64,000 nt of DNA, taken from assembly GCA_003058495.1 (NCBI GenBank), contig QBVC01000020.1, forward strand, positions 62,001-126,000, written 5' to 3'. Positions 1 to 64,000 of this stretch are shown here, one piece after another; position 1 is the stretch's first letter; each line of letters starts with the position of its first letter. Both the position numbers and the translations under genes were made by a program. The notes beneath the pieces were generated by a model. That model was not told the origin of the DNA and did no database searches. It saw nothing but the letters and a program-made list of their open reading frames with translations. This DNA is from a gamma proteobacterium symbiont of Ctena orbiculata (GTDB lineage: Bacteria > Pseudomonadota > Gammaproteobacteria > Chromatiales > Chromatiaceae).

Positions 1-1
1 G

Positions 2-172
2 GACCTCTCGGAGCGGCGGGCGATCTCGGTGAAGAATGCATTGATGCAGGCCGGGGTCGACGGCTCGCGCATCGACACCATGGGGCTTGGCGAGAGTCAG
101 CCCATTACCGACAACAGCACCTCGGCGGGACGTCTGAAGAACCGCCGGGTGGAGATCGTGATTCGCGACTGA
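2..172 (+). CDS. OmpA-family C-terminal domain protein (3' end only)
   Basis: Only the last 56 codons are inside the window; the gene starts before base 1. The visible part has the end of an OmpA-like peptidoglycan-binding domain: an LSERRA helix start, a GLGESQP turn, and the closing GRLKNRRVEI signature followed by IRD and TGA. Such domains bind diaminopimelate-containing peptidoglycan and anchor outer-membrane or flagellar-stator-like proteins to the wall. Which protein class it belongs to cannot be told from this fragment. A strong hairpin terminator follows 36 bases after the stop. Confidence 0.85.
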   Translation, partial: DLSERRAISVKNALMQAGVDGSRIDTMGLGESQPITDNSTSAGRLKNRRVEIVIRD

Positions 173-207
173 GCGGACGCCACTGTCCCACGCCTTAATA
201 CAGCGTA

Positions 208-233
208 CGGGTGCGGTCCAACCGCACCCGTTT
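208..233 (+). terminator. Intrinsic terminator after the OmpA-domain gene
   Basis: A perfect 10-bp stem (208-217 pairing with 221-230) encloses a 3-base loop and is followed by TTT. It lies just after the OmpA-domain gene on the plus strand. It also sits past the stop of the convergent minus-strand membrane protein, so it may serve both directions. Confidence 0.8.
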
Positions 234-240
234 CCATGCG

Positions 241-2166
241 CTACCCGGCCGCCGGCACAGGATGCGGCCTGTTTCTGGAAGCCAACCTGGAGAGAAAGAG
301 CATCGTCAGCAGGCAATAGCCGAGCGCCTTCAACGGCGAGGACCAGGGCGAGTGGTTCGCCTCTATCCGCTGTGCCGCTGCAGGCCGTATGGTCACGATT
401 CTCTCCCCTGCCTTGGCCGAGGTGAGATCCACCAGCTCACTGTATCCATCCGACTCGATCAGCACCCGACCCCTCTCCCTGCCCGTGGACAGCACGAGCT
501 CAAGCGCCAAACCCTGCGTCGCCAGGCTGGCCATCAGGACGCCACTGCTGCTGTTCCCACTGAGCCGTCCATGTTCATCGGTCTGCCAGCCATGGGGTGA
601 CAGTTCGCCCTCCACATTGACGCCCATCCAGGCGGGTTTCGAGGCCCTTTGCAGACCCTTCAAGACCACCCTCCTTTGATCCATTGGCGTCAGGCTCAGC
701 CGGCGCTCGACCGGCGGCAGGGGATCGGCTGTCGCCACCAGGCCGACCCCAGTACCAAGCAACAGGATCAGGGCCCCGATTGTCCAGTTGCCGATAGCCC
801 GGCCACGGCCCACACCGTCAGATAAAAGCAATGAAAACACCGTTATCGCCATGCCGAGGTATACCGAAAAACCTGACCAGTAGAAGTAGCGGTATTCAGC
901 TGAAACCGTCACCAGGAAGTAGCTCAGAATATTGACCAGGCCCGAGCACAGCAGTGCCATGGCGAAGAGGCCCTCCCCGTTGATCTCCGCCCGCGAGTGG
1001 ATCAACAGCGTAAGACCGATCATGGCGAGGAGCGCGAACAGCAGCGGTCTGCCGAGCAGATCATTGAGCGGCGAGGTCACATAGCCTTGCACCAGCCTTG
1101 TCGCCAGCCTGGGTGGATCGGTATCGACCTCCCAATGGAACAGCTCGCTCTCTCCCGGTTTGTAGAACATGGCGCGGGAGTTGGGATCGCTGATACTTTT
1201 GTGAAAACTGGCTGAGTTCAGCCTGAACAGGGCAAGCGGGTTGTCGAGCACCGCGCCCATCCATGCCCTGGTCAACCTGTCGGAGCCCCATAGTTTCTGC
1301 CGCATAAGCTGTTTGTGTATAAAGCCGCACTTGCCCCAAAGCGCGGCCGTGTCCCACTGTATCGGCGTATAGCAGGACTCGACGATTCTTCTCGCCTGAT
1401 CGTCGCTCCACTCCCCCGGAAAGAGATTGCTACCCTCCATATAGGAGAGGCCGAGCAGTTGATAGGTTTTTATACTGTCACCCGGATGTGATCTCTCTGC
1501 CCGAGTCAATGTCAACAGCGAGCCATGGAGCGTCGGCATCAACAGCAGCATAACCGTGGCGGCGAGCAGGTTGCGCCGCCAACCCAGTCCGTGATTGATA
1601 TAGAGCAGCAGCGGAATGATCGCAAAAACGGTATTCAAGCGGGTCAGAAAACCGGCCAGGAGCAACAGGTTGGCGACAACAAGAAAGAACGCCCTCTTAC
1701 CCCGGGGCGCGCCATCCCGGTTCGCCAGATAGCCGAACACGGCCGCCGCAAGCAACCATCCCACCAGCAGCACGTCCTTATGCACATTACCCAGCATATT
1801 GAAGGCGCCGGGCAGCATGGGGACGATCAAGATAGCGATCGACAAGGCGCCGACACGCCGGCTATAGCTGAGTGCCAACGCCGCGAGGCTGCCCCATATC
1901 AATAGATTGACCAGGACGACAAAACCGAACGGACCGGGAACCAGGGCATGGATCAATGACCATACCAGGGTGGAAAACGGCGCATGCCAGTCGCTGTAGC
2001 GTTGGGTATGTATCTGCGTCAGCTGATTGGTGGAGTCCGGATTCAAATAGCCGGGATAGCTGGCGTAGAGGACAAACAGGATCGCTGACAGAACCAGCAC
2101 GACGGTGATGAATCTGGATCTCGCCGAATCCGTTTTTCCTCTATCGCCTTCGCTCGAGCCTTGCAT
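241..2166 (-). CDS. Large multi-pass membrane protein, GT-C glycosyltransferase-like
   Basis: A protein of about 642 residues starting at ATG 2166, eight bases after the gtrA-like stop; the longer reading frame overlaps gtrA and is less likely. It has an N-terminal membrane segment, then a YPGYLNPDS loop and a HAPFSTLVW stretch, about nine further membrane segments, a C-terminal soluble domain of roughly 130 residues and a last membrane segment. The acidic loop after the first helix and many helices fit GT-C type transferases that use polyprenyl-phosphate sugars. Its place after GT2 and GtrA genes matches the third, variable gene of gtr modules, where the product adds the sugar to O-antigen or another glycan. 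The specific substrate cannot be inferred. Confidence 0.7.
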   Translation of the reverse strand: MQGSSEGDRGKTDSARSRFITVVLVLSAILFVLYASYPGYLNPDSTNQLTQIHTQRYSDWHAPFSTLVWSLIHALVPGPFGFVVLVNLLIWGSLAALALSYSRRVGALSIAILIVPMLPGAFNMLGNVHKDVLLVGWLLAAAVFGYLANRDGAPRGKRAFFLVVANLLLLAGFLTRLNTVFAIIPLLLYINHGLGWRRNLLAATVMLLLMPTLHGSLLTLTRAERSHPGDSIKTYQLLGLSYMEGSNLFPGEWSDDQARRIVESCYTPIQWDTAALWGKCGFIHKQLMRQKLWGSDRLTRAWMGAVLDNPLALFRLNSASFHKSISDPNSRAMFYKPGESELFHWEVDTDPPRLATRLVQGYVTSPLNDLLGRPLLFALLAMIGLTLLIHSRAEINGEGLFAMALLCSGLVNILSYFLVTVSAEYRYFYWSGFSVYLGMAITVFSLLLSDGVGRGRAIGNWTIGALILLLGTGVGLVATADPLPPVERRLSLTPMDQRRVVLKGLQRASKPAWMGVNVEGELSPHGWQTDEHGRLSGNSSSGVLMASLATQGLALELVLSTGRERGRVLIESDGYSELVDLTSAKAGERIVTIRPAAAQRIEANHSPWSSPLKALGYCLLTMLFLSRLASRNRPHPVPAAG

Positions 2167-2174
2167 GAAAAGCG

Positions 2175-2558
2175 CTATTTCGGATAGGTAAAGACGAAGT
2201 GCTTGGCCAGCATGAAATTGACAAGCATGCCTGCAAGGGCGCCTACCGCGACCGCGACGGGCAGCCACAAAGTTGTGAGATCGAATAGTTTCACCAGCGT
2301 GGAATAGATCAGGAGATTGACTACCCCGCCACCCAGGGCGGTCGTGAAATAGCGGGAGAACTCTGTAATCAAGGAAGATTCCCGGTAATTGCTGAAGGTG
2401 TGCTTTCTGTTAATGAGCCAGGTGGCGACAACCGCCGCAGTGAAGGAGAAGAGCCGCCCCAGGTGGGGACCCAGAAATAGATTGGCCAGCAGGAGAACGG
2501 TGACATCGACCAGATAACCTACGCTTCCGGCCACCGCGAACATACCGATCTGTCTCAT
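2175..2558 (-). CDS. GtrA-like flippase family protein
   Basis: 127 residues with four hydrophobic helices in the GtrA pattern: RQIGMFAVAGSVGYLVD at the N-terminus, a WLINRKHTF motif between helices 2 and 3, and a final helix ending NFMLAKHFVF. The family is thought to flip undecaprenyl-phosphate-glucose, or a similar lipid-linked sugar, across the inner membrane. It lies 3 bases after the GT2 gene and 8 bases before the large membrane protein, so the three are almost certainly co-transcribed. Confidence 0.88.
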   Translation of the reverse strand: MRQIGMFAVAGSVGYLVDVTVLLLANLFLGPHLGRLFSFTAAVVATWLINRKHTFSNYRESSLITEFSRYFTTALGGGVVNLLIYSTLVKLFDLTTLWLPVAVAVGALAGMLVNFMLAKHFVFTYPK

Positions 2559-2561
2559 GGC

Positions 2562-3599
2562 CTAGTTTTCATATCCTTTCGGCTTGGAAACGCCGGACAT
2601 GGAGAGGTAGTGCAGCTGTTTTATCTCCCGCCTGCCGATGGTGACCGTTTCCAGGATAACCCCCGTAATGAAACAGATGACCCCCGTCACCGACAAGCCG
2701 GTACTCAGAATGGCGGTCGGAAATCTTGGCACAAACCCGGTGTCGGCATAGGTGACCAGCAAAGGCGCGGCGAGGACTATCGCCGCCAGGACAAAGATCA
2801 GTGCGGCCAGGCTGTAAAACCGCAGCGGCCGCTCCACGGCAAACAGCTTGATTATGGTCTTGAGAATGCGCAAGCCGTCGGCATAGGTACGCAGCTTACT
2901 CTCCGACTCATTCGGCCTGGCGCCGTAGGGCGTGCGCATTTCGTCGCTGGGCATGCGCAGTTCGAGGGCATGGATGGTGAGCTCAGTCTCGATCTCGAAA
3001 CCCTTGGACATCGCGGGAAAGGATTTAACGAAGCGGCGGGAGAAGACCCGGTATCCCGACAGCATATCGGTGAAGCCGCTGCCGAAGATAGCCGTCATGG
3101 TGCGGGTAAGCATACGATTGCCGAGGCGGTGTCCCCTTCGATAGGCCTGGCTCTGATGATGACTGCGAATACCGACCACCATATCCAGATTATCCCGCAA
3201 CAGTTTACCGATCATCATCGGCGCGCTCGGCGCATGGTAGGTTGCATCACCGTCCGCCATCACGTAGATATCGGCATCCACGTCGGCGAACATGCGTCTG
3301 ACCACATTACCCTTGCCCGGCAGGTTGACCCGCATCACCACCGCCCCCGCTTGCTCGGCCATTTCAGCCGTCCGGTCCGTCGAATTGTTGTCGAAGACAT
3401 AGACGGTGGCCGCCGGCAGGGCGAGACGAAAATCACTGATCACCCGTGCGATCGCGGCCTCTTCATTGTAACAGGGAAGAATCACCGCCAACCGGTGATC
3501 GACGGGTTTGAGACAACCATCGGCGGCTTGCCGATAGTAGTATGCCTCGGACGACGGCACTGACTCCCTTGCAGGTGATTCCATATACCTTGAATCCAT
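2562..3599 (-). CDS. Family 2 glycosyltransferase, DPM1/GtrB-like
   Basis: 345 residues. The GT-A domain begins near residue 37 with AVILPCYNEE, followed by a DNNSTD nucleotide-binding motif, a DGDATY (DxD-type) metal site, and an MLSGYRVFSRRF region as in polyprenyl-phosphate hexose synthases. Two hydrophobic segments near residues 260-320 anchor it in the inner membrane. It probably loads a sugar from a nucleotide donor onto polyprenyl phosphate for the GtrA-like flippase downstream. The N-terminal 30 residues are poorly defined; a later ATG six codons in is possible, because no clear ribosome site precedes the first ATG. Confidence 0.85.
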   Translation of the reverse strand: MDSRYMESPARESVPSSEAYYYRQAADGCLKPVDHRLAVILPCYNEEAAIARVISDFRLALPAATVYVFDNNSTDRTAEMAEQAGAVVMRVNLPGKGNVVRRMFADVDADIYVMADGDATYHAPSAPMMIGKLLRDNLDMVVGIRSHHQSQAYRRGHRLGNRMLTRTMTAIFGSGFTDMLSGYRVFSRRFVKSFPAMSKGFEIETELTIHALELRMPSDEMRTPYGARPNESESKLRTYADGLRILKTIIKLFAVERPLRFYSLAALIFVLAAIVLAAPLLVTYADTGFVPRFPTAILSTGLSVTGVICFITGVILETVTIGRREIKQLHYLSMSGVSKPKGYEN

Positions 3600-3908
3600 T
3601 ATGAAAAAATCATTGAAAAACAGGCCCTCAGTCCGTTAACAATACCTCAAGTTGGTGAGAAATGCAGCCAACGGGTGAGCCAATCCGCGACCGCACAACT
3701 CTCTCAGCATCGATTCGGAGAGATACGGGGCCTGATTCAATACGGCCAGGCAGACAGGGCATCAGGCCGACAAGGGGCGACGGCCGCGGCAGAGGTGCCG
3801 GGTGAGAAGATGGCGACGGCGGATCAAGGGCAGGGTGGCCGGCACCGGTGAGCGTCCATCGACACCGCAGCGGTTGCGGTGTCGATGGACGAACGCTGCC
3901 CCTATTGC
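3600..3908. other. Intergenic region with one large inverted repeat
   Basis: About 310 bases between the gtr-like trio and the cbiM-like gene. No open frame with a convincing ribosome site is seen on either strand. The only structure is the perfect inverted repeat at 3853-3891. The promoter of the trio must lie here, but I cannot point to clear hexamers. Confidence 0.6.
3853..3891 (-). terminator. Perfect 16-bp-stem hairpin after the cyanate operon
   Basis: Bases 3853-3868 pair without mismatch with 3876-3891 around a 7-base loop, 17 bases beyond the stop of the cbiM-like gene. There is no T run on either strand, so it is not a textbook intrinsic terminator. It may stabilise the 3' end of the operon transcript or be Rho-assisted. 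Confidence 0.6.
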
Positions 3909-4583
3909 TTACGCCTGGTAGAGACGGGAGTGAAAGAGCAGGCTGTTTTCGAGTCTGTGCAGCGACTTCGCTGCGGCAAGGACCGCCAGATCGATCAACG
4001 GCTCGACCAGGATCACCAGCATGTAGGCGGCGCTGAAGCCGGCAACCGCTGCCAGATTCTCCGCGCCGAAACCCTGACCGTAGGTCGCCCAGAAACCGAC
4101 CCAGGCCACCACGCCGGCCTGGAAGGCCGTCGACAGTTTGAGTGCCTGGCCGTAGCTCACGTCTTTATAGGCGGTGTCTGCCGGGATGATGCAGCGCGCC
4201 AGCTGGTCGATGACGAACAGGGGCACCAGCAGGCTGGTGACATTCATGCCGTACTGGGGCAGATCGGCGGGAGCCAACAGGCCCCCCTGGGCCAGCAGGC
4301 CCATGGCGAGGCCGATCGCCGCCGGGGCGGCGCCGAAGATCAGAAAGAGGGTTGAGCCCAGGATGAAGTGCACCTCGGAGACACCCACCGGATAGTGAGG
4401 CAAGACCTCGAAGAAACAGAATACGAGAAGCGACGATAGCAGCGCACGAACGCCAAATGCGGCGAGTCCGTCCTTTCTGATCGTCTTCAAGGAGTGCTTG
4501 GCCGCGTAGAGGAAAACCCCTGCCGCGGTTGCATAGCCAAGTGCCATTTTTGCGCCCACTACGACGCCTGGTTCGATGTGCAT
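3909..4583 (-). CDS. CbiM-like metal (Ni/Co) permease, standalone
   Basis: 225 residues from ATG 4583, chosen because the family needs a free N-terminus beginning Met-His; here it reads MHIEPGVV. In CbiM/NikM proteins that N-terminal Met-His and nearby His residues form the metal site. At least six hydrophobic helices follow, with a PHYPVGVSEVH segment that includes a likely second ligand His. The usual partners (CbiN, CbiQ, CbiO) are absent here. It is the last gene of the cyanate operon, about 105 bases after cynS and in the same operon as a CobW GTPase. That suggests metal supply to an enzyme used under the same conditions, but this is inference. Confidence 0.75.
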   Translation of the reverse strand: MHIEPGVVVGAKMALGYATAAGVFLYAAKHSLKTIRKDGLAAFGVRALLSSLLVFCFFEVLPHYPVGVSEVHFILGSTLFLIFGAAPAAIGLAMGLLAQGGLLAPADLPQYGMNVTSLLVPLFVIDQLARCIIPADTAYKDVSYGQALKLSTAFQAGVVAWVGFWATYGQGFGAENLAAVAGFSAAYMLVILVEPLIDLAVLAAAKSLHRLENSLLFHSRLYQA

Positions 4584-4689
4584 ATCTATATCCTCTAAGT
4601 CTTGTCTTACAGCTGCCGCCGGACACTGCGCCAACGACGTTTCCAAATCCCTGTCTGGATTATCAAACCCATCCCTGAGATGGATCCCC

Positions 4690-5130
4690 TTACCAGGTTT
4701 TGTAGGGGAGGAACTTACCGCTCATGGTCACCAGCACCCGGTCACCGGCTGGATTCTCTTCCTTGTCGATTTTCATCGAGAAGTCGATGGCCGACATGAT
4801 GCCGTCGCCGAACTTCTCATTGATGATCTCTTTGATGGTCTCGCCGTAGACACCGACGATCTCGTACCAGCGGTAGATAACCGGATCGGTCGGCACGATC
4901 TGCTCCCATTTCTTGGTGGGAAACAGCTGCAGGGTGGCGGATACCTCGTCCGAGAGCCCGAGGGCCGTACAGAGCTTGTCGGCATACTCGGCCTCCAGGG
5001 TATTCATGCCCAGGCAGGCGGATGTCACGAACACCGGATCCAATCCAACCACCTCCGCGATGGCCTCCCAGCCCATTCCCGACTTGAGCTTGGCTTCCAT
5101 TATGGCTTCTGTCATCTCTATCTTTTTCAT
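4690..5130 (-). CDS. cynS: Cyanate hydratase (cyanase)
   Basis: 146 residues, slightly shorter than the 156-residue E. coli enzyme. It catalyses bicarbonate-dependent breakdown of cyanate to ammonia and carbon dioxide in the cytoplasm, as a homodecamer in known cases. An N-terminal helical domain (1-70) is followed by the catalytic domain with TDPVIYRWYE, EKFGDGIMSAIDF and the C-terminal GKFLPYKTW. The active-site Arg, Glu and Ser map to R87, E90 and S113. It lies 44 bases after the WD40 gene within a seven-gene operon that begins with an NrtA/CynA-like transporter, which gives a full cyanate uptake and degradation route. Confidence 0.96.
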   Translation of the reverse strand: MKKIEMTEAIMEAKLKSGMGWEAIAEVVGLDPVFVTSACLGMNTLEAEYADKLCTALGLSDEVSATLQLFPTKKWEQIVPTDPVIYRWYEIVGVYGETIKEIINEKFGDGIMSAIDFSMKIDKEENPAGDRVLVTMSGKFLPYKTW

Positions 5131-5174
5131 GGCTTTGCCTCTAACTTATTTAGTATGAATAGGGAGGAGGGGGC

Positions 5175-6215
5175 TTAGCGTCCATCCCCCAGGTTAAAAA
5201 GTCGCACTACGCCATCGACGCTGCCAACGGCCAACCCGTGGCCGCCGGGCTGCCAGGCCAGCGCCGTGATCTCGCTGCCCAGTTCCATCTCGAAGGCCAC
5301 CAGGTGATCCGCACTCCAGATACAGAGTCTTCCGTTGCGGTCTGCACTGGCCAGCCACACGCCGTTGGGAGCGTACGCCAGGGCGGTCAGGGTATGACTG
5401 TGTCGGCGCAGCGGGGTGGCGCGACGAGTGCCCTGCTTCGCATCCAGGTCCCACAACACCAGGTCGCTGCCGCCGCAGCTGGCGATTCGCAGCTGCTTCG
5501 GGTGCCAGCTCAACGCCGAAACCTTTCCCGGATAGCCGCTCATGCTGAGTTGTCGGGGGGTGGCGCCCGGAAGCTGCAGGCGGATATGGAGAAATCCGTC
5601 CTGGGTTCCCGCCGCCAGGGCGTGGCCGTCATGGCTCCAGGCCAGAGAGACTGCGGCACCGGGAAAGTTCAAAACCCGGGTCGGCTGCCAGCTGCCCAGA
5701 TTCCAGAGGTAGACACCCTTGTTGGCGGCGCTGGCCAGGCGGCGACCCTTGGGCGCCCAGGCCAGGGCCGCCAGGTTGCCCGGGTGGCCGTCCCATTCAC
5801 TGGTGTTGCCATCCGCATCGCGTACGTAGAGCCGGGAACCGGCGACACCGGCCAGGGTCCTGCCGTCGGCGGACCAGGCCAGATGCTCTGCCCAGTTGTG
5901 GTCTCGCCCCAGGGTCTCCAGGGGCTCGCCGGTATCCGCCCGCCATAACAGCAGGGCGCCGTCCTCACCGGTGGTGGCGATGGTGTCGCCGGCGGGACTG
6001 GGGGAGATCCGGGTAATTCCCTGCCGGTGGGCCTGAACACGGAATTTCCACTCCGCATCCAGCTGGAAGGCGCAGAGTTCGCCGTCCGCGGTGCCGGCAA
6101 GCAGCAGCTTCCCGGAGGGCAACCAGGCGATATCGGCGATGCTCTCACCCAGCACCGTCGCCCAGGCCAGTTCAGCACCACCCGCGGTCGCTGCCGCCAC
6201 GCTCAAGCCTTGCAT
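5175..6215 (-). CDS. WD40-repeat beta-propeller protein
   Basis: 346 residues made almost wholly of WD40-like repeats, with repeated units such as DIAWLPSGKLL, HLAWSADGRTL, ALAWAPKGRRL, SLAWSHDGHAL, ALSWHPKQLRI and ALAYAPNGVWL. This suggests one seven-bladed propeller. No signal peptide or catalytic motif is present, so a scaffold or partner role in the cytoplasm is most likely. Its ATG at 6215 overlaps the end of the CobW gene by 13 bases, so the two are translationally coupled and may act together. Confidence 0.9.
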   Translation of the reverse strand: MQGLSVAAATAGGAELAWATVLGESIADIAWLPSGKLLLAGTADGELCAFQLDAEWKFRVQAHRQGITRISPSPAGDTIATTGEDGALLLWRADTGEPLETLGRDHNWAEHLAWSADGRTLAGVAGSRLYVRDADGNTSEWDGHPGNLAALAWAPKGRRLASAANKGVYLWNLGSWQPTRVLNFPGAAVSLAWSHDGHALAAGTQDGFLHIRLQLPGATPRQLSMSGYPGKVSALSWHPKQLRIASCGGSDLVLWDLDAKQGTRRATPLRRHSHTLTALAYAPNGVWLASADRNGRLCIWSADHLVAFEMELGSEITALAWQPGGHGLAVGSVDGVVRLFNLGDGR

Positions 6216-7594
6216 TGCGCCAATCCTCTCTCCAGTTCCATGCGATCCAGGTCGCGACCGATAAAGACCAGCTGGCTGTGTCGAACCTCACCGCTCCAGG
6301 GACGCCCGAATTTGCCGTCGAACAGCATATGCACTCCCTGGAACAGGAAGCGTTCGCTCTTACCCGCGAGCGCCAGGATCCCCTTGAAGCGAAAAATGTC
6401 CGGACCCTTTTGACGCAGCAGCGAGACCACCCAGCTCTCGAACTTCTGCTGATCCAGGTCCCCGGGCAGGTGAATACCGACTGAGCCCACCCGCTCGTCG
6501 TGGCTGTGGGGACTTGCGTACTCCTGCTGCCTCAGCGCCGAGACAGCCTGACCGTCCAGGGAGAGGGTCATGTCGAACTCTTCCGGCAGATGCTGAGTGA
6601 ACAGCAGATAGCGGCCGGGTCTGGGGATGACCAACCGGTAACGGGAATCCGAGGCTCCATCCACCGGCAGGCGGTAGAGCGCCTTCGCCGGGATCAGTCC
6701 GGTATCGGCCAGTGGCGCCGCCTCGCCGGAGTAGAGCAGGATGCTGCTCTCCTTCCAGGCTTGGAAACTCTGCTCATCGTCTATCGCCCCCAGGACGATG
6801 TCGATCGAGGGATCGGGGCCAGGCCGGAAGCCCAGTTCGTAGCTGCCCGCCTCCAGGTCATACTCACCGGACCACTCAAAGGGGAGCTCCTCCTGCAGAA
6901 AGTCGGGGGTCTCCGCCACCTTGGCCTCCAGATCGAAGGCGCAGATCCCGAGGACCTTGTCCAGGTCGATGGCGCCATGCCGGGTGTGATGAATGCGCGC
7001 CAGACGGTTGCGCCCCCGTATTGCCTCGGTGAGGGCACTCAACGCCGCGTCACCGACCAGGTCAATCTTGTTGACCAGGACCACATCGGCGAATGCCAAT
7101 TGCGCCTCGCACTCATCGGACTCACCCAGGTGCTGCACCACATGCTTGGCGTCCACCAGGGTGACGATGGCGTCCAGGCGCAGCTTCTCCTTCATCTCCT
7201 CGTCCATGAAGAAGGTCTGGGCCACCGGACCCGGGTCGGCCATGCCGGTGGTCTCGATCAGGATATGATCGAACTTGTGCTTGCGACGCATCAGGCGGCC
7301 GAGGATGCGGATCAGATCGCCGCGCACCGTGCAGCAGATGCAGCCGTTGTTCATCTCGAAGATCTCTTCATCGGACTGCACCACCAGCTCGTGGTCGATG
7401 CCGATCTCGCCATACTCGTTTTCGATCACCGCGATGCGCTTGCCGTGCTGCTCGGTGAGGATCCGGTTCAACAGGGTCGTCTTGCCGGAACCGAGAAATC
7501 CGGTCAGCACCGTCACCGGCACCCGACCGTCGTCGGCCACATGCTCGTCACCGCTGTCGTGTTCGCTGCAGGTTTCCTCAAGACAAGCCGTCAT
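6203..7594 (-). CDS. CobW/P47K-family GTPase metallochaperone
   Basis: 463 residues. The G1 loop GFLGSGKTT is at 32-40, the family GCICC metal-binding motif at 84-88, ETTGMADP follows as switch/Walker-B region, and VNKIDLV is the guanine-specificity motif. A C-terminal CobW_C domain carries HSHDERVGSVGIH and the DGKFGRPW segment typical of the family. The His- and Asp-rich N-terminus (about residues 10-25) may add metal binding. COG0523 GTPases hand metals such as zinc, cobalt or iron to target enzymes; the target here is unknown because cyanase needs no metal. It lies 20 bases after the ATPase gene. Confidence 0.92.
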   Translation of the reverse strand: MTACLEETCSEHDSGDEHVADDGRVPVTVLTGFLGSGKTTLLNRILTEQHGKRIAVIENEYGEIGIDHELVVQSDEEIFEMNNGCICCTVRGDLIRILGRLMRRKHKFDHILIETTGMADPGPVAQTFFMDEEMKEKLRLDAIVTLVDAKHVVQHLGESDECEAQLAFADVVLVNKIDLVGDAALSALTEAIRGRNRLARIHHTRHGAIDLDKVLGICAFDLEAKVAETPDFLQEELPFEWSGEYDLEAGSYELGFRPGPDPSIDIVLGAIDDEQSFQAWKESSILLYSGEAAPLADTGLIPAKALYRLPVDGASDSRYRLVIPRPGRYLLFTQHLPEEFDMTLSLDGQAVSALRQQEYASPHSHDERVGSVGIHLPGDLDQQKFESWVVSLLRQKGPDIFRFKGILALAGKSERFLFQGVHMLFDGKFGRPWSGEVRHSQLVFIGRDLDRMELERGLAQCKA

Positions 7595-7614
7595 ACCCTA
7601 ACTCTCTCGGTTGG

Positions 7615-8553
7615 TTACTGATTCGCCGCCTGCGCCGCCTGTTCACTCGGCAACGCCTCGATGTCCCGGGCCGGATTGACCTCCGCGGGAAATACCCGCA
7701 CATAGCCGTCCGGCTTGCCGGTTTCCGCCTTGACCTCCCGCTCGGCACCCGGACCCCCTGCCAGCTCCTTGGAGCGCATCACCAGGAAGTCGACCAGGTG
7801 GTTGCGGATCGGGTAGTAACCGGGATCGTGGATGATGGTGGTGCGATCCCTGGGCCTGGGAATATCGACCTTCACCGACTCGGCAATCCGCGCATAGGGC
7901 CCGTTGGTCATCAGCAGGATGCGATCGGCCAGCAGGATCGCCTCGTCGACGTCGTGGGTGATCATGAAAACGGTCTGATGGGTCTCGCTCCAGATCTTCA
8001 GCAGCTCGTCCTGGATGTTGCCCCGGGTCAGCGCATCGAGGGCGCCGAAGGGCTCGTCCAGCAGCAACAGCTTGGGTTCGATGGCGAAGGCGCGGGCGAT
8101 GGAGACCCGCTGGCGCATGCCGCCGGAGAGCTCGAAGGGCTTGCGCTCCTCCGCGCCATCCCCCAGGCCCACCATCTGCAGGTATTTGTAGGCGTGCTCG
8201 CGCACCTGCTCGCGGCTCCACTGGGGCCAGCGGGCACGCACCCCGAAGGTTACATTCTTCAGCGCGCTGAGCCAGGGCAGCAGGCTGTAGTTCTGAAACA
8301 CCACACCCCGTTCCAGGGCCGGACCCCCCACCTCCTTCATGTCCATGAAGAGGGCGCCATCGGAAGCACCGTCGAGTCCGGCGAGGATATTCATGATGGT
8401 GGACTTGCCGCAGCCGGAGTGGCCGATGATGCAGACGAACTCCCCCTTGTGGATACCGAAATTGGCATTCTCGAAGACCGTCAACTCTCCATCCTTGGTC
8501 TTGAATCGTTTGCTGAGGTTCTCCGCCTCGACAAAATAGTGTACTGCAGTCAT
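7615..8553 (-). CDS. ABC transporter ATP-binding protein, NrtD/CynD type
   Basis: 312 residues. Walker A GHSGCGKST at 44-52, a Q-loop in VVFQNYSLLPWL, ABC signature LSGGMRQRVSIARA, Walker B LLLLDEPFGALD and the H-loop MITHDVDEA are all intact. The family powers uptake of nitrate, cyanate, bicarbonate, taurine or sulfonates; the cyanase gene in the operon favours cyanate. The C-terminal tail of about 50 residues (ending ASEQAAQAANQ-like) is longer than in minimal ATPases. It begins 7 bases after the permease gene. Confidence 0.93.
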   Translation of the reverse strand: MTAVHYFVEAENLSKRFKTKDGELTVFENANFGIHKGEFVCIIGHSGCGKSTIMNILAGLDGASDGALFMDMKEVGGPALERGVVFQNYSLLPWLSALKNVTFGVRARWPQWSREQVREHAYKYLQMVGLGDGAEERKPFELSGGMRQRVSIARAFAIEPKLLLLDEPFGALDALTRGNIQDELLKIWSETHQTVFMITHDVDEAILLADRILLMTNGPYARIAESVKVDIPRPRDRTTIIHDPGYYPIRNHLVDFLVMRSKELAGGPGAEREVKAETGKPDGYVRVFPAEVNPARDIEALPSEQAAQAANQ

Positions 8554-8560
8554 GGGTTGG

Positions 8561-9391
8561 TTATTCCTTATAGGTGACCAGTCGGGTGGCGCCGGACAAC
8601 GCCATGTCCAGCAGCATGCCCACGATGCCGATCATCAGGATGGAGAAGATTACGCTGGTGAGATCCAGGTTGTTCCACTCGTTCCAGACGTAGTAGCCGA
8701 TGCCGGTACCGCCCACCAGCATCTCGGCGGCCACGATCACCAGCCAGGCGATGCCGATGGAGATGCGCATGCCGGTGAGGATGGTGGGCGCCGCGGCGGG
8801 CAGGATCACGGTGAATGCGGTGCGCAGCGGCGACAGCTCATGGGTACGGGCCACGTTGAGCCAGTCCTTGCGCACGTTGGCCACACCGAAGGCGGTATTG
8901 ATCAGCATCGGCCAGATGGAACAGATGAAGATGACAAAGATCGAACTGGCCTCCGAGTCCTTGATGATGAACAGGGCCAACGGCATCCAGGCCAGCGGCG
9001 AGATCGGCCGCAATACCTGGATGAATGGATTCATCGCCTTTTGCATCAACGGCGACATGCCGATCAGAAAACCGATGGGGATGGCGATCACCGCCGCCAT
9101 GAAATAACCGGACAACACCCGGTAGACCGAGTAGCCGAGCTGGATGCCGATGCCCTTGTCGTTGGGGCCCTTGTCGTAGAAGGGGTCGGACAGCTCCTCG
9201 ACGGCGAGGCCGATGACCTTGGACGGCGGCGGCACCCGCGCCTCCTGATCGGCGCCGCCCATGAGGATCTCATACTCGGTCAACGCCTCCTTCGCCTTGG
9301 GCGCCTGGTTGGCCATCTCCCAGATGCCGAGGATCACGGCCAGGAAGGCGAATGCCAGGACAGTGGCTCGCATGTTGAGGGACTGCAGCAT
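8561..9391 (-). CDS. ABC transporter permease, NrtB/CynB type
   Basis: 276 residues with an N-terminal membrane helix, a periplasmic loop of about 60 residues and five further helices. The EAA-type loop, which docks the ATPase, is in the stretch DWLNVARTHELSPLRTAFTVILPAAAPTILTGMR. This is the inner-membrane channel of the NrtABCD/CynABD/TauABC transporter group. It is placed between the binding-protein and ATPase genes, 65 bases after the former. Confidence 0.92.
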   Translation of the reverse strand: MLQSLNMRATVLAFAFLAVILGIWEMANQAPKAKEALTEYEILMGGADQEARVPPPSKVIGLAVEELSDPFYDKGPNDKGIGIQLGYSVYRVLSGYFMAAVIAIPIGFLIGMSPLMQKAMNPFIQVLRPISPLAWMPLALFIIKDSEASSIFVIFICSIWPMLINTAFGVANVRKDWLNVARTHELSPLRTAFTVILPAAAPTILTGMRISIGIAWLVIVAAEMLVGGTGIGYYVWNEWNNLDLTSVIFSILMIGIVGMLLDMALSGATRLVTYKE

Positions 9392-9456
9392 ATTGTCGGT
9401 TTCCGTCTCTTTGGTTCTGGGGGCCGGGTGGTCGCCACCCGGCCCCGGTTGACGAG

Positions 9457-10983
9457 CTAACGCTTGATGGCGAAGCTCTGGGCATACTCTTCGGGCTTGG
9501 CCGGATCGAAGGCCTTGCCCATGATGGTGTAGGACTCATAGGTGTGATCCGGTACCGGATAACCCAGCTCCTTCATCATCTGTCCGGCGTCTGAGGCGAG
9601 ATAGACCTCCTCCGCGACCTTCTTGTAGTCCACGTCGCCCTTCACATAGCCCCAGCGCTTCATCTGGGTCAGGATCCAGACCGCCATGGAGTGCCAGGGG
9701 AAGGGATCGAAATCGATCCGATCCGGGACGTTGTGCACCTTGCCCAAACCATCGGCATACTTTCCGGTCAGCACCTGCTCGATCACCGGCACCGGCTGGT
9801 TGAGATAGTTCTTCGGCGCGATCGCCTTGGAGATCTCCTTGCGGTTCTCGTGCTTGGAGGAGTAGGCGGTGGCGTCGACGATCGACTTCAGCAGCGCCGC
9901 ATAGGTGTTGGGCAGGGTGGTGGCGAACTCCTCGGAGCAGGCGAAGGCGCAGCAGGGATGGCCCGGCCAGATATCCTTGGTCAGGGTGTGAATGAAGCCC
10001 ACCTTCTCCCACACCGCCCGCTGGTTGAACGGATCCGGCGAGAGATAACCGTCCAGGTTGCCGGCGCGCAGGTTGGCCACCATCTCCGGCGGCGGCACCA
10101 CGCGGATCTGGATGTCCTTGTCGGGATCGATGCCGTGTTCCGCCACGTAGTAGCGCAGCAGGAAGTTGTGCATGGAGTAGTCGAAGGGGACGCCGAACTT
10201 AAAGCCCTTCCAATCCTTCGGATCGCGCTTGTCCTTGTGCTTCATGTGCAGCACGATGGCCTGGCCGTTGATGTTCTCCACCGCCGGCATGCGGAAGGGC
10301 ACCGCGGTCGAGCCGGATCCCATGGTGATGGCCAGGGGCATAGGTGTCAGCATATGGCTGGCGTCATACTCCTTGGCCAGGGACTTGTCCCTTGCCACCG
10401 CCCAGCCGGCGGTCTTGATCACGTCCACATCGAGCCCGTACTTGGCGTAGAAGCCCATGGGATGGGCCATGATGATGGGCGTGGCGCAGGTGATCGGCAC
10501 GAATCCCACCTTCAGCTTGGTCTTCTCCGGCTTGCCCAGGTTCTCCTTGATCGCCGCCTTGACCTGGTCCATGGGCAGCATACTGCCGAGCATGGCGGCA
10601 AAGGTGCCGCCGCCCACCAGGCGCATGAAGTCCCTGCGGCCCATGTCGTCATGGCCGAAGATGCCGCGCACCACCGCGCTCTCGATCACCCGGTCCATGA
10701 TATCTTCAGAGCTCTCGAGCGGATTCGGGTCCTCCGCTGTCGGCTGCGTTTCATCCACGCCGGCGAAATCGGCCTGTTCCGCACCCATCAGCTCTGACAT
10801 CTCGGGTGTGGTGGTGCCCTCGAAGACCGCCCGCTCCAGGCGTTCGGTCAACTCGGTTTCGCTGCATTCGTAATTACTCTGGAGCTGCTCCTTCTGAAAA
10901 ACACAGATGGGGCAGTTGCACGCGGGACCGTGCTGAAGATCGGTATCCGCATCGAACGGATTGCCGAGACTCTTGTTTGCCAT
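9457..10983 (-). CDS. NrtA/CynA/CmpA-family substrate-binding protein with Cys-rich N-extension
   Basis: 508 residues from ATG 10983; an upstream in-frame start ten codons earlier is less likely. Residues 1-115 form an acidic extension with a Cys-x-Cys-x2-Cys motif at 22, 24 and 27. A twin-arginine motif (RRDFMRLVGGG) comes only at about 116, followed by a hydrophobic stretch and then the mature NrtA-like fold from about 150 (KVGFVPITCATPIIMAHPMGFY). It probably binds cyanate, or possibly nitrate or bicarbonate, outside the inner membrane. A Tat signal sitting 115 residues into the protein is unusual. It is the first gene of the cyanate operon. Confidence 0.9.
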   Translation of the reverse strand: MANKSLGNPFDADTDLQHGPACNCPICVFQKEQLQSNYECSETELTERLERAVFEGTTTPEMSELMGAEQADFAGVDETQPTAEDPNPLESSEDIMDRVIESAVVRGIFGHDDMGRRDFMRLVGGGTFAAMLGSMLPMDQVKAAIKENLGKPEKTKLKVGFVPITCATPIIMAHPMGFYAKYGLDVDVIKTAGWAVARDKSLAKEYDASHMLTPMPLAITMGSGSTAVPFRMPAVENINGQAIVLHMKHKDKRDPKDWKGFKFGVPFDYSMHNFLLRYYVAEHGIDPDKDIQIRVVPPPEMVANLRAGNLDGYLSPDPFNQRAVWEKVGFIHTLTKDIWPGHPCCAFACSEEFATTLPNTYAALLKSIVDATAYSSKHENRKEISKAIAPKNYLNQPVPVIEQVLTGKYADGLGKVHNVPDRIDFDPFPWHSMAVWILTQMKRWGYVKGDVDYKKVAEEVYLASDAGQMMKELGYPVPDHTYESYTIMGKAFDPAKPEEYAQSFAIKR

Positions 10984-11041
10984 GTTTAACCCCTTGTACC
11001 TATTACGTGTCAAAAGTCGGCGATGCGGTCAGCCACCTGCG

Positions 11042-11056
11042 TGGCACGTTTCCTGC
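11042..11056 (+). promoter_or_regulatory. Sigma54-type promoter element, plus strand
   Basis: TGGCACG-N4-CTGC with the invariant GG and GC twelve bases apart. One base differs from the TTGC of the usual -12 element. It points towards the activator gene but lies about 340 bases before its ATG, so a long leader would result. It could also be a chance match. Confidence 0.4.
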
Positions 11057-11143
11057 TCAGATTGATGTGCGGGTATGCAAACCCGTAGTTGAACGCAACA
11101 CAGGGACGATACTGGTGCAGGGACGCACAACCTCTACTAAAAC

Positions 11144-11160
11144 TGCACAAAAATTGTGCA
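11144..11160. promoter_or_regulatory. NtrC-box-like palindrome
   Basis: Perfect 7-bp arms TGCACAA and TTGTGCA around three A bases. The 17-bp length and TGCAC...GTGCA ends match the known NtrC site (TGCACC-N5-GGTGCA) apart from the innermost arm base. It lies between the two sigma54-type elements. It could bind NtrC or the neighbouring Fis-type activator. Confidence 0.5.
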
Positions 11161-11223
11161 TATCAGGGACGAGCCGGCGCTCCGCATTGATATCGAAGCG
11201 CAAACCGTCCTGACAGGTTGATT

Positions 11224-11238
11224 GCAGCTAGCGTGCCA
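11224..11238 (-). promoter_or_regulatory. Sigma54-type promoter for the cyanate operon
   Basis: On the minus strand the bases read TGGCACG-N4-CTGC followed by AA, with correct 12-base spacing between GG and GC. It faces the binding-protein gene and would start transcription near 11212, giving a leader of about 230 bases. It is the best candidate for control of the operon by the divergent sigma54 activator. Confidence 0.55.
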
Positions 11239-11392
11239 AACCTAAAAACGAGACATAACTTATTGTTTATATACGATTTAGATCAGGGATAGCGGTACTT
11301 TTCGAAACTACGACAATGCGTAAATTACGAGAAAGCGTATTCAAGAAACACGAAATATCGTAATCGCAAAGTCCCTATTGAGGCCGATTCAC

Positions 11393-13366
11393 ATGAATCT
11401 ATCGGAAACAGAGCATAATCCCGCCGGCTATCTTGAGGCCGGACAGGCCAAGGTTGCCGCACAGCCGATGTTTCACGCCTTCTTCGACCAGCACCCCACG
11501 GCGACACTCATCTTCGATCCGGTCGAGAACCGCATGGTGGACGCCAACAGCGCAGCCGTGGACCTTTTGGGATTCCCCATCGAGACACTGCTGCAGAGTA
11601 AGCCCAGTTGGCTATTCAACGGGGGCTTGAGCGCGCTCATCGTGTTCACCCAGTCGGTCATGGTGCAGGGATCCTGCTGGACCAATGAACTCAGCTGCCG
11701 AACCCGTGGCGGCAGGGTGATACCGGTGGAGTGCAACGCCCGATCGATGACCCAGAACGGCCAGGTGCTGCTCAGCGTCACCCTGCAGGATCGGGATGTG
11801 GTCGAGGGACTGCGCAAACAGGCCGACGCCAACGACTATGTGCGCCGCGGCCTTGCGGAGTGGCGCAAGTACGAGCAGCTGTTCCAGGAGATCGAACAGG
11901 GCAACCAACTGCTGCTGCAGGCAGCCGGAGACGGCATCTACGGGGTCAATGCGGACGGTATCACCACCTTCATCAATCCCGCCGCCGAACGCCTGCTTGG
12001 CTACAGTGCCGATGAGCTGGTGGGCAAGAACATGCACGAGATGGTGCACGGCAGACATCCTGACGGATCCCACTACCACGTCAAGCAATGCCCTATCTAT
12101 GCCGCGTTTAACGACGGAGCCGTGCATCACGTGGACGACGAAGTCTTCTGGCGCAAGGACGGTTCCGTATTTCCGGTTGAGTACACCAGCACACCCATCG
12201 TGGAGCACGGCATGCTGATCGGCGCGGTGATCATCTTTCGCGACATCAGCGATCGCAAGGAGGCCGAAGAGGACCTGCGCAGCGCCCTCGAGCAGGTCAA
12301 ATCCCTGCAGCACAGACTGGAGGAGGAGAACGCCTACCTGCAGGAGGAGATCCGCACCGAGCACAACTACCGGGAGATCATCGGCAGCAGCGCCGCGATC
12401 CGCCAGGTGATCCAGAAGATCCAGCAGGTCGCGCCGACGAACTCCACCACCCTGATCACCGGCGAGTCGGGCACCGGCAAGGAGCTGATCGCCAGGGCCA
12501 TGCATCTGAGCAGCGAACGCAGCGACCGGCCGCTGATCCGGGTCAACTGCGCCGCCATCCCCCGGGACCTGTTCGAGAGCGAGTTTTTCGGCCATGTACG
12601 GGGCGCCTTTACCGGCGCCACCCGGGACCGGGCGGGCCGCTTCGAACTGGCCGACGGCGGCACCCTGTTTCTCGACGAGGTGGGCGAAATACCGCTGGAA
12701 CTTCAGGGCAAGCTGCTTCGGGTACTGCAGGAAGGCCAGTATGAGCGCATCGGCGAGGAGAAGACCCGTAACGTGGATGTCCGCATCATCGCCGCCACCA
12801 ACAAGGATCTCGCGGAGGAGGTGACGGCGAAAAGCTTTCGCGAGGATCTCTACTTCCGCCTCCAGGTATTCCCTATACACCTGCCACCGTTGCGGGAGCG
12901 GCCGGAGGACATCCCACTGCTGGCCAGCCATTTTCTCCAGACCATGTGCCGCAAATTCAACAAACGGGGTATCCACCTCAGCCAGAGCGACATTCGTCGA
13001 CTCAGCGACTACCAATGGTCAGGCAATGTACGCGAGCTGGAAAACATCATCGAACGGGCGGTCATCGTCACCCAGGCGGGTCGCCTGCGCCTTGATCTGC
13101 CGGTCCCTGATACCCAGCCAGCTGCACCCCCCTCCCCTCCCATGAAACTACCGGCGGATGAGAAGGGGCTGTTACTCACAGAGAGTGAACGTGTCGCACG
13201 GGACAGGCTGATGATCGTAAACGCCCTGGAGCAGGCGGGCGGAAAGGTGTTCGGTGAAGGTGGTGCCGCCGAGTTGCTGGGTTTGAAGCCCACCACCCTG
13301 GCTTCGCGTATGAAACGTCTGGGCATCGAGAAACCGAAACGGCATAAACGAACTGAAATATCCTAA
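11393..13366 (+). CDS. Sigma54-dependent transcriptional activator with two PAS domains
   Basis: 657 residues from ATG 11393, preceded by GAGG at suitable distance; an upstream TTG in frame is less likely. A first PAS domain lies at about 20-130, a second at about 160-290 with a His-rich loop ([16 protein letters not shown]), then a coiled-coil linker. The AAA+ domain follows with Walker A GESGTGKE at 357-364, the sigma54-contacting GAFTGA loop at 404-409, and [11 protein letters not shown]-terminal Fis-type helix-turn-helix has [18 protein letters not shown]. It has no receiver domain, so it senses its signal directly. It is divergent from the cyanate operon, its likely target. Confidence 0.93.
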
Positions 13367-13399
13367 GGTTCCTGAATTTCCGTTCTCAGTTAAGCGGTT

Positions 13400-13785
13400 T
13401 TATAGGAGATCAATTACATTTTTCAGCTTGTTAACAGTCATAGGCGATCCCTGTTTATAGAGTATATCCAGCAGTGCTTCTGCCGACCATTCAGGATTGT
13501 GCAATCGTTGCCTCTGCTCATGAACAGCTCTAGCGAATCAATAATTTCCTCGTAATTCTCAACCAGGCAATCCGGAACAGCTTTGTTCATCTGTTCCACC
13601 GTCCATTGCAATTGCTCTACTTTAAGGTCGGGACGGTTTTCCAGGAGGTTGTTTACCCACTCTTTTTGTATTTCTACTGTCCACTTAGCACGAAATTGAT
13701 CCCTCATTGCGACGCTCATTATCAAATCACGCAGATGTGCGGGGTAGAGTACGCAGGCATCAAAAACCGCCGTAAAACTCGCCAT
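13400..13785 (-). pseudogene. PIN-domain toxin, inactivated by internal deletion
   Basis: The N-terminal 86 residues (from VFDACVLYPAHLRDLIM to about NYEEIIDSLEL) match the N-half of a PIN-domain toxin family of about 190 residues. The next frame over then reads AVHEQRQRLHNPEW followed by a tail ending NKLKNVIDLL, which is the expected C-terminus. The middle of about 70 residues, including the conserved acidic DPxDRHVLAAA segment, is gone and the join shifts the frame, so the literal open frame stops at 13438. The product could not form a complete nuclease site. The antitoxin gene lies 4 bases upstream. Confidence 0.82.
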
Positions 13786-13789
13786 GCGG

Positions 13790-14251
13790 CTAATATCCCA
13801 TATTCAATTCCTGTGCCTGTTTTGCCAGTTCGTCCAGTGCCTTTCGCCTTTCTTTCATACTCTGTTCCTTGTATGTGACCAAATCCCGAAAATAGACCCT
13901 TCGGTGACTTCCCACTTTGTGAAATTGTAAATTCCCTTTTTCCAGCAATTTGACAAAAAACGGACGTGAGACATTGAGAAAGTCTGCTGCTTGCTGGGTG
14001 GTCAATTCAGCATCTTGGGGAATAAGCGCCATGGCTTTACCTTCCGCCATGTGCGCCAAAATATCGACCAGCATGCGCATTGCAGAGACAGGTACAGTGA
14101 TAATCTCATCGCCATCAATGAAGCGAAGCTGAGCATTCTCTCCTTTACCGATTAGAGCGGCCAACTGTCGGCTGCTTTCAGCAGCAATTATCCTATCTTC
14201 ATCGCTAGGAGGCGGTGTCGTTTGATCTGTAAGTTTAAATGCCCGGGCCAT
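13790..14251 (-). CDS. Antitoxin with excisionase-type helix-turn-helix
   Basis: 153 residues from ATG 14251 (preceded by a GAGAGAAAG ribosome site). An N-terminal half of unclear fold is followed by a MerR/Xis-like DNA-binding segment ELTTQQAADFLNVSRPFFVKLLEKG and the wing HKVGSHRRVYFRDLV. Such proteins sit directly before PIN toxins of this type and both repress the operon and neutralise the toxin. It appears intact although its toxin partner is broken, so it may persist as an orphan repressor. Confidence 0.82.
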   Translation of the reverse strand: MARAFKLTDQTTPPPSDEDRIIAAESSRQLAALIGKGENAQLRFIDGDEIITVPVSAMRMLVDILAHMAEGKAMALIPQDAELTTQQAADFLNVSRPFFVKLLEKGNLQFHKVGSHRRVYFRDLVTYKEQSMKERRKALDELAKQAQELNMGY

Positions 14252-14461
14252 AGCACTTTCTCTCTCAGCTAAGCACAATGTATTTATCTATATGCTAGCT
14301 TGTAATCGAAATAAACGCAATATTCGAAATAAACGAAATGCATGTGTCAGTAAAAGGATGGACCGATATGTAATTCATGGTTTCTATTTGGAAACTAGTA
14401 GAACTGACAAATGGAAAACTAAAGATAATCTAAATGGGTTACAGTGTTACTCACAAGCCAT

Positions 14462-14485
14462 CAGGCCCGGAGTGATCCGGGCCTG
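14462..14485 (-). terminator. Hairpin after the DsrL/GltD-like gene
   Basis: A perfect 9-bp stem (14462-14470 with 14477-14485) around a 6-base loop, 22 bases beyond the minus-strand stop. It is GC-rich with no following T run, so termination would be weak or Rho-assisted. Confidence 0.55.
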
Positions 14486-14507
14486 ACATAGATCTAGACT
14501 GATTTAC

Positions 14508-16439
14508 TTAGTACTGCCCCAACCCCATCTCGATATAACCGGTGGGGCAGACCTCCTTGCAGATATGGCAGCCGACACACTTGAAATAGTCGGTTTCCAC
14601 ATAGCGCCCCATGGCGCGCTCCCCCTTTTTCACACGAAAAACCGCATCCTGCGGGCAGTAGATGACGCAGTTGTCGCACTCGAAGCAGAAACCGCAGCTC
14701 ATGCAGCGTTTTGCCTCGGTGACGGCCGTCTCCTCGTTGAGGCAGCTGAAGCGCTCGATCATGCTCCCCAGCACATTGGAGACATTCACATCCATCTCTT
14801 GCCGGGCGTTCACCGGCTCGTAGCTGAAGTGCCCGGTGTAGAGGGCATGTGACTTGATCACGTCAGCCTCTGCGCGGTTCTCGAAATTATGCACGGACCA
14901 TTTTGCACTGTTGGTGCCCCAGGTGGGTCCGTGATTGTACTCATCCGGCGAGAGCTCCTTCTCCGCAAGCTCCTGCAGCAGGTCGAAGTGGTGGCCCTCC
15001 ACCTTGGGGCGATCATCGAACTCCAGGTCTCGCAGGTATTTGTCGATCCCCTCAACCGCAACGGAGGCGTGGCCGATGGCGGTGGTGAGCAGGTGAGGAA
15101 TCACCGCGTCGCCACCCGCAAAGTGGCCCTGCCTGTCCTTGACCTGCATGCTCCGCTCGGCATCGATCTGGTTCCACTGGTTGGCGATGCCATCGATGCC
15201 GTCGTAGTCGCCGGTCTGGCCGGTGGCGGCGACGATCAGGGCGCACTCGATCTCGAAGGGTTCGCCGTTCGCCTCCATCTTGCCGCTGGACCAGTCCACC
15301 GGCTGCACCTTCAGGGCGCGGGCCCGGCCCCGCTCATCCAGTACCACCTCGAGTGGCGCCAGGCTGTCGTGGATCTCCACGCCCTCCGCGATGCAGGCCT
15401 CCAGCTCATGCTTGGTGCAGGGCGCCTTGGCGATGGGGCGGCGATAGACCAGCCAGCAGTCGGAGTCGGCGCGCCTGGCGGTCTGTTCCTCCCGTTGCCT
15501 GCCGGAGCCGTCAAATACCGCATCCGGGCGCTCGGCGGCGTCGAGTCCGGCCACCTCGCCGATACGCTTGGCCACGGCCGCCACATCCATCGCCGTATCG
15601 CCGCCACCGATCACCAGGATGCGGCCATCGAGATATTTGAGGGAGCCTTCATTGAAGGCCTTGAGGAAAGTCATCCCGTCCACGCAGTTTGGCGCCTCTC
15701 CGCCCGCTACGCGCAGCGGTTTGCCCACCACGGTGCCCACGCTCCAGAAGATGGCGTCGTACGCCTGCTCCAGCTCTTCGACCTTCACCTCGCTGCCTAC
15801 GCGACTGTTGAGTTGCACATCGATACCGCCCACATCCAGGATGCGCTGGATCTCGTGTTCGAGAACATGCCGGGGAATGCGATAGCCGGGAATACCGAAT
15901 ACCATCTGACCACCCAGGGCGCTATGGGCTTCATAGATGGTCGAACGGTGGCCGAGACGGCGCAGAAACAGCGCGGCGGCAAGACCGGCGGGGCCACCGC
16001 CGATAATCGCAACCCGCTTGCCGGATTCGGTTTCGGGTTTGGCGAAGGCGAGCTGATGCTCCCTCGCCCAATCGCCGATGTATTGTTCTATGGAGTTGAT
16101 TCCCACATAACCGTCCAGGCTGTTACGGTTACAACCTTCCTGGCATGGGGCGGGGCATACCCGCCCCATGATCGCCGGAAAGGGATTCGCCAGGGTCATC
16201 CGTTCAAAGGCATACGCCTGCCAGGGCTTGTCACCCTGGGGCTTGTCCAAACCGCGCACGATCGACAGCCAGCCGCGTATGTCGTGGCCTGAAGGGCAGG
16301 CATTCTGACAGGGGGGCGTGCGCTGAATATAGGTTGGGCAGAGATAGGACTCGCCTTGATTAATCACGTCACTGTCCCAGTCATAGTGCTCACTATCGCC
16401 GTCTGCGTAGCGTCGATAGGTTGGATCGATATCGCTCAT
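14508..16439 (-). CDS. DsrL/GltD-like NAD(P)H oxidoreductase with two C-terminal 4Fe-4S clusters
   Basis: 643 residues. An N-terminal Fe-S binding region has Cys at 44, 48, 95, 99 and 103, as in the glutamate synthase small subunit. FAD-binding IIGGGPAG is at 145-152 and a second dinucleotide fold carries ILVIGGGDTAMD. The C-terminus has two ferredoxin-like motifs (CMSCGFCFECDNC...CP and CVGCHICKEVCP). This architecture and length match DsrL of sulfur oxidisers, which links the sulfur substrate pathway to NAD(P)H, but no dsr or gltB gene is nearby. It could instead serve another electron-transfer chain, so the assignment to DsrL proper is only tentative. Confidence 0.75.
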   Translation of the reverse strand: MSDIDPTYRRYADGDSEHYDWDSDVINQGESYLCPTYIQRTPPCQNACPSGHDIRGWLSIVRGLDKPQGDKPWQAYAFERMTLANPFPAIMGRVCPAPCQEGCNRNSLDGYVGINSIEQYIGDWAREHQLAFAKPETESGKRVAIIGGGPAGLAAALFLRRLGHRSTIYEAHSALGGQMVFGIPGYRIPRHVLEHEIQRILDVGGIDVQLNSRVGSEVKVEELEQAYDAIFWSVGTVVGKPLRVAGGEAPNCVDGMTFLKAFNEGSLKYLDGRILVIGGGDTAMDVAAVAKRIGEVAGLDAAERPDAVFDGSGRQREEQTARRADSDCWLVYRRPIAKAPCTKHELEACIAEGVEIHDSLAPLEVVLDERGRARALKVQPVDWSSGKMEANGEPFEIECALIVAATGQTGDYDGIDGIANQWNQIDAERSMQVKDRQGHFAGGDAVIPHLLTTAIGHASVAVEGIDKYLRDLEFDDRPKVEGHHFDLLQELAEKELSPDEYNHGPTWGTNSAKWSVHNFENRAEADVIKSHALYTGHFSYEPVNARQEMDVNVSNVLGSMIERFSCLNEETAVTEAKRCMSCGFCFECDNCVIYCPQDAVFRVKKGERAMGRYVETDYFKCVGCHICKEVCPTGYIEMGLGQY

Positions 16440-17168
16440 TCTCTAATCACTCCATACAAAAAAACCGTAGCCAATTTGTGCTATTGAATGATAGCGAACA
16501 AACCGCAGTTAACAAGTTAAGCAGAAGTTTTTTAAAAGAGACTTAAGGTGGGCGTGGTGTGAGTCACTATTGCGCGCATTGAAGCTTGAAACCCGGAACA
16601 TTGTTATATTAATAAATATAATATGCATATAATCATTATCTATGGATTAAATGCCAAATTGAAAACCCCGGCGGCAATCGACGGCAGCGTCATCGTCCGC
16701 CCCTCTCGACAAGAAAGATAGGATATTCGTTCGTCATTGACCCAGCTAACCTAGGTTTGCCCGCTGGCTCAAGAGGACTAACATTAGGAGAGACGACTAC
16801 CAAGGCTGATCGGGGGCGTATGTTTCAGAACAAGGCAATAAGCGGCCGCCTCACTACTCTGGGTACCATTGACCTGTCGAGGAGTACCCCATCCACTACT
16901 TAAGAACTTTAGGTTGTTCCTATTTCGGCCCAGGGGTCTATAACTATAGTTAGGCGCATTGGTAACGTCTAAGTCAGAGACTACGGATGGTACGGGCAGC
17001 GGTTGGCTCCCCGCCCAGCATACAAAACAACGATTACACAACAACCAGGTTGAGAAGCGGAAGATGCACGGTTTTCTTCATCTCGCGCAGATTGAGCTCG
17101 CAATCCTGGGATACACGGACCTATCTCACACCAGCGAGACGGAAACGTCACACAACACGCATGCGTGC
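16440..17168. other. Long non-coding stretch before the LsrB-like gene
   Basis: About 730 bases with stop codons in most frames. An AT-rich part at 16600-16650 could hold a promoter. Open frames at 16784-17044 (-) and 16959-17168 (+) have no recognisable domain or clear ribosome site. No match to a c-di-GMP riboswitch core was seen. It may be a long leader, an unrecognised RNA or eroded DNA. Confidence 0.5.
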
Positions 17169-18269
17169 ATGCTCGATTTTCAGTACCTTCTGAAGAATTC
17201 CCCGATTCCCCTTGACCAACCCTCTATTTGTCGGCGCCGTTCCAGATCATCCGCGCGCCGCATCTCATCACTCACCGACAGGGGGCGCCGGTGGTTTTTC
17301 GGTTTCCTAATGCTGGCGCTATCAACCCTCTTCTATCAACCCCGTGCCTACGCTGATGAGACTTACCGGATCGCCATAGTTCCCAAGATAGTCGGTATCG
17401 ACTATTACGATGCCGCCAAGCGGGGCATCGATGAAGCCGATCGCGAACTGGATGCCGTCGAAGTAACCTGGATCGGTCCCACCCAGGACCTGGTGGATGA
17501 TCAGATAGAGATCATCAAGGACCTTATTCCCAGCAAACCCGATCTGATCGCGGTGGCCGCCAACGATCCGCTGCGCCTGGTTCCGGTTTTGAAGGAGGCC
17601 AAGGCCGCGGGGATCCGGATCATGAGCTGGGACGGCGATACGAACTATCGCGAATTCTTCGTCAACCTGGTCGATTACAATCAGTTCGGCAAACAGATAG
17701 TCGAGGCCATGGTGGAACAGGTTGGCAGCGAGGCCGACATCGCCATTGTGACCACCACCTTCAGCGCACCCAACCAGGTACGCTGGATCAAGGCGATAAA
17801 AAACGAGATCTATGAGAGCTACCCCGATTTGAGAATCCTCGATATTCGGCCCGCCACCGAGAGCAGGGAGAGATCCTACCGCATCGGCCAGGCCTATCTG
17901 CAGGAGTTTGCGAGCCTGAAAGGGATCATTGCCCTCGGCGCGCCCAATGTACCCGGAGTGGTCAACGCGGTTGAGGATGCCGGTCTGGCAGGTCAGATAG
18001 CGGTTGTGGGCAACGCTACGCCAAACCTCACCCGCGACTTTCTCAAGAGGGGCCATATGCAGAAGGTGTTTTTATGGAACGCACCGGATCACGGCTATCT
18101 GACCGTCTACAGCGCCTATCGTCTGCTGACTGAAGAGCTGAAACCGGGCAAGGCGTTTGACGCAGGGCGACTGGGCAGGATGACACCGACAAGTGATGAT
18201 ACCAGCATGCAGGTAGCGCTACCGGTGTTGGTCTTCACCAAAGATAACGTTGACCTATACGATTTCTGA
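17169..18269 (+). CDS. LsrB/RhaS-like periplasmic sugar- or autoinducer-binding protein
   Basis: 366 residues if started at ATG 17169; the start is uncertain because no good ribosome site is seen and the frame stays open to 16959. A basic N-terminus leads into a signal peptide (about 38-62, cleavage after YA before DETYR). The mature part resembles LsrB: IAIVPKIVGIDYY, a GPTQDLVDDQIEII strand-helix, MSWDGDT, VVGNATPNLTRDFLKRG and a WNAPDHG end. Of six AI-2 contacts I recall in E. coli LsrB, the Lys, the Asp in WDxD, a Gln and an Ala appear kept, while an Asp and a Pro seem changed. With no transporter genes nearby, it probably feeds the Cache sensor encoded 68 bases downstream. Confidence 0.82.
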   Translation: MLDFQYLLKNSPIPLDQPSICRRRSRSSARRISSLTDRGRRWFFGFLMLALSTLFYQPRAYADETYRIAIVPKIVGIDYYDAAKRGIDEADRELDAVEVTWIGPTQDLVDDQIEIIKDLIPSKPDLIAVAANDPLRLVPVLKEAKAAGIRIMSWDGDTNYREFFVNLVDYNQFGKQIVEAMVEQVGSEADIAIVTTTFSAPNQVRWIKAIKNEIYESYPDLRILDIRPATESRERSYRIGQAYLQEFASLKGIIALGAPNVPGVVNAVEDAGLAGQIAVVGNATPNLTRDFLKRGHMQKVFLWNAPDHGYLTVYSAYRLLTEELKPGKAFDAGRLGRMTPTSDDTSMQVALPVLVFTKDNVDLYDF

Positions 18270-18337
18270 CCACAGATGCAGACAACGCCAAGAACCGACC
18301 CATGCCTCTGCCCCGTGTTTGCCGCCAACCTTGACCT

Positions 18338-21300
18338 ATGGAGTTGTCCGCCGTGAAGCTCAGCTCCAAACTTCACCTGTTTTCACTCTCGATGCTGGTA
18401 GTAATGGCGCTGTCCGTACTCGCCGCGGGCATGGTAATCATCAATGAACTGGCGCGGGATCAACACTACCAAATCTTGCGTGCGGAGCTTGGAAAAATCC
18501 GAGCCACGGTGGTCGACACCCTGAACCGCTCCGGCATGCTGGCCGCTGCGCGGGAGGCGAGGCGTCTCCAGTCCGGTCTAGCTGCAGGGCCGGTGGGATT
18601 CGAGAGCGCCCATATCTATATCATCGAGGCACCCGATCGAGTGATTTTTCATCCGGATTATCAAATGGGTGACAGAATTGAACGCAACGATCTCGATTCG
18701 CTCTTTGCACAAAGCGACGGCGCCATTGAATACACCGTAAAAGACACAACCCATTTTGCGGCCTTTACGACAATCAAGCCAATCGATTGGATGGTCTTCA
18801 TCTCCATCAATGAGGATGAGATCTACATCAAGGAAGCGGAGTATCTTCGCCATATCGTCCTTATCTCCATAGGGATCTTTATCCTCACTGCGCTGGTGGT
18901 CAGCCTCTTCGTGGGGCGTTTCGCGGACCGACTGCAAATCACGCTCGACGGTATCAGGCAAATAGATAAGGGCGACCTGGATACTCGCATCCCGGTATCG
19001 GTGAATGACGAGGTAGGACAGCTGCAAGCCGGCATCAACGCCATGAGCGCCAGCATTCAGGCCCGGACCCTTGAGCAGCAAGAGGCTGAGCAGGCCCTGC
19101 GAGAAAGTGATACGAAGTTCCGCAACCTGGTGCAGAAAATCCAGGCAGCCATCGTGGTCCACGGTCCTGACACGCAAATTCTCTCCGCCAACTCCATGGC
19201 GCAGGACTTCCTAGGACTCAGCGAAAAGCATCTGCTGGGGAGAGCCGCCAACGACCCTGCCTGGCACTTCCTCCGCGAAGACGGCAGTGCCATGCCGCAG
19301 GAAGAGTACCCGGTCAACCGGGTACTGAGTTCCCGCAGTGTGCTGCAAAATCTTGTCGTCGGTGTAGAACGTCCAGACAGGACAGAACCCAGATGGGCCT
19401 TGGTGAGCGCTATTCCGCTGACTGATAAGACGGATGGAATCACCCAGGTTGTTGTCAGTTTCACCGATATCACACAGCGCAGGAAATCGGAACAGCAACT
19501 GGCCGCCAGTGAGCAGCTCTTCCGTACCCTGGTCGAGAATACCCACGACCATATTGCGCGTTACGACCTGAATCTGCACCGTCTCTATATCAATCCGGCG
19601 CTCGCAGAGGAGTTCAAACAACCCCTGGACAAGGTGCTTGGCAAGACCAGCAAGGTGGCCTCACCGCTACTCGATCCCGAACACTATATGGACAACCTGC
19701 GCAGTGCCATCGAAACCGGTAAGGAGATTCTCGATGAGATCGCCTATCGCACTCCGCAGGATGAGATCCGCTGGGCCAACGTCCGCTTCGCACCCGAATT
19801 CGATCTCGACGGCAAGGTCAAGTCGGTGCTGGCCATCTCCAGCGACACCACCGAGCAGAAACGGGCTGAGCTGGAACGACAGGCATACACCCACTTTCTC
19901 GAAAGCCTTGACCGGATCAATCGGGCGCTTCAGGCAGAGGGTGAAATCGAAGAGGTCATGAACAGGGCTTTGCAGGAAGTGCTGGATATCTTCGGCTGTG
20001 ACCGCGCCTATCTCCTCCAACCCTACGATCCACATACGCCCAGCTTTACCGTACCCATCGAATGTACTACGCCTGAGTTCCCGGGCGCCCAAGCACGGGG
20101 GATTGAAATACCCATGGACGACTTTATCTCCTGGCTCATGCGTACACTGCTTGAATCGGACCGTCCTTTCCAAGTCGGAGCAGGAACCGAATATCCAATA
20201 TCCGACTATATGCGGGAGGAGTTCAGTATCCGATCCTTTCTGGCGATGTCTCTGCGACCCAGGGTCGGCAAGGCCTGGCAGTTCGGTATCCACCAGTGTT
20301 CCCACGACCGTACCTGGTCCGATCAGGAGGTGCGTCTGTTCGAGGAGATCGGCCACCGCCTCTCTGACAGCCTCAACGACCTATTGACGACACGCAACCT
20401 GCGCCAGAGTGAAGAGCGTTTCCGCCTGGTCTTCGAGAATTCCCCGGTGTCGATTCAGGAGGAGGACTACTCCGCCGTCAAGGCACACCTGGAACCCCTT
20501 CGTCCCCAGTTCGGTGATGACCTTGCGGGTTACCTCGATGAACACCCGGAGGTGGTCGAGGAGTGCGCCGCTCTCGTACGCGTGATCGAAATAAACCATG
20601 CATCATTGATTCTCCATGAGGCAGAGAGCAAAGAGGCAGTACTGCAAGGGTTACCGCAGATCTTCCTGACCGAGACCTTGAAGGATTTTCGAGACGTTTT
20701 GCTTGCACTGATGAGTGGTGAAACCAACATTCGCAAGCAGTCGGTATTACAGACCCTGCATGGTCACAGGTATGATATCGATTCCTTTATCTCGGTCTGC
20801 CCCGGCTATGAAGAGAGCCTCGGCAAGGTGCTGGTCTCGCTGATCGACATCACCGAGCTGAAACAGGCGGAGCAGGAGCGCCAGCAATATCTCCACTTCC
20901 TCGAGAGCCTGGACCGGGTCAATCGCGTACTACAGGAAGAGGGTAGTATCGAACAGATCATGGATAAGGCCCTCAAAGAGGTGCGCACGATATTTGACTG
21001 CGACCGCGCCTATCTCCTCTACCCATGTGATCCGCAGGCCACCAGCCTTACGGTACCTATCGAAAGTACCACGGAAGATTTCCCCGGCGCCCATGAAAGA
21101 GATCTGGAAATACCCGTAGACGACTATATCTCCTGGCTTTTGCGTTCTCTGCTCGATGCTGACCATCCTGTCAAACTGGGTGCGGGAACCGAACATCCAA
21201 TGTCAGAATATCTACAGAAGGAGCACAGCATCAGATCGATTCTGGCAATGGCGCTACGTCCGAGGGTCGACAGGCCCTGGCAATTTGGCATCCATCAATG

Positions 21301-23572
21301 TTCTAACGACCGGGTCTGGACCGATCAGGAAGTACGCCTGTTCGAGGAGATCGGGCACCGCCTGTCTGACAGCCTGAATGACCTCCTGATATCGCAAAAC
21401 CTGCGTGAGAGCGAGGAGCGCTTCCGTCTGGTCTACGAAAATTCACCCATTCCCATCCGGGAAGAGGACTTTTCTGACATCGGCTCCCGCCTGGATGAGA
21501 TGAAGGAGCGCTGTGGCGATGAACTCGATAGCTATCTTCTTGAGCATCCGGAGATCGTCAAAGAGCTCGCATCACTGGTGCGTATCGTCAATGTCAACAG
21601 CGCCACCCTGGAGCTCCATGAAGCAGAAAGCAAAGAAGCGCTCTACTATGGCCTGCCGAAGACACTCACTGCGGAGTCCCATGATGCCTTTCGCCAGGAA
21701 CTTATTGCCATCGCGCGAGGAAAAACAGAGCTGTATTTCGACGGAGCGATGCAGACCCTCAACGGAAAGCGTCGTGAAGTCAGCGTCTCTTTCTCTGTCT
21801 GTCCAGGTTATGAAAAGAGCCTGAGCAAGGTCTTCGTCTCCCTGTTCGACATCACCCAACGCAAGCGGGACGAAGACAGCTTGCGACTCGCAGCCAGCGT
21901 CTTCTCCACCAGCCAGGAGGGGATACTGATCAGCGATGCCGACAACCGCATCATCGACATCAATCCGGCGTTTACCCGCCTCACCGGCTACAGCCGGGAG
22001 GAGGCGCTGGGGATGGATCCGGGGTTTCTCAGCGCCGGCAGGCAAGGGCAGCCATTCTACCAAGAGATGTGGCAATCGATAGACCGCAGGGGTGAATGGC
22101 AGGGTGAGTTATGGAATCGTCGCAAATCGGGTGAGGTCTACCCCGAACTGCTCTCCATCGTCGCCGTGAAAGACGAGCAGGGCAGGCTGCAGCACTATGT
22201 GGGCGCCTTCAGCGATATCAGCATGATCAAACAGCATGAGGCCGATCTCGACCGCATCGCCCACTACGACATGCTGACCTCGGTGCCCAATCGACGCCTG
22301 CTCGGGGACCGGCTGGAGCAGGCTATCGCGCATACCCGTCGCCACGGCGGAAATCTGGCCGTCTGCTACCTCGACCTCGACGGCTTCAAGCCGATCAACG
22401 ACCAATTCGGACACGAAGGCGGCGACCAGATGCTTGTCGAGATCGCCCAACGCCTGGAATCGATGTCCCGGGGCGAGGACACGGTCGCCCGCCTGGGTGG
22501 CGACGAATTCGTGCTGCTGTGGAACGACATCGAAAGTGAAGCCGATTGCGCGCGGGCCCTGGAACGCATCCTCGACAAGGTATCCGAGCCGATGCTGCTG
22601 GAGGGCGAGTCGGTATCGGTCTCGGCCAGCATCGGGGTAACCCTCTATCCGGACGACAACGTGGATGCGGACAGCCTGCTGCGTCATGCAGACCACGCCA
22701 TGTATTCGGCGAAGCAGCTCGGCAAGAACCGCTACCAGATATTCGATGCGCGCCTGGAGAGGCAGATTTCAGCCCAGTCCGAACTGCTGGCGATGGTGGA
22801 GCGCGGCCTTGAACAGGGGCAGATGGAGCTCTACTACCAACCAAAGGTCGATTGCGCCACCGGCGAGGTGGTGGGCCTCGAGGCCCTGCTGCGCTGGAAT
22901 GACCCGGTCCTCGGCCTGATTCTTCCCAATGAGTTTCTTTCGTTGATCGAAAACGACAGCCTGGCGCTGCGGGTGGGGCGCTGGGTGATGGATGAGGCGG
23001 TGCAGCAGGCCAAACGCTGGGATGATCAGGGGATCAAACTTCCGATCAGTATCAATATCTTTCCGCGCCATCTCAAATCCCGCAGCTTCGCCGATGACCT
23101 GCGCAATGCCATCGCGCTGCACTGGCCGGAGATGCCGGGCAGCCGGCTGTTGCTGGAGATAATCGAGACCTCCGACCTGGAGGAGCTGGAACCCATCCAA
23201 GGGGTGATCGACGAGTGCCTGATGATGGGGATCGGCTTCTCCCTCGACGATTTCGGCACCGGTTACTCCTCGCTGGTCTATCTTCGCCGCTTGAGCATCG
23301 AGGAGCTGAAGATCGACCAATCCTTTGTCCGCGATATGCTCGAGGATCCGGACGACGAGGCGATCGTTATCGGCGTGATCAGCCTGAGCAAGGCGTTCGG
23401 CCTGCGGGTGGTCGCCGAGGGGGTGGAGAGCTCCCAGCAGGCGCGGTACCTGGCTGACCTGGGTTGCTCCACGGTGCAGGGATACGGCCTTGGACGTCCC
23501 ATGCCGGTACTTGCCTTTCAGAAATGGTATGCCGACCTGTTGGCCAACGAGTTTGAATTATGCCAAAGCTAG
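18338..23572 (+). CDS. Giant Cache-HAMP-PAS/GAF-GGDEF-EAL c-di-GMP signalling protein
   Basis: 1744 residues. A membrane helix (10-33), a periplasmic Cache-like domain (about 40-165), a second helix (about 170-195) and HAMP (about 195-250) lead into two PAS domains, then a GAF-PAS-like module present twice in tandem (about 510-843 and 844-1177), one more PAS (about 1185-1300), GGDEF and EAL. GGDEF is intact at 1387-1391 with an RGED inhibitory site at 1378-1381. EAL is also intact (EALLRW at 1515, IETSDLEE, DDFGTGYSS, KIDQSF, VAEGVE). Both synthesis and breakdown of c-di-GMP are therefore possible. The start could be a GTG five codons later. The gene lies between a periplasmic binding protein and an overlapping hemerythrin. 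Confidence 0.93.
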   Translation: MELSAVKLSSKLHLFSLSMLVVMALSVLAAGMVIINELARDQHYQILRAELGKIRATVVDTLNRSGMLAAAREARRLQSGLAAGPVGFESAHIYIIEAPDRVIFHPDYQMGDRIERNDLDSLFAQSDGAIEYTVKDTTHFAAFTTIKPIDWMVFISINEDEIYIKEAEYLRHIVLISIGIFILTALVVSLFVGRFADRLQITLDGIRQIDKGDLDTRIPVSVNDEVGQLQAGINAMSASIQARTLEQQEAEQALRESDTKFRNLVQKIQAAIVVHGPDTQILSANSMAQDFLGLSEKHLLGRAANDPAWHFLREDGSAMPQEEYPVNRVLSSRSVLQNLVVGVERPDRTEPRWALVSAIPLTDKTDGITQVVVSFTDITQRRKSEQQLAASEQLFRTLVENTHDHIARYDLNLHRLYINPALAEEFKQPLDKVLGKTSKVASPLLDPEHYMDNLRSAIETGKEILDEIAYRTPQDEIRWANVRFAPEFDLDGKVKSVLAISSDTTEQKRAELERQAYTHFLESLDRINRALQAEGEIEEVMNRALQEVLDIFGCDRAYLLQPYDPHTPSFTVPIECTTPEFPGAQARGIEIPMDDFISWLMRTLLESDRPFQVGAGTEYPISDYMREEFSIRSFLAMSLRPRVGKAWQFGIHQCSHDRTWSDQEVRLFEEIGHRLSDSLNDLLTTRNLRQSEERFRLVFENSPVSIQEEDYSAVKAHLEPLRPQFGDDLAGYLDEHPEVVEECAALVRVIEINHASLILHEAESKEAVLQGLPQIFLTETLKDFRDVLLALMSGETNIRKQSVLQTLHGHRYDIDSFISVCPGYEESLGKVLVSLIDITELKQAEQERQQYLHFLESLDRVNRVLQEEGSIEQIMDKALKEVRTIFDCDRAYLLYPCDPQATSLTVPIESTTEDFPGAHERDLEIPVDDYISWLLRSLLDADHPVKLGAGTEHPMSEYLQKEHSIRSILAMALRPRVDRPWQFGIHQCSNDRVWTDQEVRLFEEIGHRLSDSLNDLLISQNLRESEERFRLVYENSPIPIREEDFSDIGSRLDEMKERCGDELDSYLLEHPEIVKELASLVRIVNVNSATLELHEAESKEALYYGLPKTLTAESHDAFRQELIAIARGKTELYFDGAMQTLNGKRREVSVSFSVCPGYEKSLSKVFVSLFDITQRKRDEDSLRLAASVFSTSQEGILISDADNRIIDINPAFTRLTGYSREEALGMDPGFLSAGRQGQPFYQEMWQSIDRRGEWQGELWNRRKSGEVYPELLSIVAVKDEQGRLQHYVGAFSDISMIKQHEADLDRIAHYDMLTSVPNRRLLGDRLEQAIAHTRRHGGNLAVCYLDLDGFKPINDQFGHEGGDQMLVEIAQRLESMSRGEDTVARLGGDEFVLLWNDIESEADCARALERILDKVSEPMLLEGESVSVSASIGVTLYPDDNVDADSLLRHADHAMYSAKQLGKNRYQIFDARLERQISAQSELLAMVERGLEQGQMELYYQPKVDCATGEVVGLEALLRWNDPVLGLILPNEFLSLIENDSLALRVGRWVMDEAVQQAKRWDDQGIKLPISINIFPRHLKSRSFADDLRNAIALHWPEMPGSRLLLEIIETSDLEELEPIQGVIDECLMMGIGFSLDDFGTGYSSLVYLRRLSIEELKIDQSFVRDMLEDPDDEAIVIGVISLSKAFGLRVVAEGVESSQQARYLADLGCSTVQGYGLGRPMPVLAFQKWYADLLANEFELCQS
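19865..21868 (+). repeat. In-gene tandem duplication of a GAF-PAS module (two 1002-bp units)
   Basis: Unit one (about 19865-20866) and unit two (about 20867-21868) code for closely similar 334-residue stretches in exact register: HFLESLDRINR versus HFLESLDRVNR, CDRAYLL in both, LFEEIGHRLSDSLNDLL in both, and CPGYEESLGKV versus CPGYEKSLSKV. The boundaries are approximate because flanking PAS linkers are themselves alike. Confidence 0.92.
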
Positions 23573-24021
23573 AGGACTTCCAGGTCATCGAATGGGATGC
23601 TTCCATGGCGACCGGCATCGCTGACATCGACAAACAGCATCAATATCTTGTCGACACCCTGCAGGAGGCGAATCGACGCCTGTTGGCGGATGATGATGCC
23701 GGCTACCTGAAGAAGGTGGTCAAGGACCTGCTCGGTTATGCCATCATGCACTTCGAGACCGAAGAGTCGTTGATGCAGGTCTACGACTATGCGGCAGCCC
23801 ACCCCGAAGACGCCCAGGCCCACATTGCCCAACACCGGGATTTTTCCAGCCAGATAGTGGCCATCAACGAACAGCTACGCGAAGGGCATACTATCTCGGG
23901 GGTCGAGGTGTTGGCGTTCCTCAACAACTGGCTGCGCGAGCATGTCCTCGGGATCGATCAACTGCTTGGCCGTTTTTTGTTTCACAGGATGAAACAAGCC
24001 GGAAACAAATCCCGCTGCTGA
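23560..24021 (+). CDS. Bacteriohemerythrin
   Basis: 153 residues, a four-helix di-iron oxygen-binding protein. All usual ligands are present: H27, H64-x3-E68, H88-x3-H92 and H128-x4-D133. It has no fused signalling domain. Its ATG at 23560 overlaps the end of the GGDEF-EAL gene by 13 bases, which implies translational coupling. It may deliver or buffer oxygen (or NO) as an input to that sensor; the link is inferred from position. Confidence 0.94.
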   Translation: MPKLEDFQVIEWDASMATGIADIDKQHQYLVDTLQEANRRLLADDDAGYLKKVVKDLLGYAIMHFETEESLMQVYDYAAAHPEDAQAHIAQHRDFSSQIVAINEQLREGHTISGVEVLAFLNNWLREHVLGIDQLLGRFLFHRMKQAGNKSRC

Positions 24022-24160
24022 ACTCTCTCTTTATCCTGATCTGACGGCTGAACCTGCACCGGGAAACAGCTTCCATCCCCGTACCGTCCCGTTCGCGCGA
24101 CAGACCGGACCGGTGCCCGATTCGCTTGCCGTATCCAATTTGCGATTGATTCATGATTGT

Positions 24161-24319
24161 TCAACTAAAACGGATGTAGTGCCGATTGCTGTGTTTGGCG
24201 AGAGAGCGCCAGAAGGCCTGCTGTTCCTCTTTGCTGTTTTTCTTCTCTCTTCGCGGCGCTGTACTGGTATTGATCAGTTGTTGACAGATGCTCTGCCAAT
24301 AGGTGAGTTGAATGATCAT
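24161..24319 (-). CDS. Small basic protein of 52 residues, unknown
   Basis: An ATG at 24319 is preceded by a strong GGGAGGAG ribosome site at 7-base distance and opens a 52-codon frame ending TGA at 24161. The product begins MIIQLTYWQSICQQL, has a charged middle (RREKKNSKEEQQ) and ends RHYIRFS. It would form two short helices; no signal or membrane segment is seen. I do not recognise a family. The good ribosome site and clean helix-like composition support a real gene. Confidence 0.5.
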   Translation of the reverse strand: MIIQLTYWQSICQQLINTSTAPRREKKNSKEEQQAFWRSLAKHSNRHYIRFS

Positions 24320-24493
24320 CTTTGCACTCCTCCCGTTACCTTGTTTCTATGGTTTGGTTTGTATCTATTCTTGCTGTTTTGTGACAAAAACAAAGTTAAC
24401 TATTACCAGGCAGGCTGTGACTTTTTAACGCATCGCCGGACCCGGCCTGCTCGGCGCCGGCCTTAAACCCGGGGCAATGGACTAGTCGGTAAA

Positions 24494-25690
24494 TCAGTCG
24501 AAGATCTCACTGCCGGTAGGCTCGAAATGGTCTGCCCGGTTCATCGCCTGGCGGAATTTCGAAAGTTCCAGGTACATGCGCTGACGCGCGCGGCTCTGAT
24601 TGCCCAGCGGACGATGCTCCGGCAGGCAGTGCCAGGGATTCATCTTCAGGCGCCTTGCGAAGGCGAACTGTTTCTCGGAATCGAACTGCTGGCGCGGGAT
24701 ATGCACCCTCGCCGCCGGTATAAAGGGCGACAGCTTTTCCGGCCAGCGCACCGCCGCGTTTTCGATGGGCATGCGATGGGGATCGGTCTGCAGCTGTATC
24801 ATCAGGTCGAACGCCACATCCTTCTTGCCCAGGGTCTTGATCATGTTCTCCCGGAGATAGTTGAACGGCGGGGTGCCGAACGGTAGACCGGGGATCTCTC
24901 TCTCCACCTCGCTCCTGGGGACGAAGGAGTACATCATCGCCTGCCCCTCTCCCAGCAGGTAGGGCACACAGCTCCAGTAGCGCTGACCGAGAGGGTTGTA
25001 CTGGGTCTCGTTCCACAGGCTCTGCATGAAGAAGTCGAGCAGGTGGCTGTCCCTGGGATTGAGAAAGTAGTAGATGGGCATATCCACCAGGCTCCAGTAC
25101 TGCAGTTTGGCGTTTTCCCGGGTGTTGGGGGTGACGAAGGTCGGGGTGCAGATGGCGATGAAGTCCTGGGTGTATCTCTCCTCCTCCATCAGCTTCTCCC
25201 CGGGGACATCCATCAGCTTCACCGCCATGCTGACGAAGCCGACATCATCGATATCGGCGGGCACGTCCGGCCCGGGCCCCGAATAGCGCACATAGGCGGG
25301 ATAGCTGCGCGGCGTGGCGAAGACCCCCTTGCGGCAGTGATCCGGCAGGTCGTCACGGATGGTAACCGTGGCCCGCAGGATACCGTGGGTCTTGGTGTTG
25401 CCGCCCCGTTCATATTTGCCGGGTTTGAAGTGGCCGCGCATCTGATCCATCATCAGATCGATGATCGCGTCCAGGCTCTGCTCCTCGTCCCTGTCGATTC
25501 GTTCCTCGGCCAGCTGCAGGCCTTCGTCCCTGCGCCCAATATTGATGAAGAACTGAATCACCGCGGCACTGGGTTCGCGCAACAGCCGGTTCCACTGGGG
25601 CCTGAACCAGGGCTCCAGGCGACGCTCCAGACGCATCAGCCGTACCAGGATATCGTGGATAGACTTGAGAATTCGGGTCTTGAGATTCAT
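24494..25690 (-). CDS. Catalase-like haem protein (cytoplasmic, AOS/y4iL-type)
   Basis: 398 residues, shorter than classical catalases (about 480 or more). The core keeps the catalase pattern: distal His H102 in KTHGILRA, the substrate-channel side in SYPAYVRYSG, and the proximal haem tyrosine Y373 in an R-x3-Y motif (R369) after NPWHCLPEHRPLG. Small catalase-like proteins of this group include allene oxide synthases and hydroperoxide-using enzymes, so the substrate may be an organic or lipid hydroperoxide rather than H2O2. An N-terminal helix-rich region of about 90 residues precedes the core and could attach to a membrane. Its ATG overlaps the DyP stop by 4 bases. It ends the haem-protein operon. 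Confidence 0.82.
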   Translation of the reverse strand: MNLKTRILKSIHDILVRLMRLERRLEPWFRPQWNRLLREPSAAVIQFFINIGRRDEGLQLAEERIDRDEEQSLDAIIDLMMDQMRGHFKPGKYERGGNTKTHGILRATVTIRDDLPDHCRKGVFATPRSYPAYVRYSGPGPDVPADIDDVGFVSMAVKLMDVPGEKLMEEERYTQDFIAICTPTFVTPNTRENAKLQYWSLVDMPIYYFLNPRDSHLLDFFMQSLWNETQYNPLGQRYWSCVPYLLGEGQAMMYSFVPRSEVEREIPGLPFGTPPFNYLRENMIKTLGKKDVAFDLMIQLQTDPHRMPIENAAVRWPEKLSPFIPAARVHIPRQQFDSEKQFAFARRLKMNPWHCLPEHRPLGNQSRARQRMYLELSKFRQAMNRADHFEPTGSEIFD

Positions 25691-27213
25691 CGCCCGGCCC
25701 CTCCATCCGCAGCGGAGAGGGATGCGATATACTTCAGCGCCCGCATTCCCGGCATGAAGAAGTAACCCCCGCCCCGCACCCTGACAAACCGGGGCAGACC
25801 GCAGACCTTGCGTGCCGGCCCGTCCGTTTGGCCAAGCCTGAAGCAGTCGCTGTTCTCGCCATTGATCAGGGGCTCGCGTCCACCGAGGAGGGGATCGCTC
25901 TCCTGGCGCATGCCGTTAAATCTGCTGTTCATCGACCAGGTGTCCTGGACGAACTCGAACTGGCGCGAGATGTTCGCCACCAGGCAGATGAAGTGCAGCC
26001 CCCGCTCCGCCTGCGGCGGATCCGTTTCCAGGGCCGCTTCCGGGGTCAACGGCGGCCCGTAGGGACGGCCGCGGCGCAGCAGCCGGTGGAAGCGGGTCGA
26101 GGCGACCAGGTCTTCGTCCGCACGCCGCTGCCCGAAACCGAAGATCTTGATCAATCTCGAGAAAAAGCCCGTTACCCCGGGCGGGAAATCACCGCTGCGG
26201 GGATTTGCGCGGCGGATATGGGCGCCCAGGGGGCAGCGATGGCCGCCGGGGTCCGCGTCGTAGGTGAATTGGTTGCCCTGTTGCTCCGGCGCCACCCCCG
26301 GGATCGGATCCCCGCCGGTCTTCATCAACGGCGTACCGTCGCGTTCTCTTCCCACCATGCTGGCGGCAAGACCCTCCCGCCGCTCCGCATCACCGCCGCT
26401 CTGTTGATCGAGAAATCGCCAGAAACCGGAGACATCCTGAGCGAGCTGCCGTAGCACCAGGTAACAGCCGTTGCGGGCGAAATCCTTCAGCCCCGGCAGG
26501 TCCTCCGCGTCCGCCAGTATCGCTGCCCGCTCGTCCCGGCGCGGATCGATCAGGGGCCGGTCGGTGTAGAGACCGTACTCATTGGCATAGCCGAGCACCG
26601 TCTCTCCCACCGCCAGCCGGTTGGAGTAGCGGTCACGATGGTGCAGATCGGTGCTCTGCCGCTGTTGCCAATCGATCTTCGGCTGGCTGATGCCATCGGC
26701 AAAACCGAAATGCTCGATACCGCCCAGGTCCCGGGTCGGCAGGATCTCGATCAGCTCGAAGGCGGCATCAAACCTGTCATCCTCGACCGAGGCCCGCTGG
26801 GTTTGCAGCCCCCCCGGGAGCGCATAGTGCAGCAGCAGGATGTGGGGCGTCGCGGCCGGATCGCCCCCCCACCGCCAATGCTCCGGCGCGCTGCCGCCGC
26901 TGTCGCCCAGGCGCCGCGATCGGCTCTCGTCCCCTGTCATGCCGACGATGAACTCATCGGAAAAGCCCTCGATGACCGCCTCATCGATACCGAGCACGCG
27001 CAGGCCCTCCGCGCTGAAGGCAATCTGCATGGCGGCTTGCGGCAATGGGGTCCTGCTGCTGGCATCGGTCACCGGGGCCTTCAGCAGCCACTCCCTGGCT
27101 GCCTCGGGATCGACCACCTTCAGCAGCATGAAACAGGCCTCGCTCAACCTGCCGTGGCCGAAGCGCAACAGACCCTGCAGATCCTCGAACTCAAATCCAT
27201 CCCTTTGGCTCAT
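25687..27213 (-). CDS. DyP-type haem peroxidase
   Basis: 508 residues. The family signature GFADGISQP is at 170-178 with catalytic Asp D173. The proximal haem ligand is H332 in CPLGAHIRRANPR, with the following Arg residues as expected near haem. There is no signal peptide, so it is probably cytoplasmic. It resembles the longer DyP group with extra loops between the two ferredoxin-like halves. DyP enzymes oxidise dyes, phenolics and other bulky substrates with peroxide. The gene lies 13 bases after the 434-residue protein. Confidence 0.92.
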   Translation of the reverse strand: MSQRDGFEFEDLQGLLRFGHGRLSEACFMLLKVVDPEAAREWLLKAPVTDASSRTPLPQAAMQIAFSAEGLRVLGIDEAVIEGFSDEFIVGMTGDESRSRRLGDSGGSAPEHWRWGGDPAATPHILLLHYALPGGLQTQRASVEDDRFDAAFELIEILPTRDLGGIEHFGFADGISQPKIDWQQRQSTDLHHRDRYSNRLAVGETVLGYANEYGLYTDRPLIDPRRDERAAILADAEDLPGLKDFARNGCYLVLRQLAQDVSGFWRFLDQQSGGDAERREGLAASMVGRERDGTPLMKTGGDPIPGVAPEQQGNQFTYDADPGGHRCPLGAHIRRANPRSGDFPPGVTGFFSRLIKIFGFGQRRADEDLVASTRFHRLLRRGRPYGPPLTPEAALETDPPQAERGLHFICLVANISRQFEFVQDTWSMNSRFNGMRQESDPLLGGREPLINGENSDCFRLGQTDGPARKVCGLPRFVRVRGGGYFFMPGMRALKYIASLSAADGGAGR

Positions 27214-27226
27214 CGTCTTGGCCTCT

Positions 27227-28531
27227 CTAGATTAAGCCCAGCCATTCACGGATCGCCCGGTCGCTCGACTGTCGCCGCTCCACCCCCTGGCGGATGCGGC
27301 TGTTGCGCGCCAGATCGAATGCGGTCAGCCCCGGATAGGCCTTGTACCAGACCTCGGAAGGGAGCTGATGGCGGCGCAGGGTATATTTGAACTGCTGCTC
27401 CCGCGCCGCACCCTGCTTGATCAGCCAGCTGGTCCTGGGATACCCCACCCCGTTGCTGAAGACCAGATTCAGGCCCCAGGCAACCTTGTTGATGAAGTCA
27501 TCCATGTAACCCTCCAGGCTGCCGTCGTAGTTGCTGGCGAAGTAGAGCCTGCGATCGTTGTCGAGCAACACCCAGCGGGCGAAATGGATGGTCTTCACCC
27601 GGGTGAGATAGCCGTGGTTGTAGACATGCCTGGAGGCGTAATCGAGGGTCAGCAGAAGAAACTTCAACAGCGAGAGACGGAACAGGCCCGGCTTGACGTC
27701 CCCCAGCACGTTGAAATGGTTGGTGACATCCAGGTCCTCCAGCACCGACAGCCTGGCGATATGCGCGCGCCCGGGACGGATCACGATCTCCGGATCCGAC
27801 CGTTCCAGCATGCGCAGCCGCAGGATCAGAAAAGGCGCTGAAAGCAACAGCAGCGGCGCCAACAGCAGCAGGATCGACGGCATCCCCAACTTGTGCAGCA
27901 GATTGCCCAGCCACCATAACTTGGGGGTCGGTTCCGGCGGGCTCAGCTGCAGCCGCCCCGCATCCCTTTCCAGCTCCACATGGGTAAGCAGCTTCTGCCG
28001 CAGCGCCCGGGCATTGCCCCTCCCCACCTCTTCAATGGCACGCGGCAGATAGGCCGCGAGGCTGCGCTGCAGGGCCTCCTCCTCCCTGACCTGCTGCACG
28101 GTGCGCCCGATCCAGTTGATGTAGTTGGCCTTTGGCGTAATGTTGCGCCCGCTCATCCAGGTCAACAGGTCGTCCCGATCCGGGTCGAAGCCAACACAGT
28201 GGGAGAAGATCTGTTGCAGACCGTCAGCGGCGCGGCGGGCAAGTTGGTCGAGAAAATAGCGGCTCTTCCCATCACAATCCCCGAGGAAGACCAGGGAGGG
28301 GCGCCAGGGATAGGGCTCTCTCCCATGGTGGCGCATCTCCTCCGCGGTCTCGGCCTCGAGAATCACGAAGCGGGCCACATGCAGACGCTCGAACTGACCG
28401 AATGGGAGCAGCGGATTCTCCGGATCGGCGATACCTTCGATCCGGTTCATGCCGGCGAGCAGATCGCGCAGGGCATCGATTTCGCCCTCGCGGATCTCGG
28501 CAAGAATCATGAATGTGGACTGGGGTGTCAC
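27227..28531 (-). CDS. Conserved-looking membrane-associated protein of unknown function
   Basis: 434 residues; I do not recognise a named family. The N-terminal 150 residues look like a ferredoxin-like alpha-beta domain (STFMILAEIREGEIDALRDLL, then HVARFVILEA). A single strong hydrophobic segment lies near 220-240 (ILLLLAPLLLLSAPFLIL). The C-terminal 180 residues again look like an alpha-beta barrel unit, with HFARWVLLDNDRRLYFASNYDG, GYMDDFINKVAWGLNLVFSNG and a WYKAYPGLTAFD ending. The two halves around a membrane anchor recall the dimeric fold used by DyP and related enzymes, but no haem ligand is evident. It lies between DyP and a small unknown gene in the operon. Confidence 0.75.
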   Translation of the reverse strand: MTPQSTFMILAEIREGEIDALRDLLAGMNRIEGIADPENPLLPFGQFERLHVARFVILEAETAEEMRHHGREPYPWRPSLVFLGDCDGKSRYFLDQLARRAADGLQQIFSHCVGFDPDRDDLLTWMSGRNITPKANYINWIGRTVQQVREEEALQRSLAAYLPRAIEEVGRGNARALRQKLLTHVELERDAGRLQLSPPEPTPKLWWLGNLLHKLGMPSILLLLAPLLLLSAPFLILRLRMLERSDPEIVIRPGRAHIARLSVLEDLDVTNHFNVLGDVKPGLFRLSLLKFLLLTLDYASRHVYNHGYLTRVKTIHFARWVLLDNDRRLYFASNYDGSLEGYMDDFINKVAWGLNLVFSNGVGYPRTSWLIKQGAAREQQFKYTLRRHQLPSEVWYKAYPGLTAFDLARNSRIRQGVERRQSSDRAIREWLGLI

Positions 28532-28564
28532 GGCACGCTTCCCTGGTGATCCTTTTCGCTCCGG

Positions 28565-29020
28565 CTAGCCATCCTGCTTCTTGGTCAGGGCAAAATCGAG
28601 AATGCGTGTCTTGCCCCACCAGACCTTGCCCAGGTAGACCCCGGGCTCGACCTCGCGGATCTCATCCCGAATCACCTTGGCGAAGAAGGAGGTCGTTGAG
28701 TAGTCGATAACGATGGTCTCCCTGCCATCCAGCCAGCTCTTGTCGCGATAGACCTTGGCGACGATGAAGGTCAGGCTGAAGGGGGTGATCTTGTTCACCA
28801 GCACCCCGGCCCGGCCATCCGCGGCGAAGATATCGAACACCTTGCCCTGCCAGGCGAAGAGACGGGCAAAGGCGGCGACCAGCTTGGAGAGGAGCGAGCC
28901 CGCGAGGATCGCGGTGCCGCGGGTATCGCCCCTCGGCAATTCGCCGGCCTCGGCGTTGCGATAGATCTGATCCAACTCCTCCCTGGTCTTGTCCAACCAG
29001 CGTTCCACGGTGATCTGCAT
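28565..29020 (-). CDS. Small protein of unknown function in haem-peroxidase operon
   Basis: 151 residues, no signal peptide. The sequence has a helical N-terminus (VERWLDKTREELDQIY), then a beta-rich body with GKVFD, FIVAKVYRDKSWLDGRE, IDYSTTSFFAKVIRDEIREV and GVYLGKVWWGK. The pattern of alternating strands around a GVYLG turn suggests a small beta-barrel that might bind a lipid or other hydrophobic ligand; this is speculation. It starts 5 bases after the periplasmic catalase-like gene. Confidence 0.75.
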   Translation of the reverse strand: MQITVERWLDKTREELDQIYRNAEAGELPRGDTRGTAILAGSLLSKLVAAFARLFAWQGKVFDIFAADGRAGVLVNKITPFSLTFIVAKVYRDKSWLDGRETIVIDYSTTSFFAKVIRDEIREVEPGVYLGKVWWGKTRILDFALTKKQDG

Positions 29021-29025
29021 GGCGG

Positions 29026-30057
29026 CTACTCCCTTGTTCGCAGTTTGGCGGCTTGTGCATAGACCTGGCGACGCACCTCGTTCATCCTGCCCAGGGGGCG
29101 ATGCGCGGACAGGGTCTGCCAGGGATTGAAACGACTCGCCTCGCAGGCGGCCAATGCCTGCGGGGTGTCGAACGCCTGCTCCTCGATGGTGATGGTGGCA
29201 ACCCTGCGGAAAGGGGAGAGGGCCTCATCCCAGACCACCGAGGCATCCTCGATGGGCATGGTCTCTGCATCGAGCTGCCGCTGCACGCCAAACTCGAAGC
29301 ATGCCGGCCCCTGCTGCAGATGGTGCTTCAGTGCCGAGCGGAGCTGATCAGGCCCCGCATCCACCACCTGCGCAGTGGTGTAGTCGGAACAGGGAGTGAC
29401 GGAATATTTGACCGCCTGATCGCTGCCCAGGCTGAAGGGGACGGTGCTCCAATAGCGGATATCCAGCGGACTCAGATGGCGCTTGCGCGCCTTGAAGAGA
29501 ATCCACAGCGATTTCAGATGGGGATCGAAGGGATTGAGAAAGAAGCGCAGCTTCCTGTCCTCCTGTCTGGCGCGGATGAATTTCAGAAACTCCTCCGGGG
29601 TTGCCACGAACAGGGCGGGATAGCTGTTGAGGACGAAATCCTGTCTGCCGCCCTCTCCCCAGAGCGCACCCCCATCAATCCCGGAAACACGGATCGAGAG
29701 ACCGCGGATATCCTTTTCTGAATCGTCCATCTCGGTGGCGTTGGCGAATCTGAGCCGCGCCGGATAGCTGCCGGGCCTGGCAAAGAGTCCCTGCTGCAAC
29801 TCCCTGGGAATATCCTCGTGAACACGAAACCGGGCATCCACGCAGGCGACGCTCTTCGGCTGATTGAACCTGGGGATGGCGCCGTTCTCCTCAGCAGCCA
29901 GGGTGATCGCCTCGATGCGTTGGCTCATCTCCGCCACCAGTTGCTCGATGGTCGCCTGCTGCTCCTCGGCTGAACAGACTCCCGTCAGCAGCATGAGTGC
30001 CGCTAAAACACCGATGCTGCAATGGCACTGCTCCATTTCGTCTTGTTTGTTTTGCAT
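29026..30057 (-). CDS. Periplasmic catalase-like protein lacking the distal His
   Basis: 343 residues from ATG 30057, chosen for the GGAGG ribosome site 8 bases away. A signal peptide (to about residue 25, cleavage near VCSA) exports it. The catalase-like core has FARPGSYPARLRFAN and, near the C-terminus, NPWQTLSAHRPLGRMNEVRRQVY with the likely haem Tyr in an R-x3-Y motif. At the place where the cytoplasmic paralogue has KTHGILRA this protein reads SVACVDA, so the distal His is replaced, most simply by Val. True catalase activity is therefore doubtful; haem binding with another chemistry, or no catalysis, is possible. It follows the cyclooxygenase-like gene by 86 bases. Confidence 0.8.
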   Translation of the reverse strand: MQNKQDEMEQCHCSIGVLAALMLLTGVCSAEEQQATIEQLVAEMSQRIEAITLAAEENGAIPRFNQPKSVACVDARFRVHEDIPRELQQGLFARPGSYPARLRFANATEMDDSEKDIRGLSIRVSGIDGGALWGEGGRQDFVLNSYPALFVATPEEFLKFIRARQEDRKLRFFLNPFDPHLKSLWILFKARKRHLSPLDIRYWSTVPFSLGSDQAVKYSVTPCSDYTTAQVVDAGPDQLRSALKHHLQQGPACFEFGVQRQLDAETMPIEDASVVWDEALSPFRRVATITIEEQAFDTPQALAACEASRFNPWQTLSAHRPLGRMNEVRRQVYAQAAKLRTRE

Positions 30058-30143
30058 TGCTCCGTCCTCCAAGGTACTGCCAATAGGAGAAGATCCAGCT
30101 AGCTGTAGTCTTCTCTGGTTAGGGTTATTGTCGGCCAGACCTA

Positions 30144-33059
30144 TCAGAAGGCAGGGTCGGCCTCAGCACCGGGACGCGGCTCCCACTCCAGGCTGTAGTA
30201 TTCGCCCCGTTCCCGCGCCCAGGGATCGAAGACGTTCCTCACCGGCATCAACTCATCCCTGAGTGCCGGCGCATTGCGCATCAACAGCCGCTTCAACGGC
30301 GACACCGCCATCTCATGGCCGTTGACCATGCCCGCCTCGAGGCAGGCCCGGCTGCCATCCGCCTGGGTGGTCAGGGCATAGGGGCACTCGCTCAGCGGCC
30401 CGTTGTGCAGCACCCAGTCGTAGCCCAGGCGGGAGTAGAACTCGGGACGAAAACTTGAGGTGAAGAAGCGGTCGCTGAAGAGACGCCGGGAGGCGTTGAT
30501 GATAAAGATATGAAACTGGGTCTCGGAGATGGCGAAACCGTGCGGACGGGTGTACTCCGCCAGCCAGCCCACCACATTGTCCACATCCTCGATATTGTCG
30601 ACCACCGTGCCGTCGGGGTGCCCGAGGCAGTCGTTGATGAACTCACCCGCTGCATTGCGTTGCACTGTGGAGATAATCTTGCCGGCATCGCATTTATGGG
30701 TGCCGTAGATCTCGCGCATCCGCGACACCGTCTGCTCCTGGTGTTTGCGCCAGGGATCATCCTTGTCGAGGTGCTGATCGACGAAGTCATCGAAACTGCT
30801 GAGGTGCTTCAAGCCGATCTGGCGGCGGAACTCGTTGAACCGGGGCACGCCACGCTCCCGGTCACGAATCAGATCCAACGCCACCACGTCGATGCTGCGC
30901 GTCTCGGAATCGAGATGGGGCATCGGCAGGTTCTGCAGAAACATCGGTTGGTTGCGAAGATGCAGCACCCCCAGCCGCTGACGCCCCATGCTCAGCGCCC
31001 AGTTGTCGAGGCCATGCCGGTGCATCAGCGAGGTCGCGCCCTCCCGAACGGTTTCCAACACCGGCACCTTCGCCTCGATCAGGTTCGGCTGCTCCTTACG
31101 GCGCATCTCGATCAGGTCGGGCACCAGCGGGTGGAGGCGATAGACCGAGGTGAACTCCTCGGGGAAGTTGAAGGGTGAACCGAAATGGTTGATGCCGCCA
31201 TTCACGTCATCGGGATCGCTCAGGTCCCAGCCGTCGCGCTTCCACCAGAGCATCCCCTCGGGCTTGTTGTTGCCGAGACCGAAGATCCCGGCACCGGAGG
31301 CGAGCACGGAGTAGAGCGAGTTGGCCCGTTTCGGATCGGATGAATCTGAAAACCAGCCCGCCACCTTTTCCGAAACCCGGCCCAACAGATTCTCCTCCTT
31401 GTCGAGGATGCGCCGCAGCACCTTGGAGACCCGATCCTCTCCCTGGTTGAAGAGGCCGAACCAGTTGGAGTTCATGGCCAGAAACAGGGGCTCGTCATAG
31501 AGCAGCTGGGTGGTCCACTCGATGGTGTGGATCTTCGCGATCTCCGCCGCCAACACCAGTCGCGCCACCTGGTAGAGCCGTTCGTCATCCACCTCGCTAT
31601 AGGTGATGATCCTCTCCGGCTGATCCGGATCGCGCAGCCCGGAATCCCCAGCGGGGGTGAGCGACTGCTGATCACGGAAGCGATCGACGAAGTAGTTGTG
31701 CTCACGGGTGAAGAGGTTGTGATAGAAGCTCAGGCCGATATTCCAGTTGTCGGCAAAAGCGGCGGCCTCCTGGCCCTGCCACTGGGGCTGCACCGGGCAG
31801 TCTTTCGAATAGCCGTCGCAATTCTGCAGCAGCGGCAGGTAGCCCTCCCGCAACCGCAGTTTGGCCGGATCATCGGGATCGCGCTGCACCCGCTTCAGCG
31901 ACAGCTCGTCATGACCATAGATCTGCGACGCGTCCCACCAGGCAGAGACAAGGTTGTTGGTTGTCTTCGGCGCGCGCTTCAGATACGCCTTGCCGTCATG
32001 CTGAAAGCTTTCCGGCTCCCCGGTTTGCGCAAACAGGGAGGGCTCGCGACGATCCCCTTCGCGGCAGCCAAGGGCCCTTGCCGCTTCGGAGTCGCAGCCA
32101 ACGGGTTCGAGTCCGGGCGAGTTGCGCCCCTCGCTGGTATGGGAAAACCAGTCATGGGTCATGAACTGAATCCAGAACGCCGCCAGCACGTTGAAGAAGG
32201 GGGCCGGGAGATAGTCGCAGGCAACATCGGGTGAATGGCTGCCATCGCCCATACCTTTGTTACAACCGTTGCCCTCGCTCTGCTCGCGACTGAAGAGGCG
32301 TCTGCTGATCAACTGGGGATCGGGTTTTAACAGACCGATGCGATCACCATGACGGTTTTTCGTAAGCTCGTTGAGGCCGAGACGGGGGAAGGTGGTCTCA
32401 AACTGCATGTTGCGGGTAAACGGCATCCCCGTGGAACCCATCAGCGGATTGCGGATGTCGTTGCAGATCCCGGTCAGGGTCCGATGGGTGATCAGGTCGC
32501 CTTGACACAACTGCTCGCCAGCGCCCCCCACAGCCCGATAGTTTTCGTGCTCGGTTGGCAGACGCATGGCGTCCCAGCGCTTCAGCGCCGGTCCCGGCCA
32601 GCCATCCCTTCCCTGGACATACTCCTGGTAGGTATACTGATCGAAGAGGTTGAACTTGATCAGCTCAATGCGCTGGTATTCGAGATCCAATAGCGCCCCG
32701 TCCACTCCCCGGCCATTGGGATAGAGATGCTCGCCGATTTTGGTAATCGCCTCGCCCCCCATGTGCCTGCTCTCGCTAGCGCCGGTAGCATAATAGTTCT
32801 GCCAATCCACCCAGGGGGTGTCGCGGTATTGCGCCGCCTTATCGCCGCCCCGGCAGCGCGCGGTATCTTCCCTCACCTTGCCCAGGAAGCGTTTGGAACG
32901 ATCCTCCGGCACCTCGAGCAGACCACGGCTGGCACTTTCGATACAGGCCTTCAAATCACTCTCTTCACTGGCACACAGCGGCGCGCAGAAGAGCGAGCCA
33001 AGGACAAGATTGGTAACAATGATGTTCCGCGAGCAGAACAGATGCATGTTCGTTTTCAT
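30144..33059 (-). CDS. Exported animal-type haem peroxidase, cyclooxygenase/fatty-acid-dioxygenase-like
   Basis: 971 residues with a signal peptide (about 1-30, ending near CAS). The distal His is H302 in FMTHDWFSH. A REHNYFVDRF segment matches the LREHN helix of cyclooxygenases. The stretch EFTSVYRLHPLVPDLIE carries Y640 and H643, in the positions of the cyclooxygenase radical Tyr and proximal haem His. Keeping that Tyr argues for fatty-acid dioxygenation rather than simple peroxidase activity. The protein is longer than COX (about 600), with an N-terminal extension of about 200 residues and an insert near 320-420. It has an AAGGTG ribosome site and appears to be the first gene of a six-gene operon. 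Confidence 0.88.
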   Translation of the reverse strand: MKTNMHLFCSRNIIVTNLVLGSLFCAPLCASEESDLKACIESASRGLLEVPEDRSKRFLGKVREDTARCRGGDKAAQYRDTPWVDWQNYYATGASESRHMGGEAITKIGEHLYPNGRGVDGALLDLEYQRIELIKFNLFDQYTYQEYVQGRDGWPGPALKRWDAMRLPTEHENYRAVGGAGEQLCQGDLITHRTLTGICNDIRNPLMGSTGMPFTRNMQFETTFPRLGLNELTKNRHGDRIGLLKPDPQLISRRLFSREQSEGNGCNKGMGDGSHSPDVACDYLPAPFFNVLAAFWIQFMTHDWFSHTSEGRNSPGLEPVGCDSEAARALGCREGDRREPSLFAQTGEPESFQHDGKAYLKRAPKTTNNLVSAWWDASQIYGHDELSLKRVQRDPDDPAKLRLREGYLPLLQNCDGYSKDCPVQPQWQGQEAAAFADNWNIGLSFYHNLFTREHNYFVDRFRDQQSLTPAGDSGLRDPDQPERIITYSEVDDERLYQVARLVLAAEIAKIHTIEWTTQLLYDEPLFLAMNSNWFGLFNQGEDRVSKVLRRILDKEENLLGRVSEKVAGWFSDSSDPKRANSLYSVLASGAGIFGLGNNKPEGMLWWKRDGWDLSDPDDVNGGINHFGSPFNFPEEFTSVYRLHPLVPDLIEMRRKEQPNLIEAKVPVLETVREGATSLMHRHGLDNWALSMGRQRLGVLHLRNQPMFLQNLPMPHLDSETRSIDVVALDLIRDRERGVPRFNEFRRQIGLKHLSSFDDFVDQHLDKDDPWRKHQEQTVSRMREIYGTHKCDAGKIISTVQRNAAGEFINDCLGHPDGTVVDNIEDVDNVVGWLAEYTRPHGFAISETQFHIFIINASRRLFSDRFFTSSFRPEFYSRLGYDWVLHNGPLSECPYALTTQADGSRACLEAGMVNGHEMAVSPLKRLLMRNAPALRDELMPVRNVFDPWARERGEYYSLEWEPRPGAEADPAF

Positions 33060-33423
33060 AACACCTTCCCGTTGTCTGTTCCAACAGTGGTGGCCTGATC
33101 AATAGCCGCACACCAATAGTGAGTTTCCGGTTTTCCCTAAACTACAACGGAGGGATAAATTTCAACTGCGTATCAACTGCTCAAATTGAATTATCTTGGA
33201 GTAGCAACAAACACAGAGAGACAGATTGTGCGTATGCCTTACTCCATCAACTCTCTTGCAACTCTGTTTTGAATATCCGTTATCAACCCTTTCAGGTATC
33301 AGGTTGTATGACGGAGTGCCTCAATATCCTTGCGCTGAGTAATTCTGTTGTCTTCAAGGATTGCTGTTTATAGTTCGCTGAATGTCGTTTAGACCAAAGC
33401 CTAACAGAGCAGGAAAGGAACGA

Positions 33424-33440
33424 GTGTGAATATTTCACAC
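33424..33440. promoter_or_regulatory. 17-bp palindrome, possible operator
   Basis: Perfect 7-bp arms GTGTGAA and TTCACAC around TAT. It resembles a CRP/FNR-class half-site pair (TGTGA...TCACA), but the spacing is one base short. It lies about 365 bases upstream of the cyclooxygenase-like start. Confidence 0.35.
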
Positions 33441-33521
33441 CTGGGATGTTACAAAATACACAAGGGAAGATTCGGTTCACTTGCTTCCCTTTGCCTATTC
33501 ACTACTGCATGGGATAGACCC

Positions 33522-33542
33522 AAAAAAGCCGAACCGAGCGGC
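33522..33542 (-). terminator. Possible intrinsic terminator after yjbQ
   Basis: On the minus strand a short GCCG...CGGC stem with a 7-base loop is followed directly by six T, about 55 bases past the yjbQ-like stop. The stem is only 4 bp, so strength is uncertain. Confidence 0.4.
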
Positions 33543-33596
33543 GCTGCCATACTCCGATGGCACTGCTTGCAAGGATGGGTGATCAGAGGAAACCGG

Positions 33597-34046
33597 TTAT
33601 TTTATACCGATGACCTGTACGGCTGCCCTACGCTCTCTGGGGCCATCCGTTTCCAGCAGCAATATGGACTGATAGCGCCCAAGTACCGGCTCTCCATCAA
33701 CAACCGCCAACACCTCGCCATTGCCGAGCAGCATTGCAATCAGATGCGAATGGGCGTTTTCCGGTTCATCGGGTGGAATATCGGCTCGAAGGTGGAGATC
33801 GTTATGCTTGTACGCCTCACCCGGCGGGGCGATCGACAGAAAGAATTCACGCATATCATCAAAGAGCCGCGCTTCGTTTTCGTTCACCGCGAGTGCGCAG
33901 GTTGTGTGCAACGAGGTAATCGTAACCATGCCCTGCGATACACCCGACTCTCTGACCAGGGTCTTGATATGCCCTGTAATATCTATAACATCGAATGACT
34001 TTCCTGTGGTAATTCCCACTTCTTTGTAGCAACTGATCATCTGCAT
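33597..34046 (-). CDS. YjbQ family protein (UPF0047)
   Basis: 149 residues, the usual family length. Diagnostic parts are SGVSQGMVTITSLHTTCALAVNENE, HNDLHLRADIPPDEPENAHSHLIAMLLG with its conserved His residues, and GRYQSILLLETDGPRERR near the end. Members form beta-barrel trimers; some have weak thiamine-phosphate synthase activity but the main role is not settled. Cytoplasmic, no signal. It is about 95 bases downstream of the M28 peptidase gene on the same strand. Confidence 0.93.
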   Translation of the reverse strand: MQMISCYKEVGITTGKSFDVIDITGHIKTLVRESGVSQGMVTITSLHTTCALAVNENEARLFDDMREFFLSIAPPGEAYKHNDLHLRADIPPDEPENAHSHLIAMLLGNGEVLAVVDGEPVLGRYQSILLLETDGPRERRAAVQVIGIK

Positions 34047-34141
34047 ACTCTTGTTTTGACCTTATTGGTTAGGAGCGAGCCGTAACCGAAACATTGGCCG
34101 GAGCAGGGATTTGCATTCAGCGCATCGAGTCGACGGCACTG

Positions 34142-35131
34142 TCATCTTCCGTTACTGAGTTTGACCACATAGTCGAATACACCGTATACGACCTGCGCCA
34201 TCCTTTCATAGTCCAGACGCTCCGCCCTGTCCTCGTCCGTGTGGTATGCGCGATTCCTGTAAAACGCCGTGTCGGTGATCATGACAGCTGGATACCCATA
34301 ACGCCAAAAGTTCATATGATCTGAAAAATCGACACCTGGAATAAATGACGGTGCATTGATTGAATATACAGGAAGGTCGCTTGCACCGGTCATCGATGCT
34401 TTCATTCGCTGCGCCTGGGTAGACATCAGTTGATCGACGACAGCAATAAAGTCGCCGCTTGAAGGGTAGTAAAGTCTTAATAACTGCATGGGATAGTCTT
34501 GGGTTCCCTTTTCCTCGGTGAAGTAGCCAATCATTTCCAGTGCAATCATCAGCCTGACATCCACACCCGACTCTGCAAGGGACTTTGCATAGACCGCACT
34601 ACCCATTTTATCGGATCGGAAAAAAGGCGGTTCTTCCAAGGTAAATGCAACCAGCACGACTTTTGTCTGTAATTCTACCTTACCCAGCAGCCTGCCGATT
34701 TCGAGCAACCCCGCGACACCGCTGGCGTTATCGTCAGCGCCTGGATATTCACCCGCCACATCATAGTGAGCGCCCACAACGATGATCTCATTAGCTTCCG
34801 GCCCGAACTCCGCAATGATGTTTCTGTACTCAGCGCCGTCAACAGCGAAGACCTGTTCGGCAACGCGGCCGCCAGAAGACGCCAACGATTCCGATATGTA
34901 GTCTGCGACCCTGTTCAGGTTGTCGATATGCTGGTAATTTCTCGGCGCCATCTCATTGGACAGCAGCGACGTATCTCTTCTCAATACAGCAGGATCGATT
35001 GAGTGGGCGGGATGCTTTGCGATCTCCTTGGAACTAAAACCGGGTCTGGCCAGAATCAACCAAAGCAGGCCAATGACGACGGCGAGCGCCGCTGCAATTC
35101 TGCTTATCGATGCCAATAATTTAACTATCAT
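34142..35131 (-). CDS. M28-family zinc aminopeptidase, membrane-anchored
   Basis: 329 residues with an N-terminal hydrophobic segment (about 8-28) that is a signal anchor or uncleaved signal, placing the catalytic domain in the periplasm. Metal-binding residues of the family are present: H122 and D133 in GAHYDVAGEYPGADDNASG, the Glu pair E166/E167 in FTLEEPPF, an Asp in the DVRLMIALEMIG area, and a late His in the AYHTDED motif. These enzymes remove N-terminal residues from peptides using two zinc ions. Confidence 0.9.
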   Translation of the reverse strand: MIVKLLASISRIAAALAVVIGLLWLILARPGFSSKEIAKHPAHSIDPAVLRRDTSLLSNEMAPRNYQHIDNLNRVADYISESLASSGGRVAEQVFAVDGAEYRNIIAEFGPEANEIIVVGAHYDVAGEYPGADDNASGVAGLLEIGRLLGKVELQTKVVLVAFTLEEPPFFRSDKMGSAVYAKSLAESGVDVRLMIALEMIGYFTEEKGTQDYPMQLLRLYYPSSGDFIAVVDQLMSTQAQRMKASMTGASDLPVYSINAPSFIPGVDFSDHMNFWRYGYPAVMITDTAFYRNRAYHTDEDRAERLDYERMAQVVYGVFDYVVKLSNGR

Positions 35132-35247
35132 GACGCAGCACTACTCAGAAGCATAACAGCGAAGCAGGGTTCGCGGGACAGCTCTGCTGTTCAGGTTGAC
35201 TGGTGCGAACAATCTCCTGCGTTTTGTCATCAGATTCATCAGCATGA

Positions 35248-35661
35248 CTAGATAACCTGAGATTGCTTGTACACGCTTAACCACGCGTACCAGTTTATGG
35301 CGATATTGAGCAGAAACAATAGCAACACCATGAGCACGAAGAGTTTAACAATGGCAGGGTGTTTTAAATAGCTGACCCTGGTTCTGAACGGCACGGGTAA
35401 ACCTGGTGGCGGCCAGAATCCATGTTTCAGATAGCTCAGGGAATACTTCACAATCAACCAGCCAAGCACTATATAAAAAACGGTATTGGCAAGCAAAACA
35501 GGCAGATGATTTATTAACACGGCCTTGAGGTCGCCTAGATCCTTAGCTTCCGAATTACTGCCAAGGAAATTGACCAACAGTACAAACGCTGCGATGACGA
35601 TGAGAAATACAACGAAGGCTCTCTTGCCTTCCCTTGTTCCTTCAATGTATTTTTCCTTCAT
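35248..35661 (-). CDS. Small integral membrane protein, unknown
   Basis: 137 residues from ATG 35661; the longer frame begins with an unlikely hydrophilic leader. Three hydrophobic segments are seen: about 17-34 (VVFLIVIAAFVLLVNFL), 50-70 (LPVLLANTVFYIVLGWLIV) and 103-122 (LFVLMVLLLFLLNIAINWYAW). A Pro-rich loop (FWPPPGLPVPF) joins the last two. I do not recognise a family. No motif suggests an enzyme. Confidence 0.7.
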   Translation of the reverse strand: MKEKYIEGTREGKRAFVVFLIVIAAFVLLVNFLGSNSEAKDLGDLKAVLINHLPVLLANTVFYIVLGWLIVKYSLSYLKHGFWPPPGLPVPFRTRVSYLKHPAIVKLFVLMVLLLFLLNIAINWYAWLSVYKQSQVI

Positions 35662-35812
35662 ACAGTTACCGACTGGTATAGGAATCTGGTGACCTGACCT
35701 ATCTGACCCCGCACGAACCAAATCCTACCCTGGCTGTTACATTCTCATTTTCATTTCAATCGTCAGCTTACACAATAAGGCTTCGTTATATGAGTATTTG
35801 ACGGCCTTGAAA

Positions 35813-36463
35813 CTAATCTGACTTAAAGCCGATAGATTTATGTGCGCCGTCACAAAACGGCTTGTTTTTCGATGAGCCGCAACGGCACAGTGCCGCCTTG
35901 CTGCCATGCCAGGCAGTACGGCCACTGCTGGCCTTGATCGTGACATTTCCCGACAACAGGAGGGGGCCGTCTGGCAGCGGTGTAATGTTTAACTCGCCGC
36001 CGGATTCCTCCAATGGCTCACCCCTTTCACCTACCGCACCATAGTCTTTGAACACTCCCTCATGACTGTTATCGCAAAACGGTTTGTTTTTCGATAAACC
36101 ACAGCGGCATAATGCTGCACGAAATCGGACCCCGGGCATATCATCAGGCGATCCTTCCACCGCCAAATTACCCTTCACAAAGTAGGGGCCCTGGTAACTT
36201 ACCGTGATGCTGTTTTCCAATGACGCGGATTCAGATATTTGGCCACTCTTGGTTCTGTAGACCAGCGCGCCGCTTGGACAGCGTTCCACTATCTCCTTGA
36301 CTTCACCAGGCGACGACAGATCAGGCTGGCACCAGGGATCCCTTCCGGCTACGAAAAGTTCACCTTTCGAATATCCGCATTCACCGATATGAATGCATAG
36401 CCTTTCATCCCATTCGACGTCGATCTCAGTACCCTTGTAGAGAAAAACCTGTTTTTTACTCAT
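35813..36463 (-). CDS. Fe-S protein with two CDGSH domains and an N-terminal Fer4-like domain
   Basis: 216 residues. The N-terminal 70 residues resemble the divergent 4Fe-4S monocluster domain (CIHIGECGYSKGELF, WCQPD, ERCPSGAL). Two CDGSH motifs follow near 117-134 (CRCGLSKNKPFCDNSH) and 190-207 (CRCGSSKNKPFCDGAH), each with the 3-Cys/1-His set that holds a 2Fe-2S cluster. Proteins of this layout are cytoplasmic redox or Fe-S handling factors of uncertain role. Confidence 0.92.
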   Translation of the reverse strand: MSKKQVFLYKGTEIDVEWDERLCIHIGECGYSKGELFVAGRDPWCQPDLSSPGEVKEIVERCPSGALVYRTKSGQISESASLENSITVSYQGPYFVKGNLAVEGSPDDMPGVRFRAALCRCGLSKNKPFCDNSHEGVFKDYGAVGERGEPLEESGGELNITPLPDGPLLLSGNVTIKASSGRTAWHGSKAALCRCGSSKNKPFCDGAHKSIGFKSD

Positions 36464-36669
36464 GGTATTCTCCTAATGTCGATCATAGGCTCAGTATAGA
36501 AGCTTAATCGGCATGACTCACGCACACACTGTGGAGTTATATCTCATCGCTATCATTTGAAGATCCATACCTGGCACTCAACCGAGGATGATGGCGTAGG
36601 TCGTTCAAATTGTGCAGACAAGAATGTATCGACCAGATGCCGTTCTGTCTTGCATTTCAAACGAACAGC
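36464..36669. other. Non-coding stretch beside IS110 relic
   Basis: Upstream region of the CDGSH gene. No gene or clear promoter is seen. The low coding quality and the adjoining transposase relic suggest that it is partly eroded mobile-element DNA. Confidence 0.45.
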
Positions 36670-36985
36670 ACTGGTGTAGGTTTGCTACCACTGGTTACCT
36701 TGAACAACAAACAGATCGCTGCATTGACCGGGCTCGCCCCATCAACCGAGATAGTGGTCGGTTTAACGGTAAGCGCAGGATATAGGGTGGCAGAAATACT
36801 ATACCTGCGATCCTCTATATGGCGACTGTCAGTGCGATTCAATGCAACCCAGTGACAAAGGCGCAATTTGATCTACTGGTAGCGAGCAGCAAGCATAGGA
36901 GAGGCTAGCAATCACGGCTTGGTTGCGAAAAACGATCGCTATTTTGAACGCAATGGTGCGAGATAATTGTGTATGGGCTTACTAG
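36670..36985 (+). pseudogene. IS110-family transposase C-terminal relic
   Basis: In one frame the bases encode LPLVTLNNKQIAALTGLAP, the hallmark C-terminal motif of IS110/IS116/IS902 transposases. The frame closes after FNATQ, and a CNPVTKAQFDLLVAS-like continuation is recoverable in the next frame, followed by AWLRKTIAILNAMVRDN, ending at 36985. The N-terminal DEDD catalytic part is missing, so the element is dead. No terminal repeats could be identified. Confidence 0.8.
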
Positions 36986-37109
36986 TTGACGAGACGCTAT
37001 TGACATCACAGCCGCTTGTTAGCTTCATGTACATTTCACTATTCCACTTCCTTGCTTCTTGCACCTGTGAAGTCCCTTCATTTCAAATGCCAACAGGGCA
37101 ATTAAAGGA

Positions 37110-38060
37110 TCAATAGCAATTGTGATCGGAATCACAGCGTAAGGTTTGTTCGTAATCGCCATTTCCATCTTGGTCAATATTTACGGTGTCGATAATACCG
37201 CCCAACTGGATCAAGGCCGAACTATTGTCGCCGTCAAACTTGATTCTTCCCTCTTTCATCGGATCCAGTGGGCAGTTTTGGCCTGACCCGCTACAGGTAG
37301 CAACCGCGTTGACGGTTGATACGTCTACATAACCGGAATCAGAATCATACAATCTGCCGGCATAGCTGAATCCAAAATAACCCCATACGTAAATATCCCC
37401 TTTATGGGTATAAAATTTCTGCACGAAATTCGTGAAAGTACCAGAGCCCGATGAATTGAAGAGGGTGTAGTTCTTTGTGTGGACCTGCCAGTTGAACTCC
37501 GGATCGCTTGTGTCATGATTGAACTCAAGGGTTCCATCCATGGTTACGGACGTTGAACCCAAGGCTATTTGCAAGTTACTTGTCGCTAACAGAAACGCGG
37601 AGGGTATAGTGATATTTCCGCCGTCTGCATAGTTTTCCGTGCTGTATATGGTCAGATCCACAGAGCCGGTCAAAGTATAGGTACTGTTATAGATACAATC
37701 TTGGTAATTCGAAAAATCCAGGGTAAGCAGACCCGTTGATTGTGCTTCATCGAGAGAACCGGAAATCAGTACCGAGCCGCCGCAAATGTTATCTACGATG
37801 AGATCAACCTCACCCGTCTGGTAGGTGACTGAGCCCCTGGTAAACAACTCAACCACATGTTCGACCAATGTACGGGAAAAAGGCAGCCGGATGCCCGCCA
37901 AAAATTCTCCAACAGAGGAGGAATCGATTTTCGCCTGCTGGTCAATGGGGATAGCCGTTGAATCCTGTGCGCTATCGGTCCAGTCGCTACTGCCGCTACC
38001 ACCACTGCCGCAGCCGGAAATGAGAAAGAGGAGAAAAAAAGAAGACAGAAATCCCTTCAT
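37110..38060 (-). CDS. Secreted lipoprotein, beta-rich, unknown
   Basis: 316 residues from ATG 38060. A lipoprotein signal with lipobox ISGC puts Cys at about residue 17, followed by a Gly/Ser linker. The mature part is rich in Thr, Ser, Gly and beta-strand patterns (GSVLISGSLDEAQSTGLLTLDF, YTLTGSVDLTIYSTENY). The C-terminal stretch has DTVNIDQDGNGDYEQTLRC, with a calcium-loop-like DxDxNxD pattern and two Cys. I do not recognise a family. An 8-bp inverted repeat (38090-38097 with 38112-38119) lies just upstream and may be an operator. Confidence 0.75.
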   Translation of the reverse strand: MKGFLSSFFLLFLISGCGSGGSGSSDWTDSAQDSTAIPIDQQAKIDSSSVGEFLAGIRLPFSRTLVEHVVELFTRGSVTYQTGEVDLIVDNICGGSVLISGSLDEAQSTGLLTLDFSNYQDCIYNSTYTLTGSVDLTIYSTENYADGGNITIPSAFLLATSNLQIALGSTSVTMDGTLEFNHDTSDPEFNWQVHTKNYTLFNSSGSGTFTNFVQKFYTHKGDIYVWGYFGFSYAGRLYDSDSGYVDVSTVNAVATCSGSGQNCPLDPMKEGRIKFDGDNSSALIQLGGIIDTVNIDQDGNGDYEQTLRCDSDHNCY

Positions 38061-38273
38061 ATGACACTCCGTATCGTGCAACCATTGAAGACTGGAGCGT
38101 CTGCTTGATCTCTCCAGTCACTTCATCAATTCAGGCCATGATACCAGGAGACATGGGTTTGGGGGAACCATTTCAGACACCCAGTCAACAATGCTCACCA
38201 CAGCCGCGGCACAAACCCATGCACAGCGCTGCGGCGGTCTCGATTCCCGCACTGCAACGGGTATTGTATAGGC

Positions 38274-40100
38274 CTATTCGACCGTCACCGACTTCGCCAG
38301 ATTCCTCGGCTGATCCACATCGGTGCCCTTCAGTATCGCCACATGGTAGGAGAGCAGCTGCAGCGGTATGGTGTAGACGATCGGCGCCGTGGTGGGATAG
38401 ATGTCGGAGAGGGTCAGGTTCTGGTAGTGATCGAGCTCGATCTGCACCTTGTGATCGCTGAACAGGAACAGCTCGCCGCCGCGGGCGCGCACCTCCTGCA
38501 GGTTTGAGATCACCTTCTCCAGCAGCGGATCGTCGGGGAGGGCGCAGATCACCGGCATCTCCGCATCCACCAGGGCCAGGGGGCCGTGCTTGAGTTCGCC
38601 GGCGGGGTAGGCCTCGGCGTGGATATAGGAGATCTCCTTCAGCTTCAGCGCTCCCTCCATGGCGATGGGGTAGAAGCAGCCACGGCCGAGGAAGAGGGCG
38701 TGCTGGCGCTCGGCAAAGGCGTCGGCCATCTGCTGGATGGCATCGCTCATCTTCAACACCACCTCCACCTGTCTCGGCAGTGCATGCAGCTCGTTCACCA
38801 GCGCCTGCTCGCGCTCCGCGCTCATGCCGCGGCGCTTGGCCAGGGCCAGCACCAGCAGCCTGAGCGCCACCAGCTGGGTGGTGAAGGCCTTGGTGGATGC
38901 GACGCCGATCTCCGGCCCGGCGCGGGTCATCAGCGCCACATTGGATTCGCGCACCAGGGAGCTCTCGGGGACATTGCAGATGGTCAGGCTCCCGAGGTAG
39001 TTCTGGGAAGCCGCGCCGCGCAGGGCGGCCAGGGTGTCCGCGGTCTCCCCGGACTGGGAGATGGTGACGAAGAGGGTATTCTCCGGCACCACCACTTGGC
39101 GATAGCGAAACTCGCTCGCCACCTCGACACCGCAGTGGACGCCGATCTCCTCCAGCCAGTAGCGGGCGACAAGTCCGGCGTGGTAGCTGGTGCCGCAGGC
39201 GATGATATGGACGTTCTGGGTCTTGTCCAGCAGCTGCTTGGCCTCGAAGCCGAAGGCCTCTTCCAGCAGCTTGCCCTTGTGGATGCGCCCCTCGAGGGTC
39301 TCCGCGATCACCGCCGGCTGCTCGAAGATCTCCTTCAGCATATAGTGCCGGTAGGGGCCCTTTTCCGCGCTTGAAGCCGAGACCTTGGAGGTGCGGACCT
39401 CGCGCTCCGCCGGCTGGCCCTGGAGGTCGAGGATCTTAACCCCGTCCCTGGAGACATGGGCGAGGTCGCCCTCTTCGAGAAAGATGAATCGCTGGGTCAC
39501 CGGCAGCAGGGCGAAGACATCGGAGGCGATGAAGTTCTCGCCCTCGCCGAGACCGATCACCAGGGGACTGCCGGCCCTGATCACCACCATCTGATCGGGA
39601 TCGTCCGGGCTGACCACCGCAAGGGCGTAGGCGCCGACCAGTTTTCTGCTCGCCTCGCGGATGGCGTTGATGAAATCGGGTTCCGATTCCATCACATCCG
39701 CCAGCAGATGGGCGATGACCTCGGTATCGGTCTCCGAGGTGAAGGCAAAGCCCTTGGCGCTCAGATCCTGGCGCAGCTCGGCGTAGTTTTCGATAATGCC
39801 GTTGTGTACGATCGCCACCCGCTCTCCGCTCATGTGGGGGTGGGCGTTGCGCTCCGCCGGCATGCCGTGGGTGGCCCAGCGGGTATGGGCGATGCCCAGG
39901 TTGCTGGCGAGTTGGGCATCGTCGATCAGATGCTTGAGTGCGGCGACCTTGCCCACCGAGCGAATACGCTGCAGATGCCGCCGCTCATCCAACACCGCGA
40001 CCCCGGCGGAGTCGTAACCCCGGTACTCGAGCCGCTGCAGTCCCTCCATCAGGATCGGAACAACATCTCTTTGCGCGATTCCACCAACGATGCCACACAT
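38274..40100 (-). CDS. glmS: Glutamine-fructose-6-phosphate aminotransferase
   Basis: 608 residues, the usual length. It makes glucosamine-6-phosphate from fructose-6-phosphate and glutamine, the first step to UDP-GlcNAc for peptidoglycan and LPS. The N-terminal nucleophile Cys2 is in MCGIVGG, the glutaminase domain runs to about 240, and two SIS sugar-phosphate domains follow with ISQSGETADTLAAL. The C-terminus NLAKSVTVE is typical. The gene is about 50 bases downstream of glmU, which supplies the next steps. Confidence 0.97.
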   Translation of the reverse strand: MCGIVGGIAQRDVVPILMEGLQRLEYRGYDSAGVAVLDERRHLQRIRSVGKVAALKHLIDDAQLASNLGIAHTRWATHGMPAERNAHPHMSGERVAIVHNGIIENYAELRQDLSAKGFAFTSETDTEVIAHLLADVMESEPDFINAIREASRKLVGAYALAVVSPDDPDQMVVIRAGSPLVIGLGEGENFIASDVFALLPVTQRFIFLEEGDLAHVSRDGVKILDLQGQPAEREVRTSKVSASSAEKGPYRHYMLKEIFEQPAVIAETLEGRIHKGKLLEEAFGFEAKQLLDKTQNVHIIACGTSYHAGLVARYWLEEIGVHCGVEVASEFRYRQVVVPENTLFVTISQSGETADTLAALRGAASQNYLGSLTICNVPESSLVRESNVALMTRAGPEIGVASTKAFTTQLVALRLLVLALAKRRGMSAEREQALVNELHALPRQVEVVLKMSDAIQQMADAFAERQHALFLGRGCFYPIAMEGALKLKEISYIHAEAYPAGELKHGPLALVDAEMPVICALPDDPLLEKVISNLQEVRARGGELFLFSDHKVQIELDHYQNLTLSDIYPTTAPIVYTIPLQLLSYHVAILKGTDVDQPRNLAKSVTVE

Positions 40101-40149
40101 GATTCTGCTTTCCCCCGGTTAGGGCCTGTTAACACTCATCCAACTGGCC

Positions 40150-41523
40150 CTAGGTCTTTGGCTTTTTCACCGGCCGCTCCCAGCCGTCGATACTGACCTG
40201 TTTTGCCCGGCTGAGGGTCAGCTTCTCAGAGGGCGCGTCCCTGCTGATCGTGGAACCGGCGCCGATGGTCGCGCCATCGCCGACGACCACGGGTGCGATC
40301 AGCTGGGTATCCGAGCCGATGAAGGCGCGATCACCGATCACCGTCTTGTGTTTGTTGGCGCCGTCGTAGTTGCAGGTGATGGTCCCCGCGCCGATATTGA
40401 CCTGCTCTCCCACGTCGCTGTCGCCCACGTAGCTGAGATGGTTGATCTTGCTGCCGTTGGCTACCTGGCTCTTCTTGATCTCGACAAAGTTTCCGATGTG
40501 GACATGGTCCGCAAGCCGGCTCTCCGGACGGATACGGGCAAAGGGCCCGATGCGGCACTGGCTGCCGATCTCGGTGTCCTCGAGGACACTGTTGGCAAAG
40601 ACCTCGGTGTCTTCGCCGATGGAGCAGTTCTTGAGCAGTACGTTGGGGCCGATTCTGACCCCGTCGGCGAGTTTCACCCTGCCCTCGATGATGACATTGC
40701 AATCGAGAAAGATATCCCTGCCCGTGCTGATATCGCCACGGATATCGATGCGGGACGGATCGGCCAGGGTGGTGCCGTTGCGCATCAGCAGCTCGGCCTG
40801 CTGCTGCTGATAGCAGCGCTCGAGATAGGCCAGCTGTTTGCGGTCGTTAACCCCCATGACCTCCTCTTCGCTGTCGGGGTGGACCGCCTGTATGTTGACC
40901 CCGTCCGCAACCGCCATGGCGATGATGTCGGTGAGATAGTACTCCTTCTGCGCATTGTTGTTGTCCAGGCGCTGGAGCCACCCCTCGAGCCTGTCGCGCT
41001 TCACCGCCAGGATGCCGGTATTGATCTCGCTGATCTCGCGCTCCCGCGGACTGGCGTCCTTTTGCTCGACGATGCGCAGGATCCGGTCCATGCCGTCGCG
41101 CACGATCCGGCCGTATCCGGTGGGATCGGGAAGATCGACGGTCAGCAGGGCAAGGTCGCTCCGCTTCAGGCAGCTCAACAGCCCGGTCAGGGTCGAGCTG
41201 CTGATCAAGGGCACGTCACCGTAGAGAATCAGCACCTGGTCGACCTTGTGCAGCTTGGGCATGGCCTGCATCACGGCATGCCCCGTACCCAGGCGCTCGG
41301 CCTGTTCCACCCAGGTCAGATCGGGGGCGGCGAGCCGGCTCGGCACCAGGTCGCCGCCGTGGCCGTAGACGATGGTGATCTCATGGGGATCGACAGAGCG
41401 CGCGGTATCGACCACATGGGCCAGCAGCGGTTTACCGGCCAGCTGGTGCAGCACCTTGGGAATCCTGGAACGCATTCGCGTGCCTTCTCCCGCCGCCAAA
41501 ATCAGTGCACCCAGATCCATCAA
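40150..41523 (-). CDS. glmU: Bifunctional N-acetylglucosamine-1-P uridyltransferase / glucosamine-1-P acetyltransferase
   Basis: 457 residues. The N-terminal uridyltransferase has LAAGEGTRMRSRIPKVLH and GDVPL. The C-terminal half is a left-handed beta-helix of hexapeptide repeats with GAGTITCNYDGANKHKT, the acetyltransferase site. Together they convert glucosamine-1-phosphate to UDP-GlcNAc. It is followed by glmS, as is common in this group. Confidence 0.97.
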   Translation of the reverse strand: MMDLGALILAAGEGTRMRSRIPKVLHQLAGKPLLAHVVDTARSVDPHEITIVYGHGGDLVPSRLAAPDLTWVEQAERLGTGHAVMQAMPKLHKVDQVLILYGDVPLISSSTLTGLLSCLKRSDLALLTVDLPDPTGYGRIVRDGMDRILRIVEQKDASPREREISEINTGILAVKRDRLEGWLQRLDNNNAQKEYYLTDIIAMAVADGVNIQAVHPDSEEEVMGVNDRKQLAYLERCYQQQQAELLMRNGTTLADPSRIDIRGDISTGRDIFLDCNVIIEGRVKLADGVRIGPNVLLKNCSIGEDTEVFANSVLEDTEIGSQCRIGPFARIRPESRLADHVHIGNFVEIKKSQVANGSKINHLSYVGDSDVGEQVNIGAGTITCNYDGANKHKTVIGDRAFIGSDTQLIAPVVVGDGATIGAGSTISRDAPSEKLTLSRAKQVSIDGWERPVKKPKT

Positions 41524-41665
41524 CTCACCTCAATAACTTTCAACAGACAGGAGGATAGCCTAATACCGATCGGCTCTGCCAGCCCCCATTGAGATAGCGA
41601 TCGTTTGCCCGCGCAGCCTTGGGTGGATCAGCCGCAGAGGCGATAGTGAAGTCAGCCCATCCTTG

Positions 41666-42154
41666 TCAATTGATGGTATGCGACTGTCCCGGGAGGGCGA
41701 CGCTCATGGCATCTTCCTTGGTTGCATCCCTGACCTCGAGAATCTTCACCTTGACCACCAGGGTCTTGCCCGCAAGGGGGTGGTTGCCATCGACGGTCAG
41801 CATGCCATCCTCTATCCGGGTGACGAAAAAGCTCTTCACCTCACCCTCTTCGTTCTGCATCTGTACTTCCGCACCCAGCTGACGAAACTGGGGGGGTACA
41901 TTCTCGATGTTGTCGGTGAAGGTGAGATCGGGATCGTGCTCACCGAAGGCCTCGGCCGGGGGAATGGTGAGGGTGACTTCCTCACCCTGGCATTTTCCTG
42001 CAACCGCTCGATCCATACCCCCGATCAGCTCGGTCTCTCCGCCATGGATGTAGCTGACCGGAAGGTCGCTCTGCTCCAGGAGGTTGCCATCGGGATCGGC
42101 GATAGAGTAGGTCAGGGAGACGAACTTTCCGTTCTGTATGGTTTCTTTGGACAT
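41666..42154 (-). CDS. FKBP-type peptidyl-prolyl isomerase, SlyD/FkpB-like
   Basis: 162 residues. The FKBP core shows FVSLTYSIADPDGNLLEQSD, YIHGGETELIGGMDRAVAG and, after the insert-in-flap domain (PPAEAFGEHDPDLTF), VDGNHPLAGKTLVVKVKILEVRDAT. This matches two-domain SlyD/SlpA chaperone isomerases. It lacks the long His-rich metal tail of E. coli SlyD and ends AMSVALPGQSHTIN. It lies between atpC and glmU, an unusual insertion into an otherwise conserved order. Confidence 0.9.
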   Translation of the reverse strand: MSKETIQNGKFVSLTYSIADPDGNLLEQSDLPVSYIHGGETELIGGMDRAVAGKCQGEEVTLTIPPAEAFGEHDPDLTFTDNIENVPPQFRQLGAEVQMQNEEGEVKSFFVTRIEDGMLTVDGNHPLAGKTLVVKVKILEVRDATKEDAMSVALPGQSHTIN

Positions 42155-42168
42155 AACGACCTGTGCCA

Positions 42169-42188
42169 GGGCCTGGTCCGTCAGGCCC
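42169..42188 (-). terminator. Hairpin after atpC
   Basis: A perfect 7-bp stem GGGCCTG/CAGGCCC with a 6-base loop, 18 bases past the atpC stop and just before the FKBP gene. There is no T run, so partial termination or mRNA 3'-end protection is more likely than full stop. Confidence 0.5.
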
Positions 42189-42206
42189 GGAATTTAAGAT
42201 TGGATG

Positions 42207-42635
42207 TCAGCCGCGCTTGCCCTTGCGGATCCGCTCGATGGCGCGCAGCTGGGCAGCCGCCTCCACCAGCTCCGCCTGGGCCTTGGCGTATTCGAACTCG
42301 GAGGTGCGGTTCGCCATGGCGTCCTCGGCCCGGCGCTTCGCCTCCTGGGCGGCGGCCTCGTCGAGATCCGCGGCGCGGATCGCGGTATCGGCGAGGACGG
42401 TGACCACGTGGGGCTGGATCTCGAGGATCCCGCCGGAGACATAGAAATGGAGCATCTCCTTGCCGCCCTCGGTCTCGACACGCACCTCACCCGGCTTCAG
42501 CTGGGTCACCAGCGGGGTGTGGCGAGGCGCGATACCCACCTCGCCCATGACCGCCGGCGCATAGACCATCTCAGCCATACCGGTGAAGATCTCACCCTCT
42601 GCGCTGACGATGTCCACATGAATTGTCATGGCCAT
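42207..42635 (-). CDS. atpC: ATP synthase epsilon subunit
   Basis: 142 residues. N-terminal beta-sandwich with [21 protein letters not shown] and [18 protein letters not shown], then a C-terminal two-helix domain rich in Ala and charged residues. It is part of the F1 central stalk and inhibits ATP hydrolysis. The start could be the second ATG two codons later. It is the last gene of the atp operon. Confidence 0.96.
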
Positions 42636-42653
42636 CTGCTAACTCCCGGGCGA

Positions 42654-44096
<1,443 letters not shown>

Positions 44097-44099
44097 TCA

Positions 44100-44960
44100 T
44101 CAGACAGCCGCGGCACCGCCGACGATCTCCGAGATCTCCTGGGTGATCGCCGCCTGGCGCGCCTTGTTGTAGATCAGCTGCAATTCATCGATCAGGCTGT
44201 TCGCATTGTCGGATGCCGACTTCATCGCCACCATCCGTGCCGACTGTTCGCAGGCGCCGTTCTCGACCACCGCCTGATAGACCAGCGATTCGATGTAGCG
44301 ACCGAGCAGATTGTCCAGCACCTCTTTCGAATCGGGCTCGTAGATATAGTCCCAATGGTGCTTCAGCTCCTCGTCGGCCTTCGGCGGGATGGGTACCAGC
44401 TGCTCGATGGTCGGCTTCTGGGTCATGGTGTTGACGAAATCGTTGTAGGCGATATAGATCTCATCGATGGTGCCATCGGTATAGGCATCCAGCATCACCT
44501 TGACGGTGCCGATCAGGTCCTCGATATGGGGAGCGTCACCGAGATGGGTCGCCTGGCTCACGATCTTGCCGCCGACCCGGCCGAAGAAGCCGAGGGCCTT
44601 GTTGCCGATGGCGCAGAAATCGACCTCGACCCCCGCATCCCGATGCACCTTCAGCTCCTTGATCAGCTTGCGGAACAGATTGTTGTTCAATCCTCCGCAG
44701 AGACCGCGATCGGATGAGACGATGATGTATCCCACCCGTTTCACCTCACGCTCGATCATGAAGGTGTGCTTGTACTCCGGATGGGCGTGGAACAGATGGC
44801 CGATGACATTGCGCATCTTCTCCGCATAGGGACGGGTCGCCGCCATGCGGTTCTGCGCCTTGCGCATCTTGGAGGCCGCCACCATTTCCATCGCCTTGGT
44901 GATCTTACTGGTGTTTTTGATGCTGCCGATCTTTGTTCGGATCTCTTTTGCACCCGCCAT
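44100..44960 (-). CDS. atpG: ATP synthase gamma subunit
   Basis: 286 residues, the rotor shaft of F1. The N-terminal helix has [30 protein letters not shown], the middle has [15 protein letters not shown], and the C-terminal helix has [31 protein letters not shown], all typical of the family. Position between atpA and atpD is canonical. Confidence 0.98.
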
Positions 44961-44993
44961 AACGCTAAACCCTGTCTAGTGAATCTGAACCGC

Positions 44994-46535
<1,542 letters not shown>

Positions 46536-46548
46536 GATGGCTTCTCGC

Positions 46549-47091
46549 TTAGATTCCCAATTCGTTCGCCAGTTGCTGCAGTTTTCCACGGACAGAGCCG
46601 TCGATCACCATGTCACCGGCACGGATGTGAACGCCGCCGATCAGTTCGGCATCCTGTTCACTGGAGATGGTGACATCGCGTCCCAGCTTGGCCTTTAAGG
46701 CGTCGGCAATGAGTGTTTCCTGCGCCGGCTCGAGTGCATAGGCGGATGTCACGTGGACATCGATCACCTGCTCTTTGTCAGCCTTGAGTTCGTTGAACAG
46801 TGTTTTGATCTCCGGCAACACATCGAGGCGGCGGTTCTGAACCAATAGCTTGATCAGATTCGCGCCTTCGTCATTGATGTGATCACCTGCGATCTCGAGC
46901 AACAGCCTGGTCAATGCATCCTGCTCCACCAGCGGATTGCTCGCGATGGGGGCGAAGTCCTCATCGTCGATCACTGCTGCGAGGAAGGTCAGCATCTCCG
47001 ACCATTGCTCAAGCTTGCCGGTCTCGTCGGCATGGGCAAACACTGCCTCGGCGTAGGGGCGGGCAATTGTGGTTTTTTCACCTGCTGCCAT
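46549..47091 (-). CDS. atpH: ATP synthase delta subunit
   Basis: 180 residues. An N-terminal helical domain ([20 protein letters not shown]) is followed by the C-terminal signature region [26 protein letters not shown], which links F1 to the peripheral stalk. It is 9 bases after atpF. Confidence 0.96.
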
Positions 47092-47100
47092 GGCCTTTAC

Positions 47101-47571
47101 CTAGATCTCTTTTGCCAAGGTTGCGACTATGTCCTGGTGGGCATCGGCACCGATCTCCTTACGCAGGATCTTCTCGGCACCGGTCACTGCCAGCAGGCCG
47201 ATCTTCTCGCGCAGCTGTTCCCGCGCCCGATTGGCCTCCTGCTCGATCTCCGCATGGGCGGCGGTGACAATACGCTCGCCTTCGACGCGCGCTGTGTCCT
47301 TGGATTCATCGATTATTTCAGCTGCCCGCTTCTGCGCCTGGGCGACGATCTCCGCGGCCTGGGCCTTGGCTTCGTGCAATACATCCTTGGCGCGCTCCTT
47401 TGCAAGCTCCTGCTCGTGCTGACCGCGCTCGGCGGCCGCCAGGCCGTCGGCAATCTCCTTTTTGCGGGTCTCCAGTGCAGCCATGATCGGGGTCCAGACG
47501 AATTTCATCGTGAACCACACGAACACCGCGAATGCAAGCAGCTGACCTATAAGCGTCAGATTGATGTTCAT
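47101..47571 (-). CDS. atpF: ATP synthase b subunit
   Basis: 156 residues. One N-terminal membrane helix (LIGQLLAFAVFVWFTMKFVW) is followed by a long charged coiled coil (KEIADGLAAAERGQHEQELAKERA), as expected for the peripheral stalk. The length is the same as in E. coli. Confidence 0.96.
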   Translation of the reverse strand: MNINLTLIGQLLAFAVFVWFTMKFVWTPIMAALETRKKEIADGLAAAERGQHEQELAKERAKDVLHEAKAQAAEIVAQAQKRAAEIIDESKDTARVEGERIVTAAHAEIEQEANRAREQLREKIGLLAVTGAEKILRKEIGADAHQDIVATLAKEI

Positions 47572-47626
47572 CCCGGAATTACCTCTCGTTGGACGAGATG
47601 ATGGTGAGTTCGCTCAATGGCCCGGA

Positions 47627-47887
<261 letters not shown>

Positions 47888-47899
47888 TTAAAGGTTAAA

Positions 47900-49149
<1,250 letters not shown>

Positions 49150-49198
49150 TCCGGTTTCCCGGTACCCTTAGTATGAGCCTAACCAGCAAGGAGGGAGG

Positions 49199-49227
49199 AG
49201 TATAAGGGGTCTGAGATATAAGGTCAA
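49199..49227 (-). promoter_or_regulatory. Sigma70 promoter of the atp operon
   Basis: On the minus strand a -35 TTGACC (49227-49222) and a -10 TATACT (49204-49199) are separated by exactly 17 bases. Transcription would start near 49192, about 43 bases before atpI. Confidence 0.8.
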
Positions 49228-49359
49228 AGGATAGATGTATAAATTTTTTCACATAGGGGATTTTTTTACTGCGGGGATCTGCACCGGCCAACGATGGCGT
49301 CAGGCCGGTGTTTATCTAAGCTCCTGTTACCCCTCGGTATTGGCCGAATCTGGAGTGAT

Positions 49360-49731
49360 TCAACGATACCTGCGGTTGGGCGAGGCCCCTGGACCGCCCC
49401 TCGGCCCGGGTGGATTCTCCCAGTTGGTGCCCGGCCCGCCCTTCGGTCCCGGCGGATTGTTGTCGCGGTCATAATAGCGGTGGCGATAGGGCCGATGGTA
49501 ATACCAACCCGCACCCGGCCCCCCCACCGGCCCGGGTGGATTGACCCGGTAGCGGTAACGCCGATCGGGTGAGGCCCCCGGGCCGCCTTCCGGCCCTGGC
49601 GGATTCTCCCAATTGGTACCCGGCCCTCCCACCGGTCCCGGTGGATTGTCGTCGGGGTCCTGGGCATATCCGAGCTGTGAGAAAAATATCAATACGACCG
49701 ACAACGAAAACAGTCTGCCTCTTTGCTTCAC
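49360..49731 (-). CDS. Secreted Pro/Gly-rich repeat protein
   Basis: 123 residues. A signal peptide (about 1-23, ending GYA) precedes a mature part built of five NPPGPxGGPG units at roughly 29, 43, 64, 92 and 106. The order is symmetrical: a pair separated by TNWE and ending ASPxRRYR at each side, with one central unit followed by a Tyr/His/Arg-rich spacer (WYYHRPYRHRYYD). The composition suggests an extended, collagen- or wall-like secreted polypeptide. No function can be assigned. It lies upstream of atpI on the same strand. Confidence 0.75.
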   Translation of the reverse strand: MKQRGRLFSLSVVLIFFSQLGYAQDPDDNPPGPVGGPGTNWENPPGPEGGPGASPDRRYRYRVNPPGPVGGPGAGWYYHRPYRHRYYDRDNNPPGPKGGPGTNWENPPGPRGGPGASPNRRYR

Positions 49732-49850
49732 ACTACTCTCCCTATTCTTAAATATGCATGTTGTTCACAGACCCTGCATAGCTACAGGGGTAGCGCTGAA
49801 TAATTCAGCGCTTCGCTAAGCATAGTAGAGCCGTCCCGGTTCCACACCCA

Positions 49851-50261
49851 TCACTCGGGCACCCCTTGCCACAGCATTTCATATCCCACCTCATAGGTGT
49901 CGTCACAAAAATCGGCGAGGGCGGAAAACTTCTCCTTGAACAGCCGATCCGCATGGGAGCGCTCATGTTGATCGAACGACTGCCAGTAGGTGACGATGAC
50001 GATATCCCCCATGTTCTGATTCACCCGCCTGTTCTTGTGGCTGTCGTCGGCCCCAACCGTACCCTCCTCGGAGACGAAACCGGCATTGCGGTAGACCTGG
50101 CCGCCGATGAAGCCGCCGTTGTCATCGCCATAGTTGTTCTTGACCACATTGCACATCTCGCCAAGCAACAGCTCCACATCCTCGACCTTGACCCCGGATT
50201 TGAGATCCACAACATTGAACAACATGACGCAGCCAAACGGAATTTCTATTGGATGAAACAT
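49851..50261 (-). CDS. Small alpha-beta-barrel-like protein, monooxygenase-like fold
   Basis: 136 residues from ATG 50261, preceded by AGAGGA at 6 bases. The pattern GCVMLFNVVDLKSG, GFIGGQVYRNAG and GDIVIVTYWQSFDQHERSHAD resembles antibiotic-biosynthesis-monooxygenase-type dimeric barrels (strand, helix, GF..GQ.. strand, then a W-x2-F/H-x2-H helix). No cofactor site is evident. The role is unknown. Confidence 0.65.
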   Translation of the reverse strand: MFHPIEIPFGCVMLFNVVDLKSGVKVEDVELLLGEMCNVVKNNYGDDNGGFIGGQVYRNAGFVSEEGTVGADDSHKNRRVNQNMGDIVIVTYWQSFDQHERSHADRLFKEKFSALADFCDDTYEVGYEMLWQGVPE

Positions 50262-50542
50262 AGACAATCCTCTCTACTAGCAGTTTGAGAACCCAGCATA
50301 AGCGGTTCTAAGCCGATAATTAACACCGATGAATTTAAGTTAACTTTGTTTAACCATATTCCTGTCTGCTTGATACAAGTCTACCCGGTATAAAGTTTAC
50401 CTGAACGGATTTACAGCCTTTTTACGCCCAGGTTTTGACCACCCCAGCGTAATATATAGAGCCGTTTATACTGCCTATACTCAGGTGTAGGAAGACCCGA
50501 AAAAGGCAAAAAGGGCTTTCTCAACCACACGGAGGTAGAGAC

Positions 50543-50899
50543 ATGCAACCGAAACTAAAAAGGGTGATCAGGTTCGGTTCGAGGGGTGATGATGTGGTGC
50601 AGGTACAGGAATGCCTGAACATAGCCGTTACCACAAAACCCGGACTTAAAGTCGACGGTGACTTTGGTCCCAAAACAGCCGCCAGAACCCGGCAATTTCA
50701 ACTTAAAAACAGACTCAAACCAGACGGCTCATGCGGAGAGAATACCTGGAGCAAAATGATGCTGGCGGTAGCCAAACAGGCTCAAAAGCATGGAAACCAC
50801 AACATAATGGGACCGGACCGAAAACCTGGGCAGAAAATGAAAACGGACCCAAGACCGGGACAAAAGATGAGGCCGGACCGATATCCTGGGCAAAAGTGA
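50543..50899 (+). CDS. Peptidoglycan-binding domain protein with repeat tail
   Basis: 118 residues, preceded by GGAGGTAG. Residues 8-75 form a PG_binding_1 domain (GSRGDDVVQVQECLN, VDGDFGPKTAARTRQFQ, LKPDGSCGENTW). The last 30 residues are three near-copies of a ten-residue unit with PGQK in common (DRKPGQKMK, DPRPGQKMR, DRYPGQK). No signal peptide is seen, so export is uncertain. It is convergent with parB. Confidence 0.75.
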   Translation: MQPKLKRVIRFGSRGDDVVQVQECLNIAVTTKPGLKVDGDFGPKTAARTRQFQLKNRLKPDGSCGENTWSKMMLAVAKQAQKHGNHNIMGPDRKPGQKMKTDPRPGQKMRPDRYPGQK

Positions 50900-50924
50900 A
50901 AGTGGTAGCAACCGGTTCCCCGTC

Positions 50925-51812
50925 TTACTTGATATGGTCGAGGATCCCCTCGAGCTCATCCAGGCTGTTGTAGCCGATGATCAGTTTGCCTTTGCCCTTG
51001 CTCCCCTGCTGCAGATCGACCTTGGCGCCGAGCTTCTCCGAGAGGTCGGTGACCAGGCGGCGGATATCGGGATCCATGGTCTGGCCGGGGCGGGGGGGCT
51101 TCGGCTTCTCCCCCTGATTCTGCAGCTTGCGTACCAGGCGCTCGGTCTCGCGCACCGAGAGTCCCTGCGCGGCCACCTGGTTTGCCGCCCGGGTCTGCAG
51201 CTCTCCCTTGAGGCCGAGCAGGCTGCGGGCATGGCCCATCTCGAGGCGTCCGCTCTCCACCAGGGTCTTGACCTCCTCGTTGAGTTCCAGCAGGCGCAGC
51301 AGGTTGGTCACCGTGGTCCGGGACTTGCCCACCGCCTTGGCCACCTCCTGATGGGTCAGGCCGAACTCCAGCAATAGCCGGCTCAGGGCGTTGGCCTCCT
51401 CCAGGGGATTGAGGTCCTCCCGTTGGATGTTCTCGATCAGGCCCATCGCCATGGCGGCCTCTTCGGTGACATCCTTGATCACCACCGGGATCTCATCCAA
51501 CCCCGCCTGCTGGGCGGCGCGCCATCGCCGCTCACCTGCGATCAGTTCATAGCGCTCGTTCTCCACCGGACGCACCACCACCGGTTGAATCACCCCCTGG
51601 GCCGCGATCGAGTCGGCCAGTTCGCGCAGGCTGTCGGCGTCGAACTCCCGCCTAGGCTGGTAACGGCCGCGCTGGATCAGGTCGAGGGGCAGCCGCTGCA
51701 GATTGTCCCGGTTGACGCCGCCAGGGGGAGCCGATTTCTCTTCGGCCTCGGCCTGCATGCCCCCCAGCAATGCGTCGAGACCGCGGCCCAATCCTCTTTT
51801 CTTTGTCGCCAT
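50925..51812 (-). CDS. parB: Chromosome partitioning protein ParB
   Basis: 295 residues. The N-terminus RGLGRGLDALLGG is typical. The ParB/Srx CTP-binding domain contains GRYQPR and GERRWRAAQ, and a helix-turn-helix has LTHQEVAKAVGKSRTTVTNLLRLL for parS binding. A C-terminal dimerisation domain ends the protein. It is 13 bases downstream of parA. Confidence 0.97.
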   Translation of the reverse strand: MATKKRGLGRGLDALLGGMQAEAEEKSAPPGGVNRDNLQRLPLDLIQRGRYQPRREFDADSLRELADSIAAQGVIQPVVVRPVENERYELIAGERRWRAAQQAGLDEIPVVIKDVTEEAAMAMGLIENIQREDLNPLEEANALSRLLLEFGLTHQEVAKAVGKSRTTVTNLLRLLELNEEVKTLVESGRLEMGHARSLLGLKGELQTRAANQVAAQGLSVRETERLVRKLQNQGEKPKPPRPGQTMDPDIRRLVTDLSEKLGAKVDLQQGSKGKGKLIIGYNSLDELEGILDHIK

Positions 51813-51825
51813 ATCGCTCTGTCCG

Positions 51826-52617
51826 TCAGGCTGTTTGGGGTTGCATATCGCGCATGCGGTGTCTTCTCAACAGCTCGCTGGCCAGGGCCAGATAGGCGGT
51901 CGCACCCCGGGACTGTTTGTCGTAGAGCAGCACCGGTATGCCGTGGCTGGGCGCCTCGGCAACGCGGACATTGCGCGGGATGATGGTGTTGAAGACGGCC
52001 TCCTTGAAGTGGGAGAGCAGCTGTCCGGAGACATCGATCGCCAGGTTGTTGCGCGGATCGTGCATGGTGCGCAGAAAACCCTCGATCTGCAGCGCCTGGT
52101 TGAGATGGGAGCGGATCTGTTCCACCGTGTTCATCAGCGCGGTGAGACCCTCGAGGGCGTAGTATTCGGTCTGGATGGGGATCAGCACCCCGTCCGCCGC
52201 CACCAGGGCGTTGAGGGTAAGCATGTTCAGCGAAGGCGGACAGTCGACCAGGATATAGTCGTAGCTGTCCTTTGCCTGCGCCAGCGCCATATCGAGACGC
52301 TTCTCCCGCATCGAGCTGCTCATCAGACCGACCTCCGCCGCGGTCAGGTCCCCGTTCGCGGGCAGCACGTCGAAGTTGGCGTCCGGTGCCGGTTGAATGG
52401 CATCCCGCAGCGACGAATCCCCCAGCAGCACTTCACAGCTGGAGTTTTGCAGATTGTGCTTGTCGATCCCGCTGCCCATGCTGGCATTGCCCTGTGGATC
52501 CATATCCACCAACAGCACCCGCTTCTTCATGGCGGCGAGGGAGGCTGCCAGGTTGACCGTGGTTGTGGTTTTGCCGACACCGCCTTTCTGATTGGCGATT
52601 GAGATTGTGTAACCCAT
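51826..52617 (-). CDS. parA: Chromosome partitioning ATPase ParA
   Basis: 263 residues. Deviant Walker A KGGVGKTT is at 11-18, followed by [13 protein letters not shown] and [14 protein letters not shown]. It moves ParB-parS complexes along the nucleoid. It follows rsmG by about 74 bases, the usual gammaproteobacterial order. Confidence 0.97.
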
Positions 52618-52691
52618 GGCGTAATTCGGTTCCGCGATGACAGGAACTTCCTATCATAACGGCACTGCCGTTGAAGGTGGTACCCTTTCTG

Positions 52692-53375
52692 TCACTTTTG
52701 CTGACTTTCAACAGCCTGAAGGGGATCCTCCGGCGCCCGCCTGATCCGCACCAGGCAGCGCTCGCCTGCCACGAGGGGGACCTTCAGCGGCACCACCTCG
52801 CAGCTGAATCGGGCCGCCAGCTGGGCGATCTCCTGCGCCGGGACAGCCCCCTTCATGGCGAGGATTTCTGAACCCTGGGCCCACAAGCCATCGCTCAGTG
52901 CGACCAGCTTCGGCAGGGAGGAGAAGGCGCGGGTGACGATGACCGGAAAGGGGGCGTCGGGGCGATAGGCCTCGGCCCTGGCATGTAGCGGATCGATATT
53001 TTCCAGCCCCAGCTCAAGTTTCACCTGGCGCACGAAGCGTATCTTTTTGCTGTTGCCGTCGAGAAGCAGGAAACGGCTATCGGGTCGCATGATCGCCAGG
53101 GGTATCCCCGGCAGGCCTGCACCGGTGCCGAGATCGAGACAGTCGCCCCGCGGCAGATGGGGCAGCAGCACCAGGCTGTCCAGCAGATGGCGTCCGACCA
53201 TCTGCAGCGGATCGCGCACCGCGGTGAGATTATAGGCCCGGTTCCACTTCGAAAGCAGGGAGAGAAATGCGATCAAATGCGCCTGCTGACGGCTGTCGAT
53301 CGCCAGGCCCATCTCCTCGGCGCCGGCCAGGAGACGCTCCCGGCAGGCGGTTTCGTTGACTCTGATCCCGGCCAT
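52692..53375 (-). CDS. rsmG: 16S rRNA (guanine-527-N7) methyltransferase
   Basis: 227 residues. Family parts KWNRAYNLTAVRDP (about 43-56) and the SAM-binding LDLGTGAGLPGIPLAI (80-95) are present, then RAEAYRPDAPFPVIVTRAFSS. It modifies G527 of 16S rRNA. Its ATG overlaps the mnmG stop by one base (TGATG), showing translational coupling. Confidence 0.96.
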   Translation of the reverse strand: MAGIRVNETACRERLLAGAEEMGLAIDSRQQAHLIAFLSLLSKWNRAYNLTAVRDPLQMVGRHLLDSLVLLPHLPRGDCLDLGTGAGLPGIPLAIMRPDSRFLLLDGNSKKIRFVRQVKLELGLENIDPLHARAEAYRPDAPFPVIVTRAFSSLPKLVALSDGLWAQGSEILAMKGAVPAQEIAQLAARFSCEVVPLKVPLVAGERCLVRIRRAPEDPLQAVESQQK

Positions 53376-55249
53376 CAGGCGGAGCGTTTTTTCAGGTGGA
53401 TCAGCAGCAGGGAGAGCGCCGCCGGGGTGACGCCGGCGATGCGCCCGGCCTGGCCGAGGGTCTGGGGACGGTGGCGCTGCAGTTTCTCCCTCACCTCGGA
53501 CGAGAGTCCGCGCACCGTGGCATAGTCGAGGTCAAGGGGCAGGGATACCGCCTCGTTGGCGCGCTGTCTCTCTATCTCTCCCTGCTGGCGATCGATGTAG
53601 CCGGCATACTTTGCCTGGATCTCCAGCTGTTCGATGACCTGGGGATCGTCTTCACCCGGCCCCAGTTTGTCCAGGCGCATCAGCTGCCGGTACGCCACAT
53701 TCGGCCTGGCAAGGAGGTTGATGGCGCAGGCCTCTTTGGAAAGCGTGCCGCCCAACAGGGCTTCTGCCTGCAACGGCTCCACATCGCCGGGGGTCAGCCA
53801 GATCCCCTGCAGCCGCTGCTGCTCCCGCTCTATGGCCTCGCGCTTGCGCGCGAAGGCCTCCCAGCGACTGTCATCGACCAGGCCGAGATCGCGGCCAATC
53901 TGGGTCAGGCGAAGGTCGGCGTTGTCCTCGCGCAGCATCAGCCGGTACTCGGCGCGGCTGGTGAACATCCGGTAGGGCTCGATGGTACCCTGGGTGATCA
54001 GATCGTCGACCATCACCCCCAGATAGGCCTCGTCCCGCCGCGGCGTCCAAGGGGGCTGCTGGCGCTGGTGCAACACCGCGTTCACCCCGGCCAGCAGGCC
54101 CTGGGCGGCCGCCTCCTCGTAACCGGTGGTGCCGTTGATCTGGCCGGCGAAGAAGAGCCCCTCCATATGCTTGGACTGCAGCGAGGCCTGGAGATCGCGG
54201 GGATCGAAAAAGTCATACTCGATGGCGTAACCCGGCCGCGTAAGGTGGGCATTCTCGAATCCCTTCATGGAGCGGACCAGCCGGTGCTGGATATCGAAGG
54301 GCAGGCTGGTGGAGATGCCGTTGGGGTAGACCTCATGGGTATCCAGCCCTTCCGGCTCGATAAAGATCTGGTGCGACGCCTTGTCCGCAAAGCGCACGAT
54401 CTTGTCCTCGATGGAGGGGCAGTAGCGGGGGCCGACGCCCTCGATGACCCCGGTGTACATCGGCGAACGGGAGAGGCCGCCGCGGATGATGTCGTGGGTC
54501 TCCTGGTTGGTATGGGTGATATGGCAGCTCACCTGCCGGGGGTGTTCCCCGGCGGAGCCGAGAAAGGAGAAGACCGGGGTCGGGCTGTCGCCGGGCTGCG
54601 CCTGCAACAGCGAGTAGTCGATGCTGCGGCCATCGATGCGCGGCGGGGTACCGGTCTTCAACCGGTCGACCCGAAAGGGGAGTTCCCGCAGGCGACGGGA
54701 GAGGGCGTTCGCCGGGGGATCGCCGGCGCGGCCGCCTTCGTAGTTGGAGAGCCCGATATGGATCCTGCCGCCGAGAAAGGTGCCCACGGTGAGCACCACC
54801 GCCCGGGCGCTGAACTTCAGCCCCATCTGGGTGACAACCCCGGTTACCCGCTGCCGCTCCACCAGCAGGTCGTCCACCGCCTGCTGAAAGATCGCCAGGT
54901 TGGGCTGATTCTCCAGGGCTTGGCGTATCGCCGCCTTGTAGCGCACCCGGTCCGCCTGGGCGCGGGTGGCGCGCACGGCGGCCCCCTTGCGGGAGTTGAG
55001 AATGCGAAACTGAATCCCGCCGAGATCGGCCGCATGGGCCATAATACCGCCCAATGCATCCACCTCCTTCACCAGGTGGCCCTTGCCGATGCCGCCGATG
55101 GCGGGGTTGCAGCTCATCTGGCCGAGGGTTTCGATGTTATGGCTGAGCAGCAGCGTTCGCGCGCCCATGCGCGCCGCGGCCAACGCCGCCTCGGTGCCGG
55201 CATGTCCGCCGCCCACTACAATCACATCATAACTGTTGGTATAAAACAT
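53375..55249 (-). CDS. mnmG: tRNA uridine-5-carboxymethylaminomethyl modification enzyme MnmG
   Basis: 624 residues. FAD-binding [10 protein letters not shown] is at 13-22; [23 protein letters not shown] and [16 protein letters not shown] are family motifs. With MnmE it builds cmnm5 at tRNA wobble uridines. The mnmE gene usually upstream is not here; a MoxR operon lies there in the opposite direction. Confidence 0.98.
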
Positions 55250-55333
55250 GGGTCACTGATTGGCCGCCAAGGCAAAATGTTCAACAATGGGAAACGGCCA
55301 TTTTAGCCGATTCCACAGACACCACGGAAATCT

Positions 55334-56251
55334 ATGAGTGCCGAACTGCGAAGGGTTATTGAAGCCGCCGGTAATATCCTATTGGGCAAACAGGAGGTGG
55401 TTAAGCTATCGCTGGCCTGTCTCCTGGCGCGGGGTCACCTGTTGATCGAGGATCTCCCCGGGGTCGGCAAGACAACCCTCGCCCATACCCTGGCCCAGAT
55501 GCTGGGGCTTCACTACCAGCGCATCCAGTTCACCAGTGATCTGCTCCCCTCGGATATCGTCGGCGTATCGATCTTTGAGCGAAGCGAGCAGCGTTTTCAG
55601 TTCCATCCCGGCCCGATCTTCGCCCAGCTGGTGCTGGCGGATGAGATCAACCGCGCCACACCCAAGGCCCAAAGCGCGCTGCTGGAGGCGATGGAGGAGC
55701 GCCAGGTCACCACGGACGGGGTCACCCACGGTCTGCCTGAACCCTTTTTTGTCATCGCCACGCAAAACCCCAGCCACCAGGTCGGCACCTTTCCCCTGCC
55801 GGAATCACAACTCGACCGCTTCCTGATGCGCCTGCGCATCGGTTATCCCGAACGCGCCGCGGAGAGGGATCTGCTCAGCGGTGAGGATCGCCGGCAGATA
55901 CTGAAACGAGCGGGGGCGGTGATTGACAGCCAACGACTTGCCGAGTATCAGCAACGGGTCTCGGCGATCCATGTCTCGGACGCCTTGATCGACTATTGCC
56001 AGGATATCCTTGCATTCAGCAGAGACTCCGCCGACTACCGTCATGGCCTCTCCCCGCGCGCCGGACTGGCGATCCTGCAGGGCGCCAGGGCTTGGGCGTT
56101 GATCGAGGGCCGCAAACTGGTGTTGCCCGAAGACCTGCAGGCCGTCCTGCCCGCCACCATCGGCCATCGGCTGCAGCCGGCGGGGGATAGCGCCGAGCCT
56201 CACGGGGAGAGCCTGGTGATGAACCTGATCGGCTCCGTTCCCATACCCTGA
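55334..56251 (+). CDS. MoxR-family AAA+ ATPase
   Basis: 305 residues. Walker A LPGVGKTT (41-48), Walker B LVLADEINRATPKAQSALLEAMEE (from about 99), sensor-1 ATQNP, and a C-terminal lid with SPRAGLAILQGARAWALIEGR. MoxR ATPases act as chaperones, often for VWA or DUF58 partners. It is 2 bases before the DUF58 gene, so the two are co-translated. Confidence 0.94.
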   Translation: MSAELRRVIEAAGNILLGKQEVVKLSLACLLARGHLLIEDLPGVGKTTLAHTLAQMLGLHYQRIQFTSDLLPSDIVGVSIFERSEQRFQFHPGPIFAQLVLADEINRATPKAQSALLEAMEERQVTTDGVTHGLPEPFFVIATQNPSHQVGTFPLPESQLDRFLMRLRIGYPERAAERDLLSGEDRRQILKRAGAVIDSQRLAEYQQRVSAIHVSDALIDYCQDILAFSRDSADYRHGLSPRAGLAILQGARAWALIEGRKLVLPEDLQAVLPATIGHRLQPAGDSAEPHGESLVMNLIGSVPIP

Positions 56252-56252
56252 G

Positions 56253-57224
56253 ATGGCCGCACCGCTCACAGCAGATTGGCTGCAGCGACTGCGCCGAAGG
56301 GCGAAACCCGAGTCGCGGGGCCGGGTGCGGATCGTGCCGCGCAGCATCTATATCCTGCCGACCCGGCAGGGAATGCTGTTGGCGCTGCTGCTGCTGCTGA
56401 TGCTGGCCGGCTCGATCAATTACGGCAGCAATCTGGGACACCTGATGACCTTTCTCCTCGGCGGTCTCTGGCTGGTCACCATTCTCCATACCTGGCGAAA
56501 CCTGCTCGGACTCTCGATACAGCCGGGGGAGGCCGCCCCCGTCTTCGCGGGCCAGACCGCCGATTTCACCCTCCGGGTATTGAACCACGACGGATCAAGC
56601 CGGTACGGTATCGCGCTCGGCGCCAGGAAGCGGCCCGGCGGCAGCGTGGACATCCCGGCAGACTCAGGTTCGGAACTGCATATAGCGGTCAAGACCGAAC
56701 GACGCGGGATACTGCCCATACCGGAAATCACCATCCAGACCAGCTTTCCTTTCGGCCTGTTCCGTGCCTGGAGCTATGCCCGCCTCGACCTCAGCTGTCT
56801 CGTCTACCCGAAACCGGCGGCGCGGGGAGAACCGCCGACCCTGGCGATCTACAACCATAGCGACAGCGGTGACCGGGGGGTGGGCGCCGATGACTTCATC
56901 GGCCTGCGCGGCTACCGGCTGGGGGATTCACCGCGACAGATCGACTGGAAGGCCCACGCCAGAGAGCGCGGACTGATGAGCAAACAGTTTGGCGGCGACC
57001 GCAGCGAACAGGTCAGTCTCGATTGGGAACTGCTGCAAGGGTATGACACGGAAGAGCGTCTCAGCCTGCTTTGCCGATTTATCCTGCAGGCGGAAGAGCG
57101 GGAGCAATCCTACAGTCTGCGGATGCCGCAGGAGAAGATCCCCACGGGCTCGGGGCCGCGCCACCAACAGCGCTGCCTCTCGCTGCTGGCACGCCACGGT
57201 CATGACGATGAAACAGCCGGTTGA
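56253..57224 (+). CDS. DUF58 domain protein
   Basis: 323 residues. Two adjacent membrane helices near 40-80 are followed by a periplasmic beta domain and then the DUF58 signature with FIGLRGYRLGDSPRQIDWKAHAR, where the invariant Arg, Gly-Asp and Asp-Trp-Lys residues are kept. The family is usually encoded between MoxR and a transglutaminase, as here. Function unknown, perhaps in cell-envelope maintenance. Confidence 0.92.
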   Translation: MAAPLTADWLQRLRRRAKPESRGRVRIVPRSIYILPTRQGMLLALLLLLMLAGSINYGSNLGHLMTFLLGGLWLVTILHTWRNLLGLSIQPGEAAPVFAGQTADFTLRVLNHDGSSRYGIALGARKRPGGSVDIPADSGSELHIAVKTERRGILPIPEITIQTSFPFGLFRAWSYARLDLSCLVYPKPAARGEPPTLAIYNHSDSGDRGVGADDFIGLRGYRLGDSPRQIDWKAHARERGLMSKQFGGDRSEQVSLDWELLQGYDTEERLSLLCRFILQAEEREQSYSLRMPQEKIPTGSGPRHQQRCLSLLARHGHDDETAG

Positions 57225-59190
57225 CTTCACGGTGACCCCCGCCTTCGTGACCAAGCTAAGCCTGATGATGGCCCTGGCACTGCTGCCCCATGTCGCCAAC
57301 ATCCCAGTCAACATCTCACTCTACCTGCTGCTGTTGCTGACTTGGCGCATCGCCGGCCTCTATTGGACACGACTGCTGCCAGGGCGCTGGCTGCTGCTGG
57401 CGGCCACCCTGATCTCGATCCTTATTGTCTATGCGCAATACCAGACCCTGTTGGGCAGAGACGCCGGCGTGGCCCTGCTGGGGATGATGTTGATGTTGAA
57501 GGTAAACGAGATAACAAAGCGCCGGGATATCTATGTCTCCGTGTTTATCTCCTATTTCGTGATCATCACCCAGTTTCTCTTCAGCCAATCCGTGCTGTTG
57601 ACGCTCTATCTGCTTGGCGTCGTTATCGGCCTCACCTCGCTACTGTTGGAGATCAATCGGGTAACCCCTCCGAGAAGGCCCTATCAGCCTTTGATCAGCA
57701 CCTTCAAGATCACCCTTCAGGCACTGCCAATCGCACTGGTTCTCTTCATCATATTTCCGCGCATCACCCAACCGCTGTGGAACTTCTCATCCGAAGCAAG
57801 CGCCAGAACAGGCCTCGACGATCGCGTGTCCCCCGGCACGATCAGTGAATTGATCGAAAGTTCCGAGGTCGCCTTCAGAGTTCAGTTCATGCAGCCGCCG
57901 CCACCGAAACAGCAGCGCTACTGGCGCGGCCTCGTGATGTGGGATACCGACGGCTACAGCTGGTATACGGATGACAAACAGGTGTTAAGGAGCGAGACCA
58001 TCAAGCTGATGATGATCGATAATCCGGTCAAGTATGAGATCTTCCTCGAACCCCATGACGAGGCCTGGCTGTTCGCCTTGGATCTGCCCCTCGAGGCGCC
58101 GCCGAACAGCCGGCTCAGCCAAGACTTTCAGTTGCGCTACAACGAGCCGGTGACAAAACCCATCAACTACAGCCTCCACTCTCTGACCCGTTACGGCATG
58201 ACCCGACTCGCACCCGGATTGCGCCGCCGGGCATTGCAGCTCGGTGACAACGTCACCCAGAGGCAACGGGATCTGGTGGCTCGATGGCGGGCTGATTCGG
58301 CGGACGATCGGGCGATCGTCGATCAGGCGCTGGCCTTTTTCAACACCGAGCCGTTCATCTACACCCTTTCGCCGCCGAGATACCCGGGCAATCCTGTCGA
58401 CGAGTTCCTGTTTGAGGGAATGGCGGGCTTTTGCGAACACTATGCAACCAGCTTCTCTCAATTGATGCGTATTGCGGGGATACCGTCCCGCCTGGTGTTG
58501 GGCTATCAGGGTGGCGAGTACAACGCCCTGGGCGACTATTTTATCGTCCGTCAGTACCACGCCCACGCCTGGTCGGAGGTATGGTTGGAGGGTCGGGGCT
58601 GGGTCAGAATCGATCCCACGGCAGCGGTCGCACCGGAGCGGATTGAATACCCATTGCGACTGGCCTTCGGTGAACAGGGTGCGCCTGCAATGTTCGAGAT
58701 CGATGGCGGCGGTATGGTCGCAGCGATGATGCGCCATTTCACCCATGCACTGGACAGCGCCAATATCCAGTGGCGCCGCTGGGTCGTCGGCTACAGCAGG
58801 GAACATCAGTTTACCCTGATGAGAAATTTTGGTCTCGACAGCTACAGCGCGATGCAATGGAGTCTGGTCACCCTGGGTATGGTCGCGATTGTGTTGTTGC
58901 TGGTCGGCCTGAACATCGTCCGCCGGGGCAGGTTGCTGCTGTCACCCGCGCAGCAGGGGTATCAACGCTTTTGCAATAAGCTGTCGCGCATCGGCATCAG
59001 CCGCAGATCCTATGAGGGCCCCATGGATTTCGCCCGGCGGGCAGCCCGAAACCGTCCCGATCTCGCGCGGCAGATCATGGCCATCGTCGATCTCTATATC
59101 AGGCTGCGCTACGCCTCGCAGGAGCGTGACGGCAGACAGCTGCGGCTATTCGCCCGCCAGGTCCGTCAGTTCCGTCCCCGGCAGAGATAG
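57202..59190 (+). CDS. TgpA-like membrane transglutaminase
   Basis: 662 residues from ATG 57202; a second ATG two codons later is equally possible and the longer upstream frame is an overlap with DUF58. Five to six membrane helices fill the N-terminal 180 residues, then a DUF3488-type region, a periplasmic transglutaminase core and a further C-terminal helix with a DUF4129-like tail. The catalytic triad is visible: C411 in AGFCEHYA, H455 in HAHAWSEV and D471 in RIDPTAAV. It completes a MoxR-DUF58-transglutaminase operon and overlaps DUF58 by 23 bases. Confidence 0.93.
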   Translation: MTMKQPVDFTVTPAFVTKLSLMMALALLPHVANIPVNISLYLLLLLTWRIAGLYWTRLLPGRWLLLAATLISILIVYAQYQTLLGRDAGVALLGMMLMLKVNEITKRRDIYVSVFISYFVIITQFLFSQSVLLTLYLLGVVIGLTSLLLEINRVTPPRRPYQPLISTFKITLQALPIALVLFIIFPRITQPLWNFSSEASARTGLDDRVSPGTISELIESSEVAFRVQFMQPPPPKQQRYWRGLVMWDTDGYSWYTDDKQVLRSETIKLMMIDNPVKYEIFLEPHDEAWLFALDLPLEAPPNSRLSQDFQLRYNEPVTKPINYSLHSLTRYGMTRLAPGLRRRALQLGDNVTQRQRDLVARWRADSADDRAIVDQALAFFNTEPFIYTLSPPRYPGNPVDEFLFEGMAGFCEHYATSFSQLMRIAGIPSRLVLGYQGGEYNALGDYFIVRQYHAHAWSEVWLEGRGWVRIDPTAAVAPERIEYPLRLAFGEQGAPAMFEIDGGGMVAAMMRHFTHALDSANIQWRRWVVGYSREHQFTLMRNFGLDSYSAMQWSLVTLGMVAIVLLLVGLNIVRRGRLLLSPAQQGYQRFCNKLSRIGISRRSYEGPMDFARRAARNRPDLARQIMAIVDLYIRLRYASQERDGRQLRLFARQVRQFRPRQR

Positions 59191-59196
59191 CCGCAA

Positions 59197-59433
59197 TCAA
59201 CCATGCAAAATCGCATACAGCCTGTCTTTCAACAAGACACGCCGTTTCTTCATCTCCTCCATGTGAAAATCGGAGACCGGATTGTGCAGCTCCTCCAGGT
59301 TGCGAATATGTGCATCCAGCCAGTCGTACTCATCCATCAGGTTGTGAAACAGATCGCTGCTTGCCCGCAGCTCGGCAATCTTGTCTGCATATTCCGGGAA
59401 TTCGTGTAGTAGATCATGGGGTTCGCCCAGCAT
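59197..59433 (-). CDS. YdcH/DUF465 small helical protein
   Basis: 78 residues, two long helices with HDLLHEFPEYADKIAELRASSDLFHNLMDEYDWLDAHI-like pattern and a VSDFHMEEMKKRRVLLKDRLYAIL end, which is the DUF465 signature. It is preceded by an AGAGGAG ribosome site. Role unknown. It is convergent with the transglutaminase gene, 6 bases apart. Confidence 0.9.
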   Translation of the reverse strand: MLGEPHDLLHEFPEYADKIAELRASSDLFHNLMDEYDWLDAHIRNLEELHNPVSDFHMEEMKKRRVLLKDRLYAILHG

Positions 59434-59855
59434 GGTTTCACTCCTCTTATAGATTGTCTCTCTATTCCATCACAGTTAGCACCGCCATTGCCACGCCTGC
59501 AATGTTCTCGATCAAAAAAAGTTGGATGATTCAACTAAAACTAGCCTCAAGCACCGCAAACACAAAATTGTTGCAATGTGTTTGCTGCTGACCCTTGATT
59601 GACAGAACAAATGCAAACTGTTAGGAAATATTCAAGTGTTATTCCAGATTGCGGAAGGATAGATTAAGGTACTTCTCTCGGCATAGACAGAGTTATGGTA
59701 TGATTTAAAATCCTATTTGATGGCCCTGCCGCTGCCGCTGCCATGAGATGCTAACGAACACTAAATTAATACGCGAAGACCCTATCCATGAAGCCAGATA
59801 GGCTCGGGATATGAATCTGACCCGAAAATTTCGCTTAGCCCGATGGCACCAATCG
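59434..59855. other. Intergenic region without recognised genes
   Basis: About 420 AT-rich bases. It holds a TTGACA at about 59599 with a weak -10 17 bases on (plus strand), a short run of GCCGCT repeats near 59728, and a small inverted repeat (CCTATC/GATAGG near 59783-59804). None supports a firm call. Confidence 0.45.
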
Positions 59856-60827
59856 TTAAATGGCTTTATCGTTCATTTTCAGTTTCAGCGCACGTTCCTT
59901 GGCACCGGATATCAGCTTGTCCGGTGCCGTCAGCATGGAATCGGCCTTGCTGTAGAGTTCGAGCGCGCGATCATAGTCAGCCACCACCTCGGCACAAACC
60001 CCTAGATTGTAAACCAGGCTAATGTTGTTGTTGCTTTCCCTACTGAGCGCAGACAATTCCTGCCAGATGGCGCAAGCTCGATCCATTTGCCCGGCATCAC
60101 TGAAGGAAAGACCACTGCTGAATTTATCCTTGTCCTGCCCAGCCAGCCCCTTGGTATCGTTTTTCAACTGCACGTTGAAGACACCATTGAAGGGTGCCAC
60201 CCGGCGGCGAACCTTAGCGGCGACATCCTTACGCAACAGGGCATTAAATTCAGCCTTACTGTATTTCCTGCCTGAATCAGAGCAATACTGGTTCTTGGAT
60301 GAACTCGAGATACTCTCCGTATAAACGATATCCCCTGTTAGCACATTCACCAGTTTCGGTTGCGCTGTATAGGTCGCCAGCTGTTCATGACAAGTGACTT
60401 TGATTTTCTTCGATTTCTTGCATTTAAAAAAGTTTTTATATTCTAGGCATTTGGTTCGCTCCTGCTTCCAGTTCCTGCTCACTATGTTCAACTTGTCAAC
60501 CTGGCCGTAGTAAACACCTTGCACACCCAGCGCCCTGCCATGGCTCATCGCAGTTTTTATATCACCGGTACGGCCCTTGATCATATCCTTGCTCATCACG
60601 GCAAAGATCAACTGACCGTCCAGGTTGGCCGCTTTGAGTTCGGCGGTGAGCTGGTCCGCGAAACCGATCCCGTCAGAACCCTTGAAACCCAGTACCGATA
60701 TCCTTTTCAGTGCAGTCGCGTCTGGATAGGCTGCAGGGAAACGCGCCTGCACCGCGACCTGTTTGGTGGCACATCCCATTATCATCAATACGCTTAAGGC
60801 CAATAGTGTTTTAGTCATGCTGGTCAT
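59856..60827 (-). CDS. Lipoprotein of unknown function with C-terminal TPR-like part
   Basis: 323 residues. A lipoprotein signal with lipobox IMGC gives Cys at about residue 19. The body has an alpha-beta region (RISVLGFKGSDGIGFADQLTAELKAA) like the curli-assembly CsgG/GNA1162-type lipoproteins that use ALGVQGVYYGQV, and a Cys-rich insert (CLEYKNFFKCKKSKKIKVTC). The final 70 residues have a TPR-like pattern (NLGVCAEVVADYDRALELYSKAD). It is downstream of the caspase-like gene on the same strand, about 54 bases apart. Confidence 0.75.
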   Translation of the reverse strand: MTSMTKTLLALSVLMIMGCATKQVAVQARFPAAYPDATALKRISVLGFKGSDGIGFADQLTAELKAANLDGQLIFAVMSKDMIKGRTGDIKTAMSHGRALGVQGVYYGQVDKLNIVSRNWKQERTKCLEYKNFFKCKKSKKIKVTCHEQLATYTAQPKLVNVLTGDIVYTESISSSSKNQYCSDSGRKYSKAEFNALLRKDVAAKVRRRVAPFNGVFNVQLKNDTKGLAGQDKDKFSSGLSFSDAGQMDRACAIWQELSALSRESNNNISLVYNLGVCAEVVADYDRALELYSKADSMLTAPDKLISGAKERALKLKMNDKAI

Positions 60828-60880
60828 ATCTTCTCCTCCATAAACCGGGGTTCTGACCGGTAGATATACTCTCTTTTGAT

Positions 60881-62107
60881 CTATTTTCTGACACTGATGT
60901 TGTAGACACTCGTACCACGCCTGACCAGAAGATCGAGCCGCCCCTTGGCATCAAAGGCTTGGTCGAGTGCCTTGTTGGGCCCTACACCCTTGGGTAAGGG
61001 TTTATGATTGATGGTCAAAACAACGTCATTACGCATCAGCTTGCCCGACAACAGGGAATCACTATCGACGTCCGAAACCCTCACCAGCGAAGTGTCGTTG
61101 GCTTGATCAAACTCGAGCACCAGCACGACACCATATTTCGACCTTGCCTGAGCCCTCTCTTCCTCGGACTGATAGGTCTCCAGGCTCGCGTACCTCTTCC
61201 TCGCCATTGCGGCGAATTCTCCGTCGGGAAAGCGAGTGAAAAAATCTAAAAAGTCCGCCGGGTTACTGCTGGAATTTATATTTTTCCAGGCCCGGCTCTC
61301 CTCTTCGATGAAGTTGACGCTTGAAGAGCGCTGCCCTCCCGGCTGGAAGAAAAACTCTTGGCTCAGCAAACCGGTGATTTGGGGCTGTTGCTGGCCGTTG
61401 GTTCTTTTAAAAACCTCTTTACCGGTCTCACGGAACACCCCCGATGCGTCAAGCCCCGAGTGCTTCATGGCGGTGGTGAGTGCCTTGGTATAGGGGCTGT
61501 AGCGACCGGTTCCGTCGACCGCCGGATCCGAACTGCTGGTGGAAAACGCCAGGATGGTACCGTGAGGTACACTGTATTGATTACTGTGTTGAAAGGTGAG
61601 CGGTTTATTGCTCAGACGGGTGTCTTCGCGGCAGGCATCGACCACGATGAAGCGCGAATCGAAGTTGCCGCCCTGTAGTTCCTGCAACACATCCTTCAGA
61701 GTAATGCTCGGCACACTACCGACCTGGTAATCCACAGGCAATAGATAGCTGTCCGCACCCTGCTGGATTCCGTGACCGGAATAGTAAAAGAGCAGTGCTT
61801 CACCCGCCGGCCTGTCAACCAGATTTTCACCGAAATCCAGCACGGCCTTGTCAATGGCAGCGTCGTCGAGATTCTTCAACAGAGTAACATCGAAGCCGAG
61901 GGATTCGAGGGTTTGGGCAACCAACTCGGCATCGTTGACGGCATTCTTGAGGTCTGATAACTGATCGTACTCACCGTTGCCGATCACGAGCGCGAGTCGA
62001 TCCGTTCCAGGCTTCGCCAAAACTGGTAAGCCGGCAAGACAGAGAGATGCAAGTAGCAGGGCTGCCACTCGACGTTGTATAGATATCAGGTAGTTTTGAA
62101 ACTGCAT
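60881..62107 (-). CDS. Exported caspase-like (C14) protease
   Basis: 408 residues from ATG 62107, preceded by AAGG at 7 bases; a GTG seven codons earlier overlaps the upstream stop by one base and is an alternative. A signal peptide (about 1-31, ending VLA) precedes the caspase p20-like domain: LALVIGNGEYDQLSDLKNAVNDAELVA, the catalytic H112 in YYSGHG and C159 in VVDACRE. After about residue 280 comes a linker and a PDZ-like region ending DALLVRRG-type strands. Being periplasmic, it probably cuts envelope or signalling proteins. It lies between a FecR-like and a lipoprotein gene. Confidence 0.88.
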   Translation of the reverse strand: MQFQNYLISIQRRVAALLLASLCLAGLPVLAKPGTDRLALVIGNGEYDQLSDLKNAVNDAELVAQTLESLGFDVTLLKNLDDAAIDKAVLDFGENLVDRPAGEALLFYYSGHGIQQGADSYLLPVDYQVGSVPSITLKDVLQELQGGNFDSRFIVVDACREDTRLSNKPLTFQHSNQYSVPHGTILAFSTSSSDPAVDGTGRYSPYTKALTTAMKHSGLDASGVFRETGKEVFKRTNGQQQPQITGLLSQEFFFQPGGQRSSSVNFIEEESRAWKNINSSSNPADFLDFFTRFPDGEFAAMARKRYASLETYQSEEERAQARSKYGVVLVLEFDQANDTSLVRVSDVDSDSLLSGKLMRNDVVLTINHKPLPKGVGPNKALDQAFDAKGRLDLLVRRGTSVYNISVRK

Positions 62108-62127
62108 CGGTTCGCCTTGCCCCCTCA

Positions 62128-62901
62128 CTAGAAGGTCTGATAAAAGGTTAAAGCGCTTTCAAACTGCACCTCGCAACCGCGGCTGTTGTACCAGCTCAGC
62201 TGTTCGCCAGGTGTGTCACCGGCTTTGCCATACCAGAGTCTGGCTCGTGTGCTACCACTGAGTTGCCCGCCAGAGATGATGAGCCGCCGGGGCTTACCTT
62301 TGAGCACAGCATCCGGCACCGATATCTCTGTCACCCCGCCGAGCCAGCTGATGGCATGCTTGCGTTTACCCGCCTGCAGGGTCAACGACAGCGACTCCTC
62401 AGAATTGGCACGCCATAGGGCCAGCTTCTGGCCCGGCGCAATGCAATAGGCTGATTGTTCCCCGAGAATAATCTTTACCAAACTTTCCTGAAAACGCGGC
62501 ACACCGGATTCTTGGCCTAGATTTCGATAGGCCCCCAAGGCCTTGCGTGATTCACCACGGCCTGCTATAGCACGTGCCAATTCCTTGAGCTTCACACTGC
62601 TGGAACTAGTCGGCTCTCGCAACAGACTTCCGATGGCCCCTGTGTAGGGACCCTTGACCTTTATCGCATTACCGTTTGTGGTCAGTAGTCGTATTTCCTC
62701 CTGCGGCGCCAGGCGCACGACTGTAGATACAGTAACCGAGTCACCGGCCTTTACTCGCTCGTCATCCGATTGAAGGACGATCACCTCTAACTCGGAAAAG
62801 GCAATAGAGGGGCCTGCACCAAGGGAAAAAACTAGGACGAGACCCAGCAGGAGGCGCTTAAGGAGACGCAGATCCATCGCTAATCGCTTAAACATAATCA
62901 A
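62128..62901 (-). CDS. Secreted FecR-like protein
   Basis: 257 residues. An N-terminal hydrophobic segment (about 14-35) ends at AFS and marks export. The strands VTVSTVVRLAPQEEIRLLTTNGNAIKVKGPYTG match the FecR beta-domain pattern, although no transmembrane anti-sigma region is present. The second half is beta-rich (SLTLQAGKRKHAISWLGG). The stop overlaps the alternative caspase start by one base. It is about 100 bases after the CHASE2 gene. Confidence 0.7.
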   Translation of the reverse strand: MIMFKRLAMDLRLLKRLLLGLVLVFSLGAGPSIAFSELEVIVLQSDDERVKAGDSVTVSTVVRLAPQEEIRLLTTNGNAIKVKGPYTGAIGSLLREPTSSSSVKLKELARAIAGRGESRKALGAYRNLGQESGVPRFQESLVKIILGEQSAYCIAPGQKLALWRANSEESLSLTLQAGKRKHAISWLGGVTEISVPDAVLKGKPRRLIISGGQLSGSTRARLWYGKAGDTPGEQLSWYNSRGCEVQFESALTFYQTF

Positions 62902-63003
62902 TTGAAAAAACTAATACCGCGACCTGTTACAGCCATTCATAAGGTTTCATTCTAGCGTTTAATTGAACATTTTTCGAAACTAGGCTGTTCAGGCACGCGG
63001 TCG

Positions 63004-64000
63004 CTAACCACAAGCGCCTTTGATTCGCACCCAGGAGTGCCTGATCACTTCCTTGAATAATTCCATCAAAATGTCGGCACCGACCGCGGCGGCAACGAGC
63101 CCTGACGGCATCACAAGTCCGCCAAAGTAGATAAAAAGCCAATTGATCAGCGACAGCAGTATGCCTACGACTACGGGAACCACTAACACTAGAAAGCGGC
63201 CCCATTTCACTTCATCTGTTTTCGCCCTCTCCTGATTATTTCTCTCTTCAGTGCCATTGATCTTTTCTGACAAAAGAATAGCAACTGAAAAACCCAGCAT
63301 CAGAATCAAGAGTGCCCAGTAATAGTCAACTTCCCTTATCACCCGACCATCGATCAGTTGTTGCGTGATATTGGCGTGGATAACCGCCCCGCTGAGGGCG
63401 ACTTTCTCATGCCAGACCGCATCAAGAGGTGTCACATGGCGGTCTTCCCAGTTTAGGTCGACGCCCAGAATAACAATTTTCTTTTCGATCTGATTCCTCA
63501 GAAATTTTTCCTTAACCGTATCAACAACTATCGATTCCCGTAGATCCAGTGAGACCTTGCAATTGTCATTGACCCTTGTGTCCAAAAATATTTCCAGCGG
63601 TAAAACAGGAAACGCATCATCATGGCCGCTCTTTTTCGCCAACCAGTCGATCTGAAACAGGACCTGGTCGTCAAATGTGAAGGGTCTGGTATTCTTAAAC
63701 GACGCCAGCTTGGCTGCGAACGTCGGCACCTCCTCGTCAGCGATCACGGCATTCCTCACCACATAATCCTCATCCTTGATAAACAGGGCGCTGGCCCTGT
63801 TTTGCGGTTTCACAAACCCGGCCTCGACTTTCCTGGCATTCGGCAATCCGATCACCGGATCATCGGTCGCATTGACCGCCATTACCAGCTTCTCGCCGTT
63901 ATCAACTATCACTTGCTTGAGCCTGTTGTCCTTTGCCGTTTCCGTAAGCTTATCGAGGAGAAAGTCAACGCCGATCACGGTCGGGTTCAGCGATAGGATG
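63004..64000 (-). CDS. CHASE2-domain membrane protein (5' end outside window)
   Basis: The C-terminal 332 codons are visible; the frame is still open at base 64000. The CHASE2 sensor part has VIGVDFLLDKLTE, IVVDTVKEKFLRNQIEKKIVILGVDLNWEDRHVTPL and AVIHANITQQLIDGR. Three membrane helices follow (YYWALLILMLGFSVAILL, FLVLVVPVVVGILLSLINWLF and a third), as in CHASE2 proteins. Only a short tail comes after them: no adenylate cyclase, kinase or GGDEF domain is attached, which is unusual. It leads the caspase module. Confidence 0.85.
   Translation of the reverse strand, partial: ILSLNPTVIGVDFLLDKLTETAKDNRLKQVIVDNGEKLVMAVNATDDPVIGLPNARKVEAGFVKPQNRASALFIKDEDYVVRNAVIADEEVPTFAAKLASFKNTRPFTFDDQVLFQIDWLAKKSGHDDAFPVLPLEIFLDTRVNDNCKVSLDLRESIVVDTVKEKFLRNQIEKKIVILGVDLNWEDRHVTPLDAVWHEKVALSGAVIHANITQQLIDGRVIREVDYYWALLILMLGFSVAILLSEKINGTEERNNQERAKTDEVKWGRFLVLVVPVVVGILLSLINWLFIYFGGLVMPSGLVAAAVGADILMELFKEVIRHSWVRIKGACG

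Follow-up and report, generated by a model that had tools for sequence, protein, structure and literature searches.

A conserved six-gene operon in a gammaproteobacterial symbiont probably pairs alpha-dioxygenase-type fatty-acid oxidation with hydroperoxide handling

Using a combination of family and PDB profile searches, structure models and comparison of related loci, our analysis of a 64,000-nucleotide stretch of DNA (hereafter the window) from a gammaproteobacterial symbiont of Ctena orbiculata points to a pathway by which bacteria would oxidise fatty acids and deal with the peroxides that this produces. The six-gene operon at 24494..33059 on the minus strand probably combines fatty-acid alpha-oxygenation of the alpha-dioxygenase (alpha-DOX) type with dedicated handling of the hydroperoxide. 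A first-pass annotation had proposed a pathway making or disarming lipid hydroperoxides; that idea is well supported by an alpha-DOX site found in 82/82 sequences and by lipoxygenase, P450 and RoxA-like genes near the first gene in some relatives, with the correction that C2 rather than cyclooxygenase (COX)-type oxygenation is expected.

The ORF list of the window gives the run, all on the minus strand, as g1 (33059-30144, 971 aa), g2 (30057-29026, 343 aa), g3 (29020-28565, 151 aa), g4 (28531-27227, 434 aa), g5 (27213-25687, 508 aa) and g6 (25690-24494, 398 aa). From g1 to g6 the intergenic spacing is 86, 5, 33 and 13 bases, the last pair overlapping by 4 bases, and the first-pass description of this layout matches the ORF coordinates exactly. 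The start of g2 was set at the ATG at 30057, with GGAGG upstream; the mechanical ORF begins earlier, at a TTG at 30072. Because a promoter and terminator scan of the operon returned signals no commoner than in shuffled sequences, it is spacing and conservation that speak for a single transcription unit. No RNA family reached its gathering threshold near the operon (23000-35000).

The product of g1 belongs to the An_peroxidase family (PF03098, E 6e-66 in Pfam), and its profile places the rice-type alpha-DOX 4kvj first in the PDB (E 9.3e-68), the next match outside the alpha-DOXs being lactoperoxidase at 5.4e-7. PGHS was absent from the five PDB sequences matched by g1 (E up to 0.01; profile E up to 0.001). 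The radical Tyr Y640 (31140-31142, minus strand) and proximal His H643 (31131-31133, minus) reported at first pass are present and align with Y379 and H382 of rice alpha-DOX; the accompanying label "cyclooxygenase-like" captures this COX-type pair but is too loose for a protein whose closest solved relatives are alpha-dioxygenases. Also in place, all on the minus strand, are the distal His H302 (32154-32156), the counterparts of the rice carboxylate residues H311 and R559 (H511, 31527-31529; R859, 30483-30485) and that of T316, which positions C2 (T516, 31512-31514). These six residues are identical in all 82 g1 sequences examined, as are W515, F636, F852 and A856, and the conserved positions are heme, carboxylate and channel residues of the rice enzyme named in the available part of PMC8720084. 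The fatty-acid channel near Y640, to which the first-pass annotation had drawn attention, appears largely retained at residue level: F849 is kept in 80/82 sequences and I853 in 79/82, as are most aligned positions, while two differ from rice, namely M325 (Leu in 76/82) and A331 (Ala in 44, Ser in 36); rice L53 and R57 are not alignable with g1. As controls, two short alpha-DOX-like plasmid proteins keep 11/11 of the positions compared, and two COX-like proteins of Nitrosomonas retain only the equivalents of the Tyr, the proximal His, F375 and A556. On the PDB searches and this COX-like control, we reject a cyclooxygenase identity for g1.

With alpha-DOXs as its closest solved relatives, g1 is expected to oxygenate ordinary fatty acids, including saturated ones, at C2, instead of acting on unsaturated chains as COX- or 10S-DOX-type enzymes do, and a 2-hydroperoxy fatty acid is what it is predicted to make. 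The protein is longer than the plant chains (971 versus 621-652 aa), with about 140 extra residues ahead of the core that both have, further insertions and an extended C-terminal end. Its N-terminus is signal-like (hydrophobic segment 13-31). By eye, the N-terminus of some g1 relatives resembles a lipobox. What g1 does share with PGHS is the pair of radical Tyr and proximal His.

A different route would have g1 oxygenate an unsaturated fatty acid mid-chain, in the manner of a 10S-DOX, and a catalase-fold partner cleave the hydroperoxide. Such a division of labour has a precedent in Nostoc punctiforme, where, in the available text of PMC13049297, a COX-superfamily linoleate 10S-dioxygenase is joined by a catalase-related 10S-hydroperoxide lyase, and the neighbourhood that holds g1 and g3-g6 in Nitrosomonas also contains a COX/10S-DOX-like gene. 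However, comparison by eye of printed motifs finds FMTHDWF in g1 instead of the FtdsF reported for 10S-DOX in that same text, alongside intact alpha-DOX carboxylate residues; the COX/10S-DOX-like protein of Nitrosomonas europaea is without equivalents of H311, T316 and R559. We therefore consider this mid-chain route improbable for the operon, which also differs from the Nostoc arrangement in holding two catalase-fold proteins, a DyP peroxidase and two further proteins.

The two proteins called catalase-like at first pass do have a catalase-type fold, with the coral allene oxide synthase as their best PDB match, yet neither g2 nor g6 keeps the full catalase distal pair of His and Asn. Against Catalase PF00199, g2 scores 23.4 bits, slightly below the cut-off of 25, and its profile ranks coral allene oxide synthase 1u5u first (E 6.2e-10), with catalases close behind from 7.3e-8. 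In the 36 g2 sequences (36/36 of those listed), the distal His is gone in 35, and the distal Asn (N144) and proximal Tyr (Y333) are kept throughout. For g6, no Pfam match was found at E 1, and the chains that its profile matches up to E 1 are all from coral allene oxide synthase (1u5u, E 0.0024; 3dy5); it is about 31% identical to the g2 orthologue in locus L010 and 27% to the window's g2. Across 28 of the 31 listed g6 sequences (L014, L017 and L068 left out), the Thr-His pair (T101-H102) is present in 24, the Asn position is I, V or T in all 28, and the proximal Tyr (Y373) is invariant, the protein keeping the proximal R369/Y373. In both proteins the distal His position was set visually, with the Thr-His pair in g6 as the guide, not by structure alignment. 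A signal-like hydrophobic segment opens g2 (residues 11-29), and none was found in g6. These distal-residue counts make true catalase function unlikely, leaving two catalase-fold proteins apparently unable to act as catalases, each of which keeps part of the T66, H67, N137 and proximal Tyr set of the coral allene oxide synthase/hydroperoxide lyase enzymes (cAOS/cHPL).

The same counts weaken the alternative raised at first pass, that of general peroxide or oxidative-stress defence, in which the peroxidases and catalases would clear H2O2 or lipid peroxides of other origin. Four of the six products are of haem peroxidase or catalase type and the DyP catalytic residues are intact, as such a role would have it, but in addition to the incomplete distal sites of g2 and g6 the fatty-acid carboxylate site of g1 (82/82) speaks against it, as do known neighbours in relatives that include oxygenases (lipoxygenase, P450, RoxA-like) in a probe set without other stress genes. 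We judge a defence role to be unlikely.

Left unassigned at first pass, g3 and g4 have no Pfam or NCBIfam family. The g3 model, of modest confidence, suggests a lipocalin/FABP-like beta barrel, and tblastn returned one plasmid record, from Nocardia (E 8e-13, 36% identity). For g4 the model predicts a hydrophobic helix at about residues 219-237 with a dimeric alpha/beta-barrel (ABM-like) domain on either side, with a polyketide ABM/SchA-like protein and a polyketide decarboxylase as nearest folds; all listed rows were used for both proteins (43/43 and 31/31). The DyP assignment of g5 stands, with TIGR01413 (Dyp family) matching at E 4.5e-24 and 85.3 bits, under the curated cut-off of 100.5. D173 (in GFxDG), R289 and H332, which we take to be the GxxDG Asp, the distal Arg and the proximal His of DyP-type peroxidases, are present in 13/13 sequences (that of the window plus 12 from the 30 matches listed). 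No signal-like segment was found in g5. Elsewhere the C-terminal domain of g4 occurs beside DyP or in one chain with it, in some cases with P450 too, and single chains uniting P450, the g4 domain and DyP exist. What DyP peroxidases, the companions of the g4 domain, act on in nature is a long-standing question.

These folds and fused chains are also what would be seen if the operon tailored a secondary metabolite, oxidising an aromatic or polyketide-like product with g4 as an ABM/SchA-type enzyme. A shared fold shows no function for g4, however, g1 has a fatty-acid site, and Pfam and NCBIfam find no synthase for an aromatic or polyketide scaffold among the six genes; we regard tailoring as very improbable.

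Conservation in relatives, which the first-pass annotation had proposed to look for, is found. Our set of 81 other g1 loci comprises L010, L011 and L015-L094 minus L025; from the 130 places confirmed in the genome scan, the best 80 were kept. (Genome G022 is outside the 81: its L007, L012 and L025 fall on a single contig in which g1 is cut, and the remainder lies on L009/L014. L008 and L013 share their contig with L058, a locus that is counted.) All six genes occur together in 23/81 loci, and because of this co-occurrence the arrangement is more than chance. The order is the same in 20 of the 23, with 18 full-length in one order and strand and two (L020, L035) following the window's order but each having a single gene that is split or truncated; in L049, L051 and L061, g4-g6 are divergent. 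The set is found in several distant bacterial groups, and g1 itself in only 1/21 other genomes of the window's genus. Fifteen probes (the other operon genes, COX-like, lipoxygenase, GMC, cytochrome, two RoxA-like, P450, tyrosinase and one unknown; tblastn E 1e-8) were all without a match in 33/81 loci, an upper bound given that only 39/81 have 5 kb on both sides; g2-g6 are therefore not required everywhere.

Other oxygenases appear near g1 in a minority of loci. Lipoxygenase is present in 4/81 (L058, L089 and L093 by Pfam, L080 by 84% identity), where chance would give about 0.003 cases, taking a background of 3/398 genomes within the window's phylum, a span of 20 kb and a genome size of 4.5 Mb, the loci also including other phyla. 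None of the other probe genes was found near the three lipoxygenases of the 398 genomes, which counts against a general lipoxygenase link, and the window's own genome has no lipoxygenase by the search that was positive in three other genomes. RoxA-like dihaem pairs (PF21419, two CxxCH motifs, RoxA 4b2n among the PDB matches) lie in the g1 gene run in 9/81 loci and P450 genes near g1 in 4/81, both as raw counts. The P450 beside g1 in L046 has a putative P450 and CYP3A forms as its best PDB matches, and nothing about it hints at a hydroperoxide P450 of the CYP74 type.

Starting from the gene order, fold families, active-site residues and conservation, which are observed directly, we suggest a pathway in which the substrate, the C2 position, the reactions of g2-g6 and the compartments (from hydrophobic segments only) are deduced. 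As an exported alpha-dioxygenase-type enzyme, g1 would use its haem, held between H302 and H643, to generate the Y640 radical; R859 and H511 would grip a free fatty acid by its carboxylate and T516 place C2, so that H abstraction and O2 addition there would give the 2-hydroperoxy acid. Most likely g2, with its signal-like N-terminus, haem-Tyr and catalase fold lacking the catalase distal site, would convert this hydroperoxide and not destroy H2O2, either by reduction to the 2-hydroxy acid or by cleavage to a shorter aldehyde. A carrier role for fatty acid or product would fall to g3, and g4, g5 and g6 may form a second module, cytosol- or membrane-facing, that oxidises or detoxifies products. 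Since g1 and g2 look exported and g5 and g6 do not, a common product pool would need transport.

More tentatively, we posit that g3-g6 could be a portable module that handles the hydroperoxides of fatty acids and is joined to different fatty-acid oxygenases: alpha-DOX here, alpha-DOX with 10S-DOX-like and lipoxygenase genes in Nitrosomonas, and P450 elsewhere, including the single P450/g4-domain/DyP chains. Here g2 (without His) and g6 (without Asn) might represent two halves of catalase chemistry, each serving a different hydroperoxide step, within a bacterial alpha-oxidation or oxylipin pathway common to Pseudomonadota, Desulfobacterota and Gemmatimonadota. This broader reading is possible but somewhat less probable than its opposite.

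In the available parts of PMC8720084 and PMC9305512, what is known of alpha-DOX and its alpha-oxidation of fatty acids comes chiefly from plants and from a small number of cyanobacterial enzymes examined as biocatalysts, and PMC8720084 lists saturated capric, myristic and palmitic acids among the substrates, so the usual objection that most bacteria are without polyunsaturated substrates falls away. PMC8720084 also describes alpha-DOX sequences as scattered through the Proteobacteria, and the family itself is thus not new there; what the conserved operon adds is the names of likely partner enzymes of a bacterial alpha-DOX. Literature searches, which covered the broad topics and the subscription papers only in part, found no published work on this operon.

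Compared with the plant and cyanobacterial alpha-DOXs (4kvj; CalDOX of Calothrix, LepDOX of Leptolyngbya), g1 has the same haem ligands, radical Tyr, H311/R559 pair, T316 and most aligned channel residues; it differs in being about 350 residues longer than the 621-residue 4kvj chain, in its signal-like N-terminus and in its conserved operon, its activity being predicted from sequence. Coral cAOS keeps T66, H67 and N137 together in the available text of PMC5617202, in contrast to g2, which has the Asn, and g6, which has the Thr-His pair (24/28), neither being fused to a lipoxygenase; the proximal Tyr is common to all. The RoxA-like pairs near g1 recall RoxA and the P. aeruginosa 10S-DOX/7,10-diol synthase (FadCcp; PA2077/PA2078) at the level of PF21419 and the two CxxCH motifs. 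Such a pair is absent from the window's operon; its genome has two weak RoxA-like matches away from the operon, and E. coli also matched below the cut-off. The available text of PMC11719350 speaks of a cyanobacterial protein in which catalase and haem dioxygenase are fused.

Drawing on fold, active-site residues and genomic context, we find that the six minus-strand genes at 24494–33059 are best read as an operon for fatty-acid oxygenation of the alpha-dioxygenase (alpha-DOX) type. Their coordinates and spacing emerged from an ORF reading of the window just as the first-pass annotation had them, with gene 2 starting at 30057 downstream of a GGAGG, and the G+C content of the operon genes is 0.60–0.66 against 0.565 in both flanks. 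Pfam assigns gene 1 to An_peroxidase (E 6e-66), gives sub-threshold matches to Catalase for gene 2 and to DyP for gene 5, and offers no informative match to genes 3, 4 or 6; in NCBIfam, gene 5 matches TIGR01413 (E 4.5e-24) under that model's cut-off.

Gene 1 had been proposed to be cyclooxygenase-like, and the Tyr and proximal His on which this proposal leaned are indeed common to cyclooxygenase (COX)-like proteins: in structure alignments Y640 falls on the catalytic Tyr, in the same column as the Phe that occupies the site in 4kvl, and H643 on the proximal His. The closest likeness, however, is to alpha-DOX. Searches of solved structures with gene 1 rank plant alpha-dioxygenases first, and H302 takes the place of the distal His in the structure alignment. 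Counting along the printed alignment pairs H511 with H311 of rice alpha-DOX, T516 with T316 and R859 with R559; according to PMC8720084, the carboxylate is bound by H311 and R559, and T316 positions the alpha carbon. All 82 gene-1 sequences share ten residues (H302, H511, W515, T516, F636, Y640, H643, F852, A856 and R859); F849 is conserved in 80 of them and I853 in 79, L stands at the M325 position in 76, and the A331 position has A in 44 sequences and S in 36. Of the controls, two short alpha-DOX-like plasmid proteins keep 11 of 11 compared positions; in two COX-like proteins, one each from Nitrosomonas europaea and N. communis, the Tyr and proximal His are kept along with F375 and A556 (rice numbering), but the distal His, H311, W315, T316, F549, F552 and R559 are missing. 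Because the alpha-DOX site is present in gene 1 and absent from the COX-like controls, gene 1 is, on the sequence features tested, a member of the alpha-DOX family. Alpha-DOX sequences in Proteobacteria have already been reported (PMC8720084).

The two proteins annotated as catalase-like match catalase-type folds, but the catalase distal site is incomplete in both. The best structure for either profile is coral allene oxide synthase 1u5u (E 6.2e-10 for gene 2, with true catalases from 7.3e-8; E 0.0024 for gene 6), an enzyme (cAOS) for which PMC5617202 gives the residues T66, H67 and N137. Among 36 gene-2 sequences, the distal His position, assigned by eye, holds His in only one and L, V or I in the other 35, whereas all 36 keep Asn 144 (which lies on cAOS N137 in the structure alignment), Arg 329 and Tyr 333. 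Conversely, the 28 gene-6 sequences all keep Thr 101, Arg 369 and Tyr 373; the residue after Thr 101 is His in 24 of them and Tyr in the other four, and the Asn position holds I, V or T. From these counts, each protein retains a different part of the distal site; the residues tested place neither among the catalases, and neither seems equipped to work as one.

For an operon of the alpha-DOX type we infer the substrate, the product and the roles of genes 2–6; its chemistry would resemble plant alpha-oxidation joined to a coral- or Nostoc-style hydroperoxide partner. The two halves of the operon differ in their predicted signals, in that genes 1 and 2 look exported, with a signal-like hydrophobic segment at the N-terminus of gene 1 and a lipobox-like Cys, seen by eye, in some of its relatives, and genes 5 and 6 are without signals. 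No paper on the six-gene operon was among those listed in literature searches.

That the neighbours would be conserved in relatives is borne out. A scan of named genomes, run with an alignment of five gene-1 sequences, gave 130 places, of which the best 80 were retained; adding two relatives (L010, L011) and removing L025 brings the set to 81 gene-1 loci, the window not counted. The complete set of six occurs at 23 of these. At eighteen, the six genes are full-length, in a single order and on one strand, and successive matched segments lie −7 to 206 bases apart; L020 and L035 keep the order with one gene split or cut, and in L049, L051 and L061 (Halomonas, Litchfieldella) genes 4–6 are divergent from genes 1–3. 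Fifteen probe genes, gene 1 not among them, were looked for: 48 of the 81 loci have one or more, and the remaining 33 have none, at least 5 kb on both sides being available at only 39 of the 81. In L014, which belongs to a further genome of the window's family, gene 4 is missing its end and gene 5 most of its length, and the gene 3 match is in two pieces; natural decay or the assembly may account for this.

Among the carriers are Chromatiales, Sedimenticola, Methylomonas, Pseudomaricurvus and Parahaliea, as well as the Desulfobacterota Desulfopila, Desulfocapsa (MAG) and Desulfurivibrio (MAG); an Alteromonas has genes 1–3. Gene 1 is present in one of 21 other genomes of the window's genus. In a gene-1 tree built by a quick method with SH-aLRT support only, the window lies within a starred set of 17 in which Gammaproteobacteria and Desulfobacterota are mixed, which suggests transfer; L016, L017 and L027 are placed among Gammaproteobacteria. 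The operon, which would use O2 by its predicted chemistry, occurs in L016 (Desulfobacterales MAG), L017 (Desulfopila), L027 (Desulfocapsa) and L044 (Desulfurivibrio), lineages usually regarded as anaerobic.

Other oxygenases stand near gene 1 in some relatives. In N. europaea ATCC 25978 (L093), a gene resembling COX and linoleate 10S-dioxygenase (10S-DOX), a lipoxygenase gene and gene 1 lie in a row at 6590–12841, followed by GMC oxidoreductase and cytochrome c genes on the opposite strand and then by genes 3–6; gene 2 was not detected in this neighbourhood. The COX-2-like protein matches PGHS-2 (E 4e-70), has Asp instead of the distal His and, by eye, carries FTDSF in its distal helix, a likeness to Nostoc 10S-DOX, for which PMC13049297 describes this motif. 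An N. communis MAG (L080) likewise groups a COX-2-like gene, a lipoxygenase and an alpha-DOX-type gene, so that three kinds of fatty-acid dioxygenase share one bacterial gene run. Across the 81 gene-1 loci, lipoxygenase and P450 each occur near gene 1 at four, and RoxA-like dihaem cytochrome c pairs at nine (L029, L032, L034, L036, L037, L038, L042, L048 and L078), often arranged as genes 1-2-3-RoxA-RoxA, on the opposite strand in L036; these pairs may be related to the 10S-DOX/7,10-diol synthase of P. aeruginosa. Lipoxygenase is rare, in three of 398 genomes of the window's phylum, and the neighbourhoods of those three hold no other probe gene, which counts against a general lipoxygenase-operon rule. 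L095 and L096 (Novosphingobium and Sulfitobacter plasmids) as well as L124 and L131 (genomes of the window's phylum) encode single chains of 1408–1620 residues in which a P450 and a DyP peroxidase are joined with the C-terminal domain of gene 4. Downstream of the operon, the opposite strand at 18338–24021 encodes a 1744-residue multidomain protein, with PAS and GGDEF/EAL assigned by eye, and then a haemerythrin-domain protein; at L010, a haemerythrin protein 67% identical to the latter is encoded some 3 kb away from the operon.
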